From Rhodocyclaceae bacterium (GTDB lineage Bacteria > Pseudomonadota > Gammaproteobacteria > Burkholderiales > Rhodocyclaceae): a DNA stretch of 64,000 bases. Shown piece by piece: positions 1-64,000 of the stretch; within the stretch, counting starts at the first letter, position 1; each line of letters opens with the position of its first letter. The notes below the pieces were generated by a model. That model saw nothing but the letters and a program-made list of their open reading frames with translations, searched no databases and was not told the origin of the DNA. The stretch spans positions 1 to 64,000 of the forward strand of contig JAEUNM010000001.1 of NCBI GenBank assembly GCA_016791105.1. The letters run 5' to 3'. A program made the translations under genes and the position numbers.

Positions 1-1
1 A

Positions 2-430
2 GTAAAGCGCCACGCCGCGCGCGAGGGCGCGCCGGTAGTCGAATTTTGCGCCGCGCTGGAAGCGGAAATTGCGGACCTCGACGACGAAGAAAAGAAAGTG
101 TTTCTGGCCGACGTGGGCCTCGAAGAACCCGGGCTGAATCGACTGATCGTGGCTGCTTTCGGCCGCCTCGGACTACAGACTTATTTCACCGCGGGCGAAA
201 AGGAAGTGCGCGCCTGGACGGTGCCGGTCGGCGCCGCGGCACCGCAAGCCGCCGGCGTGATCCACACCGATTTCGAACGCGGTTTTATTCGCGCCGAAGT
301 GATCGCATTCGATGATTACATCGCCTGCGGCGGCGAAACCAAAGCCAAGGAAAAAGGCAAAATGCGCCTGGAAGGCAAGGAATACGTCGTGCACGACGGC
401 GACGTGATGCACTTCCGCTTTAACGTCTGA
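2..430 (+). CDS. ychF: Redox-regulated ATPase YchF (OLA1 family), C-terminal part
   Basis: The reading frame is open from the window edge and ends at 430, giving the last 142 residues of the ribosome-associated ATPase/GTPase YchF, which is about 363 aa when whole. What is visible is the end of the helical region followed by the TGS domain, with the typical sequence [15 protein letters not shown], the segment [14 protein letters not shown] and the closing motif [11 protein letters not shown]. YchF binds ATP in preference to GTP, associates with the ribosome and modulates the oxidative stress response. The G domain lies outside the window. The stop is followed by a non-coding stretch and then by gene remnants, so the gene looks like the conserved edge of a variable site. 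Confidence 0.95.
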
Positions 431-513
431 GCCCGGGCGGCGGGATCAGGGCATCCCACGGCACCCCAAGAAACCCCGTAAATCCTCGTGATTACGGTAC
501 AGTAGGCTTTGCA

Positions 514-535
514 ATGTACCGGCCCGTTGGTACAT
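514..535. repeat. Short inverted repeat upstream of the AbiEi-like remnant
   Basis: Perfect 7-bp arms atgtacc (514-520) and ggtacat (529-535) are separated by 8 nt. AbiEi-type antitoxins repress their own operon by binding inverted repeats upstream of it, and the AbiEi-like fragment begins about 70 bp downstream. An old operator is therefore possible, but a hairpin of this size could also arise by chance. Confidence 0.35.
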
Positions 536-602
536 CGCTACTTAATGAAACGCCGTGAAGCGGGACTTCAAACAGATCAAGTAGATCAACTTGGGCTTCA
601 GC

Positions 603-698
603 ATGCTGAAGGCCGATGGGCGAAGCCGTCTGTCAGCCGTGCTGCGAGGGGGGCGGACATTGATCACCGTCGACGATGCCACGCAGGCTCTCGGGATG
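603..698 (+). pseudogene. Truncated AbiEi-like antitoxin (N-terminal fragment only)
   Basis: About 32 codons read as an N-terminal winged-helix segment of the type IV antitoxin/AbiEi-like regulator family, including the stretches SRLSAVLRGG and LITVDDATQALGM. Resemblance to the family then stops abruptly around 698. From there the coherent protein sequence continues in a different frame (that of 699-1447) as an unrelated ATP-binding protein. The simplest reading is a deletion that removed the rest of the antitoxin, any toxin partner, and the 5' half of the next gene. The call rests on a short match and is moderate to low in certainty. Confidence 0.45.
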
Positions 699-1447
699 CG
701 CTGGAGTACATCAAGCGCAATTTCATCACCGAGACCGTCATCAAACACCACGGTCGAGCCGAATCCACGCGCGTCGAGAACTTTCCCTTTGATGCGATCG
801 AGGAAGCCATCGTCAACGCTGTCTACCACCGGGGCTACGACACACGCGAACCCATCGAGGTTCGCATCGAACACGGTGATCTGTTCGTCATCAGCTATCC
901 CGGGCCGGATCGCTCGGTGCGGCTGGAACAACTCCGCGCGGGCCGGGCCAAGCCCCGCCGATACCGCAACCGCCGCATCGGTGAATTCCTCAAGGAACTG
1001 GAATTCACCGAAGGCCGCGCCACGGGCATCCCGAAGATCATCGAAGCCATGGAGAAGAACGGCTCGCCACCGGCGGAATTCGAGTTTGACGAAGACCACA
1101 GCTACTTCATGGTGCGCTTGCCTATTCACCCGGCAGCTTTGGAAGTTGTGCAATCGGTGGTTGGGAAAGAGACGGAGCAGACCCAGGCCGGGACCAAGTC
1201 GGGACCAAGTCGGGACCAGGTTGCGATTCTCCGGGCAGCCTTGGTGGAGGCGGGCATCCCCGCATTGATGGCCGCCATCGGACGAACCAACAGGACCAAG
1301 TTCCGGGACCAGGTTCTCAACCCATTGCTCGCCGAAGGCCTGCTGGAGATGACCATTCCGGATAAGCCCACCAGCAGCAAGCAACGCTATCGCACCACGG
1401 ACAAGGGCAGGGCTCGGCTTGCCGCATCGGGTGAGGTCGGTGCATGA
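699..1447 (+). pseudogene. AlbA_2/HATPase_c_4 (RecG-like) ATP-binding regulator, 5'-truncated
   Basis: From about 699 the frame gives a well-preserved C-terminal part of the family often annotated as ATP-binding protein or transcriptional regulator with an AlbA_2 domain. Visible landmarks are EEAIVNAVYHRGYD, SYPGPDRSVRLEQLRAG, RRIGEFLKELEFTEGRATG and SYFMVRLPIHP, followed by a winged-helix segment to the stop. The N-terminal AlbA (Schlafen-like) DNA-binding half is missing. The frame stays open upstream to 509, but the translation there is not family-like. The stop overlaps the ATG of the methylase remnant (ATGA at 1444-1447), so the two genes were once translationally coupled. A truncated protein might still be made, but I see no good start for it. 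Confidence 0.75.
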
Positions 1448-1722
1448 ACTATCCCAGCATCCGCATCGAAGGCGCCATTTTCTCGCCGGACATCCTCGAC
1501 CGCATCGAGGAGGCCCCAGGCCAGCGTCCGGCCGATTTCGGCCTCGACAGCCGGCAAAAAGGTCAAGGACGAGATCGTCCGTGCCTGGGCCGACGCGCAG
1601 GACTACCGGCGCATCTTCCAGCGCAAGCTCGACAGCCTGAGGCCGGAATCCCCGGCCACCACCGAAACCCGCCAGCAGTGGATCGTCCCGCTGCTCGGCC
1701 TGTTCGGCTACCCGCCGACTCA
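1444..1722 (+). pseudogene. Eco57I-like DNA adenine methyltransferase, 5' fragment with frameshift
   Basis: The ATG at 1444 opens a typical N-terminus of large class I SAM-dependent DNA methylases (PSIRIEGAIFSPDILDRIE, then ADFGL). Near 1545-1560 the family-like sequence jumps to another frame (KVKDEIVRAWADAQDY, then TETRQQWIVPLLGLFGYP), which shows a small indel. It ends near 1722, where sequence from a helicase begins. No catalytic NPPY region remains, so this cannot be an active methylase. The position directly behind the AlbA/HATPase gene suggests a restriction-modification-like defence operon before decay. Confidence 0.7.
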
Positions 1723-2073
1723 CCCCGGGTGCTCTTGTCCACCGGCAAGCTGGTCGGAGAAGGATTCGACCACCCGCCACTCGACACACTGGTGCTGGCT
1801 ATGCCGATCTCGCGGAAGGGCACGCTGCGGCAGTACGCCGGCCGTCTGCATCGGGAACACGCCGACGAGACCCGTGTGCGCATCATTGAGTGCGTTGATG
1901 CCGGCCACCCAGCCCTGTTGCGCATGTGGGAGCGGCGACGGCACGGCTACCAGGCGATGGGCTGCCAAATTCTCTCCACCCCGGCCACTTACAATCCGGG
2001 CTTCGAGTTGGTCGCCTCGAACAAGGCGAGTTCAGCCATCCCAGATGCGGGGATGAAAGCGGGCGCGAAATGA
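1723..2073 (+). pseudogene. DEAD/DEAH-box helicase (restriction subunit R type), 3' fragment
   Basis: The frame carries the C-terminal helicase motifs of a superfamily 2 enzyme: VLLSTGKLVGEGFDHP, LDTLVLAMPISRKGT and then QYAGRLHREHAD (motif VI with the arginine finger region), followed by RIIECVDAGHPALLRMW. Walker A and DEAD motifs are absent because the whole 5' part is missing. The fragment is joined in frame 1 to the tail of the methylase N-terminus, so one continuous ORF (1444-2073) exists but its middle is out-of-frame methylase. It is best treated as a deletion scar. Confidence 0.7.
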
Positions 2074-2082
2074 AGGCTGAAA

Positions 2083-2133
2083 GACCAATCTCCAGCACCG
2101 ACCAATCTCCAGCACCGACCAATCTCCAGCACC
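2083..2133. repeat. Three perfect tandem copies of a 17-bp repeat
   Basis: The unit gaccaatctccagcacc occurs three times head to tail without mismatch at 2083-2099, 2100-2116 and 2117-2133. It starts ten bases after the stop of the helicase remnant. The perfect identity suggests recent slippage. It may be a hypervariable minisatellite or a remnant of a boundary element of the decayed defence cassette. Confidence 0.9.
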
Positions 2134-2263
2134 GGCGCGGCTATCCGCCCGCTCTTTTTGTTCAAGGTCTGAGGCGACCCGCCGCGCGTAGTGCCGGGCT
2201 GCCGGGGCGGCCCGCCGTCTCCGCTGCGCCGCACTACCTACCACTAAGCGTTGCGTCCACGCC

Positions 2264-2295
2264 GCAGCCGCGAAGTGTGCTGTTTTCGCGGCTGC
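2264..2295 (-). terminator. Hairpin downstream of the VIT/VWA gene
   Basis: Perfect 11-bp arms gcagccgcgaa (2264-2274) and ttcgcggctgc (2285-2295) enclose a 10-nt loop just beyond the stop of the minus-strand gene ending at 2306. An outer pair cactaag/cttagtg (2242-2248, 2305-2311) also matches. There is no clear U-tract, so efficiency as an intrinsic terminator is uncertain. Confidence 0.5.
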
Positions 2296-2305
2296 AGCAC
2301 AAACC

Positions 2306-5230
2306 TTAGTGCGGCTCCACCACTATTTCGCCGACACTCACGACTTCGCCGGTACTGGTGAGGCGCAGCGTGATGGCGCGGCGTTGTTCGGCGGCGCTGC
2401 CGAAGCCGGTATATAGGTTTGCCATCAAGGTGGTGGCGCCGGATACGACTTGCTGGCGGTTGCCGTAAAAGTTGGCCTGGATGAGGTAACGGCCCGGTTT
2501 GGCAAGTTTCAGCGAAAATTCTTCCGGGCCGTAGCCGCCCGTGAAGTCGCGCGATATGCGGCCGCCCTGGTAACTGGCCGGGTGGGCGTAAAACACTTTT
2601 TCGCCATTCGGATCGGTCACCCACAGGTCGATGTCGGTATTGTCGGCGTCCCAACTAAGTACCACGCGCAAATCCAGCGGCAGATTGGCGATGAGGCGCG
2701 GATCGATATTCGTCAGGCTTACTTTGTCGCCGGCGCGGGCGGCGATGGCGTTCAGTTCGGCCAGCGCGATCAGCTCGATGTCGGGGAAGCGCCCGTGCCA
2801 CGGCCGGGTGACGACTTCATGCAGCAGGTCGATGGCTTTTCGCGGCTCGCCGATTTCTGCCTGCGCCAGCGCCAGATCGCGATAGGACTGCGGCTCGTCA
2901 GGCGCCAGGCGCAGCACCTTTTCCAGCACCGGCACGGCCAGATCCGCGCGCCCGGCCTGATTCAATCTGTAGGCCAGGATGCGCAGGATGTGGCGGTTTT
3001 CCAGATTCATTTCGGCCAGGTTGGATAACACCCGCAGCGCCAGGGGTGCCTCCTTGCGCTCGAATAGTATGTCTGCGGCGTCGAGAAAAAATGCCGTGCT
3101 GTTGAGGTAACCGGGCCGCTCGTCCAGATACACGCGATAGGTGTCGCCGGCTGCGGCATTGCGCATGCGCGCCGCGTAGGGGGCGTCCGGCTGCCATTTT
3201 TTCAGCTCGATGCGCGCCGCGGGTGGCGCGGCATTTCCGGCTGGCTGCGCTTTGGACTCGTCGCGCAAAGCCATCCTGGCTGTGGCAGGGGCTGACAAAA
3301 CCTCGCTAGGGGCCATGCTCGGGGCCGCTGCCAGCGGGGCCGGGCGCGCCGCTGCCGGGGCTACTGCGCCGGCCGCGCGGGCCTCGACTTTTTCTTTCGC
3401 GACGGCTGGTGCGGGTGGGCTGTCCTTGGGGAAGTCGCGCTGCCACCAGGCCTGTTTTTCCTTGAAGCGCTGCACGATTTGCTCCAGGTGGGCGCTGCGG
3501 TCGCGCGCTGCCGCTGCGCGGCTTTGCGCGCGCAGGCGGTCGAACTCGGCGCGCAGTTCCTGTGGCGGCTCGATGTCGTAGCGCACGTAATCTTCCACGC
3601 GGTCCAGCACGATGAGCGAGCTGGCGCGCGTAACGAGGCTAAAGCGCTTGCCCAGGCGGCGAATTTCGGCCTGATTGACGGTGTATTCCGGTTCCAGCGC
3701 AGCGACGCGCATGGCCGCCCAGCGCTGCGCGGCGAAACCGTTTGCGGCGCGCGCCGGGTCGATCGCGACGGTCTGTTTCTGGCGTGCGCCGGCGGGCGTT
3801 TTCCAGTACAGATCGACCTCTGCCGCGGCGGCGTCCAGCACGCCGGCTACCGCCACGCGGCCGTCGGACAGACGCTCGGCGACGATATCGTGGGCGCTGT
3901 TCGATTGTGCCCCGTCCAGCCGCGCCTGGCGCGCGAGCAACTGGGCGGCGGCGCGCTCGGGTGCGATGCTGAGCAAATCCACGGCGCTGCCGCCGCTCGC
4001 TTCGGCCAGGTGGGATAGACGCGGCAGGTCGGCCGAGGGCGCGGCGCTGATGGCAAATAGCGGCGCCGCACCGGCCGGCGGGCTCGCGTCCGGATAATTG
4101 AACAGCCCGTCGCTGAACAGCAATACGGCCGCGGCCGGGGGCTGGCTGGCGAGCGCGGCGGCATTGGTTGCGCCGTCATAAACCACGCGCTCCAGGGCTG
4201 CGCGCAATGCCGCCCAGTCGCCGCCGCGGATCGCGAAACTGCCGCCGGCTTCCGGCTGGTCGCGCAACAGGGCAAGTTCCACCTGCGCCTCGCCCAGTGT
4301 TTTGAAATACGCGTCCAGCAAGGCAAATTCGCGCCCGTGCTGGCGCGCCGCGCCGGAGCCTGAGGCGTCCCACAGCAGGCTTATGTTGCGCGGGCGGAAT
4401 GCTTCGGCGCCGCGCACATCGGCTTGCGGCAGTTCGGCGTAAAAATACCGGCTGCCGTCAAATTCCTCCACCGCCAGCAGGGCTTTGGAAGGTAGTTCGA
4501 AGGCAATTTCCAGCAGCGCCTGCGGGCGATAGTCGGTGCGCGTGAAATCGATCTGCGCCCCGCCGTCGCCGCCGCGCCAGGCCGCGGCGGGCAATCCGGC
4601 CAGCACGCGCGCCTGTTTGGGCGCCACGCCGGCAAGTTGGGCGGCGAAAGAAAATTGTTCCAGCCGCTCCGCTGCCGGCATGGCAAGACGCAGGTGCGCC
4701 CGCCCCTTGTCGATCGCCAGGCGTTCGCTGATCACGATTTGCACACGCCGGGTGCCGCCCGGCGGCAGCGGATAAATGCGCAGCTTGAAGTTATTGCCCT
4801 GGGTTGCTTCGAGCAGCGCCGGATCGACGCGGTTGCGCGTCACGTCCTCGAACACTTGTTGCCCCACGGTTTTTTCCACGGCCACCGCGGGTCGCCACTT
4901 GCCGTCGATATCGAGCGCGAATGCCGTGACCTGTTGGCCGTCCAGCAGCGGAAATTGCAATTCGCCCTCCAGCACCCGCGCGTTGGGGTTGCGCAGCGCA
5001 AGTTCGACTGTGCTGCGGGCGATTTGTCCGGCGGTACGCGTTTCGACCTTGAGCGAGGCGAGCCGTATCGGCTGCGCGCTGCGATCGCTCAAGCGCACGA
5101 CGGGCGGGGCTGGCGGCAGCGGCGGTGCGATGGCCGGTTCGCCGCCGTGCGGTGTTGCGGCGGTCGCAAATGCCGGGGCGAGCAGCAATGCCAGCAAGGC
5201 GAGAAATTTGCATACGACGTTCATGATCAT
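2306..5230 (-). CDS. Secreted VIT/VWA protein with TPR and DUF2135 domains
   Basis: This 974-aa protein has a signal peptide (hydrophobic core LALLALLLAPAFATA), a VIT domain at about 55-170 and a VWA domain from about 280 with an intact MIDAS start DASGS (residues 288-292). An Ala/Pro-rich linker follows (about 600-690), then TPR-like repeats (about 740-840) and a C-terminal DUF2135 domain recognisable by DNTDIDLWVTDPNGEK. VIT/VWA proteins are surface or periplasmic proteins that bind metal and partner proteins. A role in cell-envelope assembly or surface display is inference. No sortase, protease or MoxR partner is nearby, so it stands alone. A second ATG lies two codons in (5224), and both starts keep the signal peptide. 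Confidence 0.85.
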   Translation of the reverse strand: MIMNVVCKFLALLALLLAPAFATAATPHGGEPAIAPPLPPAPPVVRLSDRSAQPIRLASLKVETRTAGQIARSTVELALRNPNARVLEGELQFPLLDGQQVTAFALDIDGKWRPAVAVEKTVGQQVFEDVTRNRVDPALLEATQGNNFKLRIYPLPPGGTRRVQIVISERLAIDKGRAHLRLAMPAAERLEQFSFAAQLAGVAPKQARVLAGLPAAAWRGGDGGAQIDFTRTDYRPQALLEIAFELPSKALLAVEEFDGSRYFYAELPQADVRGAEAFRPRNISLLWDASGSGAARQHGREFALLDAYFKTLGEAQVELALLRDQPEAGGSFAIRGGDWAALRAALERVVYDGATNAAALASQPPAAAVLLFSDGLFNYPDASPPAGAAPLFAISAAPSADLPRLSHLAEASGGSAVDLLSIAPERAAAQLLARQARLDGAQSNSAHDIVAERLSDGRVAVAGVLDAAAAEVDLYWKTPAGARQKQTVAIDPARAANGFAAQRWAAMRVAALEPEYTVNQAEIRRLGKRFSLVTRASSLIVLDRVEDYVRYDIEPPQELRAEFDRLRAQSRAAAARDRSAHLEQIVQRFKEKQAWWQRDFPKDSPPAPAVAKEKVEARAAGAVAPAAARPAPLAAAPSMAPSEVLSAPATARMALRDESKAQPAGNAAPPAARIELKKWQPDAPYAARMRNAAAGDTYRVYLDERPGYLNSTAFFLDAADILFERKEAPLALRVLSNLAEMNLENRHILRILAYRLNQAGRADLAVPVLEKVLRLAPDEPQSYRDLALAQAEIGEPRKAIDLLHEVVTRPWHGRFPDIELIALAELNAIAARAGDKVSLTNIDPRLIANLPLDLRVVLSWDADNTDIDLWVTDPNGEKVFYAHPASYQGGRISRDFTGGYGPEEFSLKLAKPGRYLIQANFYGNRQQVVSGATTLMANLYTGFGSAAEQRRAITLRLTSTGEVVSVGEIVVEPH

Positions 5231-5450
5231 TCCTTGGCAATGACGGATGCGGTGCGCCGCGCTGCGCGCCGGGCATTTGGCCGACGGCCGGTGGCGGCGT
5301 CAGGGCGTTTAAACGTGGCGGCCGCTGTTGTGGGGTGAAAATTTTTTGCGGGCGCCTATTTGTGCCGGGAGGCGCAACGCGTTGGCACTGCCTTCCGCGA
5401 CGTCAAGTTGCCAAGGCCAACCCGCCAAGGCCAGCCCCCGCAAGCGGCTA

Positions 5451-6815
5451 TCAAGGCGCAGGCAGACGCTGCAGGCTTTGCGCATTCGATTCGCACTGGC
5501 GGCGGAAATCCGCGCTGATGCGCGTGTCGTCGGCGCAGCGCTGCCAGTAGGTTTGCGCGGCGGCGGCGGCCTGGCGCCAGGTCTGCGCTTCCCTGGGCAG
5601 CGGAAGTTCGGGCTGGTAGGTGTAGGCGGGCAGTTCGCCGCCGCGCAGCGGCGCATAGGCCATGGGCAACATGTCGTAGGCCGGCGCGAGGCTGAGGCCG
5701 GGGCGAAATGCCAGATTGCCGTCGTGCATGTCCGAATTTGCGATGAGCCGGCCGAACCACCACAGCCGGGCGATTTTTTCCACGTCCGCGCCAGCTAAGC
5801 AGCCGCGGCGCTGCAGGGCTTCGGCCAGTTTGGGCCAGGGGGCGCTGAGGCCGAGCAGGGCAGGGTTCAGACTGGCCAAAGTACACACCGCGGAGCGGCC
5901 GAATTCGCCATGCCGGTCGAAGCGCTGCACCTCCAGGAAACTGCGTCCGGCAAAGCGATGAACGGTACTCGGGGCGGCGTCGACGCCCAACTCGGGCGCC
6001 AGAATCCGCGCGGCGAGGTGCTCGCATACCAGCAGATCGGACCAGCGCCGCTCGGCTGGCGTATCGCCGGCGCCGGAAAACTTTACGATTACGGCCTGGA
6101 CGTGCTCACCCATGCGGCGGGCGGCCGTGAATTTCGGGAATTCACCGCCTGCGGATGAGGCGGCGAGGCCGTAAGCCAGAGCATCGGCGGCCAGTTGCGG
6201 ATAGGCGGCTTCGATTTCCGCGTCCGCCAGCGGCGGGCTCCCGCCACTGCGCCGCCCCTCCAGCATGCGCCGGAAGGCGGCTTCTCCCAGCAGCAGATTG
6301 CCCGGCTGATCGTGGCCATGGCTTGCCAGCACCTGCGTGAGGTCGTCCTCGCTCCACAGGTCCGGATTTTCCGCCACGCCCAAATCCAGCGCATGGCGGC
6401 GCGCAAAATTGCGGCCTATGAATCCTTGTGGCCGCATGTCTATCAGGGGGTAGGGCAAGCCCTCGAACCAGCCGTCCGCCGTGTCGCCTTCGACGGGCCA
6501 CGCAAAAGCTTCCGCATAGGCCAGCGCGCTGCCCTGCGGCTGGGTCAGGTCGAGCAGGGCAATTTCGCGCCCGGCGCCGGTTTCGTCTATGGCGAACAGC
6601 GGTATGCCGCCCGCCTTGCCGCGCAGGCTGCGGCGCAAGGCATAGCGTATGCGGCGCGAACCGCCGCGGCGCACGACGCTGTCTCCCAGCGCCTGCAGCA
6701 TGCGCGCCAGGGTAGAGCGGTTGATGCCGCCCATGAGCCGGCAGAGCAAATCACTGCCGGCGCGTGGATGGCTGCGCAGCAGGCGCACAAGTTGTTCGGT
6801 GTCGGCTTTTCCCAT
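5451..6815 (-). CDS. yjjJ: HipA-family kinase, YjjJ type
   Basis: The 454-aa product matches the YjjJ branch of HipA-like serine/threonine kinases: an N-terminal winged-helix segment (about 1-60) replaces the separate HipB antitoxin. Then come the HipA N-subdomain and the kinase core, with EFPKFT and VIVKFSG (ATP site), FLEVQRFDR, the catalytic loop SDMHDGNLAF and the metal-binding YDMLPM. All key residues look intact. HipA kinases phosphorylate aminoacyl-tRNA synthetases or other translation factors and cause growth arrest; the target of YjjJ proteins is less clear. No hipB gene lies on either side, as is usual for yjjJ. A tandem repeat sits just upstream of the start and may be the autoregulatory site. 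Confidence 0.85.
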   Translation of the reverse strand: MGKADTEQLVRLLRSHPRAGSDLLCRLMGGINRSTLARMLQALGDSVVRRGGSRRIRYALRRSLRGKAGGIPLFAIDETGAGREIALLDLTQPQGSALAYAEAFAWPVEGDTADGWFEGLPYPLIDMRPQGFIGRNFARRHALDLGVAENPDLWSEDDLTQVLASHGHDQPGNLLLGEAAFRRMLEGRRSGGSPPLADAEIEAAYPQLAADALAYGLAASSAGGEFPKFTAARRMGEHVQAVIVKFSGAGDTPAERRWSDLLVCEHLAARILAPELGVDAAPSTVHRFAGRSFLEVQRFDRHGEFGRSAVCTLASLNPALLGLSAPWPKLAEALQRRGCLAGADVEKIARLWWFGRLIANSDMHDGNLAFRPGLSLAPAYDMLPMAYAPLRGGELPAYTYQPELPLPREAQTWRQAAAAAQTYWQRCADDTRISADFRRQCESNAQSLQRLPAP

Positions 6816-6825
6816 GCTGCAGGCT

Positions 6826-6849
6826 GCAACGAAATTTGCAACGAATTTT
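6826..6849. promoter_or_regulatory. Tandem 12-bp direct repeat upstream of yjjJ, possible operator
   Basis: Two head-to-tail copies, gcaacgaaattt (6826-6837) and gcaacgaatttt (6838-6849), differ at one base. They lie 11 bp upstream of the yjjJ start inside a strongly AT-rich island (about 6830-6910) that also holds a TATAAA-like hexamer on the minus strand. YjjJ has its own winged-helix domain, so binding by the product is plausible. This is inference from position and repetition. Confidence 0.45.
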
Positions 6850-7070
6850 CAAATTTTATATCAATAAAAATAACCCAATGGTTGAAATTATGAAAGTTAT
6901 TGTGCAACAAGTATCGAGCGGAAAAACCGGCCCGGGGCAGAACGCGCGACGGCGCGCGCAGGCGCCCGCCGGATAGCGGCTGGCGGGTACCTGCGCGGTG
7001 GGGGAAGCGTAACTGGCGGCGTCCGTTCGCGTGCCGCGAACCAGACCTCTGCCGGTGCGCCGAAGCCGGC

Positions 7071-7694
7071 TTACTTGCCGGAGCGGGCGGCGTAGTACTG
7101 CACGATAGCCGGTGTGCTGCCTATGCGGTCCATGTATTCCTTGAGGCTGGGTGCGGCGCTGGCAACGATGTCGGTGGGGATGTGGTCCAGCGAGCCGGAA
7201 CTGATCCAGCGCAGAATCACCAGCGCTTTCAGATCGGCGATGGTGAGGCGCTGGTCGGCAAAATAGGCGCCGCCGCGGCCCTCCAGCCGTCCGGCCAGCC
7301 AGCGCAGGTATTTGGGCAACACTTCGGCGGCCAGCGCTTCGCGCGCGCGGCGCATGTCCTCGCCCTTGAGGCCGAATGTTGCGCTGATTTTGATGGTGAT
7401 GTCTTCCAGCCCGGACAGCACTTCGTCGCAATAAAGGGCTTGCTCGGCATCCTGCGGGTACAGGCCGCCCAGCTTGCCGGCGTAGCGCAAAATGGCGTCG
7501 CCCTGCGTCACCACCGTGTCGCCGAGATGCACGATAGGCACCTGGCCGAGCGGGGCCGTCTTGCGGATTTCCGGAAAGGTGGCTGGCGCGAAGCGGTGGT
7601 CCTCGAAGGGCACGCCGCCCAGGTGCAATGCCAGGCGGATGGGTTCGCCGCGGCCGCCGGAAAAGTCGAAGTAGGTCAGTTTGAGCGGGGTCAT
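7071..7694 (-). CDS. Glutathione S-transferase (sigma-like)
   Basis: The 207-aa protein has the two-domain GST layout. The N-terminal thioredoxin fold begins KLTYFDFSGGRGEPIRLAL, with the catalytic-type Tyr and the sigma-class GRGE turn, and continues with GQVPIVHLGD (cis-proline) and TQGDAILRYA (glutathione gamma-glutamyl contact). The C-terminal helical domain includes LTIADLKAL. GSTs of this type conjugate or isomerise electrophiles using glutathione in the cytoplasm. The gene is flanked by 200-250 bp spacers on both sides and looks monocistronic. Confidence 0.9.
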   Translation of the reverse strand: MTPLKLTYFDFSGGRGEPIRLALHLGGVPFEDHRFAPATFPEIRKTAPLGQVPIVHLGDTVVTQGDAILRYAGKLGGLYPQDAEQALYCDEVLSGLEDITIKISATFGLKGEDMRRAREALAAEVLPKYLRWLAGRLEGRGGAYFADQRLTIADLKALVILRWISSGSLDHIPTDIVASAAPSLKEYMDRIGSTPAIVQYYAARSGK

Positions 7695-7900
7695 GGATCG
7701 TCCTTTCTATGTGCTCAGGTGCGCAATGCGTGTATGCCGGCATGGGCCGGCACCTTGCGAGCGGCGCCGGGGCGATAAGTTCCGCCGGCCGCCACTTGAA
7801 ACGGGAACGCCGGCCGTGATTTCCTCGCGCAACACGGAAGCCAGGTGTGGCGACGGCGTATTCGAATTCGACAATTTGCCGGCAGCGACAGTGCGACGCA

Positions 7901-8914
7901 TCAGGAAACCACGGTGCCGTCGTACATCAGGAAGCGGATTTTGCCGAACAGATCGGGCGTGGCGGGTACGCCCACGCTTTTCATGAGCCGCATGTCGCGG
8001 AAACTGAAGCCGTCCTCGTTATAAACGCTCCAGATTTTGTTGCCAAAATTGTCGAACTGTTCGGTGTGCACGGCGATCCGGTCCGGATCGTAGGCCCGCT
8101 GAGGCGGCACCGGTGCGATGGGTAGCCCCAGATCGCTCAACACTTTAGTTGCCGTGCGCAGGCTTAGACCGGCCAGGCCGTTGTCGTAGCTGCCGCCCAC
8201 ATCGCAATGATTGCCATACAGGGCATAGGTTTTTATGATGCCCTCGGGATGGTTGGAATAGTCGGCGCCCTCGAACAGGTAGCGGTATTCGTTGATGGCT
8301 TTCAGATCGACCAGATTGCTCACGTTGGGCGGGTAGGCCAGCATGCATTTCACGCCGGTCATGACCGGGTCGAATATAACGCCGCCCACGACAGGCACGT
8401 TTTTCGGCGCGACCAGGGTGTCTTTAGTGACCGGGTGACGTATGCCGAGCTGGTACAGCAGTTGCGCAAAAATTGCCGCACTGGCACCACCACGGCTGAA
8501 GGAGGTGAGAACTACCGCTACCGCTTCGAGTTTTCTTATTTTCGCGGCCTGGACGCATAAATCGGCATAGGCCTGTTCGGCCGTGTCCACAGTCTGTTCG
8601 CTTACCCGCTCGGGCAGCCAGCCGGAGGCGGTCAAGCTGCCCGGTGTTCCCACTCCCTTGTAGTAGGCGCCGCCCAGGCGCGCGCTACGACCGCGCGCTG
8701 CCTCATATTGGTCCCAGAGCTGCCCGACGTTAGTGGACAGGCAGTTTTTCGGTACGGCGTCCTTGTCGTTATTGGTGCCGTCGAATGCCGCAAAGAACAC
8801 GAAGGAGGTCTTTTTCGTAATCGGCGCCGGAACACTGATGCTGCCGCAGGTTTTTTCATTGGCCTGGCGAATGGCGTCGATCTGGGACTGGCTCAGTTCT
8901 ATTTTCCTGGTCAT
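7901..8914 (-). CDS. DUF2235 alpha/beta hydrolase, Tle1-like phospholipase candidate
   Basis: The 337-aa product has the DUF2235 hallmarks: FAAFDGTNND at about 41-50, a nucleophile elbow SFSRGG with Ser140, and GNHCDVGGSYDNG near the C-terminus, which supplies the His/Asp pair. Members of this family include Tle1 lipase effectors of type VI secretion and uncharacterised hydrolases. The ATG at 8914 is preferred over an upstream TTG (8932) because GGGG precedes it at good distance. No signal peptide is visible and no VgrG, PAAR or immunity gene is next to it. A divergent neighbour encodes a cell-wall-binding enzyme, which makes an antibacterial or lytic role thinkable but unproven. Confidence 0.75.
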   Translation of the reverse strand: MTRKIELSQSQIDAIRQANEKTCGSISVPAPITKKTSFVFFAAFDGTNNDKDAVPKNCLSTNVGQLWDQYEAARGRSARLGGAYYKGVGTPGSLTASGWLPERVSEQTVDTAEQAYADLCVQAAKIRKLEAVAVVLTSFSRGGASAAIFAQLLYQLGIRHPVTKDTLVAPKNVPVVGGVIFDPVMTGVKCMLAYPPNVSNLVDLKAINEYRYLFEGADYSNHPEGIIKTYALYGNHCDVGGSYDNGLAGLSLRTATKVLSDLGLPIAPVPPQRAYDPDRIAVHTEQFDNFGNKIWSVYNEDGFSFRDMRLMKSVGVPATPDLFGKIRFLMYDGTVVS

Positions 8915-9261
8915 GTTGAACCCCGCGAGCAAACATGGGTGGATCGTGGCCGGTCTGTTCTGCCTGATGCCGCACGCGGAATCTGCCGGTACGCAGGACT
9001 GATCCTATTTTGCGGATGCTTGCATAGTGCCGTCAAGCGCCGGGCGCAGACAGCGCGGTGTGCGGTGGCGCATCCCGCCGGACCAGCCGGCAGGATTTTC
9101 TGCGTGGCCGCGATGCCGCCGCGGCCGGCGTCGGTATGATTCGAGGCCGCGGCGCAGATTCGGCATCCCGGCCGGCCTGCGGCTACACTGAAAGTTCGCC
9201 GTCTCCGCGACGCGCCGGGGACGGCCGCAGGCTGCCATTCAGATTGTTTAAGGAGCAACTT
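8915..9261. other. Divergent intergenic region, 347 bp
   Basis: The region separates the start of the DUF2235 hydrolase gene (minus) from the start of the peptidoglycan-binding gene (plus) and must hold both promoters. I see no convincing -35/-10 pair and no credible small ORF. The only clear element is the ribosome binding site aaggag at about 9250-9255 for the plus-strand gene. Confidence 0.6.
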
Positions 9262-10233
9262 ATGAGTGTTTACAAACTGGGTTCGAAAGGTGCGGAAGTG
9301 CGGCGGATGCAGGGCCGGCTGGCCGAACTGGGGATCTATAAAGGGCCGCTGGACGGCGATTTCGGCGGCGGTACCGAAGCGGCCGTGCGCACGTTTCAGC
9401 GCCAGAGCGGACTGGCCGTCGATGGCCGTGCCGGCCCGAATACCTGGCGCGCCCTGTTCGAAGAGCAACTGCCCGCCCCGGCCTTGCTCGCCCAGGGGCT
9501 GGCGAACAAATGCCTCGCGCTCACGGGCTCGATCGAAACCGGCCGCGCGGCGCCGGAATGTTTCAGCCGTCTGTCCGGTGATTTTGACGGTCAGGGCATC
9601 AGTTTCGGCGCGCTGCAGTGGAATTTCGGCCAGGGCACGCTGCAGCCGCTGCTGCAGGCCATGATGGAGCGATTTCCCGAGGTAGCGGCGCAGGTATTCG
9701 GCGCCCACCTGGATACGCTGCGGCAGGCGCTGGCCGGAGACAAGGAACAATTGCTGGAATTTGCCCGCTCGGTGCAGCATCCGGTCAAGCACACGGTATT
9801 CGAACCTTGGCGCGGCTATGCCATCGCTCTGGGCCGCACGGCCGAATTTCAGGCCATCCAGACCGAGGCGGCGAGCGGATTGTTTCGCGCCGCGCAGGGG
9901 CTGTGCCGTGACTATGGTTTGTGGAGCGAGCGTGCCATCGCGCTCATGTTCGACATCAAGGTGCAGAACGGCACCATAGGTGCGGTGACGCGGGCCAATA
10001 TCCTGGCCGATTTTTCGCGCCTGCCCGGCGATCTGGACGAAGCCCAGCGCGAACAGGCGCGCCTCGTCATCATCGCCAACCGGCGCGCCGAAGCGGCCAA
10101 TCCGCGCTGGGTGGATGACGTGCGGCAACGCAAGCTCTGCATCGCGCGCGGCGAAGGGGTGGTGCATGGCGTGCATTACGAACTGGAGCACGATTTCGGC
10201 ATTCGCCTCGCGCGCACCGACATGCCGAATTAA
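9262..10233 (+). CDS. Peptidoglycan-binding protein with lysozyme/chitosanase-like domain
   Basis: The ATG at 9262 follows AAGGAG and gives 323 aa. Residues about 5-65 form a PG_binding_1 domain (GSKGAEVRRMQGRLAELG, then GGGTEAAVRTFQRQ). The remaining 250 residues look like a lysozyme-fold glycosidase: SIETG offers a candidate catalytic Glu, and GDFDGQGISFGALQWN resembles the Gly/Asp-rich loop of GH46/GH80-like enzymes. There is no signal peptide, so the protein would need lysis or a dedicated secretion route to reach peptidoglycan. It could be a phage-derived endolysin or a secreted wall-cutting effector. The family assignment of the catalytic domain is tentative. Confidence 0.7.
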   Translation: MSVYKLGSKGAEVRRMQGRLAELGIYKGPLDGDFGGGTEAAVRTFQRQSGLAVDGRAGPNTWRALFEEQLPAPALLAQGLANKCLALTGSIETGRAAPECFSRLSGDFDGQGISFGALQWNFGQGTLQPLLQAMMERFPEVAAQVFGAHLDTLRQALAGDKEQLLEFARSVQHPVKHTVFEPWRGYAIALGRTAEFQAIQTEAASGLFRAAQGLCRDYGLWSERAIALMFDIKVQNGTIGAVTRANILADFSRLPGDLDEAQREQARLVIIANRRAEAANPRWVDDVRQRKLCIARGEGVVHGVHYELEHDFGIRLARTDMPN

Positions 10234-10253
10234 GTGCGGTGTCGCAATTCTTT

Positions 10254-10275
10254 GCGCCGTGGGTGGCCACGGCGC
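10254..10275. terminator. GC-rich hairpin between convergent genes
   Basis: Perfect 9-bp arms gcgccgtgg (10254-10262) and ccacggcgc (10267-10275) flank a 4-nt loop in the 87-bp gap between the convergent genes ending at 10233 and 10321. It is well placed to stop transcription from either side, but no T-tract follows. Confidence 0.4.
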
Positions 10276-10320
10276 CGCAGCAAGCGCCACCGTGTGGCGT
10301 GGCGTCGGCCTGAGCCGGCA

Positions 10321-11094
10321 TTAAACGTCCGGCGTTTGCAGCACGATGAACAGGCGCCGGAAGGGAAATAGCGTTTTGCCGTCCGGCCGGCGCGTGTAGG
10401 CGGCCGCGACCAATTCGCGATAACGCGCTTCGAAGCCGGTTTTATGCGGTTCGTCCAGCGCCCCCAGCAGAGGCACCAGCAGCGCGCCCTTGTTCCAGTC
10501 GGCGACCGGGTTGTCGCCATCGAGAATGTGCATGTACTCGGTTTCCCAGATATCCACGGATTTTCCCAACGGCGCCAGCAGATCGTAATAGTCGGCCGGC
10601 GGCAGTACCGGACGCTCGCGCAGCAGCGGGCGCAGGCGCTCGGCCCAGGGGCCATCCAGAGCGGCGGCGTGGGCCGATAGGTGGGACGGCGAGCCGAAAT
10701 TGTTCGGCATTTGTATGGCCAGTACGCCGCCCGGGCGCACTGCGCGCACGAGGCGTGGGAACAGGGTTTGGTGCCCATCCAGCCAGTGCAGCGCGGCATT
10801 CGAATACACCAGGTCAAACTGTTCCGCCGGCTGCCAGGTGGCCAGATCGGCCAGTTCCCAGTCCGCCCGAGGCAGGCTGGCTTGTGCACTGGCGAGCATT
10901 GCGGCCGAATTGTCCACGCCCGTGATGGCCGCGTGCGGCCAGCGCCTTGCCAGCCAGGCGGTCACATTGCCGGCGCCGCAGCCCAGGTCTGCCACGCGCG
11001 CGGGCGCGCTCAGATGGATGCGGGCGAGCAGGTCGAGTGCCGGCCGCAGGCGCAGGTCGGCAAAGGAAAGGTAAAGCGATGGATCCCAACTCAT
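10321..11094 (-). CDS. tam: Trans-aconitate 2-methyltransferase-like SAM methyltransferase
   Basis: The 257-aa product starts MSWDPSLYLSFADLR, typical of Tam, and contains SAM motif I VADLGCGAGNVTAWLA, FDLVYSNAALHWLDGH and the later WETEYMHIL segment seen in Tam proteins. E. coli Tam (252 aa) methyl-esterifies trans-aconitate, which removes an inhibitor of aconitase. The frame is open further upstream to 11277, but the extra residues are not family-like, so the ATG at 11094 is chosen. The gene converges with the peptidoglycan-binding gene and lies 82 bp from the next minus-strand gene. Confidence 0.88.
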   Translation of the reverse strand: MSWDPSLYLSFADLRLRPALDLLARIHLSAPARVADLGCGAGNVTAWLARRWPHAAITGVDNSAAMLASAQASLPRADWELADLATWQPAEQFDLVYSNAALHWLDGHQTLFPRLVRAVRPGGVLAIQMPNNFGSPSHLSAHAAALDGPWAERLRPLLRERPVLPPADYYDLLAPLGKSVDIWETEYMHILDGDNPVADWNKGALLVPLLGALDEPHKTGFEARYRELVAAAYTRRPDGKTLFPFRRLFIVLQTPDV

Positions 11095-11176
11095 CGGTGT
11101 AGATCTCCGTCTATGCCCGGCGTGGAAGCGCCACCCATCAAGTGGCACGAAATTATCACCACGGCGCGGCCAGGGT

Positions 11177-11917
11177 TTAGCGGCTGAATCTGACCGGTGC
11201 CGCGAACCATAATCCCAGGCCGGCACCCAGTACCGCAATTCCCGGCCAGAACAGGCTGCGCCACACGCCGCCGCCACGCGCGAGCAATTCGAATTGCTCG
11301 ACGTAAATGGTTTCGCACGCCCCGTTGCCGGTGTCGTCGCGGGTGGTACTGGTGCCGCGCCGGAAGCCGGCGCCTACGCCATGCGAATATTCCGCCAGGT
11401 AGCCGCGCACATGCACCTGATCGCCCACGCGCGCCTCGCGCAGCGCCGCCGCCAGGGCGGCATTTTCGGCCAGCAAATGGTTGTTCGATACCGCCGTCGA
11501 GTCGAACGCCGCCCAGGCGCTATCGGACGAGGTACGGTAGTGGCACTCGAACTGGGTGCTGGAAAAGTGAATGTCGCGGTACGCGCCGCTGGCCGCATTG
11601 GGGCCCCAGATCACGCAGAAGTCGACCGCGTTGAGCGCGTCCTGCCACTCGCGGTGTATGTAATCCCACCAGGTGCGCGCGTCGTGGCGGCTTACCACCA
11701 GCCCGTACAGGTCGTAGCGATAGAGCGGCTGCACCTTGTACGTGATGCCGCCGGCGTAAGCGTCGAAGGCGGCGTGCTGCACGGCGGTCTGCTGCGGCTC
11801 CTGATGCAGTTCGGAGCGCAGTCGGGCAGGGTCAGGCAGGGCCTCGCCAAATAGCCACACGCCTGACAACATGGCGAGCCCGAGCAACATCAGGGGACGC
11901 GCGAGGCGGTAGAGCAT
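11177..11917 (-). CDS. Hypothetical membrane protein with two terminal TM helices
   Basis: The ATG at 11917 is preceded by GAAGGAAT and gives 246 aa; ORF extension beyond it lacks coding character. An N-terminal hydrophobic helix (LMLLGLAMLSGVWLFG) and a C-terminal helix (FWPGIAVLGAGLGLWFAAPV) bracket an extracytoplasmic region of about 190 residues. That region has a cysteine in CVIWGPN and another in FECHYRT, and the segment RVGDQVHVRGYLAEYS, which recalls an OB-like or TMEM43-like fold. I do not recognise the family. It stands divergent from the XrtA-type glycosyltransferase, with a 253-bp shared upstream region. Confidence 0.7.
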   Translation of the reverse strand: MLYRLARPLMLLGLAMLSGVWLFGEALPDPARLRSELHQEPQQTAVQHAAFDAYAGGITYKVQPLYRYDLYGLVVSRHDARTWWDYIHREWQDALNAVDFCVIWGPNAASGAYRDIHFSSTQFECHYRTSSDSAWAAFDSTAVSNNHLLAENAALAAALREARVGDQVHVRGYLAEYSHGVGAGFRRGTSTTRDDTGNGACETIYVEQFELLARGGGVWRSLFWPGIAVLGAGLGLWFAAPVRFSR

Positions 11918-12170
11918 GCGGTTTATTCCTTCGCCGGGTGTGCTGTTTCGTGGCGGTATTTTCCGCCGTTTGGCCCGCATCATGTAATCCTGTTCGCGCA
12001 GGCGTGGGGACCTGCGGCTGCCTGCAGGCCAGCTCCATTCGCGTGCCGGCCAGCAGCGCAGATTCGCGCAGGGAACACGATTCTTGTCGTAACATCGACA
12101 GCCACACTTGGCCCGGTCAAGCAAGCGGCCGCCCTAACACGATTTACCTGTCGACTCCGCCGGAGGAACA

Positions 12171-13316
12171 TTGAAAAACGCCGATCCACCTCTGGTGCTG
12201 CACGTGATCCACCACCTCGCCATGGGTGGCATGGAAAACGGCCTGGTCAATCTGATTAACAACATGCCGCCCGAGCGCTACCGGCACGCCATCTGCTGCG
12301 TGGAAAACAGTTCCGATTTCGCGCGCCGCATCCGGCGCCCGGAGGTTCAGGTGCATGCGCTGCATCGGTCGCGCATAGGCGTGTGGAAACTGCGCCATGA
12401 GTTGTATCGCCTGTGCCTGGCCTTGCGTCCCACCATCGTGCATACGCGCAACCAGTCCGGGCTGGATGCGCTCGTTCCGGCGCGCTTTGCCGGAATTCGG
12501 CGCACCGTGCATGGCGAACACGGCTGGGACGTGGATAACCTCGATGGCAGCAAACGCAAGCCGGCGCTGTTGCGGCGCCTGCATTCGCCCTTCGTGGATC
12601 GTTACATCACCGTGTCCAGACATCTGGAACACTACCTGGTGCAGCGGGTCGGCATCGCGCCGGGGCGCATCACGCAGATTTACAACGGCGTCGATACGGA
12701 GCGTTTTCATCCGGCGCAAACACCTCAACACGTGGGCCTTCCGGCACATCTGCAGGGTTCGGACGTCGTCCTGCTGGGCACCGTGGGCCGCGCCCAGGCC
12801 GTGAAAGATCAGGCCACCTTGTTGCGTGCGGTGGCTTTGCTGGTCGAGCGCCAGCCCGAACTGCGCGCGCGCGTGCGCGTGGCCGTGGTGGGTGATGGCC
12901 CTCTGTTCGAAGAGCTGGGGGCGCTTGTGGATAGTCTGGGAATTCGGGAACTAAGCTGGCTACCTGGGGCGTCCGATCAGGTGCCGGACATATTGCGCAT
13001 GTTCGACGTATTCGTGCTGCCCTCGCTCAACGAAGGAATCGCCAACACGATACTCGAAGCCATGGCGAGCGGCCTGCCGGTGGTGGCGACGGCGGCTGGC
13101 GGCAATCCGGAACTGGTGCAGGACGGACACACCGGCCGTTTGTTCGCGCCGCGCGATGTGGAAGCGCTGGCAGGTTTGTTGTCCGCCTATGTGACGGATG
13201 CCACCCTGCGCCGCGCGCACGGCGCCAATGCGCGCCAGACGGCTGAAAATACATACAGCATGCGCGCCATGGTAACGCGCTACGCCGATGTGTATGACGG
13301 CCTTTGTAAAGCCTGA
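12171..13316 (+). CDS. XrtA/PEP-CTERM-type glycosyltransferase (TIGR03088-like)
   Basis: The 381-aa GT-B glycosyltransferase begins LVLHVIHHLAMGGMENGLVN and contains IVHTRNQSGLDA, GEHGWDVDNLDGSKRK, ITQIYNGVDTERFHP and the donor-site signature LNEGIANTILEAMASGLPVV. This is the pattern of the sugar transferase associated with exosortase A (EpsH/XrtA) exopolysaccharide clusters. Translation very likely starts at TTG 12171, because GGAGGAACA stands directly before it and no ATG is available. None of the other XrtA cluster genes (exosortase, PrsK/PrsR, chain-length genes) lies beside it here, so it is an orphan within this window. It ends before a strong terminator. Confidence 0.85.
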   Translation: MKNADPPLVLHVIHHLAMGGMENGLVNLINNMPPERYRHAICCVENSSDFARRIRRPEVQVHALHRSRIGVWKLRHELYRLCLALRPTIVHTRNQSGLDALVPARFAGIRRTVHGEHGWDVDNLDGSKRKPALLRRLHSPFVDRYITVSRHLEHYLVQRVGIAPGRITQIYNGVDTERFHPAQTPQHVGLPAHLQGSDVVLLGTVGRAQAVKDQATLLRAVALLVERQPELRARVRVAVVGDGPLFEELGALVDSLGIRELSWLPGASDQVPDILRMFDVFVLPSLNEGIANTILEAMASGLPVVATAAGGNPELVQDGHTGRLFAPRDVEALAGLLSAYVTDATLRRAHGANARQTAENTYSMRAMVTRYADVYDGLCKA

Positions 13317-13371
13317 GCGGCGGCGGCACTAAACGCGCATTGCAGGCCTTGCGCAGAAATCCGGCGTTCGG

Positions 13372-13408
13372 AAAAAGCATCGCCCCGGCAAGCGGGGCGA
13401 TGCTTTTT
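13372..13408. terminator. Strong bidirectional intrinsic terminator
   Basis: A perfect 15-bp inverted repeat aaaaagcatcgcccc (13372-13386) / ggggcgatgcttttt (13394-13408) has a 7-nt loop, with an A-tract on one side and a T-tract on the other. It therefore works for both strands. It lies between the glycosyltransferase ending at 13316 and the oppositely oriented PAS gene ending at 13530. Confidence 0.92.
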
Positions 13409-13529
13409 CTACCGTGCACTGCGCGCGCGGCAGCCGGCTATCGATGGCAATCTGCGCAGGGGCCGCCGCAGGTTCTGTCAATCGGTGGGCCGGCCGCGGT
13501 GAAACCTTGGTTCAAGCGCAGGTTGGCGT

Positions 13530-13916
13530 TCAGTCGTCCGCATCCACCGGGTCTACGTGCAGCACGAACCAGTGGCTGAGGCCCATGCATACCGTGCTGA
13601 TGCTTACGTCGGCCAGCATCGGCTGGCCTTCGCGCGGCTCGAATACCAGTTGCCGCCGCGTGATGGGGGGGTAATTGAACGCGACCCACGCCATGTTGTA
13701 GCCCGGCGTGAAGGAGCGGATCTGGATGTCCGGCAGCAGCTTGCTGATGGGGGTGCCTATCATGCGGCCAGCCGTGGTGCCGGCCAGACGTGCAAGCGCT
13801 GATGCGACGTACCAGATGTGTCCATTGACGTCGGTTACCAGCATGCTTTCGGTGGCTTTTTCGACGATGTTCTGCGGCAGTGCCGCGACGCGTTGCAGGT
13901 GCTGAAATACCTCCAT
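13530..13916 (-). CDS. Small single-PAS-domain protein
   Basis: The 128-aa product is almost entirely one PAS domain: ATESMLVTDVNGHIWYVASA, then GTTAGRMIGTPISKLLPD and a C-terminal sheet ending VLHVDPVD. No output domain is attached, so it probably senses a ligand or redox state and acts through a partner. The ATG follows AGGAGGAGATCC, a very strong ribosome binding site. It is transcribed in the same direction as the response regulator and histidine kinase genes upstream, across a 258-bp AT-rich gap, and may be their target or an accessory sensor. Confidence 0.8.
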   Translation of the reverse strand: MEVFQHLQRVAALPQNIVEKATESMLVTDVNGHIWYVASALARLAGTTAGRMIGTPISKLLPDIQIRSFTPGYNMAWVAFNYPPITRRQLVFEPREGQPMLADVSISTVCMGLSHWFVLHVDPVDADD

Positions 13917-13924
13917 GTGGATCT

Positions 13925-14065
13925 CCTCCTGGTCCGATTACTTTTTGGGCTTGTTTTTTGTGTTTTACAAAGTATAGGAAAAATTCTTTCAAATGAATAT
14001 ACCCTTACTTGTATTTGGGTTATACCGGAAACCGGGTAAATACCCATGTCGTGGCGCGTGCATGG
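13925..14065 (-). promoter_or_regulatory. AT-rich upstream region of the PAS gene with dyads
   Basis: This stretch is far more AT-rich than its surroundings. It contains repeated dyads, gggt-ta-tacc at about 14020 and gggta-aa-taccc at about 14035-14046, close to a TACCCAT heptamer that fits the NarL-type consensus TACYYMT. A TATACT hexamer lies nearer the gene. Because a NarL/FixJ-type regulator is the next gene, these are candidate binding sites. I could not fit a clean -35/-10 pair. Confidence 0.4.
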
Positions 14066-14174
14066 CCACGGAAATGGCGCCGATAGACGATTTACATAGA
14101 CGCGCGGCGCGACAAACAAATGTGCGCGCCGCGGTGGTTGGCGCGTCAAAGCGCAGGATTGCGCGTCGCGAGCA

Positions 14175-14822
14175 TCAAAGCTCGGCCAGCCCTTCGCGCA
14201 GGGCGTATTTCGTGAGGTCGGCGACCGTATGCAGATCGAGCTTGCGCATGATGTTGCGGCGATGTGCTTCGACCGTGCTGACGGTTATGTGCATGGCGCT
14301 TGCGATTTCAGGGGAACGCAAGCCGTCGGCAAGCCGGCGCAGCACTTCCCGCTCGCGCAGCCCCAGCCGCGTGCGCGTTTCGGGTTCGCCGCCGAGATCA
14401 CGCACCAAATGTTCGGCCGCATCGGCGCTTACGAAGTGGCGGTGATTAATCACCGCGCGTATGGCCGTCAATAGTTCCGAACTTGCGGCGGTTTTATTGA
14501 CATAGCCGCGGGCGCCAAGTTTGAACATCTGGCTTACATGCCAGTGATCGACGTGTGCGGACAAGGCGATCACATGGGTGCCGCCCTTGCCGCGCTTGAG
14601 GCGTTGCGCGACTTCCAGCCCGTTACCGCCCGGCATGGCGATGTCGAGCACAAGAACATCCGGTTTGAGACTTTCGACCTGCGACACGGTGCTGGCACCG
14701 TCACCGGCCTCACCCACCACTTCGATGTCGCCGTCGCGCTCGAGTATGACGCGCAGCGCTTCGCGCAGCATCGCATGATCGTCCGCCAATACCACGCGGA
14801 CCTTGTTTGATTTCATTGTCAT
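14175..14822 (-). CDS. NarL/FixJ-type response regulator
   Basis: The 215-aa protein has an N-terminal receiver domain (RVVLADDHAMLREALRVIL, phosphoacceptor Asp60 in VLVLDIAMPGGNG, then VIALSAH and the Lys in YVNKTAA) and a C-terminal LuxR helix-turn-helix (LREREVLRRLADG, then VSTVEAHRRNIMRKL). It is the obvious partner of the histidine kinase encoded 183 bp upstream on the same strand. The start at 14822 is preceded by AAAGG, and an ATG two codons later is also possible. It probably controls genes in response to a signal sensed by the kinase; the adjacent PAS gene is a candidate target. Confidence 0.92.
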   Translation of the reverse strand: MTMKSNKVRVVLADDHAMLREALRVILERDGDIEVVGEAGDGASTVSQVESLKPDVLVLDIAMPGGNGLEVAQRLKRGKGGTHVIALSAHVDHWHVSQMFKLGARGYVNKTAASSELLTAIRAVINHRHFVSADAAEHLVRDLGGEPETRTRLGLREREVLRRLADGLRSPEIASAMHITVSTVEAHRRNIMRKLDLHTVADLTKYALREGLAEL

Positions 14823-15005
14823 TGCAGACACACCTTTCTGCGCGCGGTGCGCCAATCGGGGCTTGATGGGTAGACCGGTACCGCCGGCCATTGCCGTACA
14901 TGCGGGCAGTGCAATTTTGGTCGCTCCGCAGGCATCCACCTTTCTGCCGTGTGTTGCGGCAACCTTGTTTTGGCAGTACGGCTACCAACCCCGATTGTTT
15001 ACACC

Positions 15006-18000
15006 TTAGCACTTTGCCGGCGCAGCATTCTTTTGCTGCGCCACCGGTTCGCTGTGCAGGGGGAGCTGCAGCGTAACCATCGTTCCGGATCTCGGAGCGC
15101 TTTCCACGCGCATGGTTCCCCCCATCATCGTCAAGGTTTCCCGCACGCTGGCAAGCCCGAAGCCACCGATATTCGCATCCGGCAGGCGCTCCGGGTCGAA
15201 TCCGACGCCGGCGTCGCTCACCACGATTTCGAGTGTGCGTTCGTCGCCAAAGCGCAATTCGAGGAGCGCACTGCGCACGCGCGCATGTTTGGCGACGTTG
15301 ATCAGCAATTCACGCACCGAGCGGAACAGCACGGCGGCGACGCCGGACGCCAGCGCGAACGGCGCACCGTCCATGCGCAGCTTGACGGTCAGCCCGAAGT
15401 GTTTTTTCATTTCGCTGGCGAGCCAGTCGAAAGCCGGCGCGAGGCCGAATTCGTACAGGCCGGGTGGGCTCAGTTCGGCCACGATCTGGCGCGCGCTGCG
15501 CGCGCAGCTGTCCAGCAGCGGCAGCAACTCCGCGTAATCCGGCACATAGCCGTCGCGCGGTGTGCGCAAACTGTCGAATTTGATCCGCAACAGGGCAATT
15601 TGCTGCAGCAGGTCGTCATGCACGATGTGCGCGATGCGCCGGTGTTCCAGTTCCGCCGCCTGCGCGCTATTGAACGCGATGCCGCGCAGGCGCTGCGTGC
15701 GTTCCAGCACCTGCCGCTCGAATTCTGTCAGCCCTTCACGTCGTGCTTCCAGCGCGGCACTTTGACTCTGCAGGTTTTTGTACCCTTCGGCCAGATTTTT
15801 GGCTTCGGTAATGTCGGTGATCGTGATGATCATGCCGTCCGGCTTGCCGCCGGGGCCGAGGAAGGGCGCGGTGCGGCGCTGCAGCCACTGGCCTTGAACG
15901 GACTGCAATTCCGAAACGACGCTGCGCTTTTCTGCCAGCACCACGCCGCTGTCCGCGAGCAGGGACACCCCGGTCAGCGCAGGCGCAAAATCGGTGATCG
16001 GGCGGCCTATGTCGCTGGGCTGAAGCCGGATCAGATTTTGCATCGCCGGGGTAAACCAGCGCAGCCGCATGCGCTGGTCGAGATAGACCGTGGCGACCTC
16101 GGTTGAGGCGAGCAAATTCTGAAAATCCGTGCCGGCTGCCGCCAGTTCCGCTTCCTTGACCTGAGATTGCTGATTGACGGTGGCGAGTTCCTCGGACAAG
16201 GATTGCAGTTCTTCCTTGAGACGTGCCACTTCTTCGTTGGCCGACTGCATTTCTTCGCTCAACGCGACGACTTGTTCGCGCGAGATCTGCAGTTCCTCGC
16301 CGGATGCTTCGAAGTGACGCGTCGCGCGCCGCAAATCGTCTTTGGTGACGCGCAGTTCTTCTTCCAGTCGGTGGGCCAATTCGCCACCCGAACCGGCCGG
16401 CTGGACATGTGGCAAGTCCTGAAAAACGACCAGATAGATGCGTTCGTTACCTTCGCCGGAGGGCAGGACTGTAAGTTGGACCGGCTCGTACTTTCCGTCG
16501 CGCCGGACATGAGCGTTGTCGATCACGATGTTGCCGGCGTCGCGTGCATCGTCCAGCATTCGGGACAAGGTGGGGCGTAATCCGTCGCGCAGCATCATGA
16601 GCAATTTGCCGGTCGGGACGCCGCGTGGCTGCCTCAGGTACTGCTCGGTGCGGCCGGAAAAATATTGGATTTCCTGCCGGTTATTCAAAAGCACACAGGG
16701 CGGCGCAAAATGGTCGAGAATGAGTTGGCGCGCAACCGTGGCAGGAGAAACGCCATGTGGCGGCGGTGCGGCGGCGGCGATTGTGCTTGCCGTGGCCGCG
16801 TTGGCCAGGCGCTCCGGCAGCGCCGTGCCCGTTGTCGCTGCAGCGACGCCAACCTGATTGCGGCGATACGCTGCCAGCGGCGCTGAAACGCGCGCGAATA
16901 GCTCGCCGGCCTGCTGCATGCAGTCTTCATTGCCGGTCACGAGGAAGCCGGACGGATTCAGCGCGAAATGCAAGGCGCGAATGCAGCGATTGCGGCCGTC
17001 CTTAGCCATTACATCGAGCAATTCTCGGCAAACGACCAGATCGATGCGCGAAAAAGGCGGGTCGGCGATCAGATCGTGCTGCCCGAACAGCACGCATTCG
17101 TGCAGGCGCGACCCGACCCGGTAACTTTTGCCCGCGTCTGCGGGCAAAAAGAAGCGCGTCAGCCGGACCGGCGCGACCCGATCGGTGCTCGTCGCCGGAT
17201 AAACGCCCGCGCGACCGTAGGTGAGTACGTGTTCGCTGGTGCTGGTGGCGAAAATGCGTATGAAACAGTGTTTATCCGCTGCCTCCACCAGCTCGATGAG
17301 GGATAGCGCGAGCGTATAGGCGTCCTCGCCGCGGGAAATGCCCGGCATCCAGACGCGTATGGGTTCGTCCGCGCGTTTGGCGGCGACAAGCGGGGCCAGC
17401 ACGTCGGCCTGTAGCGAGTGCCAAAATTCCGTATCGCAGAAAAATTTTGGTAGGCCGATCAACAAATCACCAAGTAATGCGATCAGTTCGCAAGCGTCGG
17501 CGGCAAGCATTTCTGCAAAAGCGATGGGCGTGCCGACATTGCGCACCGACATGCGCCGTTCGATGCGCGCTCGCAACGTGGGGAAATCGCAGGTAGCAGG
17601 ATCGAAGCCGCAGCGCGACTGCAGCAAATTCAGGACTGGAGCCAATTCAATCGGCAATTCGGGCGCTACGGCTGCTGTATCGGGGTGGGCTGCGTGGCCG
17701 TCCAGCAACAATGCGGGCATGGCCTGTAGCGGCACCGCCAGGGTCGGATGCGTGCCGGCCTCCGGGCCCGCCACAGCCGGTGAAAGGGCCGGGCCGCCGA
17801 CACTATCGGCCAGCGCCAAGCCACCTTGCGCGGCAATGGCGGCCAGCCCGCGCATGCCGTCGCCATTGGCGTCCGCAAGCATGATGCCGGCCGCGCGATC
17901 GCGCAGGCTAGCTGCCAGGTCGCTGAAAAAATGGTCTATCGGGTGATCCGATCCCTCCGCAGAAGCCACCTCGCGCACCGCGAAGCGGCCATGCTCCAGG

Positions 18001-18362
18001 CCCAGCAACTTGCCGGCGGGGCTGAAATAGACGGTATCTGCGCGCGGTGCCATGCCGTGTTTGGCGATGCGCACCGGAATGCCTATCTGGCGACCCAAAT
18101 CGGCTGCCACACCGCCCCGTTGTGATGCCTGGTCACCCAGCACGACCACGTAGGCAAAGCCACTGGGGCCGCGGAAGTTCTGCAGCAGTTCGCGCACCGC
18201 TGCAAAACGAGCGCTGGTCGTGCCTATACCGGCAACCCGCACACCTGCCGCGGCGGGCGCATCCGCCACGGGCGGCTTGCGGCTGCGCACATGCCCCTGG
18301 CCGGACATTCGCCGGCCATCGGAATCCGGACCCTGCGCTGGCAATGGTGGCGATTTGACCAT
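15006..18362 (-). CDS. Histidine kinase with degenerate CheB and CheR domains
   Basis: The 1118-aa protein has a CheB-like domain (about 40-190), a CheR-like domain (about 250-500), a PAS (about 545-650), a coiled coil (about 670-745), a second PAS (about 750-850), a HisKA_3 domain with the phospho-His in AHIVHDDLLQQIALL, and a HATPase domain (ELLINVAKHA, DAGVGFDP, GGFGLASVRE). The catalytic sites of the first two domains are altered. The CheB serine motif GASAGG reads GTTSAR, its His is replaced in VVVLGDQ, and the CheR SAM motif GCATGEE reads GISRGED. They are therefore probably sensory or scaffold modules. The kinase part looks active and should phosphorylate the NarL-type regulator next door. 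Confidence 0.85.
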   Translation of the reverse strand: MVKSPPLPAQGPDSDGRRMSGQGHVRSRKPPVADAPAAAGVRVAGIGTTSARFAAVRELLQNFRGPSGFAYVVVLGDQASQRGGVAADLGRQIGIPVRIAKHGMAPRADTVYFSPAGKLLGLEHGRFAVREVASAEGSDHPIDHFFSDLAASLRDRAAGIMLADANGDGMRGLAAIAAQGGLALADSVGGPALSPAVAGPEAGTHPTLAVPLQAMPALLLDGHAAHPDTAAVAPELPIELAPVLNLLQSRCGFDPATCDFPTLRARIERRMSVRNVGTPIAFAEMLAADACELIALLGDLLIGLPKFFCDTEFWHSLQADVLAPLVAAKRADEPIRVWMPGISRGEDAYTLALSLIELVEAADKHCFIRIFATSTSEHVLTYGRAGVYPATSTDRVAPVRLTRFFLPADAGKSYRVGSRLHECVLFGQHDLIADPPFSRIDLVVCRELLDVMAKDGRNRCIRALHFALNPSGFLVTGNEDCMQQAGELFARVSAPLAAYRRNQVGVAAATTGTALPERLANAATASTIAAAAPPPHGVSPATVARQLILDHFAPPCVLLNNRQEIQYFSGRTEQYLRQPRGVPTGKLLMMLRDGLRPTLSRMLDDARDAGNIVIDNAHVRRDGKYEPVQLTVLPSGEGNERIYLVVFQDLPHVQPAGSGGELAHRLEEELRVTKDDLRRATRHFEASGEELQISREQVVALSEEMQSANEEVARLKEELQSLSEELATVNQQSQVKEAELAAAGTDFQNLLASTEVATVYLDQRMRLRWFTPAMQNLIRLQPSDIGRPITDFAPALTGVSLLADSGVVLAEKRSVVSELQSVQGQWLQRRTAPFLGPGGKPDGMIITITDITEAKNLAEGYKNLQSQSAALEARREGLTEFERQVLERTQRLRGIAFNSAQAAELEHRRIAHIVHDDLLQQIALLRIKFDSLRTPRDGYVPDYAELLPLLDSCARSARQIVAELSPPGLYEFGLAPAFDWLASEMKKHFGLTVKLRMDGAPFALASGVAAVLFRSVRELLINVAKHARVRSALLELRFGDERTLEIVVSDAGVGFDPERLPDANIGGFGLASVRETLTMMGGTMRVESAPRSGTMVTLQLPLHSEPVAQQKNAAPAKC

Positions 18363-18603
18363 GATTCACCATACCTCATGCATCCAGCCGGACGCAAGCT
18401 CCATAATCCCGATTTTTGCGCTGCCTGATGCTGCCGGCGCCGCGGTCACCACGCCATTTTGAGCGCACGAAATGGCTCAGCTTTGAGTTTAGTCAAAACA
18501 CTTTTTGGGGTCGCGTGTTGCGTTGCAGCAACTGTTTGTCCCCCCGCGGCGGATTTTGCCACGTGCCGCTCGCTGGCCGCGGGCGCGCCGCGCTTGCGGC
18601 GGC

Positions 18604-21183
18604 TCAGGCGCGTTTTCGTTTTAATTTGGGGGCCAGAGAGTCGGTACTGGTGGACACGCTGGTCCACACCGGATTGGGACGGAACTGGGCCACCCAGGCC
18701 GGGATGCGATCGGCCGGCATGGGGCGCGCAATGCCAAACCCTTGCGCATACTGGCAGCCTAGGCGCAGCAGGGCGGCGCCGTGCAATTCGGTTTCCACCC
18801 CTTCCGCGATCACCTGGCGGTTGAAGGCGCGCGCCAGACCGATCACGCCGGCAACGATGGCATAGTCATCGGGGTCGCGCAGCATGTCGCGCACGAAAGA
18901 CTGGTCGATTTTCAATGCCCTTGCCGGCAGGCGGCGGAAATAGGTGAGCGATGAATAGCCGGTGCCGAAATCGTCCAGCGCGAAAGAAATTCCGCGCGAT
19001 TCGCACTGCGCGATGATGGACGAGGCGTGGTCCATGTCCTGCAGTGAGGCGGATTCCAGAATTTCGATTTCCAGCAGGCCCGGCTCGATGCCGCCCGCTT
19101 CGGCCAGCGCGGCATCCAGTTGGGTAATGAATTCCCGTTCCTGCAGCGTGCCGCCACACATGTTCACGCTGATCGCGAGTTTGATGCCTAGCGCGCGCCA
19201 CTCGTGCGACTGGTGCAATGCCTGACGCAATACCCAATGGTCTACGCGCGCCGCCAGCGGGTGGTTTTCGATCAGGGGCAAAAATTCTATCGGCGGCAGG
19301 ATGCCGCGCGTCGGATGTTGCCAGCGTATGAGCGCTTCCGTGCCGATCACGCGGCCGCTCAGCATGTCCACCTTGGGCATGTAGTACAGCACGAATTCGT
19401 GCAGGGCCAGGGCCTGTTCGATGCGCTGCAGGGCTTGCCGGTGCGCCTGTGCGCGGCGGTCGCTTTCCAGGTCGAACAGGTGGTAGCGGTTGCGGCCGGC
19501 CTGTTTGGCGATATACATGGCCTGGTCGGCATGGCGCAACAAACTATCGGCATCGCCGCCGTCGAGCGGGAATAGCGTGACGCCTATGCTGGCGGAAACG
19601 CCGAAATCGCGTTCGCACACGGTATAGGGCTGGTCCAGGTTTTTCAGCAGGCGGTCCACGGCGAGGTCGCAATCTTCCACGCTGGCCAGGCCGCCCAGCA
19701 ATACGGCAAATTCGTCGCCGCCCAGGCGCGCCACGGTATCGCCGGCGCGTGCGCCGTTGCTCAAGCGCTCCGCCACTTCGACCAGCAGCGCGTCGCCGGC
19801 GGCGTGTCCGAGCAAATCGTTCACGTCCTTGAACCCGTCCAGATCGAGGTAGCACACGGCGAGCAATGTTTGTTCGCGTTGCGCGCGCGCCATCGCCATC
19901 TGCAGGCGGTCGGCCAGCAAGCTGCGGTTGGGCAGTTGGGTCAGCGTATCGTAATAGGCCATGCGCTCCAGCCGGCGCTGGTTTTCCTTGATGGCCGTAA
20001 TGTCGGTGAACACGCCCACATAGTGCGTGAGCGTGCCTTCGGCGTCGCGCACGGCGGTGATGGTGAGATGTTCCGCATATACCTCGCCGGATTTGCGGCG
20101 GTTCCACAGTTCGCCGCGCCAGCAGCCGTTTTCTTTCAGCGAGGTCCATAGCGCGCGATAAAAAGTCGCGTCCTGGTGGCCGGACTGCAGGAAATTCGGA
20201 TTTTTGCCTATCGCTTCTTCGCGGCTGTAGCCGGTGACGCGCAGGAATGTTTCGTTCACGTCCAGGATGCGCGGGCGCGGATCGCAAATCACGATGCCTT
20301 CCTGCGCGTGGTCGAATACGCTGGCCGCGAGCCTTAGCCGTTCAGCCACGGCGCGTCGCTCCGTCACGTCGTACAGGGTGCCGGCGGTGCCGATGAGTTC
20401 GCCCTGCGGATCCAGCGTGAGGCGCGCAAACACTTCTACCCAGCGATGGCCGCCGTCCTTGTGTAGATAGCGGATTTCGTGCCGGCAGTAATCTTTTTCG
20501 CGCGCGATGAGGGGCTGGAACAAAGCCTGGTTGCGCGCGCGGTCATCCGGGTGCACATAATCCAGGAAAGATTTGCCCAAAGCTTCCTCGACCGTAAATC
20601 CGGTAATTTCCTCCCAGGCGCGATTCAGGAACAGCCAGCGGCCTGCCGCATCGGTCTGAAAAATGGCTTCCTTGACGTTATCGACCACCAGGCGATAGCG
20701 TGCTTCGCTTTCGCTCAGGCAGTGTTCGGCGTGCTTGCGGCCGGTAATGTCGGTAATGGTGCCTATGCAGCGTGTTGCCCGGCCTTGCGCATCAAAACTG
20801 ACGGCGCGACCGCGCCCCAGCACCCAGGCCCAGCTCGCTTCCGAGCGCAACAGGCGAAATTCGCATTCGAAACAGGGGTGATCCGGCCTGCCGCCGCTGC
20901 GCAATGTTTGCTGCAGCCGCGCAACGTCGTCGGCATGGACGAAGTGCAGCCAATCTGCAAACGGCAGCGTCAGCGGTTCCAGCCCGCGTGCGTCCACGAG
21001 TGGGGCATTGGCGGCAATTTCCATGCTCTCGCTGGCAAGATCAAGTACCCAGGCGCAGTCCGGCAGAGACTGCAGCGCGCGGCGCACGGTTGCCGCGACA
21101 CCGGCGGAAGTGGGCGGCGCCTGCGCGGCCTGCCCACAGGCAATCGCCGCCAGGGCGGCGTCGAAGTCGGGCGGGGCGTTCAT
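18604..21183 (-). CDS. PAS-PAS-PAS-GGDEF-EAL cyclic-di-GMP signalling protein
   Basis: The 859-aa product carries three PAS domains (about 35-160, 165-290 and 295-420), a GGDEF domain with intact RLGGDEF (about 485) and an EAL domain with intact GTEALIRW (about 613), DDFGTGYSSL and IAEGVET. Both synthase and phosphodiesterase sites look usable, so the net effect on c-di-GMP cannot be told from sequence. No signal peptide or membrane helix is visible, so it is cytoplasmic. The frame stays open upstream into the TIR gene, but family-like sequence begins at the ATG at 21183. It lies 101 bp behind the TIR gene on the same strand and may be the last gene of that transcript. Confidence 0.92.
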   Translation of the reverse strand: MNAPPDFDAALAAIACGQAAQAPPTSAGVAATVRRALQSLPDCAWVLDLASESMEIAANAPLVDARGLEPLTLPFADWLHFVHADDVARLQQTLRSGGRPDHPCFECEFRLLRSEASWAWVLGRGRAVSFDAQGRATRCIGTITDITGRKHAEHCLSESEARYRLVVDNVKEAIFQTDAAGRWLFLNRAWEEITGFTVEEALGKSFLDYVHPDDRARNQALFQPLIAREKDYCRHEIRYLHKDGGHRWVEVFARLTLDPQGELIGTAGTLYDVTERRAVAERLRLAASVFDHAQEGIVICDPRPRILDVNETFLRVTGYSREEAIGKNPNFLQSGHQDATFYRALWTSLKENGCWRGELWNRRKSGEVYAEHLTITAVRDAEGTLTHYVGVFTDITAIKENQRRLERMAYYDTLTQLPNRSLLADRLQMAMARAQREQTLLAVCYLDLDGFKDVNDLLGHAAGDALLVEVAERLSNGARAGDTVARLGGDEFAVLLGGLASVEDCDLAVDRLLKNLDQPYTVCERDFGVSASIGVTLFPLDGGDADSLLRHADQAMYIAKQAGRNRYHLFDLESDRRAQAHRQALQRIEQALALHEFVLYYMPKVDMLSGRVIGTEALIRWQHPTRGILPPIEFLPLIENHPLAARVDHWVLRQALHQSHEWRALGIKLAISVNMCGGTLQEREFITQLDAALAEAGGIEPGLLEIEILESASLQDMDHASSIIAQCESRGISFALDDFGTGYSSLTYFRRLPARALKIDQSFVRDMLRDPDDYAIVAGVIGLARAFNRQVIAEGVETELHGAALLRLGCQYAQGFGIARPMPADRIPAWVAQFRPNPVWTSVSTSTDSLAPKLKRKRA

Positions 21184-21284
21184 TTCGGGAACTTCATGGG
21201 ACGGCTGCACGCGACGTCGTGAAAGCTTGGAATGGATGGTGGACGGCAATTTTTGCCGTTTCTTGAACTGCCACGCAGTCGGTT

Positions 21285-22808
21285 TCAGCCTTCCGTGCCC
21301 GCTTCCGCAGCCTTGGGATCGAGCATGCCAAGCAGACGCTGGATGTCTGCGTCGAAGTGCGCATCCGATAAATCCAGGGCGTTGAAGCGCACCAGACTGG
21401 CAATGTCTGCCGGCAAGTCGGCACCGGAAGGCATGGCGGTGCCGTCTACCAATATCGGCACCACGGCTTTCTGCTGCTGCAGCGCCTGGGCGATTTCGCG
21501 CCGCACGAAATCGTGTTCGGCGTCGATGCGGCGCGCACCGGTGGCGTCGCGCTCCAGCCAGCGCGGGCCGATCAAAATGAGGGCGGCGTCGGATTCGGCC
21601 ATGCGTTGCTCGATCACGCGCGCAAATTCGGCGCCGGGCGCAATCCGGTAAATGTCGCGAAAAACCTTGTCTGGGCCGAATGCCCGCGCCAGGTGGTCGT
21701 ACAGACGGCCCGCCACGGCAGCCGTATCCTGGCGCCGGTAGCTGATGAACACGCGCACGCCACCCGGCTTGGCGGTGCCACGCAGGGGGCGCATCGCGAA
21801 AAATGCACACAGCAGGCCGGCAAGCGCCGGCAGCAGCAGCACGGCGGCCTGCGCCGGGCTCTGCCTGAGACGCGCGAAGGGCCCGACGCGCGCCGTGCCG
21901 TCCGCCGCCCACACCCAGGCCCAGCCTTGTGCGTTCAGGTCGAACCCGTCCGCCCGCAATGCCAGCCCGCCCACAGTCAGAGCCTGGGCGACCGGCCCCT
22001 GTTCGCAGCGCCCGGCAGCGAGCGAGGCGGACGACCACAGTATGCCGCCGGGCCGCGCGGCGCAGGCGAACAGGCGCCAGTCATCCGACCCGGCGCGGCG
22101 TATGCCGAAGGCGCGCAGGCTCAAGCGGTCTGCGGCGCCGGCCGCGCCCAGGCGCAGGTAGCGGTAACGCCCGGCCTCATCCCAGGGCGGCGGCGCGGCA
22201 CTTACCCTGAGGCGCAGGCTGCCGCCGTCCGTAACATCGACACTGACCGGCAGCGCACCGGGCAAGCGGAACACATGGCCTGATTCGATCAGGCGCATGT
22301 TTGCCTGCGCCAATTGCGGTGTGTGCGCCTGCACGGCTGCCATGCTGACGGCAAGTTCCGCGCCGCTCACGCGCAGTTCCAGTTCCGGATTTTTGTTCTC
22401 GCTGCCGGCCTCCAGCGTCAATACCAGTTCCGCGGCGGGCGCCGGATCCGTGAGCGCGATACTTATACGGCTGGCCGCCTCGCCGCTGGCATCGTTGATC
22501 CATTGGATGGGGCCGGTGTCGCCGCTGGGCCTGGCACCCGCGCTGCGCATGAGCGCCAGGGTGTCGAAGCCAAGCCGGGCGCGTTCAAAGCGCAGGTCCG
22601 TGGCCTGCCCGGCCGGGCTGGGCAGATTCATGAGCCCTTCGTTGGCAGCAGGCGCGCGCAGCACCAGTTCTTCGCCCGCGGCAATATTCAGATCGTGTCG
22701 TGTCCACTGCTGCGCGGGCGGCAGGCGCCAGAACCAGATATCCAGCCCCAGACATAGCAGCGCGGCGGCCAGAAAGCCGGCGCGCGGGAGACGGGCGGCG
22801 ACGGCCAT
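21285..22808 (-). CDS. Membrane-anchored TIR-domain protein with extracytoplasmic region
   Basis: In this 507-aa protein an N-terminal helix (about 10-27) and a second helix (about 320-341, LLLPALAGLLCAFFAMRPL) enclose a periplasmic region of roughly 290 residues rich in beta strand. The cytoplasmic C-terminus (351-495) is a TIR domain: RVFISYRRQD, DKVFRDIYRI, then HDFVRREIAQAL. Glu438 in RREI sits where the catalytic Glu of NAD-cleaving TIR proteins such as SARM1 stands (KDWVHKEI), so NADase activity is predicted. The gene is 10 bp downstream of a secreted-protein gene and ends a cytochrome operon. It looks like a receptor that turns an outside signal into NAD cleavage or TIR signalling. Confidence 0.85.
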   Translation of the reverse strand: MAVAARLPRAGFLAAALLCLGLDIWFWRLPPAQQWTRHDLNIAAGEELVLRAPAANEGLMNLPSPAGQATDLRFERARLGFDTLALMRSAGARPSGDTGPIQWINDASGEAASRISIALTDPAPAAELVLTLEAGSENKNPELELRVSGAELAVSMAAVQAHTPQLAQANMRLIESGHVFRLPGALPVSVDVTDGGSLRLRVSAAPPPWDEAGRYRYLRLGAAGAADRLSLRAFGIRRAGSDDWRLFACAARPGGILWSSASLAAGRCEQGPVAQALTVGGLALRADGFDLNAQGWAWVWAADGTARVGPFARLRQSPAQAAVLLLPALAGLLCAFFAMRPLRGTAKPGGVRVFISYRRQDTAAVAGRLYDHLARAFGPDKVFRDIYRIAPGAEFARVIEQRMAESDAALILIGPRWLERDATGARRIDAEHDFVRREIAQALQQQKAVVPILVDGTAMPSGADLPADIASLVRFNALDLSDAHFDADIQRLLGMLDPKAAEAGTEG

Positions 22809-22818
22809 GCCGCAGCGC

Positions 22819-23709
22819 TCAGGGCGCCACGACTACGGGCCGCTCCGACCAGGCGACTACCCAGTCGCCCTGGGCGGTGGTCCAGGCCCTTACCTGCAGC
22901 AAATGCGGGCCGAAAGAATCGCGCCCGGCGCCGTCCTTGCCGTCCCAGGCCAGCGCGGGATTGCGGCCTATCCAGGCATCGCGCGTGACCGCCTGTTCGA
23001 CCTTGATGTGGCGCACCTGCGCAAGTTCGAACTGGTCGTTCGTCTGGGTTACGCGCAAAAATTCCACGGCTGCGCGCTGGAAGTCGGATTTCGAATGAAA
23101 GCCATAAAAGGCTGGGCGACGTTCGCGCAGGCTGATCTGCGTCGGCGCGACGCTGACATCGTCGATCGCCACCGATCCCACCGCAAGCGGGCCGGCGCCG
23201 ATTCCGCGCAATTCGAACGCGCGTTCAGCGCCCTCCGCCGCCTGCGCGCGCAGGCTTATGTTGCCGGGAATCGGCTGTTCGCCAAAGCGCTCGGGCAGGC
23301 GTAATACCACGATGTGCGGTTTGCCCGGCGGCGGCGCATTGAACGTCAGCGCAGTGCGGTAGGGTGCCACGCCCTGAGCGGTCGCGATCAGCTCCAACCG
23401 CGTGCCGGCGGCGGCGGTCCAGGCCAATACCAGCGGCCAGCCGCCGCGCACGAAGCCCCGGATGTCCAGCGCATGCATGCGGAATGCCGGCGGGGTGCGT
23501 GGGCCGCTGGTGGTCAGTTCCGGGTCCAGGCCCTGCTGTCCGAACAGTTTGCTCAGGTCGAATTCGAAGCCCAGCCCGAATCCGCCACGGCCGCCATCCA
23601 CCGGTTGGCGTATGCCCTCATCCCCGGGCACGGATGAAGCCTGCGCGCAGGTGACAAGAACGCTACAAACTGCGCTTGCCATCAGCTTTATCCAGTGCGA
23701 TGGCGGCAT
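22819..23709 (-). CDS. Secreted hypothetical protein of the cytochrome-TIR operon
   Basis: The 296-aa product has a signal peptide (LMASAVCSVLVTCAQASS) and no transmembrane helix after it. The ATG follows AGGAGGACAT. The mature part is predicted to be largely beta-stranded, with segments such as GWPLVLAWTAAAGTRLELIA and HLLQVRAWTTAQGDWVVAWS that resemble fibronectin-like or carbohydrate-binding folds. I do not recognise a family. It starts 14 bp after a diheme cytochrome gene and ends 10 bp before the TIR gene, so it may be a periplasmic partner or ligand-binding protein for one of them. Confidence 0.75.
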   Translation of the reverse strand: MPPSHWIKLMASAVCSVLVTCAQASSVPGDEGIRQPVDGGRGGFGLGFEFDLSKLFGQQGLDPELTTSGPRTPPAFRMHALDIRGFVRGGWPLVLAWTAAAGTRLELIATAQGVAPYRTALTFNAPPPGKPHIVVLRLPERFGEQPIPGNISLRAQAAEGAERAFELRGIGAGPLAVGSVAIDDVSVAPTQISLRERRPAFYGFHSKSDFQRAAVEFLRVTQTNDQFELAQVRHIKVEQAVTRDAWIGRNPALAWDGKDGAGRDSFGPHLLQVRAWTTAQGDWVVAWSERPVVVAP

Positions 23710-23723
23710 ATGTCCTCCTGCTG

Positions 23724-25202
23724 TCAGAGCGTCTTCAGGTACTCCACCAGTGCATCCTTGTCGGCGCCCGGCAGACGCGTGCCGAATTCGTGCCCTTTAT
23801 TGCTATTGGTACGCTGGAAAGTGTCGTAGGGAAAGCCGTATTTCTGCGCCTGCGCGCTGGTCGATTCGAAGCCGACGCGGGCCTGGTCATACACGTCATA
23901 GCCGCGATAAAACTGTTTCGGACGCTTGTCGGCCGGCTCCAGCAAATCGCGCAAGGTGGGTACCGAGCCATTGTGCAAATACGGGCCGCGCAGCCAGATG
24001 CCATCCAGGAAGGCGGCGATATAGCCGTCCAGCGGCTCGTCCTCCACCAGGCCCAGGCGCTCCAGCCCCATGTTGCGCACCACCCGGTTGGCTTCTTTGG
24101 CGGCTTTGTGGTTCCAGGTGCCTATGCGCTCCGCGTCAGTGCCGATTTCCTTGAGTGGAATGCGGGTGCCGGTGCGCGCGCTGGCGTGGCAGCGCGCACA
24201 TTCCGCCTCGAACACCTGCTTGCCGCGCGCGGCGCGTTTTTCTTCGATTGCGAAGGGATAACGCGGCGCCTGCGTGCTGCCCAGATAGTCGAGCAGCCAT
24301 TTCACTTCATCGACAAATTCGGCATTGCTTTTGGGCGGTGCGCCAAGCAGGCCCAGGGCCGAATCCATGATGACCGAAAAGGCGTCATGGCTGTCGCCGG
24401 CGAAATTCATGCGCATGCCTTTTTCGTGGTGGTACTTCTTGATGTTCCAGATCGACGGCATGTCGGTCGGACCCACGCTGTCATCCATTTTCCACTTGAT
24501 CATGAAATACTTGGTCAAGTTCATCGAATCGTCGCGGCCCGGCCCCCATTCCGGAAAATCCTTGCGGAACACCCAGGCGAATTGTTCCTTGCGCTCGGCC
24601 AGGCGCTGTTTGGTAATCGGAATGATGAAAAAGCGATAGGCCAGTCTATCGATCAAGTCCAGTTTGGTGACCTGATTGATTTCACCCATGAGGGTGTCGG
24701 CATTGAAGCGCGGGTCCTGCGCCACCTCGACCAGAAAGCGGAAAAACGCTTCCAGCTTCAGACGCTGGGTCGGGCCGGTGGGCACGAAAGTGGGGTTTTC
24801 GTCGTGCTTGCTGCGGTAGCTGGAGGTATGGCATACGGCGCAGTTATTGGCGACGCGCGGAAAACCGACCACTTTTTTGGTGAAGCCTATCGGCAATTCC
24901 TGGCCTTGTTCCCAGGCGACGCCGAACGCGGCATAGCCGCCGGGGCCGGGCAGCTTGTCCGGAAAAATGCGCGGCAGCACGTAAAAAATCCAGTACGGAA
25001 TGCCGGCATCGCGCTCGGCGCCGATGGAACCATACTTGAAGCGCATTTCCGGCGTGGCGGTGACCCAATCCGGCTGTGCTTCTTCGCGGAAAAAGCGGTA
25101 CCACGCCACGTAAGCGCCCAGGACCGCCAGCACCAGCAGCACGATGAGCACGATGCGGATGGTGCCGAAGCGCCAGCCGGAGGAATTGGTATTGTTTGCC
25201 AT
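23724..25202 (-). CDS. Membrane-anchored diheme c-type cytochrome (RoxA/BCCP-like), 492 aa
   Basis: An uncleaved N-terminal helix (about 15-37) anchors the protein to the periplasmic side. Two c-heme motifs are present, CAVCH at 121-125 and CARCH at 335-339. The C-terminal part has RGPYLHNGSVPTLRDLLEPA and YRGYDVYD, typical of a branch of the diheme peroxidase/MauG/RoxA superfamily. Members catalyse peroxide reduction or oxygenations at a high-spin heme; which applies here is unknown. It is a paralogue of the next upstream gene (shared YGS.G, LPGPG and HNGSVP motifs). Spacers of 14 bp on both sides place it inside the operon. Confidence 0.85.
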   Translation of the reverse strand: MANNTNSSGWRFGTIRIVLIVLLVLAVLGAYVAWYRFFREEAQPDWVTATPEMRFKYGSIGAERDAGIPYWIFYVLPRIFPDKLPGPGGYAAFGVAWEQGQELPIGFTKKVVGFPRVANNCAVCHTSSYRSKHDENPTFVPTGPTQRLKLEAFFRFLVEVAQDPRFNADTLMGEINQVTKLDLIDRLAYRFFIIPITKQRLAERKEQFAWVFRKDFPEWGPGRDDSMNLTKYFMIKWKMDDSVGPTDMPSIWNIKKYHHEKGMRMNFAGDSHDAFSVIMDSALGLLGAPPKSNAEFVDEVKWLLDYLGSTQAPRYPFAIEEKRAARGKQVFEAECARCHASARTGTRIPLKEIGTDAERIGTWNHKAAKEANRVVRNMGLERLGLVEDEPLDGYIAAFLDGIWLRGPYLHNGSVPTLRDLLEPADKRPKQFYRGYDVYDQARVGFESTSAQAQKYGFPYDTFQRTNSNKGHEFGTRLPGADKDALVEYLKTL

Positions 25203-25216
25203 GATGTGACCCCGCT

Positions 25217-26755
25217 TCAGAATTTCTTGAGGTATTCGACCAAGGCCGTTTTATCCGCGTCGGACAAATCGGTGCCGTAGGCCTTGCCCTCGTGGCCGCG
25301 GTTGGAATTGCCGCTCAGCGAGGTGTCGTAGAGGAAAAATTTGCGGCCTTTTTCGTCCGCCACGTTGCTCACGAAGCCGAGGTTTTTCTGGTCGAACACG
25401 TCGTAGCCGCGATAAAACCTGGATGGCCGTTTGCGTGCGGGTTCGAGCAGATCGCGCAGGCTGGGCACCGATCCGTTGTGCAGATAGGGGGCGCGCAGCC
25501 AGATGCCGTCCAGCGGCATGTTGGCGTAGCCGTAAGTTTTGCGGAAGTGCTGGAAGCGCCACGGATAGCCCGCATAGAGCGTGGATAGATTGCCCACCAG
25601 GTCGTAGGTGAATGAATCCAGCCGGGCGCGGTCGGTGCCTATGGCCTCGATGGGGGTCACGAAGCCCACCTTGTCGCCGGAAAAATCCGATCCGCTGGCG
25701 CCGTGACAGGCCGAACAATATTCGGCGTAAATCGGCGCGCCGCGGGCGGCAAGTTCTTCATTGACCGGGAAGGGGTAGGCCGGCGCCCTCAGTTCGGTAA
25801 TCCAGGCTTCGACGCGCCCGATGGCGGCCAAATCTATGGTCGGCGGCAGTGTGCCGGTGCCGAAGGCGGCGTTCTTGTTGCGCTCTTCCATGTGGTCCTG
25901 GTTGCCGTCCCAGTGCAATTGCATCTGCTGGCCGTCGGCGCGCTTGCGGCGCGGACCCTGGTTCCAGATGGACGGAAAATCGGCCGTCCCGACCCATTCT
26001 TCCTTGGGTAATTTGTCCATCGGAAAATTGAACAGAATTTTCGAGGCGCTGAAGGTATCGACACGGCCCGGGCCCCAGTCCGGCTGGCGATCGCGGAATT
26101 TGAAGCGGTCGCGCAGCATGAGCAGGCGCTCGCGCATGAGCGCAATGGCGACCGGATACACGATGTAGTGGTCCAGCATGCTGAGCTTGCCGGCCTGGGC
26201 TTCAATTTCCGGCACGATGAATGCGGTGCTGAATTTCGGATCGGCCGCGCAATTGGTGTAGAAACTTTCGAATCCGCCCAGATTGAATCCACTCGCCGGC
26301 GAGCCCAGATACATTTTCGCCGCGCTGTCCGGCCGCTCGCGCACGGTATTGGAGTGACACACGGCGCAATTGAAAAACACCCGGTCCAGGCCCAGGTTGC
26401 GGCGCCTGGAAACGCCCACCGGCAAGCCGCCCTGCGCTTCCGATTTGCCTTCCTCGTACAGCATGCCTAGCGAGGCGTAGCCGGGGCCGGGCAGGTATTG
26501 CGGGCATATTTGGGGCAGCACGCGCCAAATCCAGTACGGAAAGCCGGACGCGCGTTCGCCGCCGGTCGAACCATATTTGAAATGGTCTTCGATCTTGTCG
26601 TAAGTCACCGGCACGTCGGCCAGGAAGCGGCTGGCCAGGGCCAGCGCCACCACCACCGGCACGATCACGCTGAGGCCAAACAATATCCAGAAACGCCGCA
26701 TCCAGCGCGCGCGCGCCGAATAGGCGCGCTGCAGATCGGAATTGGTTTCACTCAT
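25217..26755 (-). CDS. Membrane-anchored diheme c-type cytochrome (RoxA/BCCP-like), 512 aa
   Basis: The ATG at 26755 follows AAGGAGAACGGCC and overlaps the preceding stop by four bases (ATGA), so translation is coupled. A membrane anchor lies at about 20-43, and heme motifs at 130-134 (CAVCH) and 347-351 (CSACH). The shared motifs YGSTGGERASGFPYWIWRVL and APYLHNGSVPSLRDLLEPA tie it to the 492-aa protein downstream, presumably by tandem duplication. The enzyme should face the periplasm, and its electron donor could be another cytochrome of the operon. The reading frame extends upstream to 27034 without family-like sequence. Confidence 0.85.
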   Translation of the reverse strand: MSETNSDLQRAYSARARWMRRFWILFGLSVIVPVVVALALASRFLADVPVTYDKIEDHFKYGSTGGERASGFPYWIWRVLPQICPQYLPGPGYASLGMLYEEGKSEAQGGLPVGVSRRRNLGLDRVFFNCAVCHSNTVRERPDSAAKMYLGSPASGFNLGGFESFYTNCAADPKFSTAFIVPEIEAQAGKLSMLDHYIVYPVAIALMRERLLMLRDRFKFRDRQPDWGPGRVDTFSASKILFNFPMDKLPKEEWVGTADFPSIWNQGPRRKRADGQQMQLHWDGNQDHMEERNKNAAFGTGTLPPTIDLAAIGRVEAWITELRAPAYPFPVNEELAARGAPIYAEYCSACHGASGSDFSGDKVGFVTPIEAIGTDRARLDSFTYDLVGNLSTLYAGYPWRFQHFRKTYGYANMPLDGIWLRAPYLHNGSVPSLRDLLEPARKRPSRFYRGYDVFDQKNLGFVSNVADEKGRKFFLYDTSLSGNSNRGHEGKAYGTDLSDADKTALVEYLKKF

Positions 26756-28893
26756 GGCCGTTCTCCTTGTTTGTACTGCTCCTGCGCGGTGCAGGGCGGC
26801 AGGGTTTCGTATTGCGTGCTGCGCCAGGTGGCCGGGTCGGGCGCTTTGCCCGTCGCGGCGGCTGCCCATTTGGCGGCTTGCGCCAGCATTGCCGTCAAGG
26901 CTTGGCCACTGGCCCAGTCGGATGCCGATATATCCGCAGCCGCCAGCGCCAGTTCCGGCGGCATGGGTGTTTTGGCGCGCTCCCGCGCCGGCAGCCGCGC
27001 CATCGCCAAGCGGTAGTGGATGCGCGGCCCGCACTGCCGCAGCATGGCCTCTACCCGTGCCGCGCCGCCATGCAGAAAGTTGGGTGGCGCGGGTTGGTTT
27101 GTCTGGTGGCAGTTGCCGCAGTAAAGATAGAACAAGCCCGGTCCCGCTGCTGCGGGTGCCGCAGGCGGGGCGCGGACCACTGCCGCAGCCGGCGCCGATG
27201 GGGCGGCAGGCGGCGGGCGGGTTCCATCCAGGCGCGCGAGCAAATGTGCGATCAGCGCGCCGCCTTCGTAAATGCCTGCTTCGAACGGCCCCTGCGGTGC
27301 CGCCGCCAGTTCGGCCAGCGCGCGCTCGGCCGGCTCGAATTCCGGCCGCACCACGAATTGGGCGCTGGCCGGGGCCGGCGCACCGGCCGGCCAGTTTATT
27401 TCCAGTGCCGCGATGCGGCTACCGTCGGGCAGGCGCATCTCTTCGCCGGCCCGCAGCGGCGTGCCGTGCCAAATCCGGCCGCTGGCGCGCTGCGTGACTT
27501 CCACGGCCGGCAGATCGGCGTCACCCAGCGCGAACGATCCCAAGCTGAGGTCGCGCAGTTTACCCGTAGTCGCGGAAATGTCGATACGCGCCTTGAAAGA
27601 GGCGCCGGCCGCGGCTTCGCATTGCAGGTCGATCAAATTGCCCTCCGCCTTGCCGCGGCAGGCTGCGGCATAGGTGCGCGACGCACTGGCCGCGTCGGGC
27701 AGTGCCCGCAGCCGGCCTTGCAAGGCGGCGATGTCGCGCGCGGCCAGCATGTCTGCCAATACCGGCAGCACGCGCGCCGCCAGCGCCGTGCCGGCGGCCG
27801 GCCATGCTTCCCGCGCCGGGCGTGGCAGCAGGGGGTCGAGCGCGGCCGGCACGCCCGCAAGTATCTGGTCCGGGGGAAGCGCGGCGCTGTAGCCGGGCGC
27901 CAGCGGGTCGCGGTCGGGCAGGTCGGAATCGGGGATCAGCAGCCCGCCCGAGCGGGCGGCATAGGCATCGAATTCGGGCAGCACGGCGTGTTGCCAGCCG
28001 GCGCCGTCGGCGTGGCCGCGCCCGCCGCTCAGGCGGTAGCGCAGCGCGGCGCCGAACAGGGCGGCGCGGCAGCGCGGCGTGCGGCAAGCTTCGCGCCAAA
28101 GTTTTTGCGCCGCGGCGTACAGATTGGCGCGGCGGGCGGCGTCCTGGATGGCATTCGGAATATCCACGCCGGCCGCGGCCGGCAGCCCGTCGGCGTTGCC
28201 GCCGGCGGCCGCTATGCGCGCCGCGATGCGCGGATTGGCATCGGTTTCGTCCCATTGCGGGCGCGCAAAGATGGGGCCCTGGTTCTGGTGGCAGGCCACG
28301 CAGATCGCCCGCCGCGCCGGGCGGACGCGCGCCTGGGCGGCGGCGGCGTAGTTTTCGACCAATTGAAATTCGAAGCGCCCGGCGCGCGCGTTATAGCTCA
28401 GCACTTCGAGCAGGTCGCTCTGCGCCTGGTAGCCGATATACAGACGGTCGCGCGCGGCGTAGTCAGCCTTGGCGGATTCACCCGTTACCGCCAGCACGAT
28501 GCGCGGAGCGTGGAAATAGTTGGGCGCGGCGGCTTCGCGCTGCAGCGAGCGGCCGAGCGGTATGCGCACGATCTTGATGCAGCCGGCCGGACCCGTGCCG
28601 CAGCCCAGACGGCGCGCCAAATCTTCCACCAGCGCGCTGAACGGGTAGGGCAAGGACAGCTCCCCGCCGGCCGGCGCGGGGTATAGCGTGTCGAACAGGG
28701 ATAGGCCCACCGGCGCCAGTTCGCTGCCCGGAACCAGTGGTGAAACCGCCCATTGTGCGGCGTGGGCGCTGCCGGCTGCCGCCAGCAGCAGGGATAGCGC
28801 GGCGCGCGCGCGGCGCCCGCGCAAGCCACGCTCAGGCAGGCGCACGCGCGCGCTGCTGGGTGCCGGGCCAGCAAGGCTTGACCGTTTCGCCAT
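26752..28893 (-). CDS. Periplasmic diheme c-type cytochrome, 713 aa
   Basis: A cleavable-looking signal (AALSLLLAAAGSAHAAQ, near residue 45) is followed by a long mature protein with CVACH at 198-202, linked to the segment QNQGPIFARPQWDETDAN, and CGNCH at 592-596. The wide spacing between hemes and the lack of the HNGSVP motif make it different from its two downstream neighbours. It may be a distant member of the same superfamily or an electron-transfer partner. The ATG at 28893 overlaps the upstream gene by 62 bp; GTG at 28845 would reduce the overlap to 14 bp and leave a better-shaped signal peptide, so the start is uncertain. Confidence 0.75.
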   Translation of the reverse strand: MAKRSSLAGPAPSSARVRLPERGLRGRRARAALSLLLAAAGSAHAAQWAVSPLVPGSELAPVGLSLFDTLYPAPAGGELSLPYPFSALVEDLARRLGCGTGPAGCIKIVRIPLGRSLQREAAAPNYFHAPRIVLAVTGESAKADYAARDRLYIGYQAQSDLLEVLSYNARAGRFEFQLVENYAAAAQARVRPARRAICVACHQNQGPIFARPQWDETDANPRIAARIAAAGGNADGLPAAAGVDIPNAIQDAARRANLYAAAQKLWREACRTPRCRAALFGAALRYRLSGGRGHADGAGWQHAVLPEFDAYAARSGGLLIPDSDLPDRDPLAPGYSAALPPDQILAGVPAALDPLLPRPAREAWPAAGTALAARVLPVLADMLAARDIAALQGRLRALPDAASASRTYAAACRGKAEGNLIDLQCEAAAGASFKARIDISATTGKLRDLSLGSFALGDADLPAVEVTQRASGRIWHGTPLRAGEEMRLPDGSRIAALEINWPAGAPAPASAQFVVRPEFEPAERALAELAAAPQGPFEAGIYEGGALIAHLLARLDGTRPPPAAPSAPAAAVVRAPPAAPAAAGPGLFYLYCGNCHQTNQPAPPNFLHGGAARVEAMLRQCGPRIHYRLAMARLPARERAKTPMPPELALAAADISASDWASGQALTAMLAQAAKWAAAATGKAPDPATWRSTQYETLPPCTAQEQYKQGERP

Positions 28894-29767
28894 TTTTGTC
28901 GGTGATCGGCGGCACCTGACCGGTCTTGCGGAAGCCGTCGCCGTCGCGCTCGGCAATTTCGGCGTTGTAGAGCGTGAAATTGAGCAGGAATACGCGGTCC
29001 AGGTAAGCCCGTCCCAGGTAAAAGCCGGGCCGCACCATGCGGATTTCGTCGCGCACCTTGAAGCCGCGCCGGCTCGCCAGGTAATCCGGGCGCTCGCGAT
29101 AGCCGGGCAGATCGTCGCTGAAGTAATAGTCGATGATGACCGATTCACGGCGCGAATCGAGCAGGCTTTGGCCGCAATACAGCTTGGCCGGAAACATCAG
29201 CCAGGCATGTTTGCCGCCGGCGTCGAGCTGCGGCAGCGTGGCCGGGTCGCCGTCTATGAGCGGTTTGAGCAGCGACAAGTCGCTGATGCGGTTGCGCAGC
29301 ACGCCTTCGTCGCGATAGAACACCTTGCCCTGCCACAGCGTGGCGCCTATCAGTTCCAGCTTTTGCGTCTTGAGCTGAACCGCCAGACCGGGCAGGCCGC
29401 CGACAATTTCCGCCAGGCGCTTTTTGCCGCTCGTGCCGCGCGGAAAAAACAGCCCGCCGTCGAATACTCCGTCCGGTATCGCTCCCGGCGTGAGGCGGGC
29501 GTAAATCTGGTCCACCTGTTCCTGCGTGTAGTGGGCGATGTTTTTCGGCGTCAGTTGCGACAATTCGGCCGGCGTGAGCGGATAGCGGTATTCGACTTCG
29601 GCCAGATCGGGTTTGGCCGAATATTCCGCACCCGCTTCGATAAATTTGAGGTCGGGCGGCGGGTGCAGCTTGGAATCTATCCAGTCGCAGCCGGGTAAGA
29701 GTGCCAGTAGCGCCGCGCAGGCGGCTGCCATGCTCAGTTTGCCGGGCGCAATTCGGTTGGTGTTCAT
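28832..29767 (-). CDS. Lipoprotein of the cytochrome operon
   Basis: The 311-aa product has a lipoprotein signal peptide with lipobox LLPGC (Cys about 27) and no CxxCH motif. Features include YRYPLTPAELSQLTPKNIAHY, GLFFPRGTSGKKRLAE and RVFLLNFTLYN near the end. I do not recognise a domain. Its position between two secreted cytochromes with a 2-bp gap suggests an outer-membrane or inner-membrane anchored subunit that holds the cytochromes together. The frame is open upstream to 30157, but that part lies inside the preceding gene. Confidence 0.8.
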   Translation of the reverse strand: MNTNRIAPGKLSMAAACAALLALLPGCDWIDSKLHPPPDLKFIEAGAEYSAKPDLAEVEYRYPLTPAELSQLTPKNIAHYTQEQVDQIYARLTPGAIPDGVFDGGLFFPRGTSGKKRLAEIVGGLPGLAVQLKTQKLELIGATLWQGKVFYRDEGVLRNRISDLSLLKPLIDGDPATLPQLDAGGKHAWLMFPAKLYCGQSLLDSRRESVIIDYYFSDDLPGYRERPDYLASRRGFKVRDEIRMVRPGFYLGRAYLDRVFLLNFTLYNAEIAERDGDGFRKTGQVPPITDKNGETVKPCWPGTQQRARAPA

Positions 29768-29769
29768 GG

Positions 29770-32310
29770 CTACAGGGTGGCCAGGAAGGCGATGAGGGCG
29801 TTCTTGTCGGCTTCCGGCAAACTTTCGCCGAAACGGTGGCCGTCGTTTTCGACCTCGGCGAGGCAGGAACTGTACATGCGCAGCAATTCGGGCTGTTTTT
29901 TCGCGGCGTCCACCAGTACCGACGGATCGGCCAGCACCGCATCGGTCAGCCCGGCAAGTACTTCCGTGGCGCGCTTGGCTTCGTCCATGCCCAGGCGCGG
30001 CGCGAGCCGGGTGGTGACGCTCATGGGGCGCAATTTTGCTTCGATCAAATCCTGCATGAACTGTTTGTGCTGGAAATTGCCCAGGGCGCCGGCATTGGTG
30101 CCGGCCGGAATGACCAGCGTAAAGCCGAGCACACGCTTTTCTTCCGCGCCGTCCCACAGGCGCGGCCCCACGTCTATGCGTATCGGCTCATTGAATTTGG
30201 TGATTTTCGGCACGCGCGTTTTGGGGTTCAGCAATTCGCGCATCGATTCCACGTATAGCTTGTAACGCCCTTCCACGCTGGGGTCGTAGGGCCAGCAGGC
30301 CGGCTGGTTCTGCGCCGGCAGCAACTGGCCGTCTGCATCGACGTAGCGATCGCGCCGGAAATCGTTTTTCGCGTCGGCAGGCTTTCCGCACAGTTCGGGG
30401 CCGAGCGCGTTGTTGTGCATGAAGGGCGCGTGCGCCCACAAGGACAGCAGCGAAATGTTGCGGTAATAGCCGCGGCCGCCGTCGGCCGGTTCTTTGAGAT
30501 TGGCGTCGGGCGGGCGCGCGCGCAGGCTTTCCGAGCCGAATTCCTGCCAGACGTGGCCGGCCATGTGGTTGGAGTGGAGCGCCCGGCAGCGGAAGGTGCC
30601 CACTTCGGATACCGGCGTGGCGACGTCGTTGCCGAGAAAATCGGCGCGCAGGCCGGGCGCGGCCTCTTCGCGGAAACTGCGGTTGGCGAATGGTCCGCCG
30701 GTGGCTTCCGGAATGCTGGAATGGCAGCGTGCGCAATTTTCGGCGAACAGCAGGCGGCCGCGCTCCACCGCGCCCGGCCCGAATTCCTTCTCGAGATCAG
30801 CCACCAGGTTTTCATAGCCGTAACGCGCTTTCGGGTCGGCCTGCTGCAGGCGGCGGGCGCGTGCCTGATATAGATCGGTGGCGTAATTGTCGCCCGACAG
30901 CAGAAAGTCCTGCACATTGCCGATGCGATCCTCGATGGCGCGGAAGTTCGCGCAGTCGCGCCGGCACTGGCCGATATCCACCGGCGTCTGGCCGTAATTG
31001 CGCGCCTGCGGATCGATCTGGCGCAGGTCGGTGAGGTGGTTGGCCCAGCACTGCGCGGCACAGGAACCGATGTTGATATACACGCGCTGCAAGGCCTCGG
31101 CAAAACCTATGCTGTCCTCGCCGCCTTTCAGAATGTGGTGAATTTTTTCGCCCGTCATGGCGCTTTTTTTCCAGCACTTGCCGTCCCTGCCGGGCTCGCA
31201 CCAGCAGGTTTTTTCATCTTCGCCGGCCGGGCAGGCGGCCTGACGGCGCCACTTGGTCACGTCCTCGTCGGTAAATAGCGGGCGCTGCGCCAGATTGACC
31301 AGCGCATTGATGGTGCCGGGGTTATTCACCTGGTCGGTCGGTACCGCCGACGTATCCGTGGTGCCGGGCCGCGCGTGCGCGAACACCTGCCATTCGAGGC
31401 TATTGGTGGGCATGCCGGAGGCCAGAATTTCCGACATGCGCAAATACTGGTTGCCGACGCCCAACTTGATGTTGTCCCACTGCGGGTGTGCCGTGTCGGC
31501 CGGCGGGTTGAGCGGATCGAAGCCGATGTGGCAGGCGCCGCAGGACATGCCGATCAGGAAGGGCGGTTCCACGCTGCCGTCACGCAGGCGGCTGATGCGG
31601 TAATCCGCGCTGTCGGCCGGATTGTCCGACAAGGGCTTGCGATAGCCTTCCCAACTGGCCGGGCTGCCGTTCAGCTGTTTCCAGCGCGCCGCGGAAAAGC
31701 GCGGATTGGGAAATTTGCGCAGCCCCAGCGCGCCGGTGGAGGTGCCGAAAGCGAGGTCGCAGGCGGCCTGGCGTTGCGCCACGGCGCCGGCCGCCGTTTC
31801 GCCGCTGGCCGCAACCTCCTTGAAATCGCAGGCCGGGTCGCGGTAGCCGTCCTTGCCGACGAATTTGAGCAATTCGTCGTCGCCCGGGCACCACTGGAAG
31901 CCATAGGTTTCGTCCAGGTTTTGCGCCGGGCAGCCGGCGTCGCCGGGGGTGCAGCAACTGGGGTCGTTGATGATGCCCCAGGCCTGGAAGCGGTCGCCCG
32001 CAGCCTGGGCATTGAGCACGCGGTACCAGTCCGGCGTGACGCCTATGCGTTGCGGAAAGATATAGGCGTGGAAATAGGCGTTGCCGGCGGTCGCCTTGTA
32101 CCAGATTTCGCGCCCGGCCTGGGCCGATGCGTCGAGCGCGCCGGCGGCGTCGTAAAAGGCGGCTTCGGTGCGCGGCGCGGCAGCCGCGGCCGGCGGCTGC
32201 GCGGCCGGGACTGCTGCGGCTGCCGGGGCGGCGGGTTCGCCCTGCATGACGGCGTAGGCGGCCATGCCTCCCGCGAATGTGAGCGCCAGCAGTGTGAGGG
32301 CGCGCTTCAT
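29770..32310 (-). CDS. Large secreted diheme c-type cytochrome, 846 aa, first gene of operon
   Basis: The ATG follows GGAG at a proper distance. A signal peptide or anchor (TLLALTFAGGMAAYAVM) is followed by an Ala/Pro-rich linker. The heme motifs are CGACH at 257-261 and CARCH at 526-530, the second within RGRLLFAENCARCHSS. The segment GYYRNISLLSLWAHAPFMHN resembles the HNGSVP region of the diheme enzymes downstream and of RoxA-type rubber oxygenases. Extra cysteines (SCCTPGDAGC, CWCEPGRDGKC) suggest structural disulfides. It leads an operon of about 11 kb on the minus strand and is divergent from the secretion operon across a 283-bp gap. Confidence 0.85.
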   Translation of the reverse strand: MKRALTLLALTFAGGMAAYAVMQGEPAAPAAAAVPAAQPPAAAAAPRTEAAFYDAAGALDASAQAGREIWYKATAGNAYFHAYIFPQRIGVTPDWYRVLNAQAAGDRFQAWGIINDPSCCTPGDAGCPAQNLDETYGFQWCPGDDELLKFVGKDGYRDPACDFKEVAASGETAAGAVAQRQAACDLAFGTSTGALGLRKFPNPRFSAARWKQLNGSPASWEGYRKPLSDNPADSADYRISRLRDGSVEPPFLIGMSCGACHIGFDPLNPPADTAHPQWDNIKLGVGNQYLRMSEILASGMPTNSLEWQVFAHARPGTTDTSAVPTDQVNNPGTINALVNLAQRPLFTDEDVTKWRRQAACPAGEDEKTCWCEPGRDGKCWKKSAMTGEKIHHILKGGEDSIGFAEALQRVYINIGSCAAQCWANHLTDLRQIDPQARNYGQTPVDIGQCRRDCANFRAIEDRIGNVQDFLLSGDNYATDLYQARARRLQQADPKARYGYENLVADLEKEFGPGAVERGRLLFAENCARCHSSIPEATGGPFANRSFREEAAPGLRADFLGNDVATPVSEVGTFRCRALHSNHMAGHVWQEFGSESLRARPPDANLKEPADGGRGYYRNISLLSLWAHAPFMHNNALGPELCGKPADAKNDFRRDRYVDADGQLLPAQNQPACWPYDPSVEGRYKLYVESMRELLNPKTRVPKITKFNEPIRIDVGPRLWDGAEEKRVLGFTLVIPAGTNAGALGNFQHKQFMQDLIEAKLRPMSVTTRLAPRLGMDEAKRATEVLAGLTDAVLADPSVLVDAAKKQPELLRMYSSCLAEVENDGHRFGESLPEADKNALIAFLATL

Positions 32311-32593
32311 GCGTATCTCCGGTAGGTGGCGGGCGACATCCGGCTGAATTGCGCTTGATGCAGGCCGGAAATGCCCGCGCCAAAGCGGGCGGCTACGGGC
32401 GCAGCCAGCTTGTTGTATAGCACAACGCGGCCCGCCACAAATTTAACGCGCCGCCGCGCCGCCGGGCGGCGGCGCACGGTGCGCCAACTATGGCCGAGCC
32501 GGGGCGGCGTGCCATGCCGTATCATTGCCGGTTGCGCACGCGCCCCGGCGGCAGATCAGGGCGCGCCTGTAAATTTTGTAAAACGAATCGCTC

Positions 32594-33028
32594 ATGCCCA
32601 TTAATGCGACTTTGGCGCCGCGCCCTGCGGTGCGCGGTTTCACTTTGCTCGAACTGCTGGTGGTGATGGTCATCATCGGACTGCTGGCGGGTTATGTCGG
32701 GCCGCGGTTTTTCGCGCAGATCGGCAAATCCGAAGTAAAAGCCGCGCGCGCCCAGCTCGACGGGCTGGAAAAGGCGCTCGATACCTACCGCCTGGATACC
32801 GGACACTATCCCAGCAGCGAACAGGGCTTGAAAGCGCTGAATGAGCGGCCGGCCAACGAACCCAAGTGGGAAGGCCCCTACCTCAAAAAAGCCGTGCCGC
32901 CCGACCCCTGGGGCCGGCCCTATGTGTATCGTTCGCCCGGCGAGCACGGCGAATACGATCTTGCTTCATACGGCAAGGATGGGCAGCCCGGCGGCGAAGG
33001 TGAGGCCGCCGACATCACCAGTTGGTAG
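32594..33028 (+). CDS. gspG: Type II secretion major pseudopilin GspG
   Basis: The 144-aa protein has the prepilin cleavage site RG/FTLLELLVVMVIIGLLAG and the characteristic GspG C-terminus: GHYPSSEQGLKAL, then KKAVPPDPWGRPYVY and the calcium-site region YDLASYGKDGQPGGEG. It should be processed by a prepilin peptidase encoded elsewhere and form the pseudopilus. It opens a plus-strand operon of ten genes. The ribosome binding site is weak. Confidence 0.95.
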   Translation: MPINATLAPRPAVRGFTLLELLVVMVIIGLLAGYVGPRFFAQIGKSEVKAARAQLDGLEKALDTYRLDTGHYPSSEQGLKALNERPANEPKWEGPYLKKAVPPDPWGRPYVYRSPGEHGEYDLASYGKDGQPGGEGEAADITSW

Positions 33029-33114
33029 GCCAGGCAAATTCCGGATCAGCCTTTCATGCGGCACTTTTTGCTCAGGTCGCGGTGCCTGCACACAACTGCG
33101 CGACAAATCCGGCC

Positions 33115-34302
33115 ATGCTGTTTCAAATAAAAGGCATGCAGGCCGGCGGCCAGGTGGCGGAAATTGCCATCGAGGCGCCGGATGAAGCCGCCGCCCGCGC
33201 CCAGGCCGCCGCGGGCGGGCTGGTGGTGCTGTCGGCGCGGCGCGGGCGCGCGCTGGATCTGGCCGGCTCGCGGCGCGCGCGCTTTCCGCTGCTGCTGTTC
33301 GGCGAGCAATTGCTGGCGCTACTGGCGGCCGGCATACCACTCATCGAAGCCATCGAAACCCTGGCCGAAAAAGAACAGCGCGACGCCATGCGCGCGGTGC
33401 TCATGGCGGTGCGCCAGTCCTTGCGCAACGGTTTGCCGCTGTCGGCCGCCGCAGCGGCGCAGCCGGCGGCATTTCCGCCGCTGTTCGTGGCCATGCTGCG
33501 GGCGGCGGAACGCACCAGCGACATCGAACAGGCGATACGCCGTTACGTCGATTACCGCAAACAGATGGAAGCCCTGCGCGCGCGCCTGGTGGCGGCGGCC
33601 ACTTACCCCATGTTGCTCCTGATCGTCGGCAGCCTGGTGGTGCTATTCCTGCTGGCCTATGTGGTGCCGCGCTTTTCGCAGGTATATACCGACCTGGCGC
33701 GCGATCTGCCGTTTGCTTCGCGCTGGCTGCTGGCCTGGGGCGAATTCGTGTCGCAGCATTTCGTCTGGGTGGCCGGCGCTTTTGCGCTCGCCGTGGCCGG
33801 ACTATGGACTGCGCTACAACGCCCGCAACTGCGGCTCGCCCTGAGCGCCGCGGCCTGGGCCACGCCCTGGCTGGGCGAACAGTTGCGCATGTTGCAGCTC
33901 GCCCGCCTCTACCGCACCGTGGGCATGCTGCTGCGCGGCGGTCTGCCGCTGGTGCAGGCGCTCGAAATGGTGGACGATCTGCTCGCCGCCGGCCTGCGTC
34001 TGCGGCTTTTGAGCGCCGTTACCGCCGTGCGCGAAGGCGGCCGCCTGTCCGACGCGCTGGCGCGCTATCAGCTTGGCACGCCGGTCGCGCTGCGCATGCT
34101 GCGGGTAGGCGAGCGCGCCGGCAATCTGGGCGAAATGCTGGAACGCGCGGCCGATTTTCACGACGAGGAAATCGCCCGCAACGTCGATTGGCTTACCCGG
34201 CTGGTCGGCCCGCTGCTCATGCTGGCCATGGGGGTGGCGATCGGGTTGGTGGTGGTATTGATGTATCTGCCCATATTCCAGCTCGCGGAAAGTCTGCAAT
34301 GA
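33115..34302 (+). CDS. gspF: Type II secretion inner-membrane platform protein GspF
   Basis: The ATG at 33115 gives 395 aa in the usual GspF/PilC layout: two repeated T2SSF domains (about 65-190 and 265-390) and three hydrophobic segments (LLLIVGSLVVLFLLAYVV, VAGAFALAVAGLW, LLMLAMGVAIGLVVVLMYL). The motif FGEQLLALLAAGIPLIEAIE is typical. It anchors the assembly ATPase to the inner membrane. The stop overlaps the gspE start (ATGA). Confidence 0.95.
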   Translation: MLFQIKGMQAGGQVAEIAIEAPDEAAARAQAAAGGLVVLSARRGRALDLAGSRRARFPLLLFGEQLLALLAAGIPLIEAIETLAEKEQRDAMRAVLMAVRQSLRNGLPLSAAAAAQPAAFPPLFVAMLRAAERTSDIEQAIRRYVDYRKQMEALRARLVAAATYPMLLLIVGSLVVLFLLAYVVPRFSQVYTDLARDLPFASRWLLAWGEFVSQHFVWVAGAFALAVAGLWTALQRPQLRLALSAAAWATPWLGEQLRMLQLARLYRTVGMLLRGGLPLVQALEMVDDLLAAGLRLRLLSAVTAVREGGRLSDALARYQLGTPVALRMLRVGERAGNLGEMLERAADFHDEEIARNVDWLTRLVGPLLMLAMGVAIGLVVVLMYLPIFQLAESLQ

Positions 34303-35957
34303 ACGCCCCCGCCGCGCTGCCTTTCTCGACCGAACAGATCGCCGCTGCGCGCGCCGGTCGCGCCCGCCACTGGCTGGCCGCGCTGGCCGACATCGAGCCG
34401 GACGCCGAACTGCGCCTGGCGCGCCTGGCCGCCGCGGCGCGCATGCAGCCGGTGGGACGCGATGCGCTGCGCGAACTGAAGCCGGATTTCGACTGCGTGA
34501 GCCTGTCCGACGCCATCACGCGGCACGTTCTGGTGGCTTGGGCGGGCGAGGCGCGCGTGGCGGTGGTGGCGGATCCATTTGATGCCGATCTGGCGGCCTG
34601 GCTGGACGTGCATTTGCGCGTTGCGGCGGAACGCTGGCTGGCCGACCCGGATGAACTGGCGGCCTGCCTGCACAAGCACGAAGAAGGCCAGCGCGCGCTG
34701 GCCAGCCTGGTGGGTGAGGCGGTGGGCGGGCTGGCTGGCGCGGCGGCAGAAGAAATCAGTTTCGAACGCATCAGCCAGGACGCCAGCCCGGTCGTGCGTC
34801 TGGTCAATTCCACGCTGTACGACGCGCTGCGCCAGGGCGCCAGCGACATCCATCTGGAATCGGTGCCGGGCGGCATGCACATCAAGTATCGGCTGGACGG
34901 CGTGCTGGTGCGCATGGGCGCGGTGCAGGGCGCGGACATGGCGGAACAGGTGGTATCGCGCGTGAAAGTGCTGTCGGAACTGGATATCGCCGAGCGTCGC
35001 GTGCCGCAGGATGGGCGTTTCCGCGTCAAGGCGGGCGGGCGCGACATCGACCTGCGCGTATCTGTCATGCCCAGCATACATGGCGAAGATGCCGTGCTGC
35101 GGGTGCTCGACAAAGAGCACCTGACGCGCGAAATGGCCGGCCTCACGCTGGAAACCCTGGGTTTCGACGCCCTGTCGCAGAGCGCGCTGCGGCGCCTGGC
35201 GGCCGAACCGCACGGCATGCTGCTGGTGACCGGCCCCACCGGCAGCGGCAAAACCACCACGCTGTACGCCACGCTGCTCGAAATCAATAATGGCGAAGAC
35301 AAAATCATCACCATCGAAGACCCGGTCGAATACCAGTTGCCCGGCGTGTTGCAAATTCCGGTCAATGAAAAAAAGGGACTGACTTTCGCGCGCGGCCTGC
35401 GCTCCATCCTGCGCCACGATCCGGACAAAATCATGGTGGGCGAAATTCGCGATGCGGATACCGCGGAAATTGCCGTACAGGCCGCGCTGACCGGCCACCT
35501 GGTGTTCACCACCGTGCATGCCAACAACGTGTTCGACGTGATCGGCCGCTTTACGCACATGCGCGTCGACCCCTACAGTTTCGTCGCGGCGCTCAATGGC
35601 GTGGTGGCGCAGCGCCTGATACGGCTCAATTGCCCGGCCTGCAGCGTGGAGGTCGAAGCGCCGGCCGAACTGGTCGCGCAGTTGAGTGCTGCGGCCGGCG
35701 GCGCGCCGAGTTGTCGCGAAGGGCAGGGCTGCGGGCATTGCCGCGGCACCGGCTTGCGTGGGCGCCGCGCCATCGCCGAAGTGTTGAATCTGGATGACGA
35801 ATTGCGCGAACTGATCGCCACCCGCGCCCCCGTGCGCAGCCTCAAACAAGCGGCGCAGGCGCGCGGTTTCGTGCCGCTGCGCGATGCCGGCCTGGCGGCG
35901 GCGGCGCGCGGCGATACCAGCATCAAGGAATTATTGCGTGTCACTTCCTTGGGCTGA
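34299..35957 (+). CDS. gspE: Type II secretion assembly ATPase GspE
   Basis: The 552-aa hexameric ATPase has the GspE N-terminal domain, ASDIHLE, Walker A GPTGSGKTTT at about 312, an Asp box (ITIEDPVEYQLPG), Walker B (KIMVGEIRDADTAEIA) and the His box (GHLVFTTVHANN). A CxxC pair (CPAC and CGHC) near 447-480 forms the zinc site. It powers pseudopilus growth. The start overlaps the gspF stop, and the frame upstream of it is a shadow of gspF. Confidence 0.96.
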   Translation: MNAPAALPFSTEQIAAARAGRARHWLAALADIEPDAELRLARLAAAARMQPVGRDALRELKPDFDCVSLSDAITRHVLVAWAGEARVAVVADPFDADLAAWLDVHLRVAAERWLADPDELAACLHKHEEGQRALASLVGEAVGGLAGAAAEEISFERISQDASPVVRLVNSTLYDALRQGASDIHLESVPGGMHIKYRLDGVLVRMGAVQGADMAEQVVSRVKVLSELDIAERRVPQDGRFRVKAGGRDIDLRVSVMPSIHGEDAVLRVLDKEHLTREMAGLTLETLGFDALSQSALRRLAAEPHGMLLVTGPTGSGKTTTLYATLLEINNGEDKIITIEDPVEYQLPGVLQIPVNEKKGLTFARGLRSILRHDPDKIMVGEIRDADTAEIAVQAALTGHLVFTTVHANNVFDVIGRFTHMRVDPYSFVAALNGVVAQRLIRLNCPACSVEVEAPAELVAQLSAAAGGAPSCREGQGCGHCRGTGLRGRRAIAEVLNLDDELRELIATRAPVRSLKQAAQARGFVPLRDAGLAAAARGDTSIKELLRVTSLG

Positions 35958-36636
35958 AGCGATTCCGCTGCATCTGGCGCCGGGCGAACTGCGCCTGGGC
36001 GATGCCACGACCGCCTTTGCCGCGCCGGCTGACCTGCCGGCGGCGCTGGAGCGGCTGGCGGCCGCGCGCAGCCTGCGCGGCCGCCGCCTCGAATTGCTGC
36101 TGGACGACGCCTACGTGCATTACCTGCTGCTCGACTGGCCGGCCGGCGTCAACACCGATGAAGAACGCGGCGCCTATGTGCGTTTCCGTTTTCAGCAATT
36201 GTGCGGCGCCGCCTGCCCGGCCCAGGTGCATGCCTGGGAAAATGCGCGCCCGGACCGCAAGGTGCTGGCCAGCGCCTGCGACGCCGCCCTGCTGGCGCAG
36301 GTGGCCGATTGGGCGCGCCTGCAGCGCGCGCGTCTGGCGGGTGCGCGCGGCGCCTGGCTGGACGCCTATAACCGCCACGCGCGCGGCATGACGGGGCAGA
36401 CCGGCGCGTTCGGCCTGTGGCGCGGCGGGCGCTGCACCCTGGGGGTGTGGCAGGCGGGCGATTGGCAGGCGCTGCGCAGTTTTGCCGCCGACGGGGCGGC
36501 AGCCGTGGCGGACGAACTTGCGCGCATCGCCGCCGCGCTCGGCCTTGCCAAAGGGCTGTGCCATCTGAGCGGCCTGCCGGGCGGCGGCAACTGGCCGGAT
36601 GGCTGGCGCCGCGTGGATGTGGAGGCTGCGCCATGA
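35938..36636 (+). CDS. Secretion-operon protein, possible GspL/PilM-like cytoplasmic part
   Basis: The best start is GTG 35938, with AAGGAA about ten bases upstream and a 20-bp overlap with gspE; the product is 232 aa. It contains LELLLDDAYVHYLLLDWPAG and TGAFGLWRGGRCTLGVW. The first matches the way GspL/PilM/HofM-type actin-like proteins begin, but the sequence is too divergent to assign. The following genes encode PilN- and PilO-like proteins, so this occupies the PilM (or cytoplasmic GspL) slot and would link the ATPase to the inner-membrane parts. Confidence 0.7.
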   Translation: MSLPWAEAIPLHLAPGELRLGDATTAFAAPADLPAALERLAAARSLRGRRLELLLDDAYVHYLLLDWPAGVNTDEERGAYVRFRFQQLCGAACPAQVHAWENARPDRKVLASACDAALLAQVADWARLQRARLAGARGAWLDAYNRHARGMTGQTGAFGLWRGGRCTLGVWQAGDWQALRSFAADGAAAVADELARIAAALGLAKGLCHLSGLPGGGNWPDGWRRVDVEAAP

Positions 36637-37172
36637 ACACGCTGCCGCCCCGCTTCGAACAGAATTTCATCGCGCGCCGGCGCATGCCCGCGCTGGCCGG
36701 CTTCATCATCCTGTTGCTGGGGCTGGCAGCCTGTGCCTGGGTAGTGGTCGACTATGCCGCGCTGGGGGCGCAGGAACAGGCCCTGCAAGACCAGGTGACG
36801 CGGCTCGCCCGGCGTGCCGAACAGGAGCGCGGCGCGGCGCGGCGGGCCGCGCAAGACCCGGCGCTGGCCGCCGAACTTGCCCAGGCGGCACCGGTGGCGC
36901 GCGCGCTGGCACGCGACTGGTCGGGCCTGCTGGCGGCGCTGGAACGCCACGTGAGCCCGCACGTGGCGCTATTGCAACTGGAGCCGGATGGCCGCAAGAG
37001 CGGCCTGCGCCTGCAGGGCGAGGCGCGCAATCTGGAAATGCTCACAGTGTGGCTGGACGGTTTGGCCGGCGACCCCGCCCTGTCCGGCGCCCGCCTGGAC
37101 CGTTACGAATATCGCCAGAGCGGTTCGGTGCGCGTGGTGCAGTTTGCCGTTACGGTGGGGGCACAACCTTGA
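36633..37172 (+). CDS. PilN-like (GspL C-terminal type) inner-membrane protein
   Basis: The 179-aa protein has one N-terminal TM helix (ALAGFIILLLGLAACAWVVV), a heptad-rich segment (about 45-90) and a ferredoxin-like periplasmic domain (VALLQLEPDGRKSGLRLQG, then LTVWLDGLAGDPALSGARL). That is the layout of PilN and of the periplasmic half of GspL. The start overlaps the previous stop (ATGA). It is expected to pair with the next gene product. Confidence 0.8.
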   Translation: MNTLPPRFEQNFIARRRMPALAGFIILLLGLAACAWVVVDYAALGAQEQALQDQVTRLARRAEQERGAARRAAQDPALAAELAQAAPVARALARDWSGLLAALERHVSPHVALLQLEPDGRKSGLRLQGEARNLEMLTVWLDGLAGDPALSGARLDRYEYRQSGSVRVVQFAVTVGAQP

Positions 37173-37702
37173 GCCGGCGCAGCGACATCTGGGCCTGGCA
37201 GGCGCGCCGCACTGGCTGGGCCGGCGCGCTGGGGCTGGTGCTGGCCTGCGCTGCGGCGGGTTTCTGGTGGAATGGCAACCGGCCGCTGGCGCGCCACGTC
37301 GATGCGCTGCAGGCCGAGGCGGCGGCTTTGCGCAAGCCGGCCACCGGGCCCAAGGCGACCGACCCGCGCGTGGAACTGACCAATTTCTATGCCATGCTGC
37401 CCTTGCCGCGCGAAACCACGGCGGTGCTGCTGCGCATCGATGCCTACGCCGCCCAGCACGGCCTGCAACTGGAGCGCGCCGATCAGCGCGAAGGGCAGGC
37501 GGCCGGCAGCCGCATCACGAAACTCGAATTCCTGCTGCCGGTGCGTGGATCGTATGAGTCCGTGCGCGGCTGGCTGGCCGATCTGGCCGACAACATGCCG
37601 GAACTGGCGCTGGAAGATTTTCGCGTCAAGCGGCCCGACATAGGCCGCGCCGAGGTGGAGGCGCAGGTGCGCCTCGCGCTATATCTGAGGCGCGTGGAAT
37701 GA
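37169..37702 (+). CDS. PilO/GspM-like inner-membrane protein
   Basis: The start is TTG 37169, overlapping the previous stop as TTGA. The 177-aa product has a TM helix (GALGLVLACAAAGFWW), a short coiled coil (ARHVDALQAEAAALRKP) and a PilO-like ferredoxin domain (LLRIDAYAAQHGLQLERADQ, then LPVRGSYESVRGWLADLADN). It would form a heterodimer with the PilN-like protein in the alignment complex. Confidence 0.8.
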   Translation: MSRRSDIWAWQARRTGWAGALGLVLACAAAGFWWNGNRPLARHVDALQAEAAALRKPATGPKATDPRVELTNFYAMLPLPRETTAVLLRIDAYAAQHGLQLERADQREGQAAGSRITKLEFLLPVRGSYESVRGWLADLADNMPELALEDFRVKRPDIGRAEVEAQVRLALYLRRVE

Positions 37703-38184
37703 ACGGCCGCAGGCGCTGGTTGGGCGTGTTGCTGGGGCTTACGCTGCTGGCGACCTGGTACGTCGCGCAAATGGATGAGGGCGCCGCGCCGGAACGCGGC
37801 GAACCGGGCGCCGGGCCGGTCGAGCGGCGCCGCGCGCATGCCGCCGCCGCGCTGTTGCCGGTAAAGCGGCCGCCGTTTGCGGCCGCCGAGGCGGATCTGT
37901 TTGCGCCTGCCAGTTTCGAGCCGCCGCCGCCACCGCCGCCCAAAATAGTGGCGCCGCCGCCGCGACCGGTGCCGCCGCCGCTGCCTTTCCGTTACGTCGG
38001 CCGGCTGGTCGAGGAGGGCGTCGCGCGCGTGTTCGTGACGCGCGGCAACACCACCCTGATGCTGGCGGCCGGACAGGTGGTGGATGGTCAATGGAAGGTC
38101 GAAGCCATCAGCGGCTTCGACGTCAGTTTCATCTACCTGCCGCTGGGCGAACGTGTGAGTATGGCAGCCAGGAGTTCCGAATGA
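37699..38184 (+). CDS. Proline-rich PilP/GspC-like connector
   Basis: The 161-aa product has an N-terminal TM helix (WLGVLLGLTLLATWYVAQ), then a proline-rich spacer (about 74-96, a run of seven prolines and several triplets) and a small beta domain (FRYVGRLVEEGVARVFVTRG, then VVDGQWKVEAISGFDVSF). That domain resembles the HR domain of GspC and the C-terminal domain of PilP, both of which contact the secretin. Both ends overlap neighbouring genes by four bases. Confidence 0.75.
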   Translation: MNGRRRWLGVLLGLTLLATWYVAQMDEGAAPERGEPGAGPVERRRAHAAAALLPVKRPPFAAAEADLFAPASFEPPPPPPPKIVAPPPRPVPPPLPFRYVGRLVEEGVARVFVTRGNTTLMLAAGQVVDGQWKVEAISGFDVSFIYLPLGERVSMAARSSE

Positions 38185-40469
38185 AAATCAAAACCGCGGG
38201 TGCTTTGCTCTCCGCGCTTTGCTTGCTATTGGCGGGTTGCGTGTCGAATCCGGCATTCGAACGTGGACGCGCTGCCCTTGCTGCCGGCCAGAACGATACC
38301 GCTCTACGCCTGCTGGAGGAGGCCAAGCGCATTCAGCCTGACGACCATGAGGTGCGTCGCACCTATTACCGCGCCCGCGAAACCGTGCTGGCACAGTGGC
38401 TCATCGATGCTGAGCGCGCGCGCGACGAGGGGGACATGCAGTTTGCCGCGCAATCTGTGGCAGCGGTATTGCGTATCGATCCGAACGAGCCGCGGGCCCT
38501 CGCGTTGCAGTCCACGCTGGAAGTACGGGTGCGACATGACAAGCAGGTGGCGGATGCGCGCGCCGCCTACGCGAAAAAAGACTACCCGCTGGCGGAAAAT
38601 TTGTTACGCCGCGTGCTGGCGGAAAATCCGCGCCACCGCGAAGCGCGCAGCCTGCTGGAAGCGGTGTCGGCGGAAATGCCGGTGCAGGGCCGCGAGCCCC
38701 CGCCCGGCCTGAAAACCCCGTTTGCCAAGCCCATCACGCTGGAATTTCGCGACGCCATACTGCGCAATGTATTCGACGCCATGTCGAATGCCGGCGGGCT
38801 CAATTTCGTATTCGACCGTGACGTGCGGCCGGACGTGAAAGTGACGATATCCGTCAAGAACACCTCGCTGGAAGAGGTGCTGCGCCTGGTGCTGCTGACC
38901 AATCAGCTCGACTACCGCGCGCTGTCCGAAAACACGGTGCTCATATTTCCCAAAACGCCGGCCAAACAGCGCGAGTACCAGGAATTGATCACGCGCACCT
39001 TTTTCCTCGCCAACGCAGAAGTGAAACAGGTACAGACCCTGGTCAAGACAGTGGTCAAAACCAAGGACGTGTATATCGACGAAAAGCTCAACGTGATGGT
39101 GGTGAAGGACACGCCGGAAGCAGTACGGCTGATCGAACGCCTGCTGGACAGCCTGGATGTGGCCGAATCGGAGGTAATGCTGGACCTGGAGGTGATGGAA
39201 GTGTCGCGCAGCAAGCTGCTCGATCTGGGCCTGCGCTTTCCGGATTCGATCGGCTACGGGCAACTCAACCCGGGCACCACGACGACTACCATTGTCAATG
39301 GCGTCACGCAAAGCGTGGTTACGCCGGGCGGTCAGGTATCGCAGGGCGTGGTGGATTTGAGGAACCGTGGTGCGCTCACTACTTTCGTGTCCAATCCGGC
39401 CCTGGTCTTGAATCTGAAAAACCAGGACGGCAACGGCAATCTGCTCGCAAACCCGCGCATACGGGTCAAAAACAAGGAAAAAGCCAAAATCCACATCGGC
39501 GAAAAACTGCCTGTATTCACCACCACCTCGACCGCCAACGTGGGAGTTTCCGCGGCGGTGAGCTATCTGGATGTGGGCCTCAAGCTGGAAGTGGAGCCGC
39601 AAATTTATCTGGACGAAGATGTCGGCATCAAGCTCACGCTGGAAGTATCGAGCATCGTGCGCGAGGTGCCGGGGCCGCAACAATCGCTCGCCTACCAGGT
39701 GGGCACGCGCAGCGCCAGCACGGTACTGCGCCTGCACGACGGCGAAACGCAGGTGCTGGCCGGCCTGATCAATGACGAAGAACGCAGTTCCGCTTCGCAT
39801 CTGCCCGGTCTGGGCGATTTGCCGCTGATCGGGCGCTTGTTTACGAGCCGCAGCGATACCAAGAACAAAACCGAAATCGTGCTGCTCATGACGCCGCGCG
39901 TGGTGCGCGGCGTGGCGCGGCCGGCGCTGGGGTCGGCGCAACTGGGCGCCGGCACCGAAGCCGACGTGGGCGCGCCCGCGCTGGCCCTGAAAAGTTCGCC
40001 GCCGGGCCAGGGCATGCGCCTGCAGTCGCGCGGCAATGCGGTCGCGCCTTCGGCCATGCCGGGGCTGGGGGTGCCCGGCTTGTTCCCGGCCCAGCCGCCG
40101 CCTGCGGCAGTGCCTTCGCCGGTGCCGGTGGCGCTGGAAGCGCCGGCCAGCGTCAAACAGGGGGCGCAAATCTCGGCCACCGTGTCGCTGCCGGTGGCGC
40201 TGGTGGAGCGCAACATGCAGGCGCTGCTGGCATTCGACCCGGAATATTTCGAGGCCACCGGCCCGGGCGGCGCGGGGCCGGGCATGATTCCGGTCAGCGT
40301 GCGCGCCGGCGCGCAGGAAACCGGCCAGGCCAGCGTGAGCCTGCGTGCGCGCAAGCTTGCGCCGGAAGGCACGGTACTGCGTCTGGATGTACTCAGCATC
40401 ACGAGTACTGACGGCGGGCCGCTCGCGGCGCAGGATCAGCCGACGCGCACGGTGCGCATAGAGCCATAG
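38181..40469 (+). CDS. gspD: Secretin (GspD-like) with TPR front and cohesin-like C-terminus
   Basis: The 762-aa outer-membrane channel subunit has a lipoprotein signal (LCLLLAGC), then TPR-like helices (about 25-170), N0/N1 domains (from FRDAILRNVFDAMSNAGGLN) and the secretin core with VSYLDVGLKLEVEPQI, LAGLINDEERSS and PLIGRLFTSRSDTKNKTEIV. After a Pro/Ala-rich linker the last 100 residues resemble a cohesin domain (VKQGAQISATVSLPV, then MQALLAFDPEYFEAT). Lipidation would let it reach the outer membrane without a separate pilotin. The start overlaps the connector stop (ATGA). Confidence 0.9.
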   Translation: MKIKTAGALLSALCLLLAGCVSNPAFERGRAALAAGQNDTALRLLEEAKRIQPDDHEVRRTYYRARETVLAQWLIDAERARDEGDMQFAAQSVAAVLRIDPNEPRALALQSTLEVRVRHDKQVADARAAYAKKDYPLAENLLRRVLAENPRHREARSLLEAVSAEMPVQGREPPPGLKTPFAKPITLEFRDAILRNVFDAMSNAGGLNFVFDRDVRPDVKVTISVKNTSLEEVLRLVLLTNQLDYRALSENTVLIFPKTPAKQREYQELITRTFFLANAEVKQVQTLVKTVVKTKDVYIDEKLNVMVVKDTPEAVRLIERLLDSLDVAESEVMLDLEVMEVSRSKLLDLGLRFPDSIGYGQLNPGTTTTTIVNGVTQSVVTPGGQVSQGVVDLRNRGALTTFVSNPALVLNLKNQDGNGNLLANPRIRVKNKEKAKIHIGEKLPVFTTTSTANVGVSAAVSYLDVGLKLEVEPQIYLDEDVGIKLTLEVSSIVREVPGPQQSLAYQVGTRSASTVLRLHDGETQVLAGLINDEERSSASHLPGLGDLPLIGRLFTSRSDTKNKTEIVLLMTPRVVRGVARPALGSAQLGAGTEADVGAPALALKSSPPGQGMRLQSRGNAVAPSAMPGLGVPGLFPAQPPPAAVPSPVPVALEAPASVKQGAQISATVSLPVALVERNMQALLAFDPEYFEATGPGGAGPGMIPVSVRAGAQETGQASVSLRARKLAPEGTVLRLDVLSITSTDGGPLAAQDQPTRTVRIEP

Positions 40470-40479
40470 GCGGGCTGGC

Positions 40480-40950
40480 GTGCGGGCGCGTGGATTTACG
40501 CTGATCGAAATCGCGGTGGTGCTGGCCATCGTCGCGATTCTGGCGAGCATGGCCCTGCCGCTCGCCAATCTGGCCAATACCCGCGCCAAGGAAGAAGATT
40601 TGCGCCGTGCGCTGCGCGAAATACGCAGCGCCATCGACGCCTACAAACGTGCCTATGACGACGGACGCATGCTGGCGCGGGTGGGGGCGTCCGGTTACCC
40701 GCCCGACCTGGAGGTGCTCGTGAATGGCGTGGAAGACGTGAAATCGCCCAGCCGCCGGCGCATTTACTTCCTGCGCCGGCTGCCGCGCGACCCGTTTTAT
40801 CCGGACAATTCGCGCCAGGCTGCGGAAACATGGGGCAAGCGTGCTTATGCCAGCCCGCCGGATGATCCGTCCGACGGCGAGGACGTGTATGACGTCTATT
40901 CGCTTTCGCCGCGGCGCGGCATCAACGGCGTGCCGTACCGGCAATGGTGA
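40480..40950 (+). CDS. Type II secretion pseudopilin
   Basis: The start is GTG 40480 and the product is 156 aa. The prepilin site is RG/FTLIEIAVVLAIVAILAS, close to the N-terminus. The C-terminal part has the GspG-like phrase RRLPRDPFYPDN and DVYDVYSLSPRRG. Because it is longer and less GspG-like than the first gene, it may be a minor pseudopilin. It overlaps the following gene by seven bases. Confidence 0.9.
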   Translation: MRARGFTLIEIAVVLAIVAILASMALPLANLANTRAKEEDLRRALREIRSAIDAYKRAYDDGRMLARVGASGYPPDLEVLVNGVEDVKSPSRRRIYFLRRLPRDPFYPDNSRQAAETWGKRAYASPPDDPSDGEDVYDVYSLSPRRGINGVPYRQW

Positions 40951-41327
40951 TGGGCAAGCGGCGCGGCTTTACCCTGGTGGAATTGCTGGTGGTGATGGCC
41001 ATCATCGCCACCTTGCTCGCCATCGCCACGCCGCGCTACTTGCGCCACCTGGAACATGCGCGCGAAGCCGCGCTGAAAGAAACCCTGTTCGTGGTGCGTG
41101 ATGCCATAGACAAATTTCGCGGCGACAGCGGCCGCCTGCCCGACAGCTTGCAGGAACTGGTGGACAAGCGTTACCTGCGCAAACTGCCGGTCGATCCGAT
41201 CACCGAACAAAGCGATACCTGGGTGATTGAGGCGCCGCCGGAATCCGACCTGGGCGGGCAGGTGTGGGACATACACAGTGGCGCGCCCGGCAATGCCACC
41301 AGCGGCGACGCCTATGCCTCCTGGTGA
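40944..41327 (+). CDS. Type II secretion pseudopilin, last gene of the operon
   Basis: The 127-aa product has the prepilin site RG/FTLVELLVVMAIIATLLAI and a GspG-like body (GRLPDSLQELVDKRYLRKLP, then DPITEQSDTWVI and DIHSGAPG). A second ATG lies two codons downstream. It completes a set of three pseudopilins in an operon that has no GspH, I, J or K and no prepilin peptidase, so processing needs a peptidase encoded elsewhere. Confidence 0.9.
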   Translation: MVMGKRRGFTLVELLVVMAIIATLLAIATPRYLRHLEHAREAALKETLFVVRDAIDKFRGDSGRLPDSLQELVDKRYLRKLPVDPITEQSDTWVIEAPPESDLGGQVWDIHSGAPGNATSGDAYASW

Positions 41328-41331
41328 GGCT

Positions 41332-41347
41332 GGGCCGCTGCCGGCCC
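41332..41347. terminator. Small hairpin between convergent genes
   Basis: A 6-bp perfect stem gggccg/cggccc with a 4-nt loop lies in the 27-bp gap between the last pseudopilin gene and the kinase gene. It has no T-tract, so a role as terminator is weakly supported. Confidence 0.3.
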
Positions 41348-41354
41348 GCCAGAC

Positions 41355-42290
41355 TTACCAGAGCCGCGCGCCGAAGGCCTCGAAATAGCGCTGGCCGATG
41401 GCGGCGCGGTCGTAGCGGTGGTTTTGCCCGCCGCGGTGCGCCATTTTGAGCGAGCCCATCAGCGATGCCAGACGCCCGGTCTGATCCCAGTCGCAGCCCT
41501 GCACGATGCCGTACAGTAGCCCCGCACGGTAGGCGTCGCCACAGCCGGTGGGGTCAGCCAGGGAATCCGGCGCCACGGGCGGGATTTCGATCTTTTTGCC
41601 GCCGGTGTAGATTTGCGACCCTTCGCCGCCCAGGGTGACGATGAGCGCGCGCACGTCGCGCGCCAGCGCTTCTATGCTTTGGCCGGTACGTTCGGCCAGC
41701 ATTTGCGCTTCGTAATCATTGACGGTGCAGTAGTCGGCCAGGCGCAGAAATTGCATCAGTTCTTCGCCACTGAACATGGGCAGGCCCTGGCCCGGATCGA
41801 ACACGAAGGGGATGCCCGCGGCCTGAAAATCGCGCGCGTGCTCCAGCATGCCCTGGCGCCCGTCCGGCGACACGATGCCCAATTCCACGCCTTCCGCGTC
41901 GGCAATGCGGTTAACGTGGGAAAAGTTCATCGCGCCGGGGTGGAAGGCGGTGATCTGGTTGTCGTCGAGGTCGGTGGTGATGAAAGCCTGCGCCGTATAA
42001 CTGCCCTCTATTCGGCGCACATGAGTGGTGCAAAGATCAAGCGCCAAAAGACGCTCTAAATACGGCGAACAGTCGTCCCCGACCGTTGCCATAATCAGGG
42101 GCGAACCGCCGAGCATCTTCAGGTTGTATGCGATGTTGCCGGCACAGCCGCCAAATTCGCGGCGCATGTCGGGCACCAGAAATGCAACGTTCAGTATGTG
42201 TAATTTATCCGGCAGGATGTGGTTCTTGAACTGGTCGTGGAACACCATGATGGTGTCGAACGCGATGGAACCGCAAATGAGCGTTTGCAT
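41355..42290 (-). CDS. PfkB-family carbohydrate/adenosine kinase
   Basis: The 311-aa product starts MQTLICGSIAFDTIM and has the PfkB signature regions: GGCAGNIAYNLKMLGG near the N-terminus and DPTGCGDAYRAGLLYGI near the C-terminus, where the Asp of GCGD is the catalytic base. It phosphorylates a sugar or nucleoside; the substrate cannot be told from sequence. The ATG at 42290 is chosen because upstream codons are not conserved-looking. It is divergent from the sensor protein gene at 42411. Confidence 0.9.
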   Translation of the reverse strand: MQTLICGSIAFDTIMVFHDQFKNHILPDKLHILNVAFLVPDMRREFGGCAGNIAYNLKMLGGSPLIMATVGDDCSPYLERLLALDLCTTHVRRIEGSYTAQAFITTDLDDNQITAFHPGAMNFSHVNRIADAEGVELGIVSPDGRQGMLEHARDFQAAGIPFVFDPGQGLPMFSGEELMQFLRLADYCTVNDYEAQMLAERTGQSIEALARDVRALIVTLGGEGSQIYTGGKKIEIPPVAPDSLADPTGCGDAYRAGLLYGIVQGCDWDQTGRLASLMGSLKMAHRGGQNHRYDRAAIGQRYFEAFGARLW

Positions 42291-42410
42291 GAATTTCGCC
42301 GGCGCGAGCCAAAAAATGCCAAGTATATCAGTCCCGTATCGGCCTCCTGGACAGCGCGCCGGAACATTTGCATCATTTTGTGCCGCAACAATTTCCATTG
42401 CCCGGGCGCG

Positions 42411-45059
42411 ATGACATTACGTATTTCGATTTTTTTTCTGCTGTGCCTGCTGGCCGCCGCGCGCCCAGCGGTGGCCGAGGAATTTGCGCTGAGCGCCGAC
42501 GAACGGGCCTGGCTGGCCGCGCATCCGGACATCCGGCTGGCGCCCGAGGCCAATTACGCGCCCTTCAGCTTCGTCGGCGCCGAGGGCCGCTTCGAGGGCA
42601 TGTCGGCGGATTACCTCAAACTGGTCCTTGCGCGCATAGGCGTGGAGCCAAAAATTTTGCCACCGGCGGCGCTGGCGGACATTCTGAAAAAAGCGCAGGC
42701 GGGCCAGGTCGATCTGGTCACTTCGCTCAAACCCACGCCGGACCGATTGGCCTATCTGCAGTTCACCGCACCTTACGTGGAAGTGCCGGCGGTATTGCTG
42801 GTGCGCCGCGAATACCGCGGCCCCACCGAATTGCGTGCCATGGGGAGTACGCGGGTGGCGGTCGGCAAAGGTTTTGCGGTGCACGAATACCTGCTCGCCA
42901 CCTATCCCGCGCTGGACTTGCAGCCGCAAGCCGACGACCGCAGCAGCCTGCGCAAACTGGCGATAGGCGAAATCGACGCGGCGGTGATGGATTTGGCCAG
43001 TGCATCCTATCTGCTGCGCCAGGATGGCATCAGCAATCTGAAAATTGCCGGCGAAATCGGCTTTTCCTATCCGCTCAGTTTCGCCGTGCGCAAGGATTGG
43101 CCGCAACTTCGCCTATTGCTCGATCGCGCGCTGGCGGCTTTGCCGCCGGCCGAAAAGCAGGCCGTATTCACCAAGTGGGTGGGGTTTGAGCGGCCCTGGT
43201 ATTACACCAACCGTAATACCCTCTATGCCATCGCGGGCGTGCTTGCGGTGCTGGCCGCCGGTGCCCTGGCCACCTTGGGCTGGAACCATATGCTGCGCCG
43301 CCAGGTGGCGCGCCAGAGTGCGTCGCTGAAGGAGGAATTCGAGCGCAACCGGCAGGCCGACGAGCAGCGCCGGCGCAGCGAAATCCGCTATCTGAAGCTG
43401 TTCGAATCGGCGCGCGACGGTGTGCTCATCGTGGACGGCAGCTCGGCGCAGGTGATAGAGGCGAATAGCGCCATGGAATTGCTGTTCGGCTATTTGCGCG
43501 CCGATTATCTGGGTACCCTGCTGGCGGACATCCCGCCGCTGGTGGCAAGCGAATCGCGCGCCCGCGTGGTGGAGCGGCTGTCGGCCCCCGGCGCGCTGCC
43601 CGAAATGGATGTCGATCTGCGCACCAGCACCGGCGTGCGCATTACCTGCGAATTGAGCCAGAACGATTATCGTGACGGCGAGCGGCGGGTGGTGCAGCTT
43701 ACGCTGCGCGACATTACCGCACGGCGGCGTGCCGAAGCGGAAGTGCTGCGCCTCGCGCAGCACGATCCGCTCACCAATCTGCCCAATCGCGCGCTGCTGC
43801 ACGACCGCCTCACCCAGGCCATGCACCGCGCCGACCGGCGCGGCGCCCAGGTGGCGGTGCTATTCCTGGATATCGACCGTTTCAAGCGCGTAAATGACAG
43901 CGTGGGCCACACCCTGGGCGATGAGCTGCTCAAGGAAGCAGCCAACCGCCTGCGCCAGAGCGTGCGCAAGGGCGACACCGTGTGCCGGCTCGGCGGGGAC
44001 GAATTCATCATCGTGCTGACCGACACCGAAAGCCAGGAAGCGGTGGTGCGCATCGCGGCGAAATTGCAGAACGCACTGGAACAACGCTTCGACGTCGGCG
44101 GGCGCGAAATGCACGTGACGGCGAGCATAGGCATCGCCATGTATCCGCACGACGGCGGCGACATAGACACGCTGGTGCGCAATGCCGATACCGCCATGTA
44201 CCACGGCAAGGAAAGCGGCCGCGCCAGCTACAACTTCTTCACCCAGGAAATGAATGTGCGCGTGGCCGAGCGGGTGGCGCTCGAACACGCCTTGCGCAAC
44301 GCGCTCGCCAACCGCGAACTGGAACTGCACTACCAGCCGCAAATCAACCTGGCCAGCGGCCGCCTGACCGGCGTGGAAGCGCTGTTGCGCTGGAATAATC
44401 CGGCCCTGGGCGCGGTGCCACCGGTGCGCTTCATCCCCATCGCCGAAGACGCCGGGCTGATAGGCCGCATCGGCGCCTGGGTGCTCGACGAAGCCATGCG
44501 CCAGGCGCGCGTGTGGCGTGAAACGAGCGGCCTCAAGGTACCGATCGCGGTGAATGTGTCGGCGCACCAGGTGCAGAACGCCGGCTTTGCAGCCCATGTG
44601 CTCGACACACTCAAGGCGCACAGCCTGCCGCCCGACGCGCTGGAACTGGAACTGACCGAATCCACCGTGCTGCGCGTGGTCGATCAGCCCGGCAATGCGC
44701 TGGTGCAGTTGCACGAAGCCGGCGTCAATGCCGCCATAGACGATTTCGGCACCGGCTATTCCTCGCTGTTTTATCTCAAGCACCTGCCCGTGCACAAGCT
44801 CAAGATAGACCGCGCATTCGTGGCCGAAGTCGAAGCCAATTCCGACGACGCCGCCATCGTCGAAGCCATCATCCACATGGCCATATCGCTAGGCCTGGAA
44901 ACCGTGGCCGAAGGCGTCGAATCCGATCTGCAACTGGAATTCCTGAAAAGCCGCTCCTGCGGCAACGTGCAGGGCTTCCTGCAGTCGCGCCCGTTGTCGG
45001 CCGAGGCGTTTGAAAGCTGGCTGCAGATGCATGAGGCGCACGCGGAGGCCGGGGCGTGA
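42411..45059 (+). CDS. Periplasmic-binding sensor diguanylate cyclase/phosphodiesterase
   Basis: The 882-aa protein has a signal peptide, an SBP_bac_3 (amino-acid-binding-like) periplasmic domain (about 25-250, APEANYAPFSFVGAEGRFEG), a TM helix (about 263-285), a PAS domain (about 320-440), a GGDEF domain with RLGGDEF at about 526 and an EAL domain with GVEALLRW at about 654, DDFGTGYSSLFYL and AEGVES. Both catalytic motifs look intact. It should convert binding of a small solute in the periplasm into a change of c-di-GMP. It stands just before the polysaccharide locus, a common c-di-GMP target, although co-regulation is inference. Confidence 0.92.
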   Translation: MTLRISIFFLLCLLAAARPAVAEEFALSADERAWLAAHPDIRLAPEANYAPFSFVGAEGRFEGMSADYLKLVLARIGVEPKILPPAALADILKKAQAGQVDLVTSLKPTPDRLAYLQFTAPYVEVPAVLLVRREYRGPTELRAMGSTRVAVGKGFAVHEYLLATYPALDLQPQADDRSSLRKLAIGEIDAAVMDLASASYLLRQDGISNLKIAGEIGFSYPLSFAVRKDWPQLRLLLDRALAALPPAEKQAVFTKWVGFERPWYYTNRNTLYAIAGVLAVLAAGALATLGWNHMLRRQVARQSASLKEEFERNRQADEQRRRSEIRYLKLFESARDGVLIVDGSSAQVIEANSAMELLFGYLRADYLGTLLADIPPLVASESRARVVERLSAPGALPEMDVDLRTSTGVRITCELSQNDYRDGERRVVQLTLRDITARRRAEAEVLRLAQHDPLTNLPNRALLHDRLTQAMHRADRRGAQVAVLFLDIDRFKRVNDSVGHTLGDELLKEAANRLRQSVRKGDTVCRLGGDEFIIVLTDTESQEAVVRIAAKLQNALEQRFDVGGREMHVTASIGIAMYPHDGGDIDTLVRNADTAMYHGKESGRASYNFFTQEMNVRVAERVALEHALRNALANRELELHYQPQINLASGRLTGVEALLRWNNPALGAVPPVRFIPIAEDAGLIGRIGAWVLDEAMRQARVWRETSGLKVPIAVNVSAHQVQNAGFAAHVLDTLKAHSLPPDALELELTESTVLRVVDQPGNALVQLHEAGVNAAIDDFGTGYSSLFYLKHLPVHKLKIDRAFVAEVEANSDDAAIVEAIIHMAISLGLETVAEGVESDLQLEFLKSRSCGNVQGFLQSRPLSAEAFESWLQMHEAHAEAGA

Positions 45060-45143
45060 GCAGGTTCACGCTGACGCTTGCGTTGCCGGCGGCGGCTGCC
45101 TAGTCCAAATTGAACGGCGACAGTGCTATTGTTGGCACCACAT

Positions 45144-45992
45144 ATGAACGTCGATCCTTCTACCGAACTGGAACGTAGCCGCAGTAATGCCCGTGCCCGC
45201 CAAACCTGGGAAACACAGGCAGTAGGCAGCCAGCGTGCGACTGCGCCTAAGGGTAGTCGGGCTTATTTCGAACAGATCCGGGACTATCGGTATGGGTACG
45301 AAACGCCCTTCATTCCGACGTTTTTCAATTTTGCCGATATGCGCGGCAAAAGGGTTCTGGAAATCGGTGTGGGTAACGGCGTGGACGCAGTTGAAATGTT
45401 GCGTTGCGGTGCCGTGTATACAGGCATAGATATCACCAGGAACCACCTGGATCTTGCCCGCCGCAATATTGAACTGGTGCAGGACCAGAATCTCACCGGA
45501 CGTGTCGAGAACATCGTCGAGGGCGATCTTCTGGAGGTGTCGCTGCCTGGCAACTACGACGTGGTCTATGCGTTCGGGGTGCTCCATCACATTGCGCATG
45601 AGGCGGAACATTTGCGCCGCATTTACGAACTGTTGCGACCGGGAGGTGAGTTGAAAGTGGCTTTGTATTCGCGCTACAGCTTTTTCAATCTGTGGCTTGT
45701 CCTTACCTGGCTGCTCAAAAATCGGATGCGCAACACACTGGAAGATTGGCGCAGCCATTTAGCGGAATGCAGCCCGTTAGGTACACCGGTCGTGATCAAA
45801 ATCCGGTCGAAAGCGGAAATTCAATCGCTGATGGCGCGTTGCGGGTTTGAAGTAGTACGGTACGGAAAGAAAGGCTTCGTGCAGGCCTACCTGCCCGGAA
45901 TCGGCCGTTTTCTGGCGCCTGATGGCCACATCCTGAATGCCTGCGCGGGCGTCCTGGGCTGGTACCATTGTTTCATTTGTCGGCGCGCATGA
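45144..45992 (+). CDS. SAM-dependent methyltransferase (type A of the locus)
   Basis: The 282-aa class I methyltransferase shows VLEIGVGNGVDAVEML (SAM motif I), YTGIDITRNHLDLARRN and VYAFGVLHHIAHEAEHL, then LLRPGGELKVALY. It closely resembles the product at 55347-56147, so the two are paralogues. In surface polysaccharide loci such enzymes methylate sugars or act on lipid-linked intermediates. It opens the plus-strand locus, 83 bp after the signalling gene. Confidence 0.85.
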   Translation: MNVDPSTELERSRSNARARQTWETQAVGSQRATAPKGSRAYFEQIRDYRYGYETPFIPTFFNFADMRGKRVLEIGVGNGVDAVEMLRCGAVYTGIDITRNHLDLARRNIELVQDQNLTGRVENIVEGDLLEVSLPGNYDVVYAFGVLHHIAHEAEHLRRIYELLRPGGELKVALYSRYSFFNLWLVLTWLLKNRMRNTLEDWRSHLAECSPLGTPVVIKIRSKAEIQSLMARCGFEVVRYGKKGFVQAYLPGIGRFLAPDGHILNACAGVLGWYHCFICRRA

Positions 45993-46115
45993 TTGATTTG
46001 CGCCCGCGCGCGAATGGCGGTCTGCGAGCGGTGCGCCGATTCACTTATGCGCCCTCGTGTGCCGCGCGACTTCGGTACGGCATACGAACGCGATAGGACG
46101 ATTTCAATAATTCGA

Positions 46116-48257
46116 ATGAAACAAGTTCTGATTCGCTCGGGTTCGGCGGTCGTTGAGGATGTACCCGCTCCCAAGGTCGGCAGTCGCAACATTCTTGTTC
46201 GCGTGACCCATTCGTGCATCAGCGTCGGGACGGAAATTGCCGGTGTTCGGGCATCCGGGCTACCACTATACCGGCGGGCGTTGAAACAGCCGGAAAACGT
46301 ACGGCGCGTACTCGAAATGGTGCGTGACCAGGGCTTGCGCCGCACTCTGGACCGCGTCATGGGCAAGCTTGCGGCGGGCAGCGCCACCGGATATTCGGCA
46401 GCCGGTGTTGTAGTGGACACCGGCGGCGAGGTGGAAGGGTTCGAGCCGGGGCAATACGTGGCCTGTGCCGGTGCAGGCATCGCCAATCATGCCGAACTGA
46501 TAGACGTTCCCATCAATCTGGCCGTCAGATTGCCTGTCGGCCTCGACGCCGGCTTGGCCAGCACGGTGACCTTGGGCGCTATTGCCCTGCAGTCTGTGCG
46601 CCGCGCAGCACCTACGCTGGGCGAAACCTTCGTGGTGGTCGGACTGGGCGTACTGGGCCAAATCGCTGCGCAACTCTTGTGCGCCAACGGCTGCCGCGTG
46701 ATCGGTGTGGACCCGAATCCGCATCGTTTGGCGCTTGCCCTCGAAAACGGAATGGACGGCAGCGTGGACCCGGCTGCCGAAAATTACGTCGATTACGTCA
46801 TGCGCGCAACCCAGGGCATGGGGGCGGACGGCGTGGTGGTGACGGCAGCCGCGGAAAGTCATCAGATCATCAGCGAGGCACTGCAGGCGTGCCGCAAGAA
46901 GGGGCGCGTGGTACTGGTCGGCGACGTCGGGCTGAACCTGAAACGGGCCGATCTTTACCGTAAAGAACTTGATTTCCTGATTTCGACTTCCTATGGTCCC
47001 GGGCGTTACGATCCGGCTTACGAAGAAGGTGGTCAGGACTACCCGCTTGCCTATGTGCGGTGGACCGAAAACCGCAATATGCAGGCTTATCTCGACCTGC
47101 TCGCGCGCGGACGTATCCGGCTCGGCAATCTGGCAGCGCGCACCTATCCCATAGACGAAGCCGCCGCGGCTTTCCAGTCGCTGCAGGCGGCAGCCGACAG
47201 GCCTCTGCTGGTGCTGCTCGAATACCCCGAGCGCCCTGGTGTCCGCGCCACCCGCGTTGCGCTGCGCAGCACGGCGCCACGTTCCGGAACCTTGCGCGTT
47301 GCGCTCGCCGGCGCATCCGGCTTTGCACAGGGTATGCATCTGCCCAATATGGTGAAATTGCGCGACCGTTATTGTCTGCGGGCAGTCATGAGCCGGACCG
47401 GCGCCAATGCACGCGCCGTGGCTACTCAATATGGCGCGGCCTATTGCACGACCGAGTATGGGGAAATTCTTGCCGATCCGGAAGTCGATCTGGTCATGAT
47501 CGCAACCCGGCACAATTTGCACGCCGAGTTGGTGGTCCAGGCCTTGCGTGCCGGCAAGCATGTGTTCGTGGAAAAGCCGCTCGCATTGAATGAGGCGGAA
47601 CTTGCCCGCATCGAAGCATTTTATGCCGGGCAGCCGGACGGCCCGTTGCTGATGGTCGGATTCAATAGGCGGTTTTCGCCCGCTTTGCTGGCCGTGCAGC
47701 GTATCCTGGCCGGCCGCACGAGTCCGATCATCGCCAACTATCGCATGAATGCAGGCTACATTCCGGCCGAACACTGGGTGCACGGGCCGGAAGGCGGCGG
47801 GCGCAATATCGGCGAAGCCTGCCATGTATATGACGCGTTCAATTTTCTAACCGGTGGCGCAGCCGTCGAGCAAGTCGATGCGCAGGCGATCGGTGCGGGC
47901 GCCGATCCGTGGCGGCGCAACGACAATTTCGTCGCGACCATGCGCTATTCCGATGGCTCGCTGTGCACGCTTACCTATACGGCCCTGGGCAGCAAGTCCT
48001 ACGCGAAAGAAAAGCTCGAAATATTTGCGGATGGCAAGGTGGTCGTCATGGATGATTACAAGTCGGTCAGCGTACATGGAGCGAACCATCGCGGTTGGTT
48101 ATCGCAGGCGTCCGACAAGGGCCAATTGCAGGAGCTCGAAGCGCTCGCCGAAGCGTTGAAGCATGGCCGGCCGTGGCCAATTTCCCTTGCTGCGATGCTG
48201 CAATCCACGCGCGTCAGTTTCGCGGTCGAACAACGCATGGGAGGCGCGCCATGCTGA
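46116..48257 (+). CDS. ADH-MocA fusion (bi-domain oxidoreductase), copy 1
   Basis: The 713-aa protein joins a zinc-alcohol-dehydrogenase-like half (1-370: SCISVGTEIAGVR, VVVGLGVLGQIAAQLL, SYGPGRYDPAYEEGG) to a Gfo/Idh/MocA half (from about 395: VALAGASGFAQGMHLPN, HVFVEKPLAL, GFNRRFSPAL, GGGRNIGEACHVYD). Both halves have Rossmann folds for NAD(P). Such fusions occur in exopolysaccharide and O-antigen loci and probably oxidise or epimerise nucleotide-linked or lipid-linked sugars. Copy 2 at 58076-60196 has the same architecture and motifs. Confidence 0.9.
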   Translation: MKQVLIRSGSAVVEDVPAPKVGSRNILVRVTHSCISVGTEIAGVRASGLPLYRRALKQPENVRRVLEMVRDQGLRRTLDRVMGKLAAGSATGYSAAGVVVDTGGEVEGFEPGQYVACAGAGIANHAELIDVPINLAVRLPVGLDAGLASTVTLGAIALQSVRRAAPTLGETFVVVGLGVLGQIAAQLLCANGCRVIGVDPNPHRLALALENGMDGSVDPAAENYVDYVMRATQGMGADGVVVTAAAESHQIISEALQACRKKGRVVLVGDVGLNLKRADLYRKELDFLISTSYGPGRYDPAYEEGGQDYPLAYVRWTENRNMQAYLDLLARGRIRLGNLAARTYPIDEAAAAFQSLQAAADRPLLVLLEYPERPGVRATRVALRSTAPRSGTLRVALAGASGFAQGMHLPNMVKLRDRYCLRAVMSRTGANARAVATQYGAAYCTTEYGEILADPEVDLVMIATRHNLHAELVVQALRAGKHVFVEKPLALNEAELARIEAFYAGQPDGPLLMVGFNRRFSPALLAVQRILAGRTSPIIANYRMNAGYIPAEHWVHGPEGGGRNIGEACHVYDAFNFLTGGAAVEQVDAQAIGAGADPWRRNDNFVATMRYSDGSLCTLTYTALGSKSYAKEKLEIFADGKVVVMDDYKSVSVHGANHRGWLSQASDKGQLQELEALAEALKHGRPWPISLAAMLQSTRVSFAVEQRMGGAPC

Positions 48258-48330
48258 GCGCCGTGCGGCCGCTGCGATCGCGCGTGCCTTGCATGTAGCT
48301 GCACGCGATCCGGGCGGACGAACCAGATAC

Positions 48331-50349
48331 ATGTGTGGGATTGCGGGCATTTTCAGTTTGAGGGCCGGCGCGCGCATCGAGCCTTCCGTGCTCCGGCACA
48401 TGCGCGACACGATGGTCCATCGCGGCCCGGATGGGGGCAATATCTGGCTGTCGGCAGACCATGCGGTCGGACTTGCACACCGCCGGCTATCCATCATCGA
48501 CCTGTCCAACTCGGCTGACCAGCCGATGTCCAACGAAGACGGCACGGTCTGGGTTACCTTCAACGGCGAGATATATAACCACGCCGGATTGCGCAACACG
48601 CTCGCGGCAGCCGGCCATCAATTCCGTACCGACCATTCGGATACCGAAGTGCTCGTACACGGCTACGAACAATGGGGCCTGGATGGACTGCTGGAGCGTA
48701 TCGCCGGTGACTACGCGTTCGCCATCTGGGACGCGCAGCGCCGCGTGCTTTCGCTCGCACGCGACCGAGTAGGTGTAAAGCCCCTGTATTTTCACGCTGG
48801 CGCGGGTGCCTTCGTATTCGGCTCGGAAATCAAGGCCGTGCTGGCGCATCCGGACGTGGTGCGCGACGTCGAACCGGCCGCGATGTATCACTACCTGAGC
48901 TTTCTGACGACGCCGGCGCCGCTGACCATGTTTCGCGGCATTTACAAGCTGCCGGCCGGCCATTTGCTGCAGGTGAATGCCGATGGGCGTCTGCACGCGC
49001 GGCGCTACTGGGATGCCGTGCCGGGCCGGGCAATTCCGCCCGGTGAACTGGCCGGACTGGATGATGGCGCGATCGAGTCGTTCTACGTTCAGGGCATACG
49101 CACCCGGCTCGAGCAGGCAATCGAGCGCCGCATGATGTCGGATGTGCCGTTCGGTGTGTTCTTGTCGGGTGGCATCGATTCGTCCACCAATGTCGCGCTC
49201 ATGAGCCGCCTGATGGACCGGCCGGTCGATACCTTCACGGTCGGATTCAAGGATTACCGGCATCTGAACGAACTTGAATATGCCGATCAGGTCGCGCGTC
49301 GCTTTCACACGCGGCATCATCAAATTCTCATCGACGAAGCCGATATGGTGGGGTATCTGGGCGATCTGATTCACCACCAGGACGAACCGATCGCCGACTG
49401 GGTGTGCATACCGCTCTACTTCGTGTCGAAACTTGCGCGCGACCACGGCGTGACGGTCATTCAGGTGGGAGAGGGCTCCGACGAACAGTTCTGCGGCTAT
49501 GCGAGCTACATGGGGTATCTGCGCCTGTATCATCGCTACTGGCAACCGTACCGGCGCTGGCTGCCGCAACCGCTGCGCCGCCTCGCCGCGCTTGCTGCGC
49601 TTGGCGCAGCGCGTTTGCAGCCTGGCCTGGACATTTACGCCGACATTGCGGACCGGGCCGCGCGCGGGCGCGAGCACTTCTGGAGCGGTGCCATGGTGTT
49701 CTGGGACACCGTGAAACGCCGTTTGATCAATCCCGCCGCCGACTGGACCGGCGCGGTGCCGTCCGCGCTAACAGAGTGCGGACTCTTGCCGCCCACCTAT
49801 CTGGAATCCGATACTTTCAACGTCATCCACTCATTCCTGGAAACCTTCGATACGGCGCACCCGGGTAGCGATGCGCTGACGCGGATGATTTACAACGAAT
49901 TCAAGCTGCGCCTGCCAGAACTTTTACTCATGCGCGTCGACAAGATCACCATGTCCGAATCCCTGGAAGCGCGCGTACCATTCCTCGATCACGAACTGGT
50001 CGAATTCACGATGGATATCCCGGAAACCTGGAAAACGCGCCACGGCACGGCCAAATACCTGCTCAAGCGCGCTGTCGCCGGCCTTATCCCGGACAACATC
50101 ATAGAGCGCCGGAAAATGGGCTTCGGCGCGCCCATGGCAGAGTGGCTGCGAGGCGAATTCGGGCGCCGCGCCGAACGCGACGTGATGGGAAGCGAACTGC
50201 TGGCGCGTGGATATTTCAAGCCCGATTTCGTGCGCACGCTATTCCACGATCACCGCGCGGGGCGGCGTGACACCAGCCTCTACCTATGGACACTGTTCAA
50301 CCTGACTTCCTGGTATGACTACTGGATTGCCGGCCATGGCGCACGCTGA
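48331..50349 (+). CDS. asnB: Asparagine synthase-like glutamine amidotransferase
   Basis: The 672-aa product begins MCGIAGIF with the Cys2 nucleophile of the glutaminase domain, followed by MVHRGPDGGNIW, FNGEIYNH and DRVGVKPLYF. The synthetase half carries the PP-loop FLSGGIDSS at 277, GEGSDEQFCGY and LEARVPFLDHELVEF. In a polysaccharide locus it most likely amidates a uronic acid residue of the repeat unit rather than making asparagine. The start is set by the required N-terminal Cys. Confidence 0.92.
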   Translation: MCGIAGIFSLRAGARIEPSVLRHMRDTMVHRGPDGGNIWLSADHAVGLAHRRLSIIDLSNSADQPMSNEDGTVWVTFNGEIYNHAGLRNTLAAAGHQFRTDHSDTEVLVHGYEQWGLDGLLERIAGDYAFAIWDAQRRVLSLARDRVGVKPLYFHAGAGAFVFGSEIKAVLAHPDVVRDVEPAAMYHYLSFLTTPAPLTMFRGIYKLPAGHLLQVNADGRLHARRYWDAVPGRAIPPGELAGLDDGAIESFYVQGIRTRLEQAIERRMMSDVPFGVFLSGGIDSSTNVALMSRLMDRPVDTFTVGFKDYRHLNELEYADQVARRFHTRHHQILIDEADMVGYLGDLIHHQDEPIADWVCIPLYFVSKLARDHGVTVIQVGEGSDEQFCGYASYMGYLRLYHRYWQPYRRWLPQPLRRLAALAALGAARLQPGLDIYADIADRAARGREHFWSGAMVFWDTVKRRLINPAADWTGAVPSALTECGLLPPTYLESDTFNVIHSFLETFDTAHPGSDALTRMIYNEFKLRLPELLLMRVDKITMSESLEARVPFLDHELVEFTMDIPETWKTRHGTAKYLLKRAVAGLIPDNIIERRKMGFGAPMAEWLRGEFGRRAERDVMGSELLARGYFKPDFVRTLFHDHRAGRRDTSLYLWTLFNLTSWYDYWIAGHGAR

Positions 50350-51187
50350 CACTGTACCTGCGCACGGACAGGGTTTCGACGCTGCGCGTTTTTGCGCCAC
50401 CTACCAGCGCAGCGTGGACGATGTGTTCGCCTTTCTGACGCCCGCCATGCAGTTGGAACTAGCGCGTCACTGTCATGGTTGGCGCCCGGGGGCGATGGAT
50501 TTTCGCGCTTATTTTGCGGCGTCGGAATTGCGCTACGCGATCGCCTGCGAGTCCTTGCACGAACACGACGGGCTTTCCACCCTGTGCGACGTGGGCGGGT
50601 TTTTTGGCGTGTTCGCGCTGACGCTTGCGCGCCTGGGGTATCCGATTGCGATGACCGAGGCGCTGGCGTATTACAGCCAGGCCTTCACGCCGCTGTTCCG
50701 TTATCTGGCAGACAATGGCGTACGCATCATTAATTACGACCCTTTTGGAAGCGCGCCGCCGGAAAACGATCGATTTGACACCCTGACCGTGATGGCCGTG
50801 CTGGAGCACTATCCGCACTCGCTCGAGATATTCATGGCGAACGTGATGCACCTCTTGAAGCCGGGCGGCAAAATCTATATCGAGGTGCCCAATATCGCTT
50901 ATTGGCCGAAGCGCCGGGCATTGCTGGCGGGGCGCACGCCGCTTGTTCCGGTGTCCGACATCTATCGATCCGCGGTGCCATTCATCGGCCATCATCACGA
51001 ATTCACCCTGACCGAACTGCATGAGTTGGCGCGTCTGGCCGGACTGAGTCCGATAGCCGTCCGGCAGTACAACTATTCATTCCGCGGACCGTTCTATAAA
51101 CGCCTCATATCGGACCCATTGTTATGTCTGATGTCTGTTCTGCCCTCGATGCGCGAATGCCTGGCAATACTCGCGCGCCGCGCATAA
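50336..51187 (+). CDS. SAM-dependent methyltransferase
   Basis: The 283-aa protein has LCDVGGFFGVFALTLARLG (motif I), FDTLTVMAVLEHYPHSLEIF and LLKPGGKIYIEVPNIAYWPK. The sequence HHHEFTLTELHELARLAGL is typical of methyltransferases in O-antigen loci. The ATG at 50336 overlaps the end of asnB by 14 bp; an earlier ATG at 50315 is possible. It is unlike the two type A enzymes of the locus. Confidence 0.82.
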   Translation: MAHADTVPAHGQGFDAARFCATYQRSVDDVFAFLTPAMQLELARHCHGWRPGAMDFRAYFAASELRYAIACESLHEHDGLSTLCDVGGFFGVFALTLARLGYPIAMTEALAYYSQAFTPLFRYLADNGVRIINYDPFGSAPPENDRFDTLTVMAVLEHYPHSLEIFMANVMHLLKPGGKIYIEVPNIAYWPKRRALLAGRTPLVPVSDIYRSAVPFIGHHHEFTLTELHELARLAGLSPIAVRQYNYSFRGPFYKRLISDPLLCLMSVLPSMRECLAILARRA

Positions 51188-51214
51188 GCCGGGCGTGCGC
51201 GGCCGAAGCCAGCC

Positions 51215-53308
51215 ATGCGTGACTGGCTGGGGATGTTGAAGCGTGGTGTGCGGAAACCGCCGCGGGTGATTGCCGCGCGTGTGCTGGGCGAGTTGCGCGC
51301 CGAATTGGACCGCGCCACGGCGCCGCGGCGGGCGCGCTTAGGCGCAGGGGCGCTCCTGGCTGAACTCGAATCTGTCGGATTTGACGCGCTATGGGGTGAA
51401 CTTGCCTTACGTCCCTTTGCGCTACCCGCCGCACCGGTGGATGCAGCGGAGTACGAGCGCATCTGTCCTGGCGGCACTGCCCGCATACTTGAAGCTGCCG
51501 CCGACGCCCTGGCGCACCGCGTCGATCTGCTCGGGTCGGGGAAAACCGAATTGGGTAAGCGCATAGACTGGCTGAGGGATTTCAAGACCGGCCATGCGTG
51601 GGCGCCAGCGTACTTTCGCAGCATCGATTACAACAACCCGGAGCGGCCCAGCGACGTCAAGGTCGCGTGGGAGTTGTCGCGCCTGCAATGGCTCATACCG
51701 GCCGGGCAGGCCTATCTGCTGACGCGCGACGAGCGCTATGCCGAGGGTGTGCGCGACGTGCTGACGCAGTGGATGGCCGCCAATCCTTATGCCGGCACGG
51801 TCAACTGGTCTTGCACCATGGAAGTTGCGCTGCGCATCCTGACCTGGACATGGTTTTTCCATGTGTTTCATGGCTCGCGTGCCTGGGCCGAGCAGGTATT
51901 TCGCGAACGCTACCTGTGCACGCTTTACCTGCACGTCGAATTTACCGAGCGCCATTTCGAGCGTTCCGACGTGAATGGCAACCACTGCACGGCCGATGCG
52001 GCCGGCCTGGTATTTGGCGGACTGTTTTTCGGGAAAGGTCGTGCGCCGCAACGCTGGCAGGCGAGCGGCTGGGAAATCCTCCGCACTGAACTTGCTCTTC
52101 AGGTCTTCCCCGATGGCGTGGATTTTGAGGCGTCCGTGCCTTACCACCGATTGGTAGCGGAATTGTTTTTGCTGCCCGCCCGCTACCGAATGCGTCTGGG
52201 CCTGCCGGTCGATTCAGTGTATCGCGAGCGTCTGCTGGCAATGGCTCGCTTCACGGCAAGTTACGCCAGACCTGACGGCGGCGTTCCGCTTTGGGGTGAC
52301 GCGGATGATGCGCGTGCGCTGCCCATGGGCGGCCAGCCCATCAACGACCATCGCTACCTGGTGGGCCTGGTGGCCGGGGTATTCGACGATGCGGCGCTCG
52401 CCGAGCGGCGCGCCGGGCCATGCGACGAGGAGTTCTGGGTGTTGGGAAGCGCGCGGCCGGAACTGCTGCCGGCCACCCTGTCGGAGCTATCCAGCGCTTT
52501 TCCCGACGGCGGCTTCTACATCCTGCGCAGCGGCTCAGACTACGTGTTCATGGACTGCGGTCCGATCGGTCTGGCCGGCCGCGGCGGACATGGGCACAAC
52601 GACTGCCTGGCGTTTGAGGCCGTTCTGGACGGGGTGGCGCTCGTTTCCGACTGCGGCGCCTATCTCTATACGGCGTCCTATGCCGAACGCAATTCATTCC
52701 GCTCGACCGGATATCACAATACTCCGCAAATCGACGGTCAGGAAATCAATCGCTTCATCCGTCCGGATTATTTGTGGAACATGCATTACGACGCTGTGCC
52801 CGAAGCGGTGCACTGGGAGGTTGCAGCCGACCACGCAGTCTTTGTGGGTGCCCATGCCGGCTATGAACGCTTGCAGCCGCCGGTGCGCGTATGTCGCACC
52901 GTTTTGCTGGATTTTCTTGCCCATGGCCTGTATGTCGCGGACAGTTTTACCGGTAGCGGACAGCACGAGGTGACGATTCCGCTGCACTTGGCGCCCGGCG
53001 TGGAAGTCCACAGCAATACACCCGGCGAAGTCACGCTAAGTGTAGGTACGCGGTGTTTCCGCGTTTGGTGGCGGGCTGATTCGGGCTACGGGTTGCAGGT
53101 AGAGGATGCCCGCGTGTCGCGCACTTATGGCTTGTTCGAAAATACGCGCCGGCTTGTCTGGCGTCGTGCCCGCTCGACGCTTTCCCCTTTCGCCGTGTGG
53201 ATCGCGCCCGTAAGCAATGCTGCCGATTTCGAAGCCCGCGTTGCGGCGCTGCGGGGCGCACCGGATGGGCGTGGGCCGCTTGCTTGGGCAGCGAAAGGCA
53301 AGCCATGA
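51215..53308 (+). CDS. Heparinase II/III-like lyase, copy 1
   Basis: The 697-aa product has the alpha-toroid N-terminal part with IDYNNPERPSDVKVAWELSR, NWSCTMEVALRILTW and SDVNGNHCTADAAGL, followed by the beta-sheet heparinase II/III domain with GLAGRGGHGHNDCLAFE and FRSTGYHNTPQIDGQE. The His, Asn and Tyr residues expected at the active site are present in these motifs. There is no signal peptide, so it would act in the cytoplasm or depend on another export route, as for other locus-linked heparinase homologues. A role in trimming or remodelling uronic-acid polymers is likely. Confidence 0.85.
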   Translation: MRDWLGMLKRGVRKPPRVIAARVLGELRAELDRATAPRRARLGAGALLAELESVGFDALWGELALRPFALPAAPVDAAEYERICPGGTARILEAAADALAHRVDLLGSGKTELGKRIDWLRDFKTGHAWAPAYFRSIDYNNPERPSDVKVAWELSRLQWLIPAGQAYLLTRDERYAEGVRDVLTQWMAANPYAGTVNWSCTMEVALRILTWTWFFHVFHGSRAWAEQVFRERYLCTLYLHVEFTERHFERSDVNGNHCTADAAGLVFGGLFFGKGRAPQRWQASGWEILRTELALQVFPDGVDFEASVPYHRLVAELFLLPARYRMRLGLPVDSVYRERLLAMARFTASYARPDGGVPLWGDADDARALPMGGQPINDHRYLVGLVAGVFDDAALAERRAGPCDEEFWVLGSARPELLPATLSELSSAFPDGGFYILRSGSDYVFMDCGPIGLAGRGGHGHNDCLAFEAVLDGVALVSDCGAYLYTASYAERNSFRSTGYHNTPQIDGQEINRFIRPDYLWNMHYDAVPEAVHWEVAADHAVFVGAHAGYERLQPPVRVCRTVLLDFLAHGLYVADSFTGSGQHEVTIPLHLAPGVEVHSNTPGEVTLSVGTRCFRVWWRADSGYGLQVEDARVSRTYGLFENTRRLVWRRARSTLSPFAVWIAPVSNAADFEARVAALRGAPDGRGPLAWAAKGKP

Positions 53309-54123
53309 GCGCGGCATACCTGCACGAGCGCCTGCTGCCGGAAAACGTGTTCGGCCATACCAAGAAGGTTTACCGCTTGCGCGCTGCCATCGATGCGCTG
53401 CGCAGCGTGCGCGGCGGCGGCCTGCGTATCCTGGATATGGGCTGCGGCAGCGGCCATGCGGTGACCCGCTTTCTGGCGCGCGAGGGCGATCAGGTGATCG
53501 GTGTGGATATTCACGCACCCAACATCGAGTATGCCAACCTGCACTACGCGGGCACGGGCTTGCGCTTTATTTGCCGCGATGTGGCGACGCTGGTTGCTGA
53601 TGGCGAATTGTTCGACGTGGTTGTGCTGGCGGACGTGCTTGAACATCTCGATACGCCCGCAGATGCGCTCGCGCTGGCGGTCGCCCTTACCGCCAGCGAC
53701 GGGCGCGTGTTGATCAGCGTACCGAACGGGTTTGGCCCATTTGAACTGGAAAGTGCATTGCAGCGCGTTCCATGGCTGGGGCGGGGGCTGCTCACACTGA
53801 CCGATCTGATGGTGGCTGTTCTGAACAGGACCGTGTGCGCAGGTGCGTGGACCCGCGCGGCGGCTGTCGTACCGGCGGACCTGCCGTACAACATCGACTC
53901 CGGGCATGTGCAATTTTTTTTGCAGTCCGACATGCAGCGGCTGATCGACGCAGCAGGATTGCGCCTTCTCGCGCGGGAAAATCTGTCGTTTCTTGCCGGA
54001 CCCTACACCAATACCGTCTTTTCCGCCTGGCAGGGCTTCTGTCGTTGGAACGCACGCGTGGCCGATCATTTGCCGGGCTGGTGCGCGAGCGCATGGTTAT
54101 TCGTCTGCACCAGGGCCACGTGA
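53305..54123 (+). CDS. SAM-dependent methyltransferase
   Basis: The 272-aa protein has LDMGCGSGHAVTRFL (motif I), VIGVDIHAPNIEYA, VVVLADVLEHLDTPADALAL and VLISVPNGFGPFE. It starts in the four-base overlap ATGA with the heparinase gene. It resembles UbiG/Coq3-like and lipid-linked sugar methyltransferases; the substrate is not evident. Confidence 0.82.
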   Translation: MSAAYLHERLLPENVFGHTKKVYRLRAAIDALRSVRGGGLRILDMGCGSGHAVTRFLAREGDQVIGVDIHAPNIEYANLHYAGTGLRFICRDVATLVADGELFDVVVLADVLEHLDTPADALALAVALTASDGRVLISVPNGFGPFELESALQRVPWLGRGLLTLTDLMVAVLNRTVCAGAWTRAAAVVPADLPYNIDSGHVQFFLQSDMQRLIDAAGLRLLARENLSFLAGPYTNTVFSAWQGFCRWNARVADHLPGWCASAWLFVCTRAT

Positions 54124-54136
54124 AAGGGAGCCGGCT

Positions 54137-55357
54137 GTGATCAGGCGTGTCGCCGAAACGCTGGGCGTGCGTTTATTGTTGAGCGCTGCGGGCTTCCTGT
54201 CCAGCATAGTGACTGCGCGCGCGCTAGGACCGGAAGGGCGCGGAACTTACTTTTACTGGGTTACGCTGGCTGGCATGGCTATCCAGTTCGGCAACCTGGG
54301 CTTGCATTCCAGCAATGCCTATCAACTTGCGCGTGGCCAGGCCAACTTCGCCACGCTGGCGTCCAACAGTTTGTGGTTGTCCCTGTGCGGCGGCGCGGTG
54401 CTGGCGCCTATCGTGGCGGTCATGGCAATGCAGGCGGGTTTCGTGGGCAGCAGTGATTGGATTCCCATGGTCATGACATTGCTATTGGTGCCGCCGGGGC
54501 TTTATTTCATGCTCGGTACCAATTTGCTCATCGCGGAAGAACGCATCAACGAATATAACCTGTTCAGCTTCGCAAATCAGTATGTTGCCCTGACCTTAAT
54601 CCTGTGCGCGGCGTGGTACCGTCCCAGCGTTGAAATCATGCTGGCTGCTGCGGCGACGGGCGCGATAGTGGTCTGCGTTCCGCTCTACCGGCGCCTGACG
54701 CTGCTGGGCGGTGCCGGCAGGCGCAGTATTGCGGTCATACGAGCCGGCATCGGTTATGGGTTGCGCGCCTATTGCGCTGGCGTGCTCAGCTTTCTCGTAA
54801 TGCGCATCAATGCCGTGCTTCTCAAAGACCAGGTTGCCGCGGCGGAGATGGGCGAATGGTCGATCGCAGTACAGCTTCTGGACGTGGTTAACCTCGTACC
54901 AGCCACCATCGCGCTTGTACTTCTGCCGCGCATGCTGCGCGAGCGCGCTCCCTACCGGCTCATGCGTACACAGTTAGGCGCGACCGCAATGGTACTCATT
55001 CCGTTGTGCCTGCTCGCTGCGGCGATAGGTCGCGAGTTCCTCGCGCTGGTCTATGGGGCGCGCTTTGCGGGTGCTTACCCAATTTTCCTGTACGGCCTGC
55101 CGGGGGCCGTGGCGCTTGGGCTTATCGGGATATGCTCGCAGTATCTCGCGGCGGCGGGTATTCCGCTGGCGCTACTTGCCGTGTGGCTGGCCGGACTTGT
55201 ACTGCAATGCGTGCTGTCGCTTGCGTTGATTCCGCTTAACGGCGCGGTGGGTGCAACGGCCGCACTGTCTATGACTTACGTCGTCATGTTCGGCCTGATC
55301 GTACGATTGTGCGGCAGGGTGGAACGGTCAAACCGGGAGAATGCTCATGCGTACTGA
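54137..55357 (+). CDS. Polysaccharide flippase (Wzx/MATE-like)
   Basis: The start is GTG 54137, preceded by GGGAG. The 406-aa product is strongly hydrophobic with about 12 predicted TM helices and begins VAETLGVRLLLSAAGFLSSI, the usual start of oligosaccharide flippases, followed by ARALGPEGRGTYFYW. It should move the lipid-linked repeat unit across the inner membrane. Its presence implies a Wzy-dependent pathway, although no polymerase is recognisable in the window. Confidence 0.88.
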   Translation: MIRRVAETLGVRLLLSAAGFLSSIVTARALGPEGRGTYFYWVTLAGMAIQFGNLGLHSSNAYQLARGQANFATLASNSLWLSLCGGAVLAPIVAVMAMQAGFVGSSDWIPMVMTLLLVPPGLYFMLGTNLLIAEERINEYNLFSFANQYVALTLILCAAWYRPSVEIMLAAAATGAIVVCVPLYRRLTLLGGAGRRSIAVIRAGIGYGLRAYCAGVLSFLVMRINAVLLKDQVAAAEMGEWSIAVQLLDVVNLVPATIALVLLPRMLRERAPYRLMRTQLGATAMVLIPLCLLAAAIGREFLALVYGARFAGAYPIFLYGLPGAVALGLIGICSQYLAAAGIPLALLAVWLAGLVLQCVLSLALIPLNGAVGATAALSMTYVVMFGLIVRLCGRVERSNRENAHAY

Positions 55358-56147
55358 CGCGCGCCGAGAAGCGCGCAAACAGTGGAACAAAACTGCTTGC
55401 GGCGAGCTCGCCGGCGAGGCGGACAGCATCGAATATTTTGATCGCGTCAGAGCCGCGCGCTACGCGCAATCGCCGTGGGTGCACGAATATTTTCGCTATG
55501 CCGAGTTCGGCGGGTGCGACGTACTGGAAATAGGGGTCGGCCAGGGAAGCGACCTGCTGCAATTTGCGGAGGCAGGGGCACGCTGCCATGGTGTCGATAT
55601 CACCGACAAGCACCTGGCGCTGACACAACGGAATTTTGCGCTGCGCGGGCGCGCGGTGTACCTCGCAAATGCCGACGCGACCGCGCTACCCTTTGCCGAT
55701 TCATCATTTGACTGCGTCTACTCATTCGGCGTGTTACATCACATTCCGGAAATCGAGTTGGTACTCGCCGAGGCCTATCGCGTATTGCGGCCAGGCGGCG
55801 TGTTGAAGGTCGCGCTCTACCACAAGTGGTCGGCATTCCACATATTCTCGAAAATTCTTGCTAATGGACTACGCAACGGATGGCTATTTTCGAAAGGCTA
55901 TGCGGGACTGCTTGCGACGATAGAGCATGGTGCCGATGGGATTGCGATCAAGCCCTATGTGAAACTTTACGGCCGCCACGAGGTTGCCCGACTGATGCAG
56001 GCGTTCGAAGTCGAAGACATATCGGTGCACCAACTTTCCGCCGATCATTTTTGGCCCGCGTTCATTGCGCGCGGCATGGCGCGTTGGGTACCTCGACTCG
56101 ATTCGCGCCTGGGCTGGTATGTTGCCTGTACTGCCCGACGATCGTGA
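55347..56147 (+). CDS. SAM-dependent methyltransferase (type A, second copy)
   Basis: The ATG at 55347 is preferred because GGGAG lies 8 bases upstream of it but only two bases before the earlier ATG (55341). The 266-aa enzyme shares with the product at 45144 the motifs VLEIGVGQGSDLLQF, HGVDITDKHLALTQRN, VYSFGVLHHIPEIEL and LRPGGVLKVALYHKWS. It overlaps the flippase gene by 11 bp. The two copies may modify different sugars of the same polymer. Confidence 0.87.
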   Translation: MRTDARREARKQWNKTACGELAGEADSIEYFDRVRAARYAQSPWVHEYFRYAEFGGCDVLEIGVGQGSDLLQFAEAGARCHGVDITDKHLALTQRNFALRGRAVYLANADATALPFADSSFDCVYSFGVLHHIPEIELVLAEAYRVLRPGGVLKVALYHKWSAFHIFSKILANGLRNGWLFSKGYAGLLATIEHGADGIAIKPYVKLYGRHEVARLMQAFEVEDISVHQLSADHFWPAFIARGMARWVPRLDSRLGWYVACTARRS

Positions 56148-56166
56148 GCACCCCGTGTCGTAGCCG

Positions 56167-57960
56167 ATGAATTTCGCCCGCGCATCTGCATCCGTCACCT
56201 TGGGATCCTGCACGCTTCTGTATGCGTATCCGCAGTCGCGCGAGTTTCTGCTTGCTTTGCGCGAAGCGGTGGGCTGCGACTTTGAACAGATGGCACTTGC
56301 GGATTTGCGCCAGTCCGGACTATTGGGCATGTTGCGGACCTTGCGCCGCATGCGGCCGGATTGTCTGTTGCTGCCACTCGAAGACGAAAACAGCGTCGCA
56401 TTGTTGCCCATCCTGAAATTGTTGGCCGGGGCCACCTGTGCGCGGCGCATTGCGGTGATCGGCCCCGATCTGGTAATGCGCAATCTTTCGCGCGTTACCA
56501 TCCTTGCCGACGCGATGCGCTTCGGTCTTGCCAGTCTGGGCTGTCTGTTAGCGGCACTGGGGGCGCACAAGGAACTTACGCGCCTGTTGCACTTACGCCG
56601 CCCCGACGTGCATGTGGCCGCCGGCGCGCGGGGCGTGTTGTACCTCAAAACCAATCTTTGGTTCGGCATCAAGGCCGGCGGCTCGGTCGGGCACATTGCC
56701 GGGGTTGTCAATGGACTGCAGGGGGCTGGGTTTAATGTCAATTTTGCGTCCGCCGAAGCACCGGTCATGGTCGATCCAGGCGTCGAAATTTGCCGTGTCC
56801 CACCCCCTGCGACGTTCGGTCTGCCTTTCGAATTGAACAACTATCGCTTCCAGCGCGAGTTCGCGCGTACCACCCTTTCTGAACTGGCGCGGCCCGGCTA
56901 TGCGTTCATTTACCAGCGCCTGTCGGTCGCCAATTACCTCGGCGTGCTGCTGTCGCGCGCGCAGCGCTTGCCGCTGGTGGTGGAATACAACGGGTCTGAA
57001 GTGTGGGTGGCGCGCAATTGGGGGCGCCGCCTCAAGCATGAAAAGCTGGCGGACATGTCCGAGCAGGCCATGCTGCGCCATGCTCATCTGGTGGTAACGA
57101 TTTCAGCCGTGCTGAAGGAGGAGTTGATCGCGCGCGGTGTCGCGGCCGAGCGCATCGTGTGTTACCCGAACTGTATCGATCCTGCGGTGTTCGATCCTGC
57201 TCGCTATGGGCAGGCGGAACGTGCCGTGCTACGGTCACGCTACGATATTGCGCCGGATTCGATAGTGGTTGCGTTTATTGGAACTTTCGGTCAATGGCAT
57301 GGCGCGGAACGGCTTGCGCAGGCGATTGCGCTTTTATATGCAGGCGAGCGCGACTGGATCGCCCAAAACAAGGTGCATTTCATGCTGGTCGGCGATGGCT
57401 TGAAAATGCCGGAAGTCCGGACGATTATCGAATCTGCCGGCGCAGGAGCGATTTGCACGCTCACCGGACTGGTCGCGCAGCAGCAGGCGCCGCTACACCT
57501 CGCCGCGGCTGACATCCTGGTTTCGCCCCACGTTCCGAATTCGGACGGGTCTCGGTTTTTCGGCTCTCCGACCAAATTGTTCGAATACATGGCCATGGGA
57601 AAAGCAATCCTGGCCTCGGACCTGGATCAGATTGGCGAGGTTTTGTCGCCAGGTTTACGAGTTGCTGCGCTGCCAGGAAAGGCGCCGGCCGACGATTGTG
57701 CCGACTTGGCCGTGCTGGCGACCCCTGGCGATGTGGCGGAACTGGTGAGCGGCATCCGTTTCCTCGTCGAGCGGCCCGACTGGCGCGCCCGCCTCGGCGC
57801 AAATGCTCGTGCTTGCGCATTGGCGCGGTATACCTGGTCGCATCATGTCGAGGCGATATTGACGGGCTTGGCCCGAGTCTGCGCACCTCCGCCGGGCGCT
57901 TTCGCCCGCGCGGCTGAACCTACGCCTGGCGTGACGGATGTCGAGCGGGGTGAAATGTAA
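56167..57960 (+). CDS. Glycosyltransferase family 4 with N-terminal extension
   Basis: In this 597-aa protein the first 150 or so residues contain SREFLLALREAVGCDFEQMA and form an extra domain not seen in simple GT4 enzymes. The GT-B part has FGIKAGGSVGHIAGVVNGL, VVEYNGSEVWVARNWG, VAFIGTFGQWHGAERLAQAI and the donor site FFGSPTKLFEYMAMGKAI. It probably transfers one sugar of the repeat unit in the cytoplasm. Confidence 0.87.
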   Translation: MNFARASASVTLGSCTLLYAYPQSREFLLALREAVGCDFEQMALADLRQSGLLGMLRTLRRMRPDCLLLPLEDENSVALLPILKLLAGATCARRIAVIGPDLVMRNLSRVTILADAMRFGLASLGCLLAALGAHKELTRLLHLRRPDVHVAAGARGVLYLKTNLWFGIKAGGSVGHIAGVVNGLQGAGFNVNFASAEAPVMVDPGVEICRVPPPATFGLPFELNNYRFQREFARTTLSELARPGYAFIYQRLSVANYLGVLLSRAQRLPLVVEYNGSEVWVARNWGRRLKHEKLADMSEQAMLRHAHLVVTISAVLKEELIARGVAAERIVCYPNCIDPAVFDPARYGQAERAVLRSRYDIAPDSIVVAFIGTFGQWHGAERLAQAIALLYAGERDWIAQNKVHFMLVGDGLKMPEVRTIIESAGAGAICTLTGLVAQQQAPLHLAAADILVSPHVPNSDGSRFFGSPTKLFEYMAMGKAILASDLDQIGEVLSPGLRVAALPGKAPADDCADLAVLATPGDVAELVSGIRFLVERPDWRARLGANARACALARYTWSHHVEAILTGLARVCAPPPGAFARAAEPTPGVTDVERGEM

Positions 57961-58075
57961 TGCCGCTGGTTCAAATTCGTGGTGTTGGTGCGCTGCAGTC
58001 GGCGATCATGTGCTTCCCTCTGGCCGAACCGCCGTTCTGCTGCAGTGGGCCTTCGACAGTGCTGAGGGGGCGCCA

Positions 58076-60196
58076 ATGAAGCAGGTACTCCAGAACCTGA
58101 ATACGGGTGCCGTCGAACTGGCTGACATTCCTTGCCCGCAAGTGCTGCCCGGGCGGCTCCTCATCCGCACGCGGGCCAGCCTCATTTCTTCCGGAACCGA
58201 GCGCATGCTGATCGATTTCGGCCGCGCGAATTTATTCGAAAAGGCGCGCCAGCAGCCCGACAAGGTACGCATGGTGATCGACAAGATTCGCAGCGACGGT
58301 TTCGTGGCGACCTTGAACGCCGTGCGCAACAAACTCGATCAACCCCTCGCTCTGGGTTACAGCAATTCCGGCGTGGTCGTCGCCGTCGGGCAGGGGGTAC
58401 AGGGCTTTGCACCGGGTGACCGCGTCGTTTCGAACGGTAACCACGCCGAAATCGTGAGCGTTCCGGCCCAGCTTTGCTGCAAGGTTCCGCACGGGATTTG
58501 CGACGAACATGCCGCCTTTGCCGTCGTCGGCGCGATCGCGCTGCAGGGCGTGCGGCTGCTCGAGCCGACTTTGGGCGAGCAGATGGTGGTCATCGGTCTG
58601 GGCCTGATCGGTTTGATGACGGTTCAATTGTTGCGTGCACACGGTTGCCGCGTGCTGGGCGTCGATACGGACGCCGCGCGCCTTGCGCTTGCGCGCACAT
58701 TCGGTGCCGTGACGGCTGACGCGGGTGATGAAGCGCAGGTGCTGGCTGCGGCGGAGAGTTTTTCGCACGCGCGTGGCGTCGATGGGGTGATCGTCGCCGC
58801 GTCGACTGCCAGCCAGGGGCCGCTGCGTCAGGCGGCCAGAATGTGCCGAATGCGCGGGCGCATCGTGCTGGTGGGTGTGGCGGGGCTACAGCTGGCGCGC
58901 GCGGAGTTTTACGCCAAGGAATTGCGGTTCCAGGTTTCCTGCTCTTATGGCCCCGGCCGATATGATCCAGCGTATGAAGTGGGTGGTCACGATTATCCGT
59001 ATGGCCTGGTGCGCTGGACGGCGCGGCGCAATTTTGAAGCCGTGCTCGATCTGCTGGCTGAGCAGCGCATCGACGTATCGGCACTCATTTCGCACCGGTA
59101 TCGATTGGACGAATATCGCCTGGCCTATGCGCATCTTCAATCAGGCACTGCCGCGCTGGGGATCGTGCTGACCTATTCCGCACCGGAAGCGGTTTCGGTC
59201 GAGGCTTTGGCGCGCCGCGATTGCGCATTGCCTGGTCCGAATACGGGTTGCTCGGGCCCGGTGCTGGGCGTCATAGGCGCCGGTAATTTTGCCGGCCAGG
59301 TGCTGGTGCCCGCGTTCCGGCAGACCGGCGCACGGCTCAAAACCATCGTGTCGGCCGGCGGTGTGAGTGCGGCCCACGTCGGCCGAAAAAATGGCTTCGA
59401 GTCTGCCGGCACCGATGTCGACGCGCTACTGGCAGACTGGGAAATCAATGCGGTGGTCATCGCGACGCGCCATGATTGCCACGCCGCCCAGGTGTGCGCG
59501 GCATTGCGTGCAGGAAAGCACGTTTTCGTGGAAAAGCCTCTGGCCTTGGACCGGGCGCAACTTGCCGCGGTACGCACGGCCTATGAACAAGCTTGTGCTT
59601 CAAATCCGCGCATTCTGAGCGTGGGATTCAACCGCCGCTTTGCACCCCAGGTGCGACAGATGAAAGGGCTGCTGAATAGCGTCGCGGAGCCTAAAAACTT
59701 CATTGTCACGGTCAATGCCGGCGCGGTGCCGGCAGGGCATTGGACGCGCGATCCGCAAACCGGGGGCGGGCGCATCATTGGCGAAGCCTGCCACTTCATC
59801 GATCTGTTGCGCCATCTCGCCGGTCACCCCGTGCAAGGAGTGCAGATCAGTGGCGCCGCCGCGCGTGACATCGCCTGTTTTACCTTGCGCTTTGCCGACG
59901 GCTCGCTCGGCACGGTGCACTATCTGGGAAACGGGCACCGGGGATTCCCCAAGGAGCGTATCGAGGTGTTCTGTGCGGGTCGTGTGCTGCAACTGGATAA
60001 TTTCCGCCGTCTGGTCGGATGGGGGTGGCCCGGTTTCCGCAACATGCGCCTGTGGCGTCAGGACAAGGGGCACACGGCCTGTATTCAGGCGTTCGTCGAA
60101 GCAGTACGTGACGGGACTCACGCGCCGGTTCCGTTCGATGAACTATTCGAAATTACCCAGATTAGTTTCGATCTTGCCGAATCATCGCCGCCCTGA
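58076..60196 (+). CDS. ADH-MocA fusion (bi-domain oxidoreductase), copy 2
   Basis: The ATG at 58076 is preceded by GAGGGGG; the open frame upstream is not coding. The 706-aa product has the same plan as copy 1: ASLISSGTERMLIDFG, VVIGLGLIGLMTVQLL, SYGPGRYDPAYEVGG, then VIGAGNFAGQVLVPAFR (from about 396), HVFVEKPLALDR, VGFNRRFAPQ and GGGRIIGEACHFIDLL. It fits the common family pattern better than copy 1, for example SSGTER rather than SVGTEI. Its stop shares a base with the start of the adjoining lyase gene. Confidence 0.92.
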   Translation: MKQVLQNLNTGAVELADIPCPQVLPGRLLIRTRASLISSGTERMLIDFGRANLFEKARQQPDKVRMVIDKIRSDGFVATLNAVRNKLDQPLALGYSNSGVVVAVGQGVQGFAPGDRVVSNGNHAEIVSVPAQLCCKVPHGICDEHAAFAVVGAIALQGVRLLEPTLGEQMVVIGLGLIGLMTVQLLRAHGCRVLGVDTDAARLALARTFGAVTADAGDEAQVLAAAESFSHARGVDGVIVAASTASQGPLRQAARMCRMRGRIVLVGVAGLQLARAEFYAKELRFQVSCSYGPGRYDPAYEVGGHDYPYGLVRWTARRNFEAVLDLLAEQRIDVSALISHRYRLDEYRLAYAHLQSGTAALGIVLTYSAPEAVSVEALARRDCALPGPNTGCSGPVLGVIGAGNFAGQVLVPAFRQTGARLKTIVSAGGVSAAHVGRKNGFESAGTDVDALLADWEINAVVIATRHDCHAAQVCAALRAGKHVFVEKPLALDRAQLAAVRTAYEQACASNPRILSVGFNRRFAPQVRQMKGLLNSVAEPKNFIVTVNAGAVPAGHWTRDPQTGGGRIIGEACHFIDLLRHLAGHPVQGVQISGAAARDIACFTLRFADGSLGTVHYLGNGHRGFPKERIEVFCAGRVLQLDNFRRLVGWGWPGFRNMRLWRQDKGHTACIQAFVEAVRDGTHAPVPFDELFEITQISFDLAESSPP

Positions 60197-61824
60197 TGCT
60201 CGCGCGTTATTACCATACGCTGCGTCATTTGCGGCCGATCCAGATCGCTGCCCGCATCGGCCGCAAGATATATGACCCTCGACCGGTGCTTGTGCCGCCG
60301 CCCATGCTGCGCCCTGTTTCCGGCATATGGCGCGTTCCGTGCCGCCGCGCACCGTCCATGTCCGGAAACGCGAAATTTCGCTTTCTCAATGAGGAGCGAC
60401 AACTGCGGTTTCCGGAGGACTGGCAGGCGCCGGGGGCGAGCCGGCTGTGGCTTTATAACCTGCATTATTTCGAAGATTTGTGTGCCATCGGCAGCTCGGC
60501 GCGGCGTGCCTGGCACACGCAATTGATGCAGCGCTGGATTGCCGAAAACCCGCCGCGACGGGGCGTAGGCTGGGAGTCTTACCCGCTCTCGTTGCGTATC
60601 GTGAATTGGATCAAATGGGCGATGGACGGCAACCCGCCGGGGGATGAACTTTGCGCCAGCCTAGCCACACAGGTGCGTTATTTGCGGCGCCGGCTTGAAT
60701 ACCATTTGCTTGGGAATCACCTGTTCAGTAATGCCAAGGCTCTGGTATTTGCCGGGGCATTTTTCTCCGGACCGGAAGCAGCGGGGTGGTTCGACCAGGG
60801 AATGCGGCTGATCGACAAATTGCTGGGCGAACAGGTACTCGCCGACGGCGCGCATTTCGAACTAAGTCCGATGTATCACGCACTGGCGCTCGAAGATTTG
60901 CTGGACCTCATCAATATTGGCAGCGCTTGCGGTATGGCGGTGCCGGCAAACTGGCGCGACACGGCGCCGCGCATGTTCGACTGGCTGCGCGCCATGTGCC
61001 ACCCCGACGGCGGCATCGCTTTTTTCAATGATGCCGCGCTGGGGCTCGCACCAACGCTTTGCGAACTGAAACGTTACGCGGCGGACCTTGGTGTACCAGT
61101 CGTCGCACGAGGCCGGGCAAGCTTGCCGGCGGCGAGTGGATATGTGCGAATGGAGGCCGGGGCCGCGGTGCTGATCGCCGATTGCGCCGCAATTGGCCCG
61201 GACTATTTGCCCGCGCATGGCCATGCCGACAGCCTCAGTTTCGAACTTTCCTTGCAATCGCGCCGCGTGCTTGTGAACTCTGGCACGTCCATCTACGCTG
61301 GCGGGCCGCTACGCCAGGCACAACGCGGCACGGCAGCACATAACACGCTGCGCCTCGATGGACGCGATTCTTCCGACGTGTGGGCCGAATTTCGCGTCGC
61401 GCGGCGCGCTCGAACGCAGCTGGAACTTGGTCCCGATCCGCTACAGGGGCTGCTACAAGCCAGTCACGACGGATATCGACACCTGTCGGGCGCGGCACGC
61501 CATCGGCGCCGCTGGCAGCTCGGGTTAGATGAACTGAATATTTTCGATTCGGTTGAGGGGAAGGGGTACCATCGTGTCGAGTGCTTTCTGCATTTCCACC
61601 CGGATTGGTCCGTCAGGATGCAAGCGGCGGATTGCTATATCGTTCGCTCGGCAGATGCCGCCCTGGTGTTTGAGTTATCCGTCGATCCCAAATTGGGCTG
61701 GTACCTGGAGGAGGATGCCTGGTACCCGGAGTTCGGGCGCAAGGTAACCAATGTGAGACTGCGTGGTGACTATCAGGGAAGGCTGCCGCTGCAGTTTGAA
61801 ACACGCCTGACATGGCGGGGCTGA
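60196..61824 (+). CDS. Heparinase II/III-like lyase, copy 2
   Basis: The 542-aa product contains WLYNLHYFEDLCAIG, WESYPLSLRIVNWIKWA, LEYHLLGNHLFSNAKALVFA and the heparinase II/III domain with LPAHGHADSLSFELSL and RGTAAHNTLRLDGRDSS. It is shorter than copy 1 and of the subtype that usually follows ADH-MocA fusions in polysaccharide loci. The A of its ATG is the last base of the preceding stop, so coupling is tight. No signal peptide is visible. Confidence 0.88.
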   Translation: MLARYYHTLRHLRPIQIAARIGRKIYDPRPVLVPPPMLRPVSGIWRVPCRRAPSMSGNAKFRFLNEERQLRFPEDWQAPGASRLWLYNLHYFEDLCAIGSSARRAWHTQLMQRWIAENPPRRGVGWESYPLSLRIVNWIKWAMDGNPPGDELCASLATQVRYLRRRLEYHLLGNHLFSNAKALVFAGAFFSGPEAAGWFDQGMRLIDKLLGEQVLADGAHFELSPMYHALALEDLLDLINIGSACGMAVPANWRDTAPRMFDWLRAMCHPDGGIAFFNDAALGLAPTLCELKRYAADLGVPVVARGRASLPAASGYVRMEAGAAVLIADCAAIGPDYLPAHGHADSLSFELSLQSRRVLVNSGTSIYAGGPLRQAQRGTAAHNTLRLDGRDSSDVWAEFRVARRARTQLELGPDPLQGLLQASHDGYRHLSGAARHRRRWQLGLDELNIFDSVEGKGYHRVECFLHFHPDWSVRMQAADCYIVRSADAALVFELSVDPKLGWYLEEDAWYPEFGRKVTNVRLRGDYQGRLPLQFETRLTWRG

Positions 61825-61827
61825 ACG

Positions 61828-62994
61828 GTGCGCATACTGCTGTTGAGTTTTTATTTCGAACCCGACTTGTGCGCCGGATCGTTCCGCGCCACCGCGCTGG
61901 CGCGCGCGCTTGCCGCGCGCCTGGGCGCTGGCGGCGGCGTGCAGGTGCTTACTACCCAGCCCAATCGGTATCGTTCTTACAGCCGCAGCGCGGATCCCGT
62001 ACAAAGCCAACCCGGCCTTGATATTCGCCGGTTTGCGTTGCCGTCGCACCGCAGCGGTTTTGTTGATCAATCACGCGCGTTTGCTTCTTACGCGCGCCAG
62101 GTTCTCCGCCATGTACGTATTGCCCACTATGACTGCGTGGTGGCGACCTCGTCGCGCCTCATGACGGCGTTTCTGGCTGCTTTGGTCGCGCGGCGGAAAA
62201 ATCTCCCTCTGTATCTCGATTTGCGCGACATATTCGTCGATATCGTCGAAGACATATTGCCGGCGGCGCAGGCAATTTTTCTGCTGCCCTGGTTCCGGTT
62301 GATCGAACGATATACGGTTCATACGGCGACGCGGATCAACCTGGTGTCCGAAGGTTTTCGCCCCTATTTTGACGAGCACTACCCGGGCAAGGGTTACAGT
62401 TATGTGCCCAACGGCATCGATGAAGAATTTTATGGCGTTGATTTCGATCGACGACAGCAAGCGGGCCAACGCCTGATCGTGCTCTACCCCGGCAACCTGG
62501 GGGAAGGACAGGGATTGCACCGAATCGTGCCGGGACTGGCGGCCGCGATGCAGCACACGCACGAATTCTGGATCGTCGGCGATGGCGGGGCTCGCGCAAA
62601 ACTCGCGAGCGCGACGCAGGGTCTGGATAACGTGAAATTGATGCCTCCGGTCGGTCGTGCGGAATTGCTCGAAATTTACCGTGCCTGCGACATTCTGTTC
62701 CTTCATCTGAATGACTATCCAGCCTGCCGGCGGGTGCTGCCGTCCAAGCTGTTTGAATTTGCCGCCGTTGGCAAACCGGTATTGGCCGGGGTGAGCGGCC
62801 ATGCTGCAGCGTTTTTGCAGCGCCTGCCAGGGGTGGCATTATTCCCCCCCTGCGACGTGCCGGCAGCGGTGGCGGCATTGCGCGGCCTGGGCGCGGGCTC
62901 GATCGATCGCACGGAATTTGTCACGGCCTACAGGCGAGCCCGACTGATGCAGGAACTGAGCGCCGACATACTTTCGCATTGCGCGCCGAAATGA
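61828..62994 (+). CDS. Glycosyltransferase family 4 (WbuB-like)
   Basis: The start is GTG 61828, three bases after the lyase stop; the product has 388 aa. It begins MRILLLSFYFEPDLCAGSFR, as WbuB-type enzymes do, and has LYLDLRDIFVDIVEDIL, YVPNGIDEEF, VLYPGNLGEGQGLHRIV and the donor region RRVLPSKLFEFAAVGKPVLA. WbuB-like enzymes transfer acetamido sugars such as N-acetylfucosamine. Confidence 0.9.
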   Translation: MRILLLSFYFEPDLCAGSFRATALARALAARLGAGGGVQVLTTQPNRYRSYSRSADPVQSQPGLDIRRFALPSHRSGFVDQSRAFASYARQVLRHVRIAHYDCVVATSSRLMTAFLAALVARRKNLPLYLDLRDIFVDIVEDILPAAQAIFLLPWFRLIERYTVHTATRINLVSEGFRPYFDEHYPGKGYSYVPNGIDEEFYGVDFDRRQQAGQRLIVLYPGNLGEGQGLHRIVPGLAAAMQHTHEFWIVGDGGARAKLASATQGLDNVKLMPPVGRAELLEIYRACDILFLHLNDYPACRRVLPSKLFEFAAVGKPVLAGVSGHAAAFLQRLPGVALFPPCDVPAAVAALRGLGAGSIDRTEFVTAYRRARLMQELSADILSHCAPK

Positions 62995-63073
62995 CAAGGA
63001 CGGTCCAGAACGCGCATCGCAGACCGCGCTTGCACGTGCATCCGCCTCTGCGCCGCGAAGGTGCTTCCCGCCG

Positions 63074-64000
63074 ATGAAGACGCTGGTTACAGGTGCGAAT
63101 GGATTTGTCGGTCGCGCGCTTGTCGCGCATCTTCGCTTGCGAGGCGACCAGGTTCGATCTGCGGTGCGGGCCGCGCCGGGTCCGGATCAGCATGCGGTCG
63201 GACAGATTGACGAGGAGACCGATTGGCGCACCGCGCTAGGCGATTGCGCCGGTGTCGTGCATTTGGCCGCACACGTACATCGCACGGGTGATCATGATGA
63301 GGCAGGCGCGGCGGAATATTTCCGCGTCAATTGCGCCGGCACGCTCAATTTGGCACGCCAGGCGGTGGCCGCGGGTGTGCGCCGCTTTGTGTTTTTGTCG
63401 AGTATCAAAGCCATGGGCGAACAGGGACATTTCGCGCCCGATGGCGCGTGTGCGCCGGCCGACGCCTATGGCAGTTCCAAGCGCGAGGCGGAACTGGGCC
63501 TGCTTGCGCAGCATGCCCGGGGTGGGATGGAAGTCGTGATCCTGCGCCCGCCGCTCATTTATGGGCCCGGTGTCGGTGCCAATTTCCTGCGCCTGCTCGA
63601 GGCCGTGGATCGGGGGCGCCGTCTGCCCTTCGGAGCGCTGAACAACCGGCGCAGTTTGCTCTATCTGGGCAATCTGCTCGATGCAATATTCGTTTGCCTC
63701 CATCATCCGGCTGCGGCACGCAAGGTCTATCTCCCCAAGGATGGGGCGGATGTATCGACCGCCAGCCTGGTTGGCGCCCTGGCCGACGCTTTGGGCAAGC
63801 CTCAACGCATGTATTCCTTGCCCCAGCCTTTGCTGCGTCTGGCCGCGATATGCGCCGGAAGACGCCGTCAGATCGACAAGTTGATCGGATCACTGACGGT
63901 TGACAATAGCGCGATGCGGGATGATCTGAATTGGCAGCCTCCATTTACTTTGGAGCAGGGCCTGCTGGAAACCGCACGCTGGTATCGGCAGAGCACCTCA
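63074..64000 (+). CDS. NAD-dependent epimerase/dehydratase, cut by the window end
   Basis: The ATG at 63074 opens a frame that runs off the window, with 309 codons visible. It begins KTLVTGANGFVGRALVAHL (Gly-rich NAD site) and has VVHLAAHVHRTG, VFLSSIKAMGE and the catalytic YGSSK, then VILRPPLIYGPGV. This is an extended short-chain dehydrogenase acting on a UDP-sugar, often a 4-reductase or 4-epimerase making the first sugar of the repeat. Such genes are commonly followed by an initiating undecaprenyl-phosphate sugar transferase, which would lie beyond the window. Confidence 0.9.
   Translation, partial: MKTLVTGANGFVGRALVAHLRLRGDQVRSAVRAAPGPDQHAVGQIDEETDWRTALGDCAGVVHLAAHVHRTGDHDEAGAAEYFRVNCAGTLNLARQAVAAGVRRFVFLSSIKAMGEQGHFAPDGACAPADAYGSSKREAELGLLAQHARGGMEVVILRPPLIYGPGVGANFLRLLEAVDRGRRLPFGALNNRRSLLYLGNLLDAIFVCLHHPAAARKVYLPKDGADVSTASLVGALADALGKPQRMYSLPQPLLRLAAICAGRRRQIDKLIGSLTVDNSAMRDDLNWQPPFTLEQGLLETARWYRQSTS

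Follow-up and report, generated by a model that had tools for sequence, protein, structure and literature searches.

The seven minus-strand genes at positions 32310 to 21285 of the window (the complete 64,000-nucleotide stretch of Rhodocyclaceae DNA that was analysed) form two units: a conserved module of five genes (A to E), encoding diheme cytochromes and a lipoprotein, and a cassette behind it that consists of gene F and a TIR gene. The linkage between TIR genes and the module exceeds chance, and the data hint that defence or cell-death proteins within the cell may be linked, in a way not yet described, to redox chemistry on its outside. An earlier sequence-only reading had described seven genes that overlap or lie no more than 14 bp apart, which was confirmed by inspection of the ORFs, as were its four diheme cytochromes (A, C, D and E, each with a pair of CxxCH motifs), the lipoprotein (B, with a lipobox) and the exported protein (F, with a signal sequence). 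The layout is as follows:

Gene A, 29770..32310, minus strand: exported diheme c-type cytochrome of 846 aa, CxxCH at 257 and 526; first gene of the module
Gene B, 28832..29767, minus strand: lipoprotein of 311 aa, lipobox LPGC; 2 bp after A
Gene C, 26752..28845, minus strand: diheme c-type cytochrome of 697 aa, GTG start, CxxCH at 182 and 576; overlaps B by 14 bp
Gene D, 25217..26755, minus strand: diheme cytochrome of 512 aa, N-terminal anchor, CxxCH at 130 and 347; overlaps C by 4 bp
Gene E, 23724..25202, minus strand: diheme cytochrome of 492 aa, N-terminal anchor, CxxCH at 121 and 335; 14 bp after D, last gene of the conserved module
Gene F, 22819..23709, minus strand: exported beta-rich protein of 296 aa, signal sequence; 14 bp after E
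TIR gene, 21285..22808, minus strand: protein of 507 aa; 10 bp after F
PAS-GGDEF-EAL gene, 18604..21150, minus strand: domains from Pfam, start chosen here; 134 bp downstream of the TIR gene

Between 22.8 and 23.8 kb, the stretch that joins E to the TIR gene, we found no terminator-like site on the minus strand and no promoter-like site, so the strong terminator or promoter that the sequence-only reading had named as evidence against its proposal was not observed. The PAS-GGDEF-EAL gene, whose position is the same in the other genome of this genus, possibly belongs to the same transcription unit.

The grouping itself is real, as had been claimed, in that it goes beyond chance and is conserved in other genera. 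An alignment of E yielded 80 loci, and the order A-B-C-D-E was kept in 55 of the 56 with enough upstream DNA. The module is found mostly in Betaproteobacteria, but also in other phyla, and it usually occurs without a TIR gene, for which reason we rejected the idea that the seven genes constitute a single obligatory system; the TIR gene is one of several cassettes.

The F-TIR pair was found in only 4 of 100 relatives, all of which also carry the A-E module. With one Thauera locus counted in, E is the immediate upstream neighbour of the pair in five of six cases. Cognatazoarcus halotolerans has the complete set, A-E with F and TIR. In one genome (G035) the pair and the module are on different contigs, with adjacency undecidable at the contig ends. 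The TIR protein is conserved in five genomes, belonging to four further genera or species, at 31-63% identity and with F adjoining. Among 101 genomes (its own included) homologues of F, for which no Pfam or NCBIfam family was found, occur in all five that encode a full-length TIR protein and in no other, each time adjoining the TIR gene. A search of 369 genomes of the class gave a single match besides the own genome, in which F has no TIR gene nearby (G231), so the tie of F to TIR is not absolute. The independent occurrence of the two units, proposed earlier as a sign against their coupling, thus holds in one direction only: the cytochrome genes often occur without TIR, and no F-TIR pair was found in a genome without the cytochrome module.

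The genes in the slot behind E were scored on 77 loci. In 8 of them E is followed on its own strand, within 2.6 kb, by a TIR gene; the mean TIR density of the relatives would give 0.08 such cases, and that of the densest genome 0.76 (Poisson P from 5e-14 to 1e-6). Other loci have a Peptidase_C14 (caspase-like) gene (3/77), a DUF4062 or DUF4062-NB-ARC (STAND) gene (3/77), a papain-like gene (2/77), a patatin gene (1/77) or a PLD gene (1/77) in this slot; most modules have no effector behind E. All 18 effectors behind E are co-directional with it, whereas among first genes of any kind 46 of 74 are (about 2e-4, assuming independence), the 18 comprising 17 from an HMM scan of both strands and one PLD gene found among same-strand genes only. 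The 7 kb behind E contained no antisense TIR, C14, patatin, DUF4062 or papain-like gene. One gene that departs from the same-strand rule, noticed by eye, came from a different search, outside the 80 loci: a patatin-like gene behind E that is convergent with it (L055, in G082).

The cassettes are exchanged repeatedly and precisely. On the tree of E, at least 7 changes in TIR presence and at least 18 in cassette type are required. Two loci with an E that is 96% identical (L070 and L077) are homologous up to the stop codon of E and again from +2590/+3510; one slot holds F-TIR and the other a DUF4062-NB-ARC-TPR gene. Similarly, between L125 and L127 the difference is a TIR-OmpA cassette of 2.1 kb, with flanks that are 90-93% identical. 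The exchange takes place right after the stop codon of E.

As judged from their model scores, D and its paralogue E are members of the RoxA-like diheme family, scoring 59.5 and 57.2 bits with PF21419 (cut-off 26.7) and 179 and 168 bits with NF040606 (cut-off 150). D matches RoxA (4b2n) with an E-value of 5e-9, and the profile of E does so with 5.8e-14 over a stretch that spans the region of the C-terminal heme-ligand His. E also has W252 and F267 at the same spacing (15) as Trp302 and Phe317 of RoxA, which is a match of spacing only, in an unaligned region and with F267 not invariant. A has a RoxA-like C-terminus (GHRFGE...LIAFLATL), where its profile (15 relatives, mean column identity 62%) matches 4b2n weakly (E 0.034). 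The two CxxCH motifs of C are kept in all 14 aligned sequences, and no significant family or PDB match was found for this protein. B is strongly conserved among the relatives; it has no Pfam family, and neither a sequence-based family search nor a search of plasmid records gave a result. Its AlphaFold model (pLDDT 76) predicts a calycin-like beta-barrel, with Tcur_1030 (4mve) as the best fold match (Z 9.8, rmsd 3.1, 138 aligned) and weak matches to lipocalins and FABPs (Z about 4-5). On a Rhizobium plasmid, cytochromes related to D and E are encoded beside a GMC oxidoreductase and a patatin-like phospholipase, with no annotated TIR gene.

The TIR protein contains a Pfam TIR_2 domain (PF13676) at 353-493 (E 3.5e-15, 57 bits). 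The two transmembrane helices of the sequence-only reading were both predicted (9-28 and 318-337), and by hydropathy only the second exceeds 1.6. The prediction leaves an extracytoplasmic part (about 40-316) between the helices, for which a beta-rich model of low confidence was obtained (4 sequences, pLDDT <50), and puts the TIR domain (350-497, including Glu438) on the cytoplasmic side. The domain matches SARM1 in sequence (E 6e-9) and in modelled fold (Z 14.5), and the conserved Glu that had been pointed out earlier, Glu438, lines up with the catalytic E642 in the SARM1 segment KDWVHKEIV and is invariant in five orthologues. Sequence and model thus show a SARM1-like TIR fold with the catalytic Glu. 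Since a membrane helix is predicted for most of the unrelated TIR proteins that were sampled in these genomes as well (in about 10 of them after the TIR domain), the membrane layout is not specific evidence, and we rejected it as a sign of coupling to cytochromes.

The explanation that we favour, tentatively and at somewhat less than an even chance, is that A-E form an extracytoplasmic oxidation module, made up of putative RoxA-like diheme enzymes and a putatively calycin-like lipoprotein, that would act on a probably hydrophobic, unsaturated compound (e.g. a lipid or isoprenoid), and that the slot behind E would serve to co-express an output protein. Here F, together with the extracytoplasmic region of the TIR protein, would sense something that the cytochromes make, consume or change (a product, a redox state or envelope damage), upon which the TIR domain across the membrane would cleave NAD+, so that the cell stops growing or dies, or a nucleotide signal is produced. 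In relatives, other immune-type or signalling effectors would take the same slot. That the cytochromes signal to the TIR protein is what we infer. A single sensing mechanism cannot account for all cassettes, because caspase-like and STAND proteins without a predicted membrane helix cannot meet exported cytochromes directly. The wider reading, that this is a new class of envelope-guarding immune systems in which a constant periplasmic diheme sensor or signal module is combined with swappable TIR, caspase-like, STAND or lipase effectors that execute the response, so that bacteria would pair c-type cytochromes with death-type proteins, is rather unlikely.

A serious rival to signalling is that defence genes are merely parked and co-expressed here, the end of E being a permissive insertion point behind a conserved, well-expressed operon. 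Read-through would co-express correctly oriented defence or signalling genes and so lead to their retention, with no biochemical link between cytochromes and TIR. This is a real possibility, though clearly short of even. It fits the great heterogeneity of the cassettes, some of whose proteins lack a predicted membrane helix, the location of other TIR types in these genomes away from the module, and the presence at the same point of antisense and non-effector genes, such as a methyltransferase, a response-regulator GGDEF-EAL and an apparent thiol peroxidase (downstream genes are simple ORF calls, so that counts of non-effector genes are approximate). It fits less well with the strong over-representation and uniform orientation of the effectors, with the F-TIR pair being unseen in genomes without the module, and with effectors at other places in or beside the module: patatin-like (L124, L141) and WD40-caspase-like (L103, L109) genes upstream of A, and a caspase domain between C and D in G035.

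We consider it improbable that the locus is a metabolic or stress operon, with oxidised lipids being detoxified or used by A-E and the TIR protein serving as a scaffold or a mild NAD+-consuming regulator of the envelope response, tied to c-di-GMP and not to defence or cell death. TIR domains can act as scaffolds, GGDEF-EAL genes stand directly behind E in four loci and beside the cassette in this genus, and the gene neighbours on the Rhizobium plasmid would suit such a role; however, the invariance of the catalytic Glu in the five orthologues and the conflict-type character of the alternative cassettes (caspase-like, STAND, papain-like and other TIRs) argue against it. A chance neighbourhood or gene-calling artefact is barely credible, being contradicted by the conservation of the TIR protein with F adjoining and by the strong enrichment of TIR genes behind E.

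In known bacterial systems with TIR or caspase-like effectors, sensing takes place mostly inside the cell. If the favoured explanation is true, bacterial immunity or programmed death would gain an extracytoplasmic input, and the poorly understood RoxA-like diheme enzymes would have a testable role beyond rubber degradation. The clean cassette swaps make the question approachable by experiment in cultured relatives (Thauera, Aromatoleum and Dechloromonas).

Like the rubber oxygenases RoxA and RoxB, D and E are exported proteins with a RoxA-like domain, a pair of CxxCH motifs and the region of the C-terminal heme ligand. Nevertheless, they reach only 50-81 bits with the RoxA, RoxB and RoxC models (cut-offs 900-1000), and we rejected them as rubber dioxygenase equivalogs. 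Further relatives of RoxA are the fatty-acid diheme peroxidases PA2077 and PA2078 (FadCcp), a pair with 43% mutual identity (PMC4496055), whose likeness to D and E is one of description. Unlike these enzymes, D and E are membrane-anchored and grouped with A, B and C. The TIR protein has the fold and catalytic Glu position of SARM1-type NADases; it lacks the ARM and SAM domains and has instead two predicted helices, an extracytoplasmic part and an exported partner. As in Thoeris, CBASS and other bacterial TIR systems, a candidate NADase effector is encoded in an operon. Thoeris was rejected, with no ThsA-like gene among the seven and ThcB4 at 46.5 bits (cut-off 220), as were CBASS and other PADLOC systems: no CD-NTase or SAVED was found among the seven genes, and the best PADLOC and NCBIfam matches span the TIR part only. 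Our literature search found no paper that links diheme cytochromes with TIR or caspase effectors; in the description of exchangeable-effector conflict systems (ternary and STAND; PMC7159879), cytochrome c appears only as the trigger of the eukaryotic apoptosome. Those systems combine, as here, a constant core with a variable effector of the TIR, caspase, STAND or a similar kind, whereas the core described here is extracytoplasmic and redox-active.

All seven minus-strand genes (A, B, C, D, E, F and TIR in order of transcription, 32310 down to 21285) were recovered as ORFs with the spacing and overlaps described from the sequence alone. A, C, D and E each carry two CxxCH motifs, bearing out the four diheme cytochromes, the proposed lipoprotein B has a lipobox, the last product ends in a TIR domain, and no terminator-like site splits E from TIR on the minus strand. 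For F, described as secreted and beta-rich, a signal sequence was found, in support of secretion, and a Pfam search matched no known family. Both D and E exceed the curated cut-offs of PF21419 (RoxA-like cytochrome family) and NF040606 (di-heme-cytochrome C peroxidase), and the alignment of E with RoxA (4b2n) spans two regions, a conserved one with APYLHNGSVP and a C-terminal one with GHxF. The latter we take to be the site of the RoxA heme ligand His641, a residue named in PMC4496055. The predicted model of B resembles a calycin barrel. SARM1 was found among solved structures in a sequence search with the TIR domain (E 6e-9) and ranks first in structure comparison with its predicted model (Z 14.5, rmsd 3.0, 137 aligned), and the putative catalytic Glu438 is unchanged across five orthologues. 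Noted elsewhere in the window:

5451-6815, minus strand, protein with a HipA-like C-terminal domain
15006-18362, minus strand, CheB-CheR-PAS-histidine-kinase fusion, directly below the PAS-GGDEF-EAL gene (18604-21150, minus strand) in window coordinates
32594-40469, plus strand, Type II secretion-like genes diverging from the operon, with a secretin (Pfam) and GspG-like pseudopilin, GspF- and GspE-like ORFs (by eye)
45993-60196, plus strand, polysaccharide-type cluster (asparagine synthase, heparinase II/III-like protein, glycosyltransferase), two genes of which each join a zinc-dehydrogenase domain to a GFO/IDH/MocA domain

The genome itself has 13 TIR_2 domains in 5.1 Mb, far exceeding the mean of its relatives, and two of these lie near each other on contig C3 (10265-11003).

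A-E is a constant unit onto which F-TIR has been added, since the order A-B-C-D-E is kept in 55 of the 56 loci with enough upstream sequence and cytochrome C (17 genomes out of 101, own genome and 100 relatives) is commoner than TIR. The full-length TIR protein and F are confined to the same five of these genomes, directly behind E in four; the remaining genome, G035, has F-TIR and A-E on different contigs, the ends of which leave adjacency undecidable. The association expected from the sequence-only reading thus holds in one direction: cytochrome C without TIR is common, and every F-TIR pair found is in a module-bearing genome. Searching 84,980 species genomes with the E alignment yielded 80 loci, predominantly from Betaproteobacteria but also from Nitrospirota, Myxococcota, Binatota and Gammaproteobacteria, among them a Thauera locus (L070) with one more F-TIR behind E.

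When the genes that follow E were scanned with Pfam, TIR domains turned up in varied contexts: combined with CHASE2, LCCL or a DUF3108-like part, next to an OmpA gene, and in the F-TIR pair. The same scans gave Peptidase_C14, patatin, papain-like protease, PLD, response-regulator GGDEF-EAL, and DUF4062 either by itself or joined to NB-ARC and TPR. An HMM scan of both strands (600 kb in total downstream of E, all 80 loci) gave 11 TIR matches, 8 of them on the same strand within 2.6 kb of E, and no antisense TIR, caspase-like, patatin, DUF4062 or papain-like match within 7 kb. Against these 8, 0.08 would be expected by the mean density of the relatives (170 TIR_2 domains per about 394 Mb) and 0.76 by that of the TIR-richest genome. 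The E tree requires at least seven changes between having and lacking a TIR, so the counts are not explained simply by common ancestry. In four Zoogloea-like loci (L118, L119, L129 and L131) a thiol peroxidase-like gene (by eye) lies directly behind E on the same strand, and L098 encodes, beside a caspase-like gene behind the module, a protein of 1785 aa that combines CHAT, LCAT-like and DUF7379 domains (12984-18341).

Exchange of cassettes is visible between relatives. Between L070 and L077 (E 96% identical) homology reaches the E stop codon and resumes 2.6 and 3.5 kb beyond, with F-TIR in one and an ABM-like gene (by eye) plus DUF4062-NB-ARC-TPR in the other; in a third relative (L079) the homologous flank returns after about 24 bp. 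L125 and L127 are 93% identical as far as E extends and 90% identical once homology resumes at +58 and +2192; the additional 2.1 kb consists of a TIR gene with an OmpA-domain gene. Other effectors lie away from the position behind E: a caspase-domain ORF sits between C and D in G035, and upstream of A there are patatin-like genes (L124, and L141, weak or by eye) and WD40-caspase-like genes (L103 and L109, weak or by eye). The main rival to functional coupling is that the position behind E is a convenient landing pad offering co-expression, and the two are of similar probability. The diversity of the cassettes, some of whose proteins have no predicted membrane helix, fits the landing pad; the restriction of F-TIR to genomes that carry the module fits coupling.

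The module most likely oxidises a hydrophobic compound outside the cytoplasm, to judge by the substrates of RoxA, which cleaves polyisoprene, and of PA2077/PA2078, which oxygenate oleate (PMC4496055), by the calycin-like B, and by the patatin-like lipase genes that recur near D/E-type cytochromes, also on a Rhizobium plasmid, where a GMC oxidoreductase gene accompanies them. From the gene and domain layout we infer that the outcome of this chemistry would be read by F and by the TIR protein's extracytoplasmic part, which would thereby trigger NAD+ cleavage.

In the NCBIfam and PADLOC comparisons none of the seven genes fits a known defence system definition, and a literature search, covering few subscription papers, found no paper in which diheme cytochromes are connected with effectors of the TIR or caspase type. 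The closest kind of system combines a constant core with exchangeable effectors; here the core is likewise constant while the effectors vary, and what would be new is that this core consists of extracytoplasmic heme proteins.
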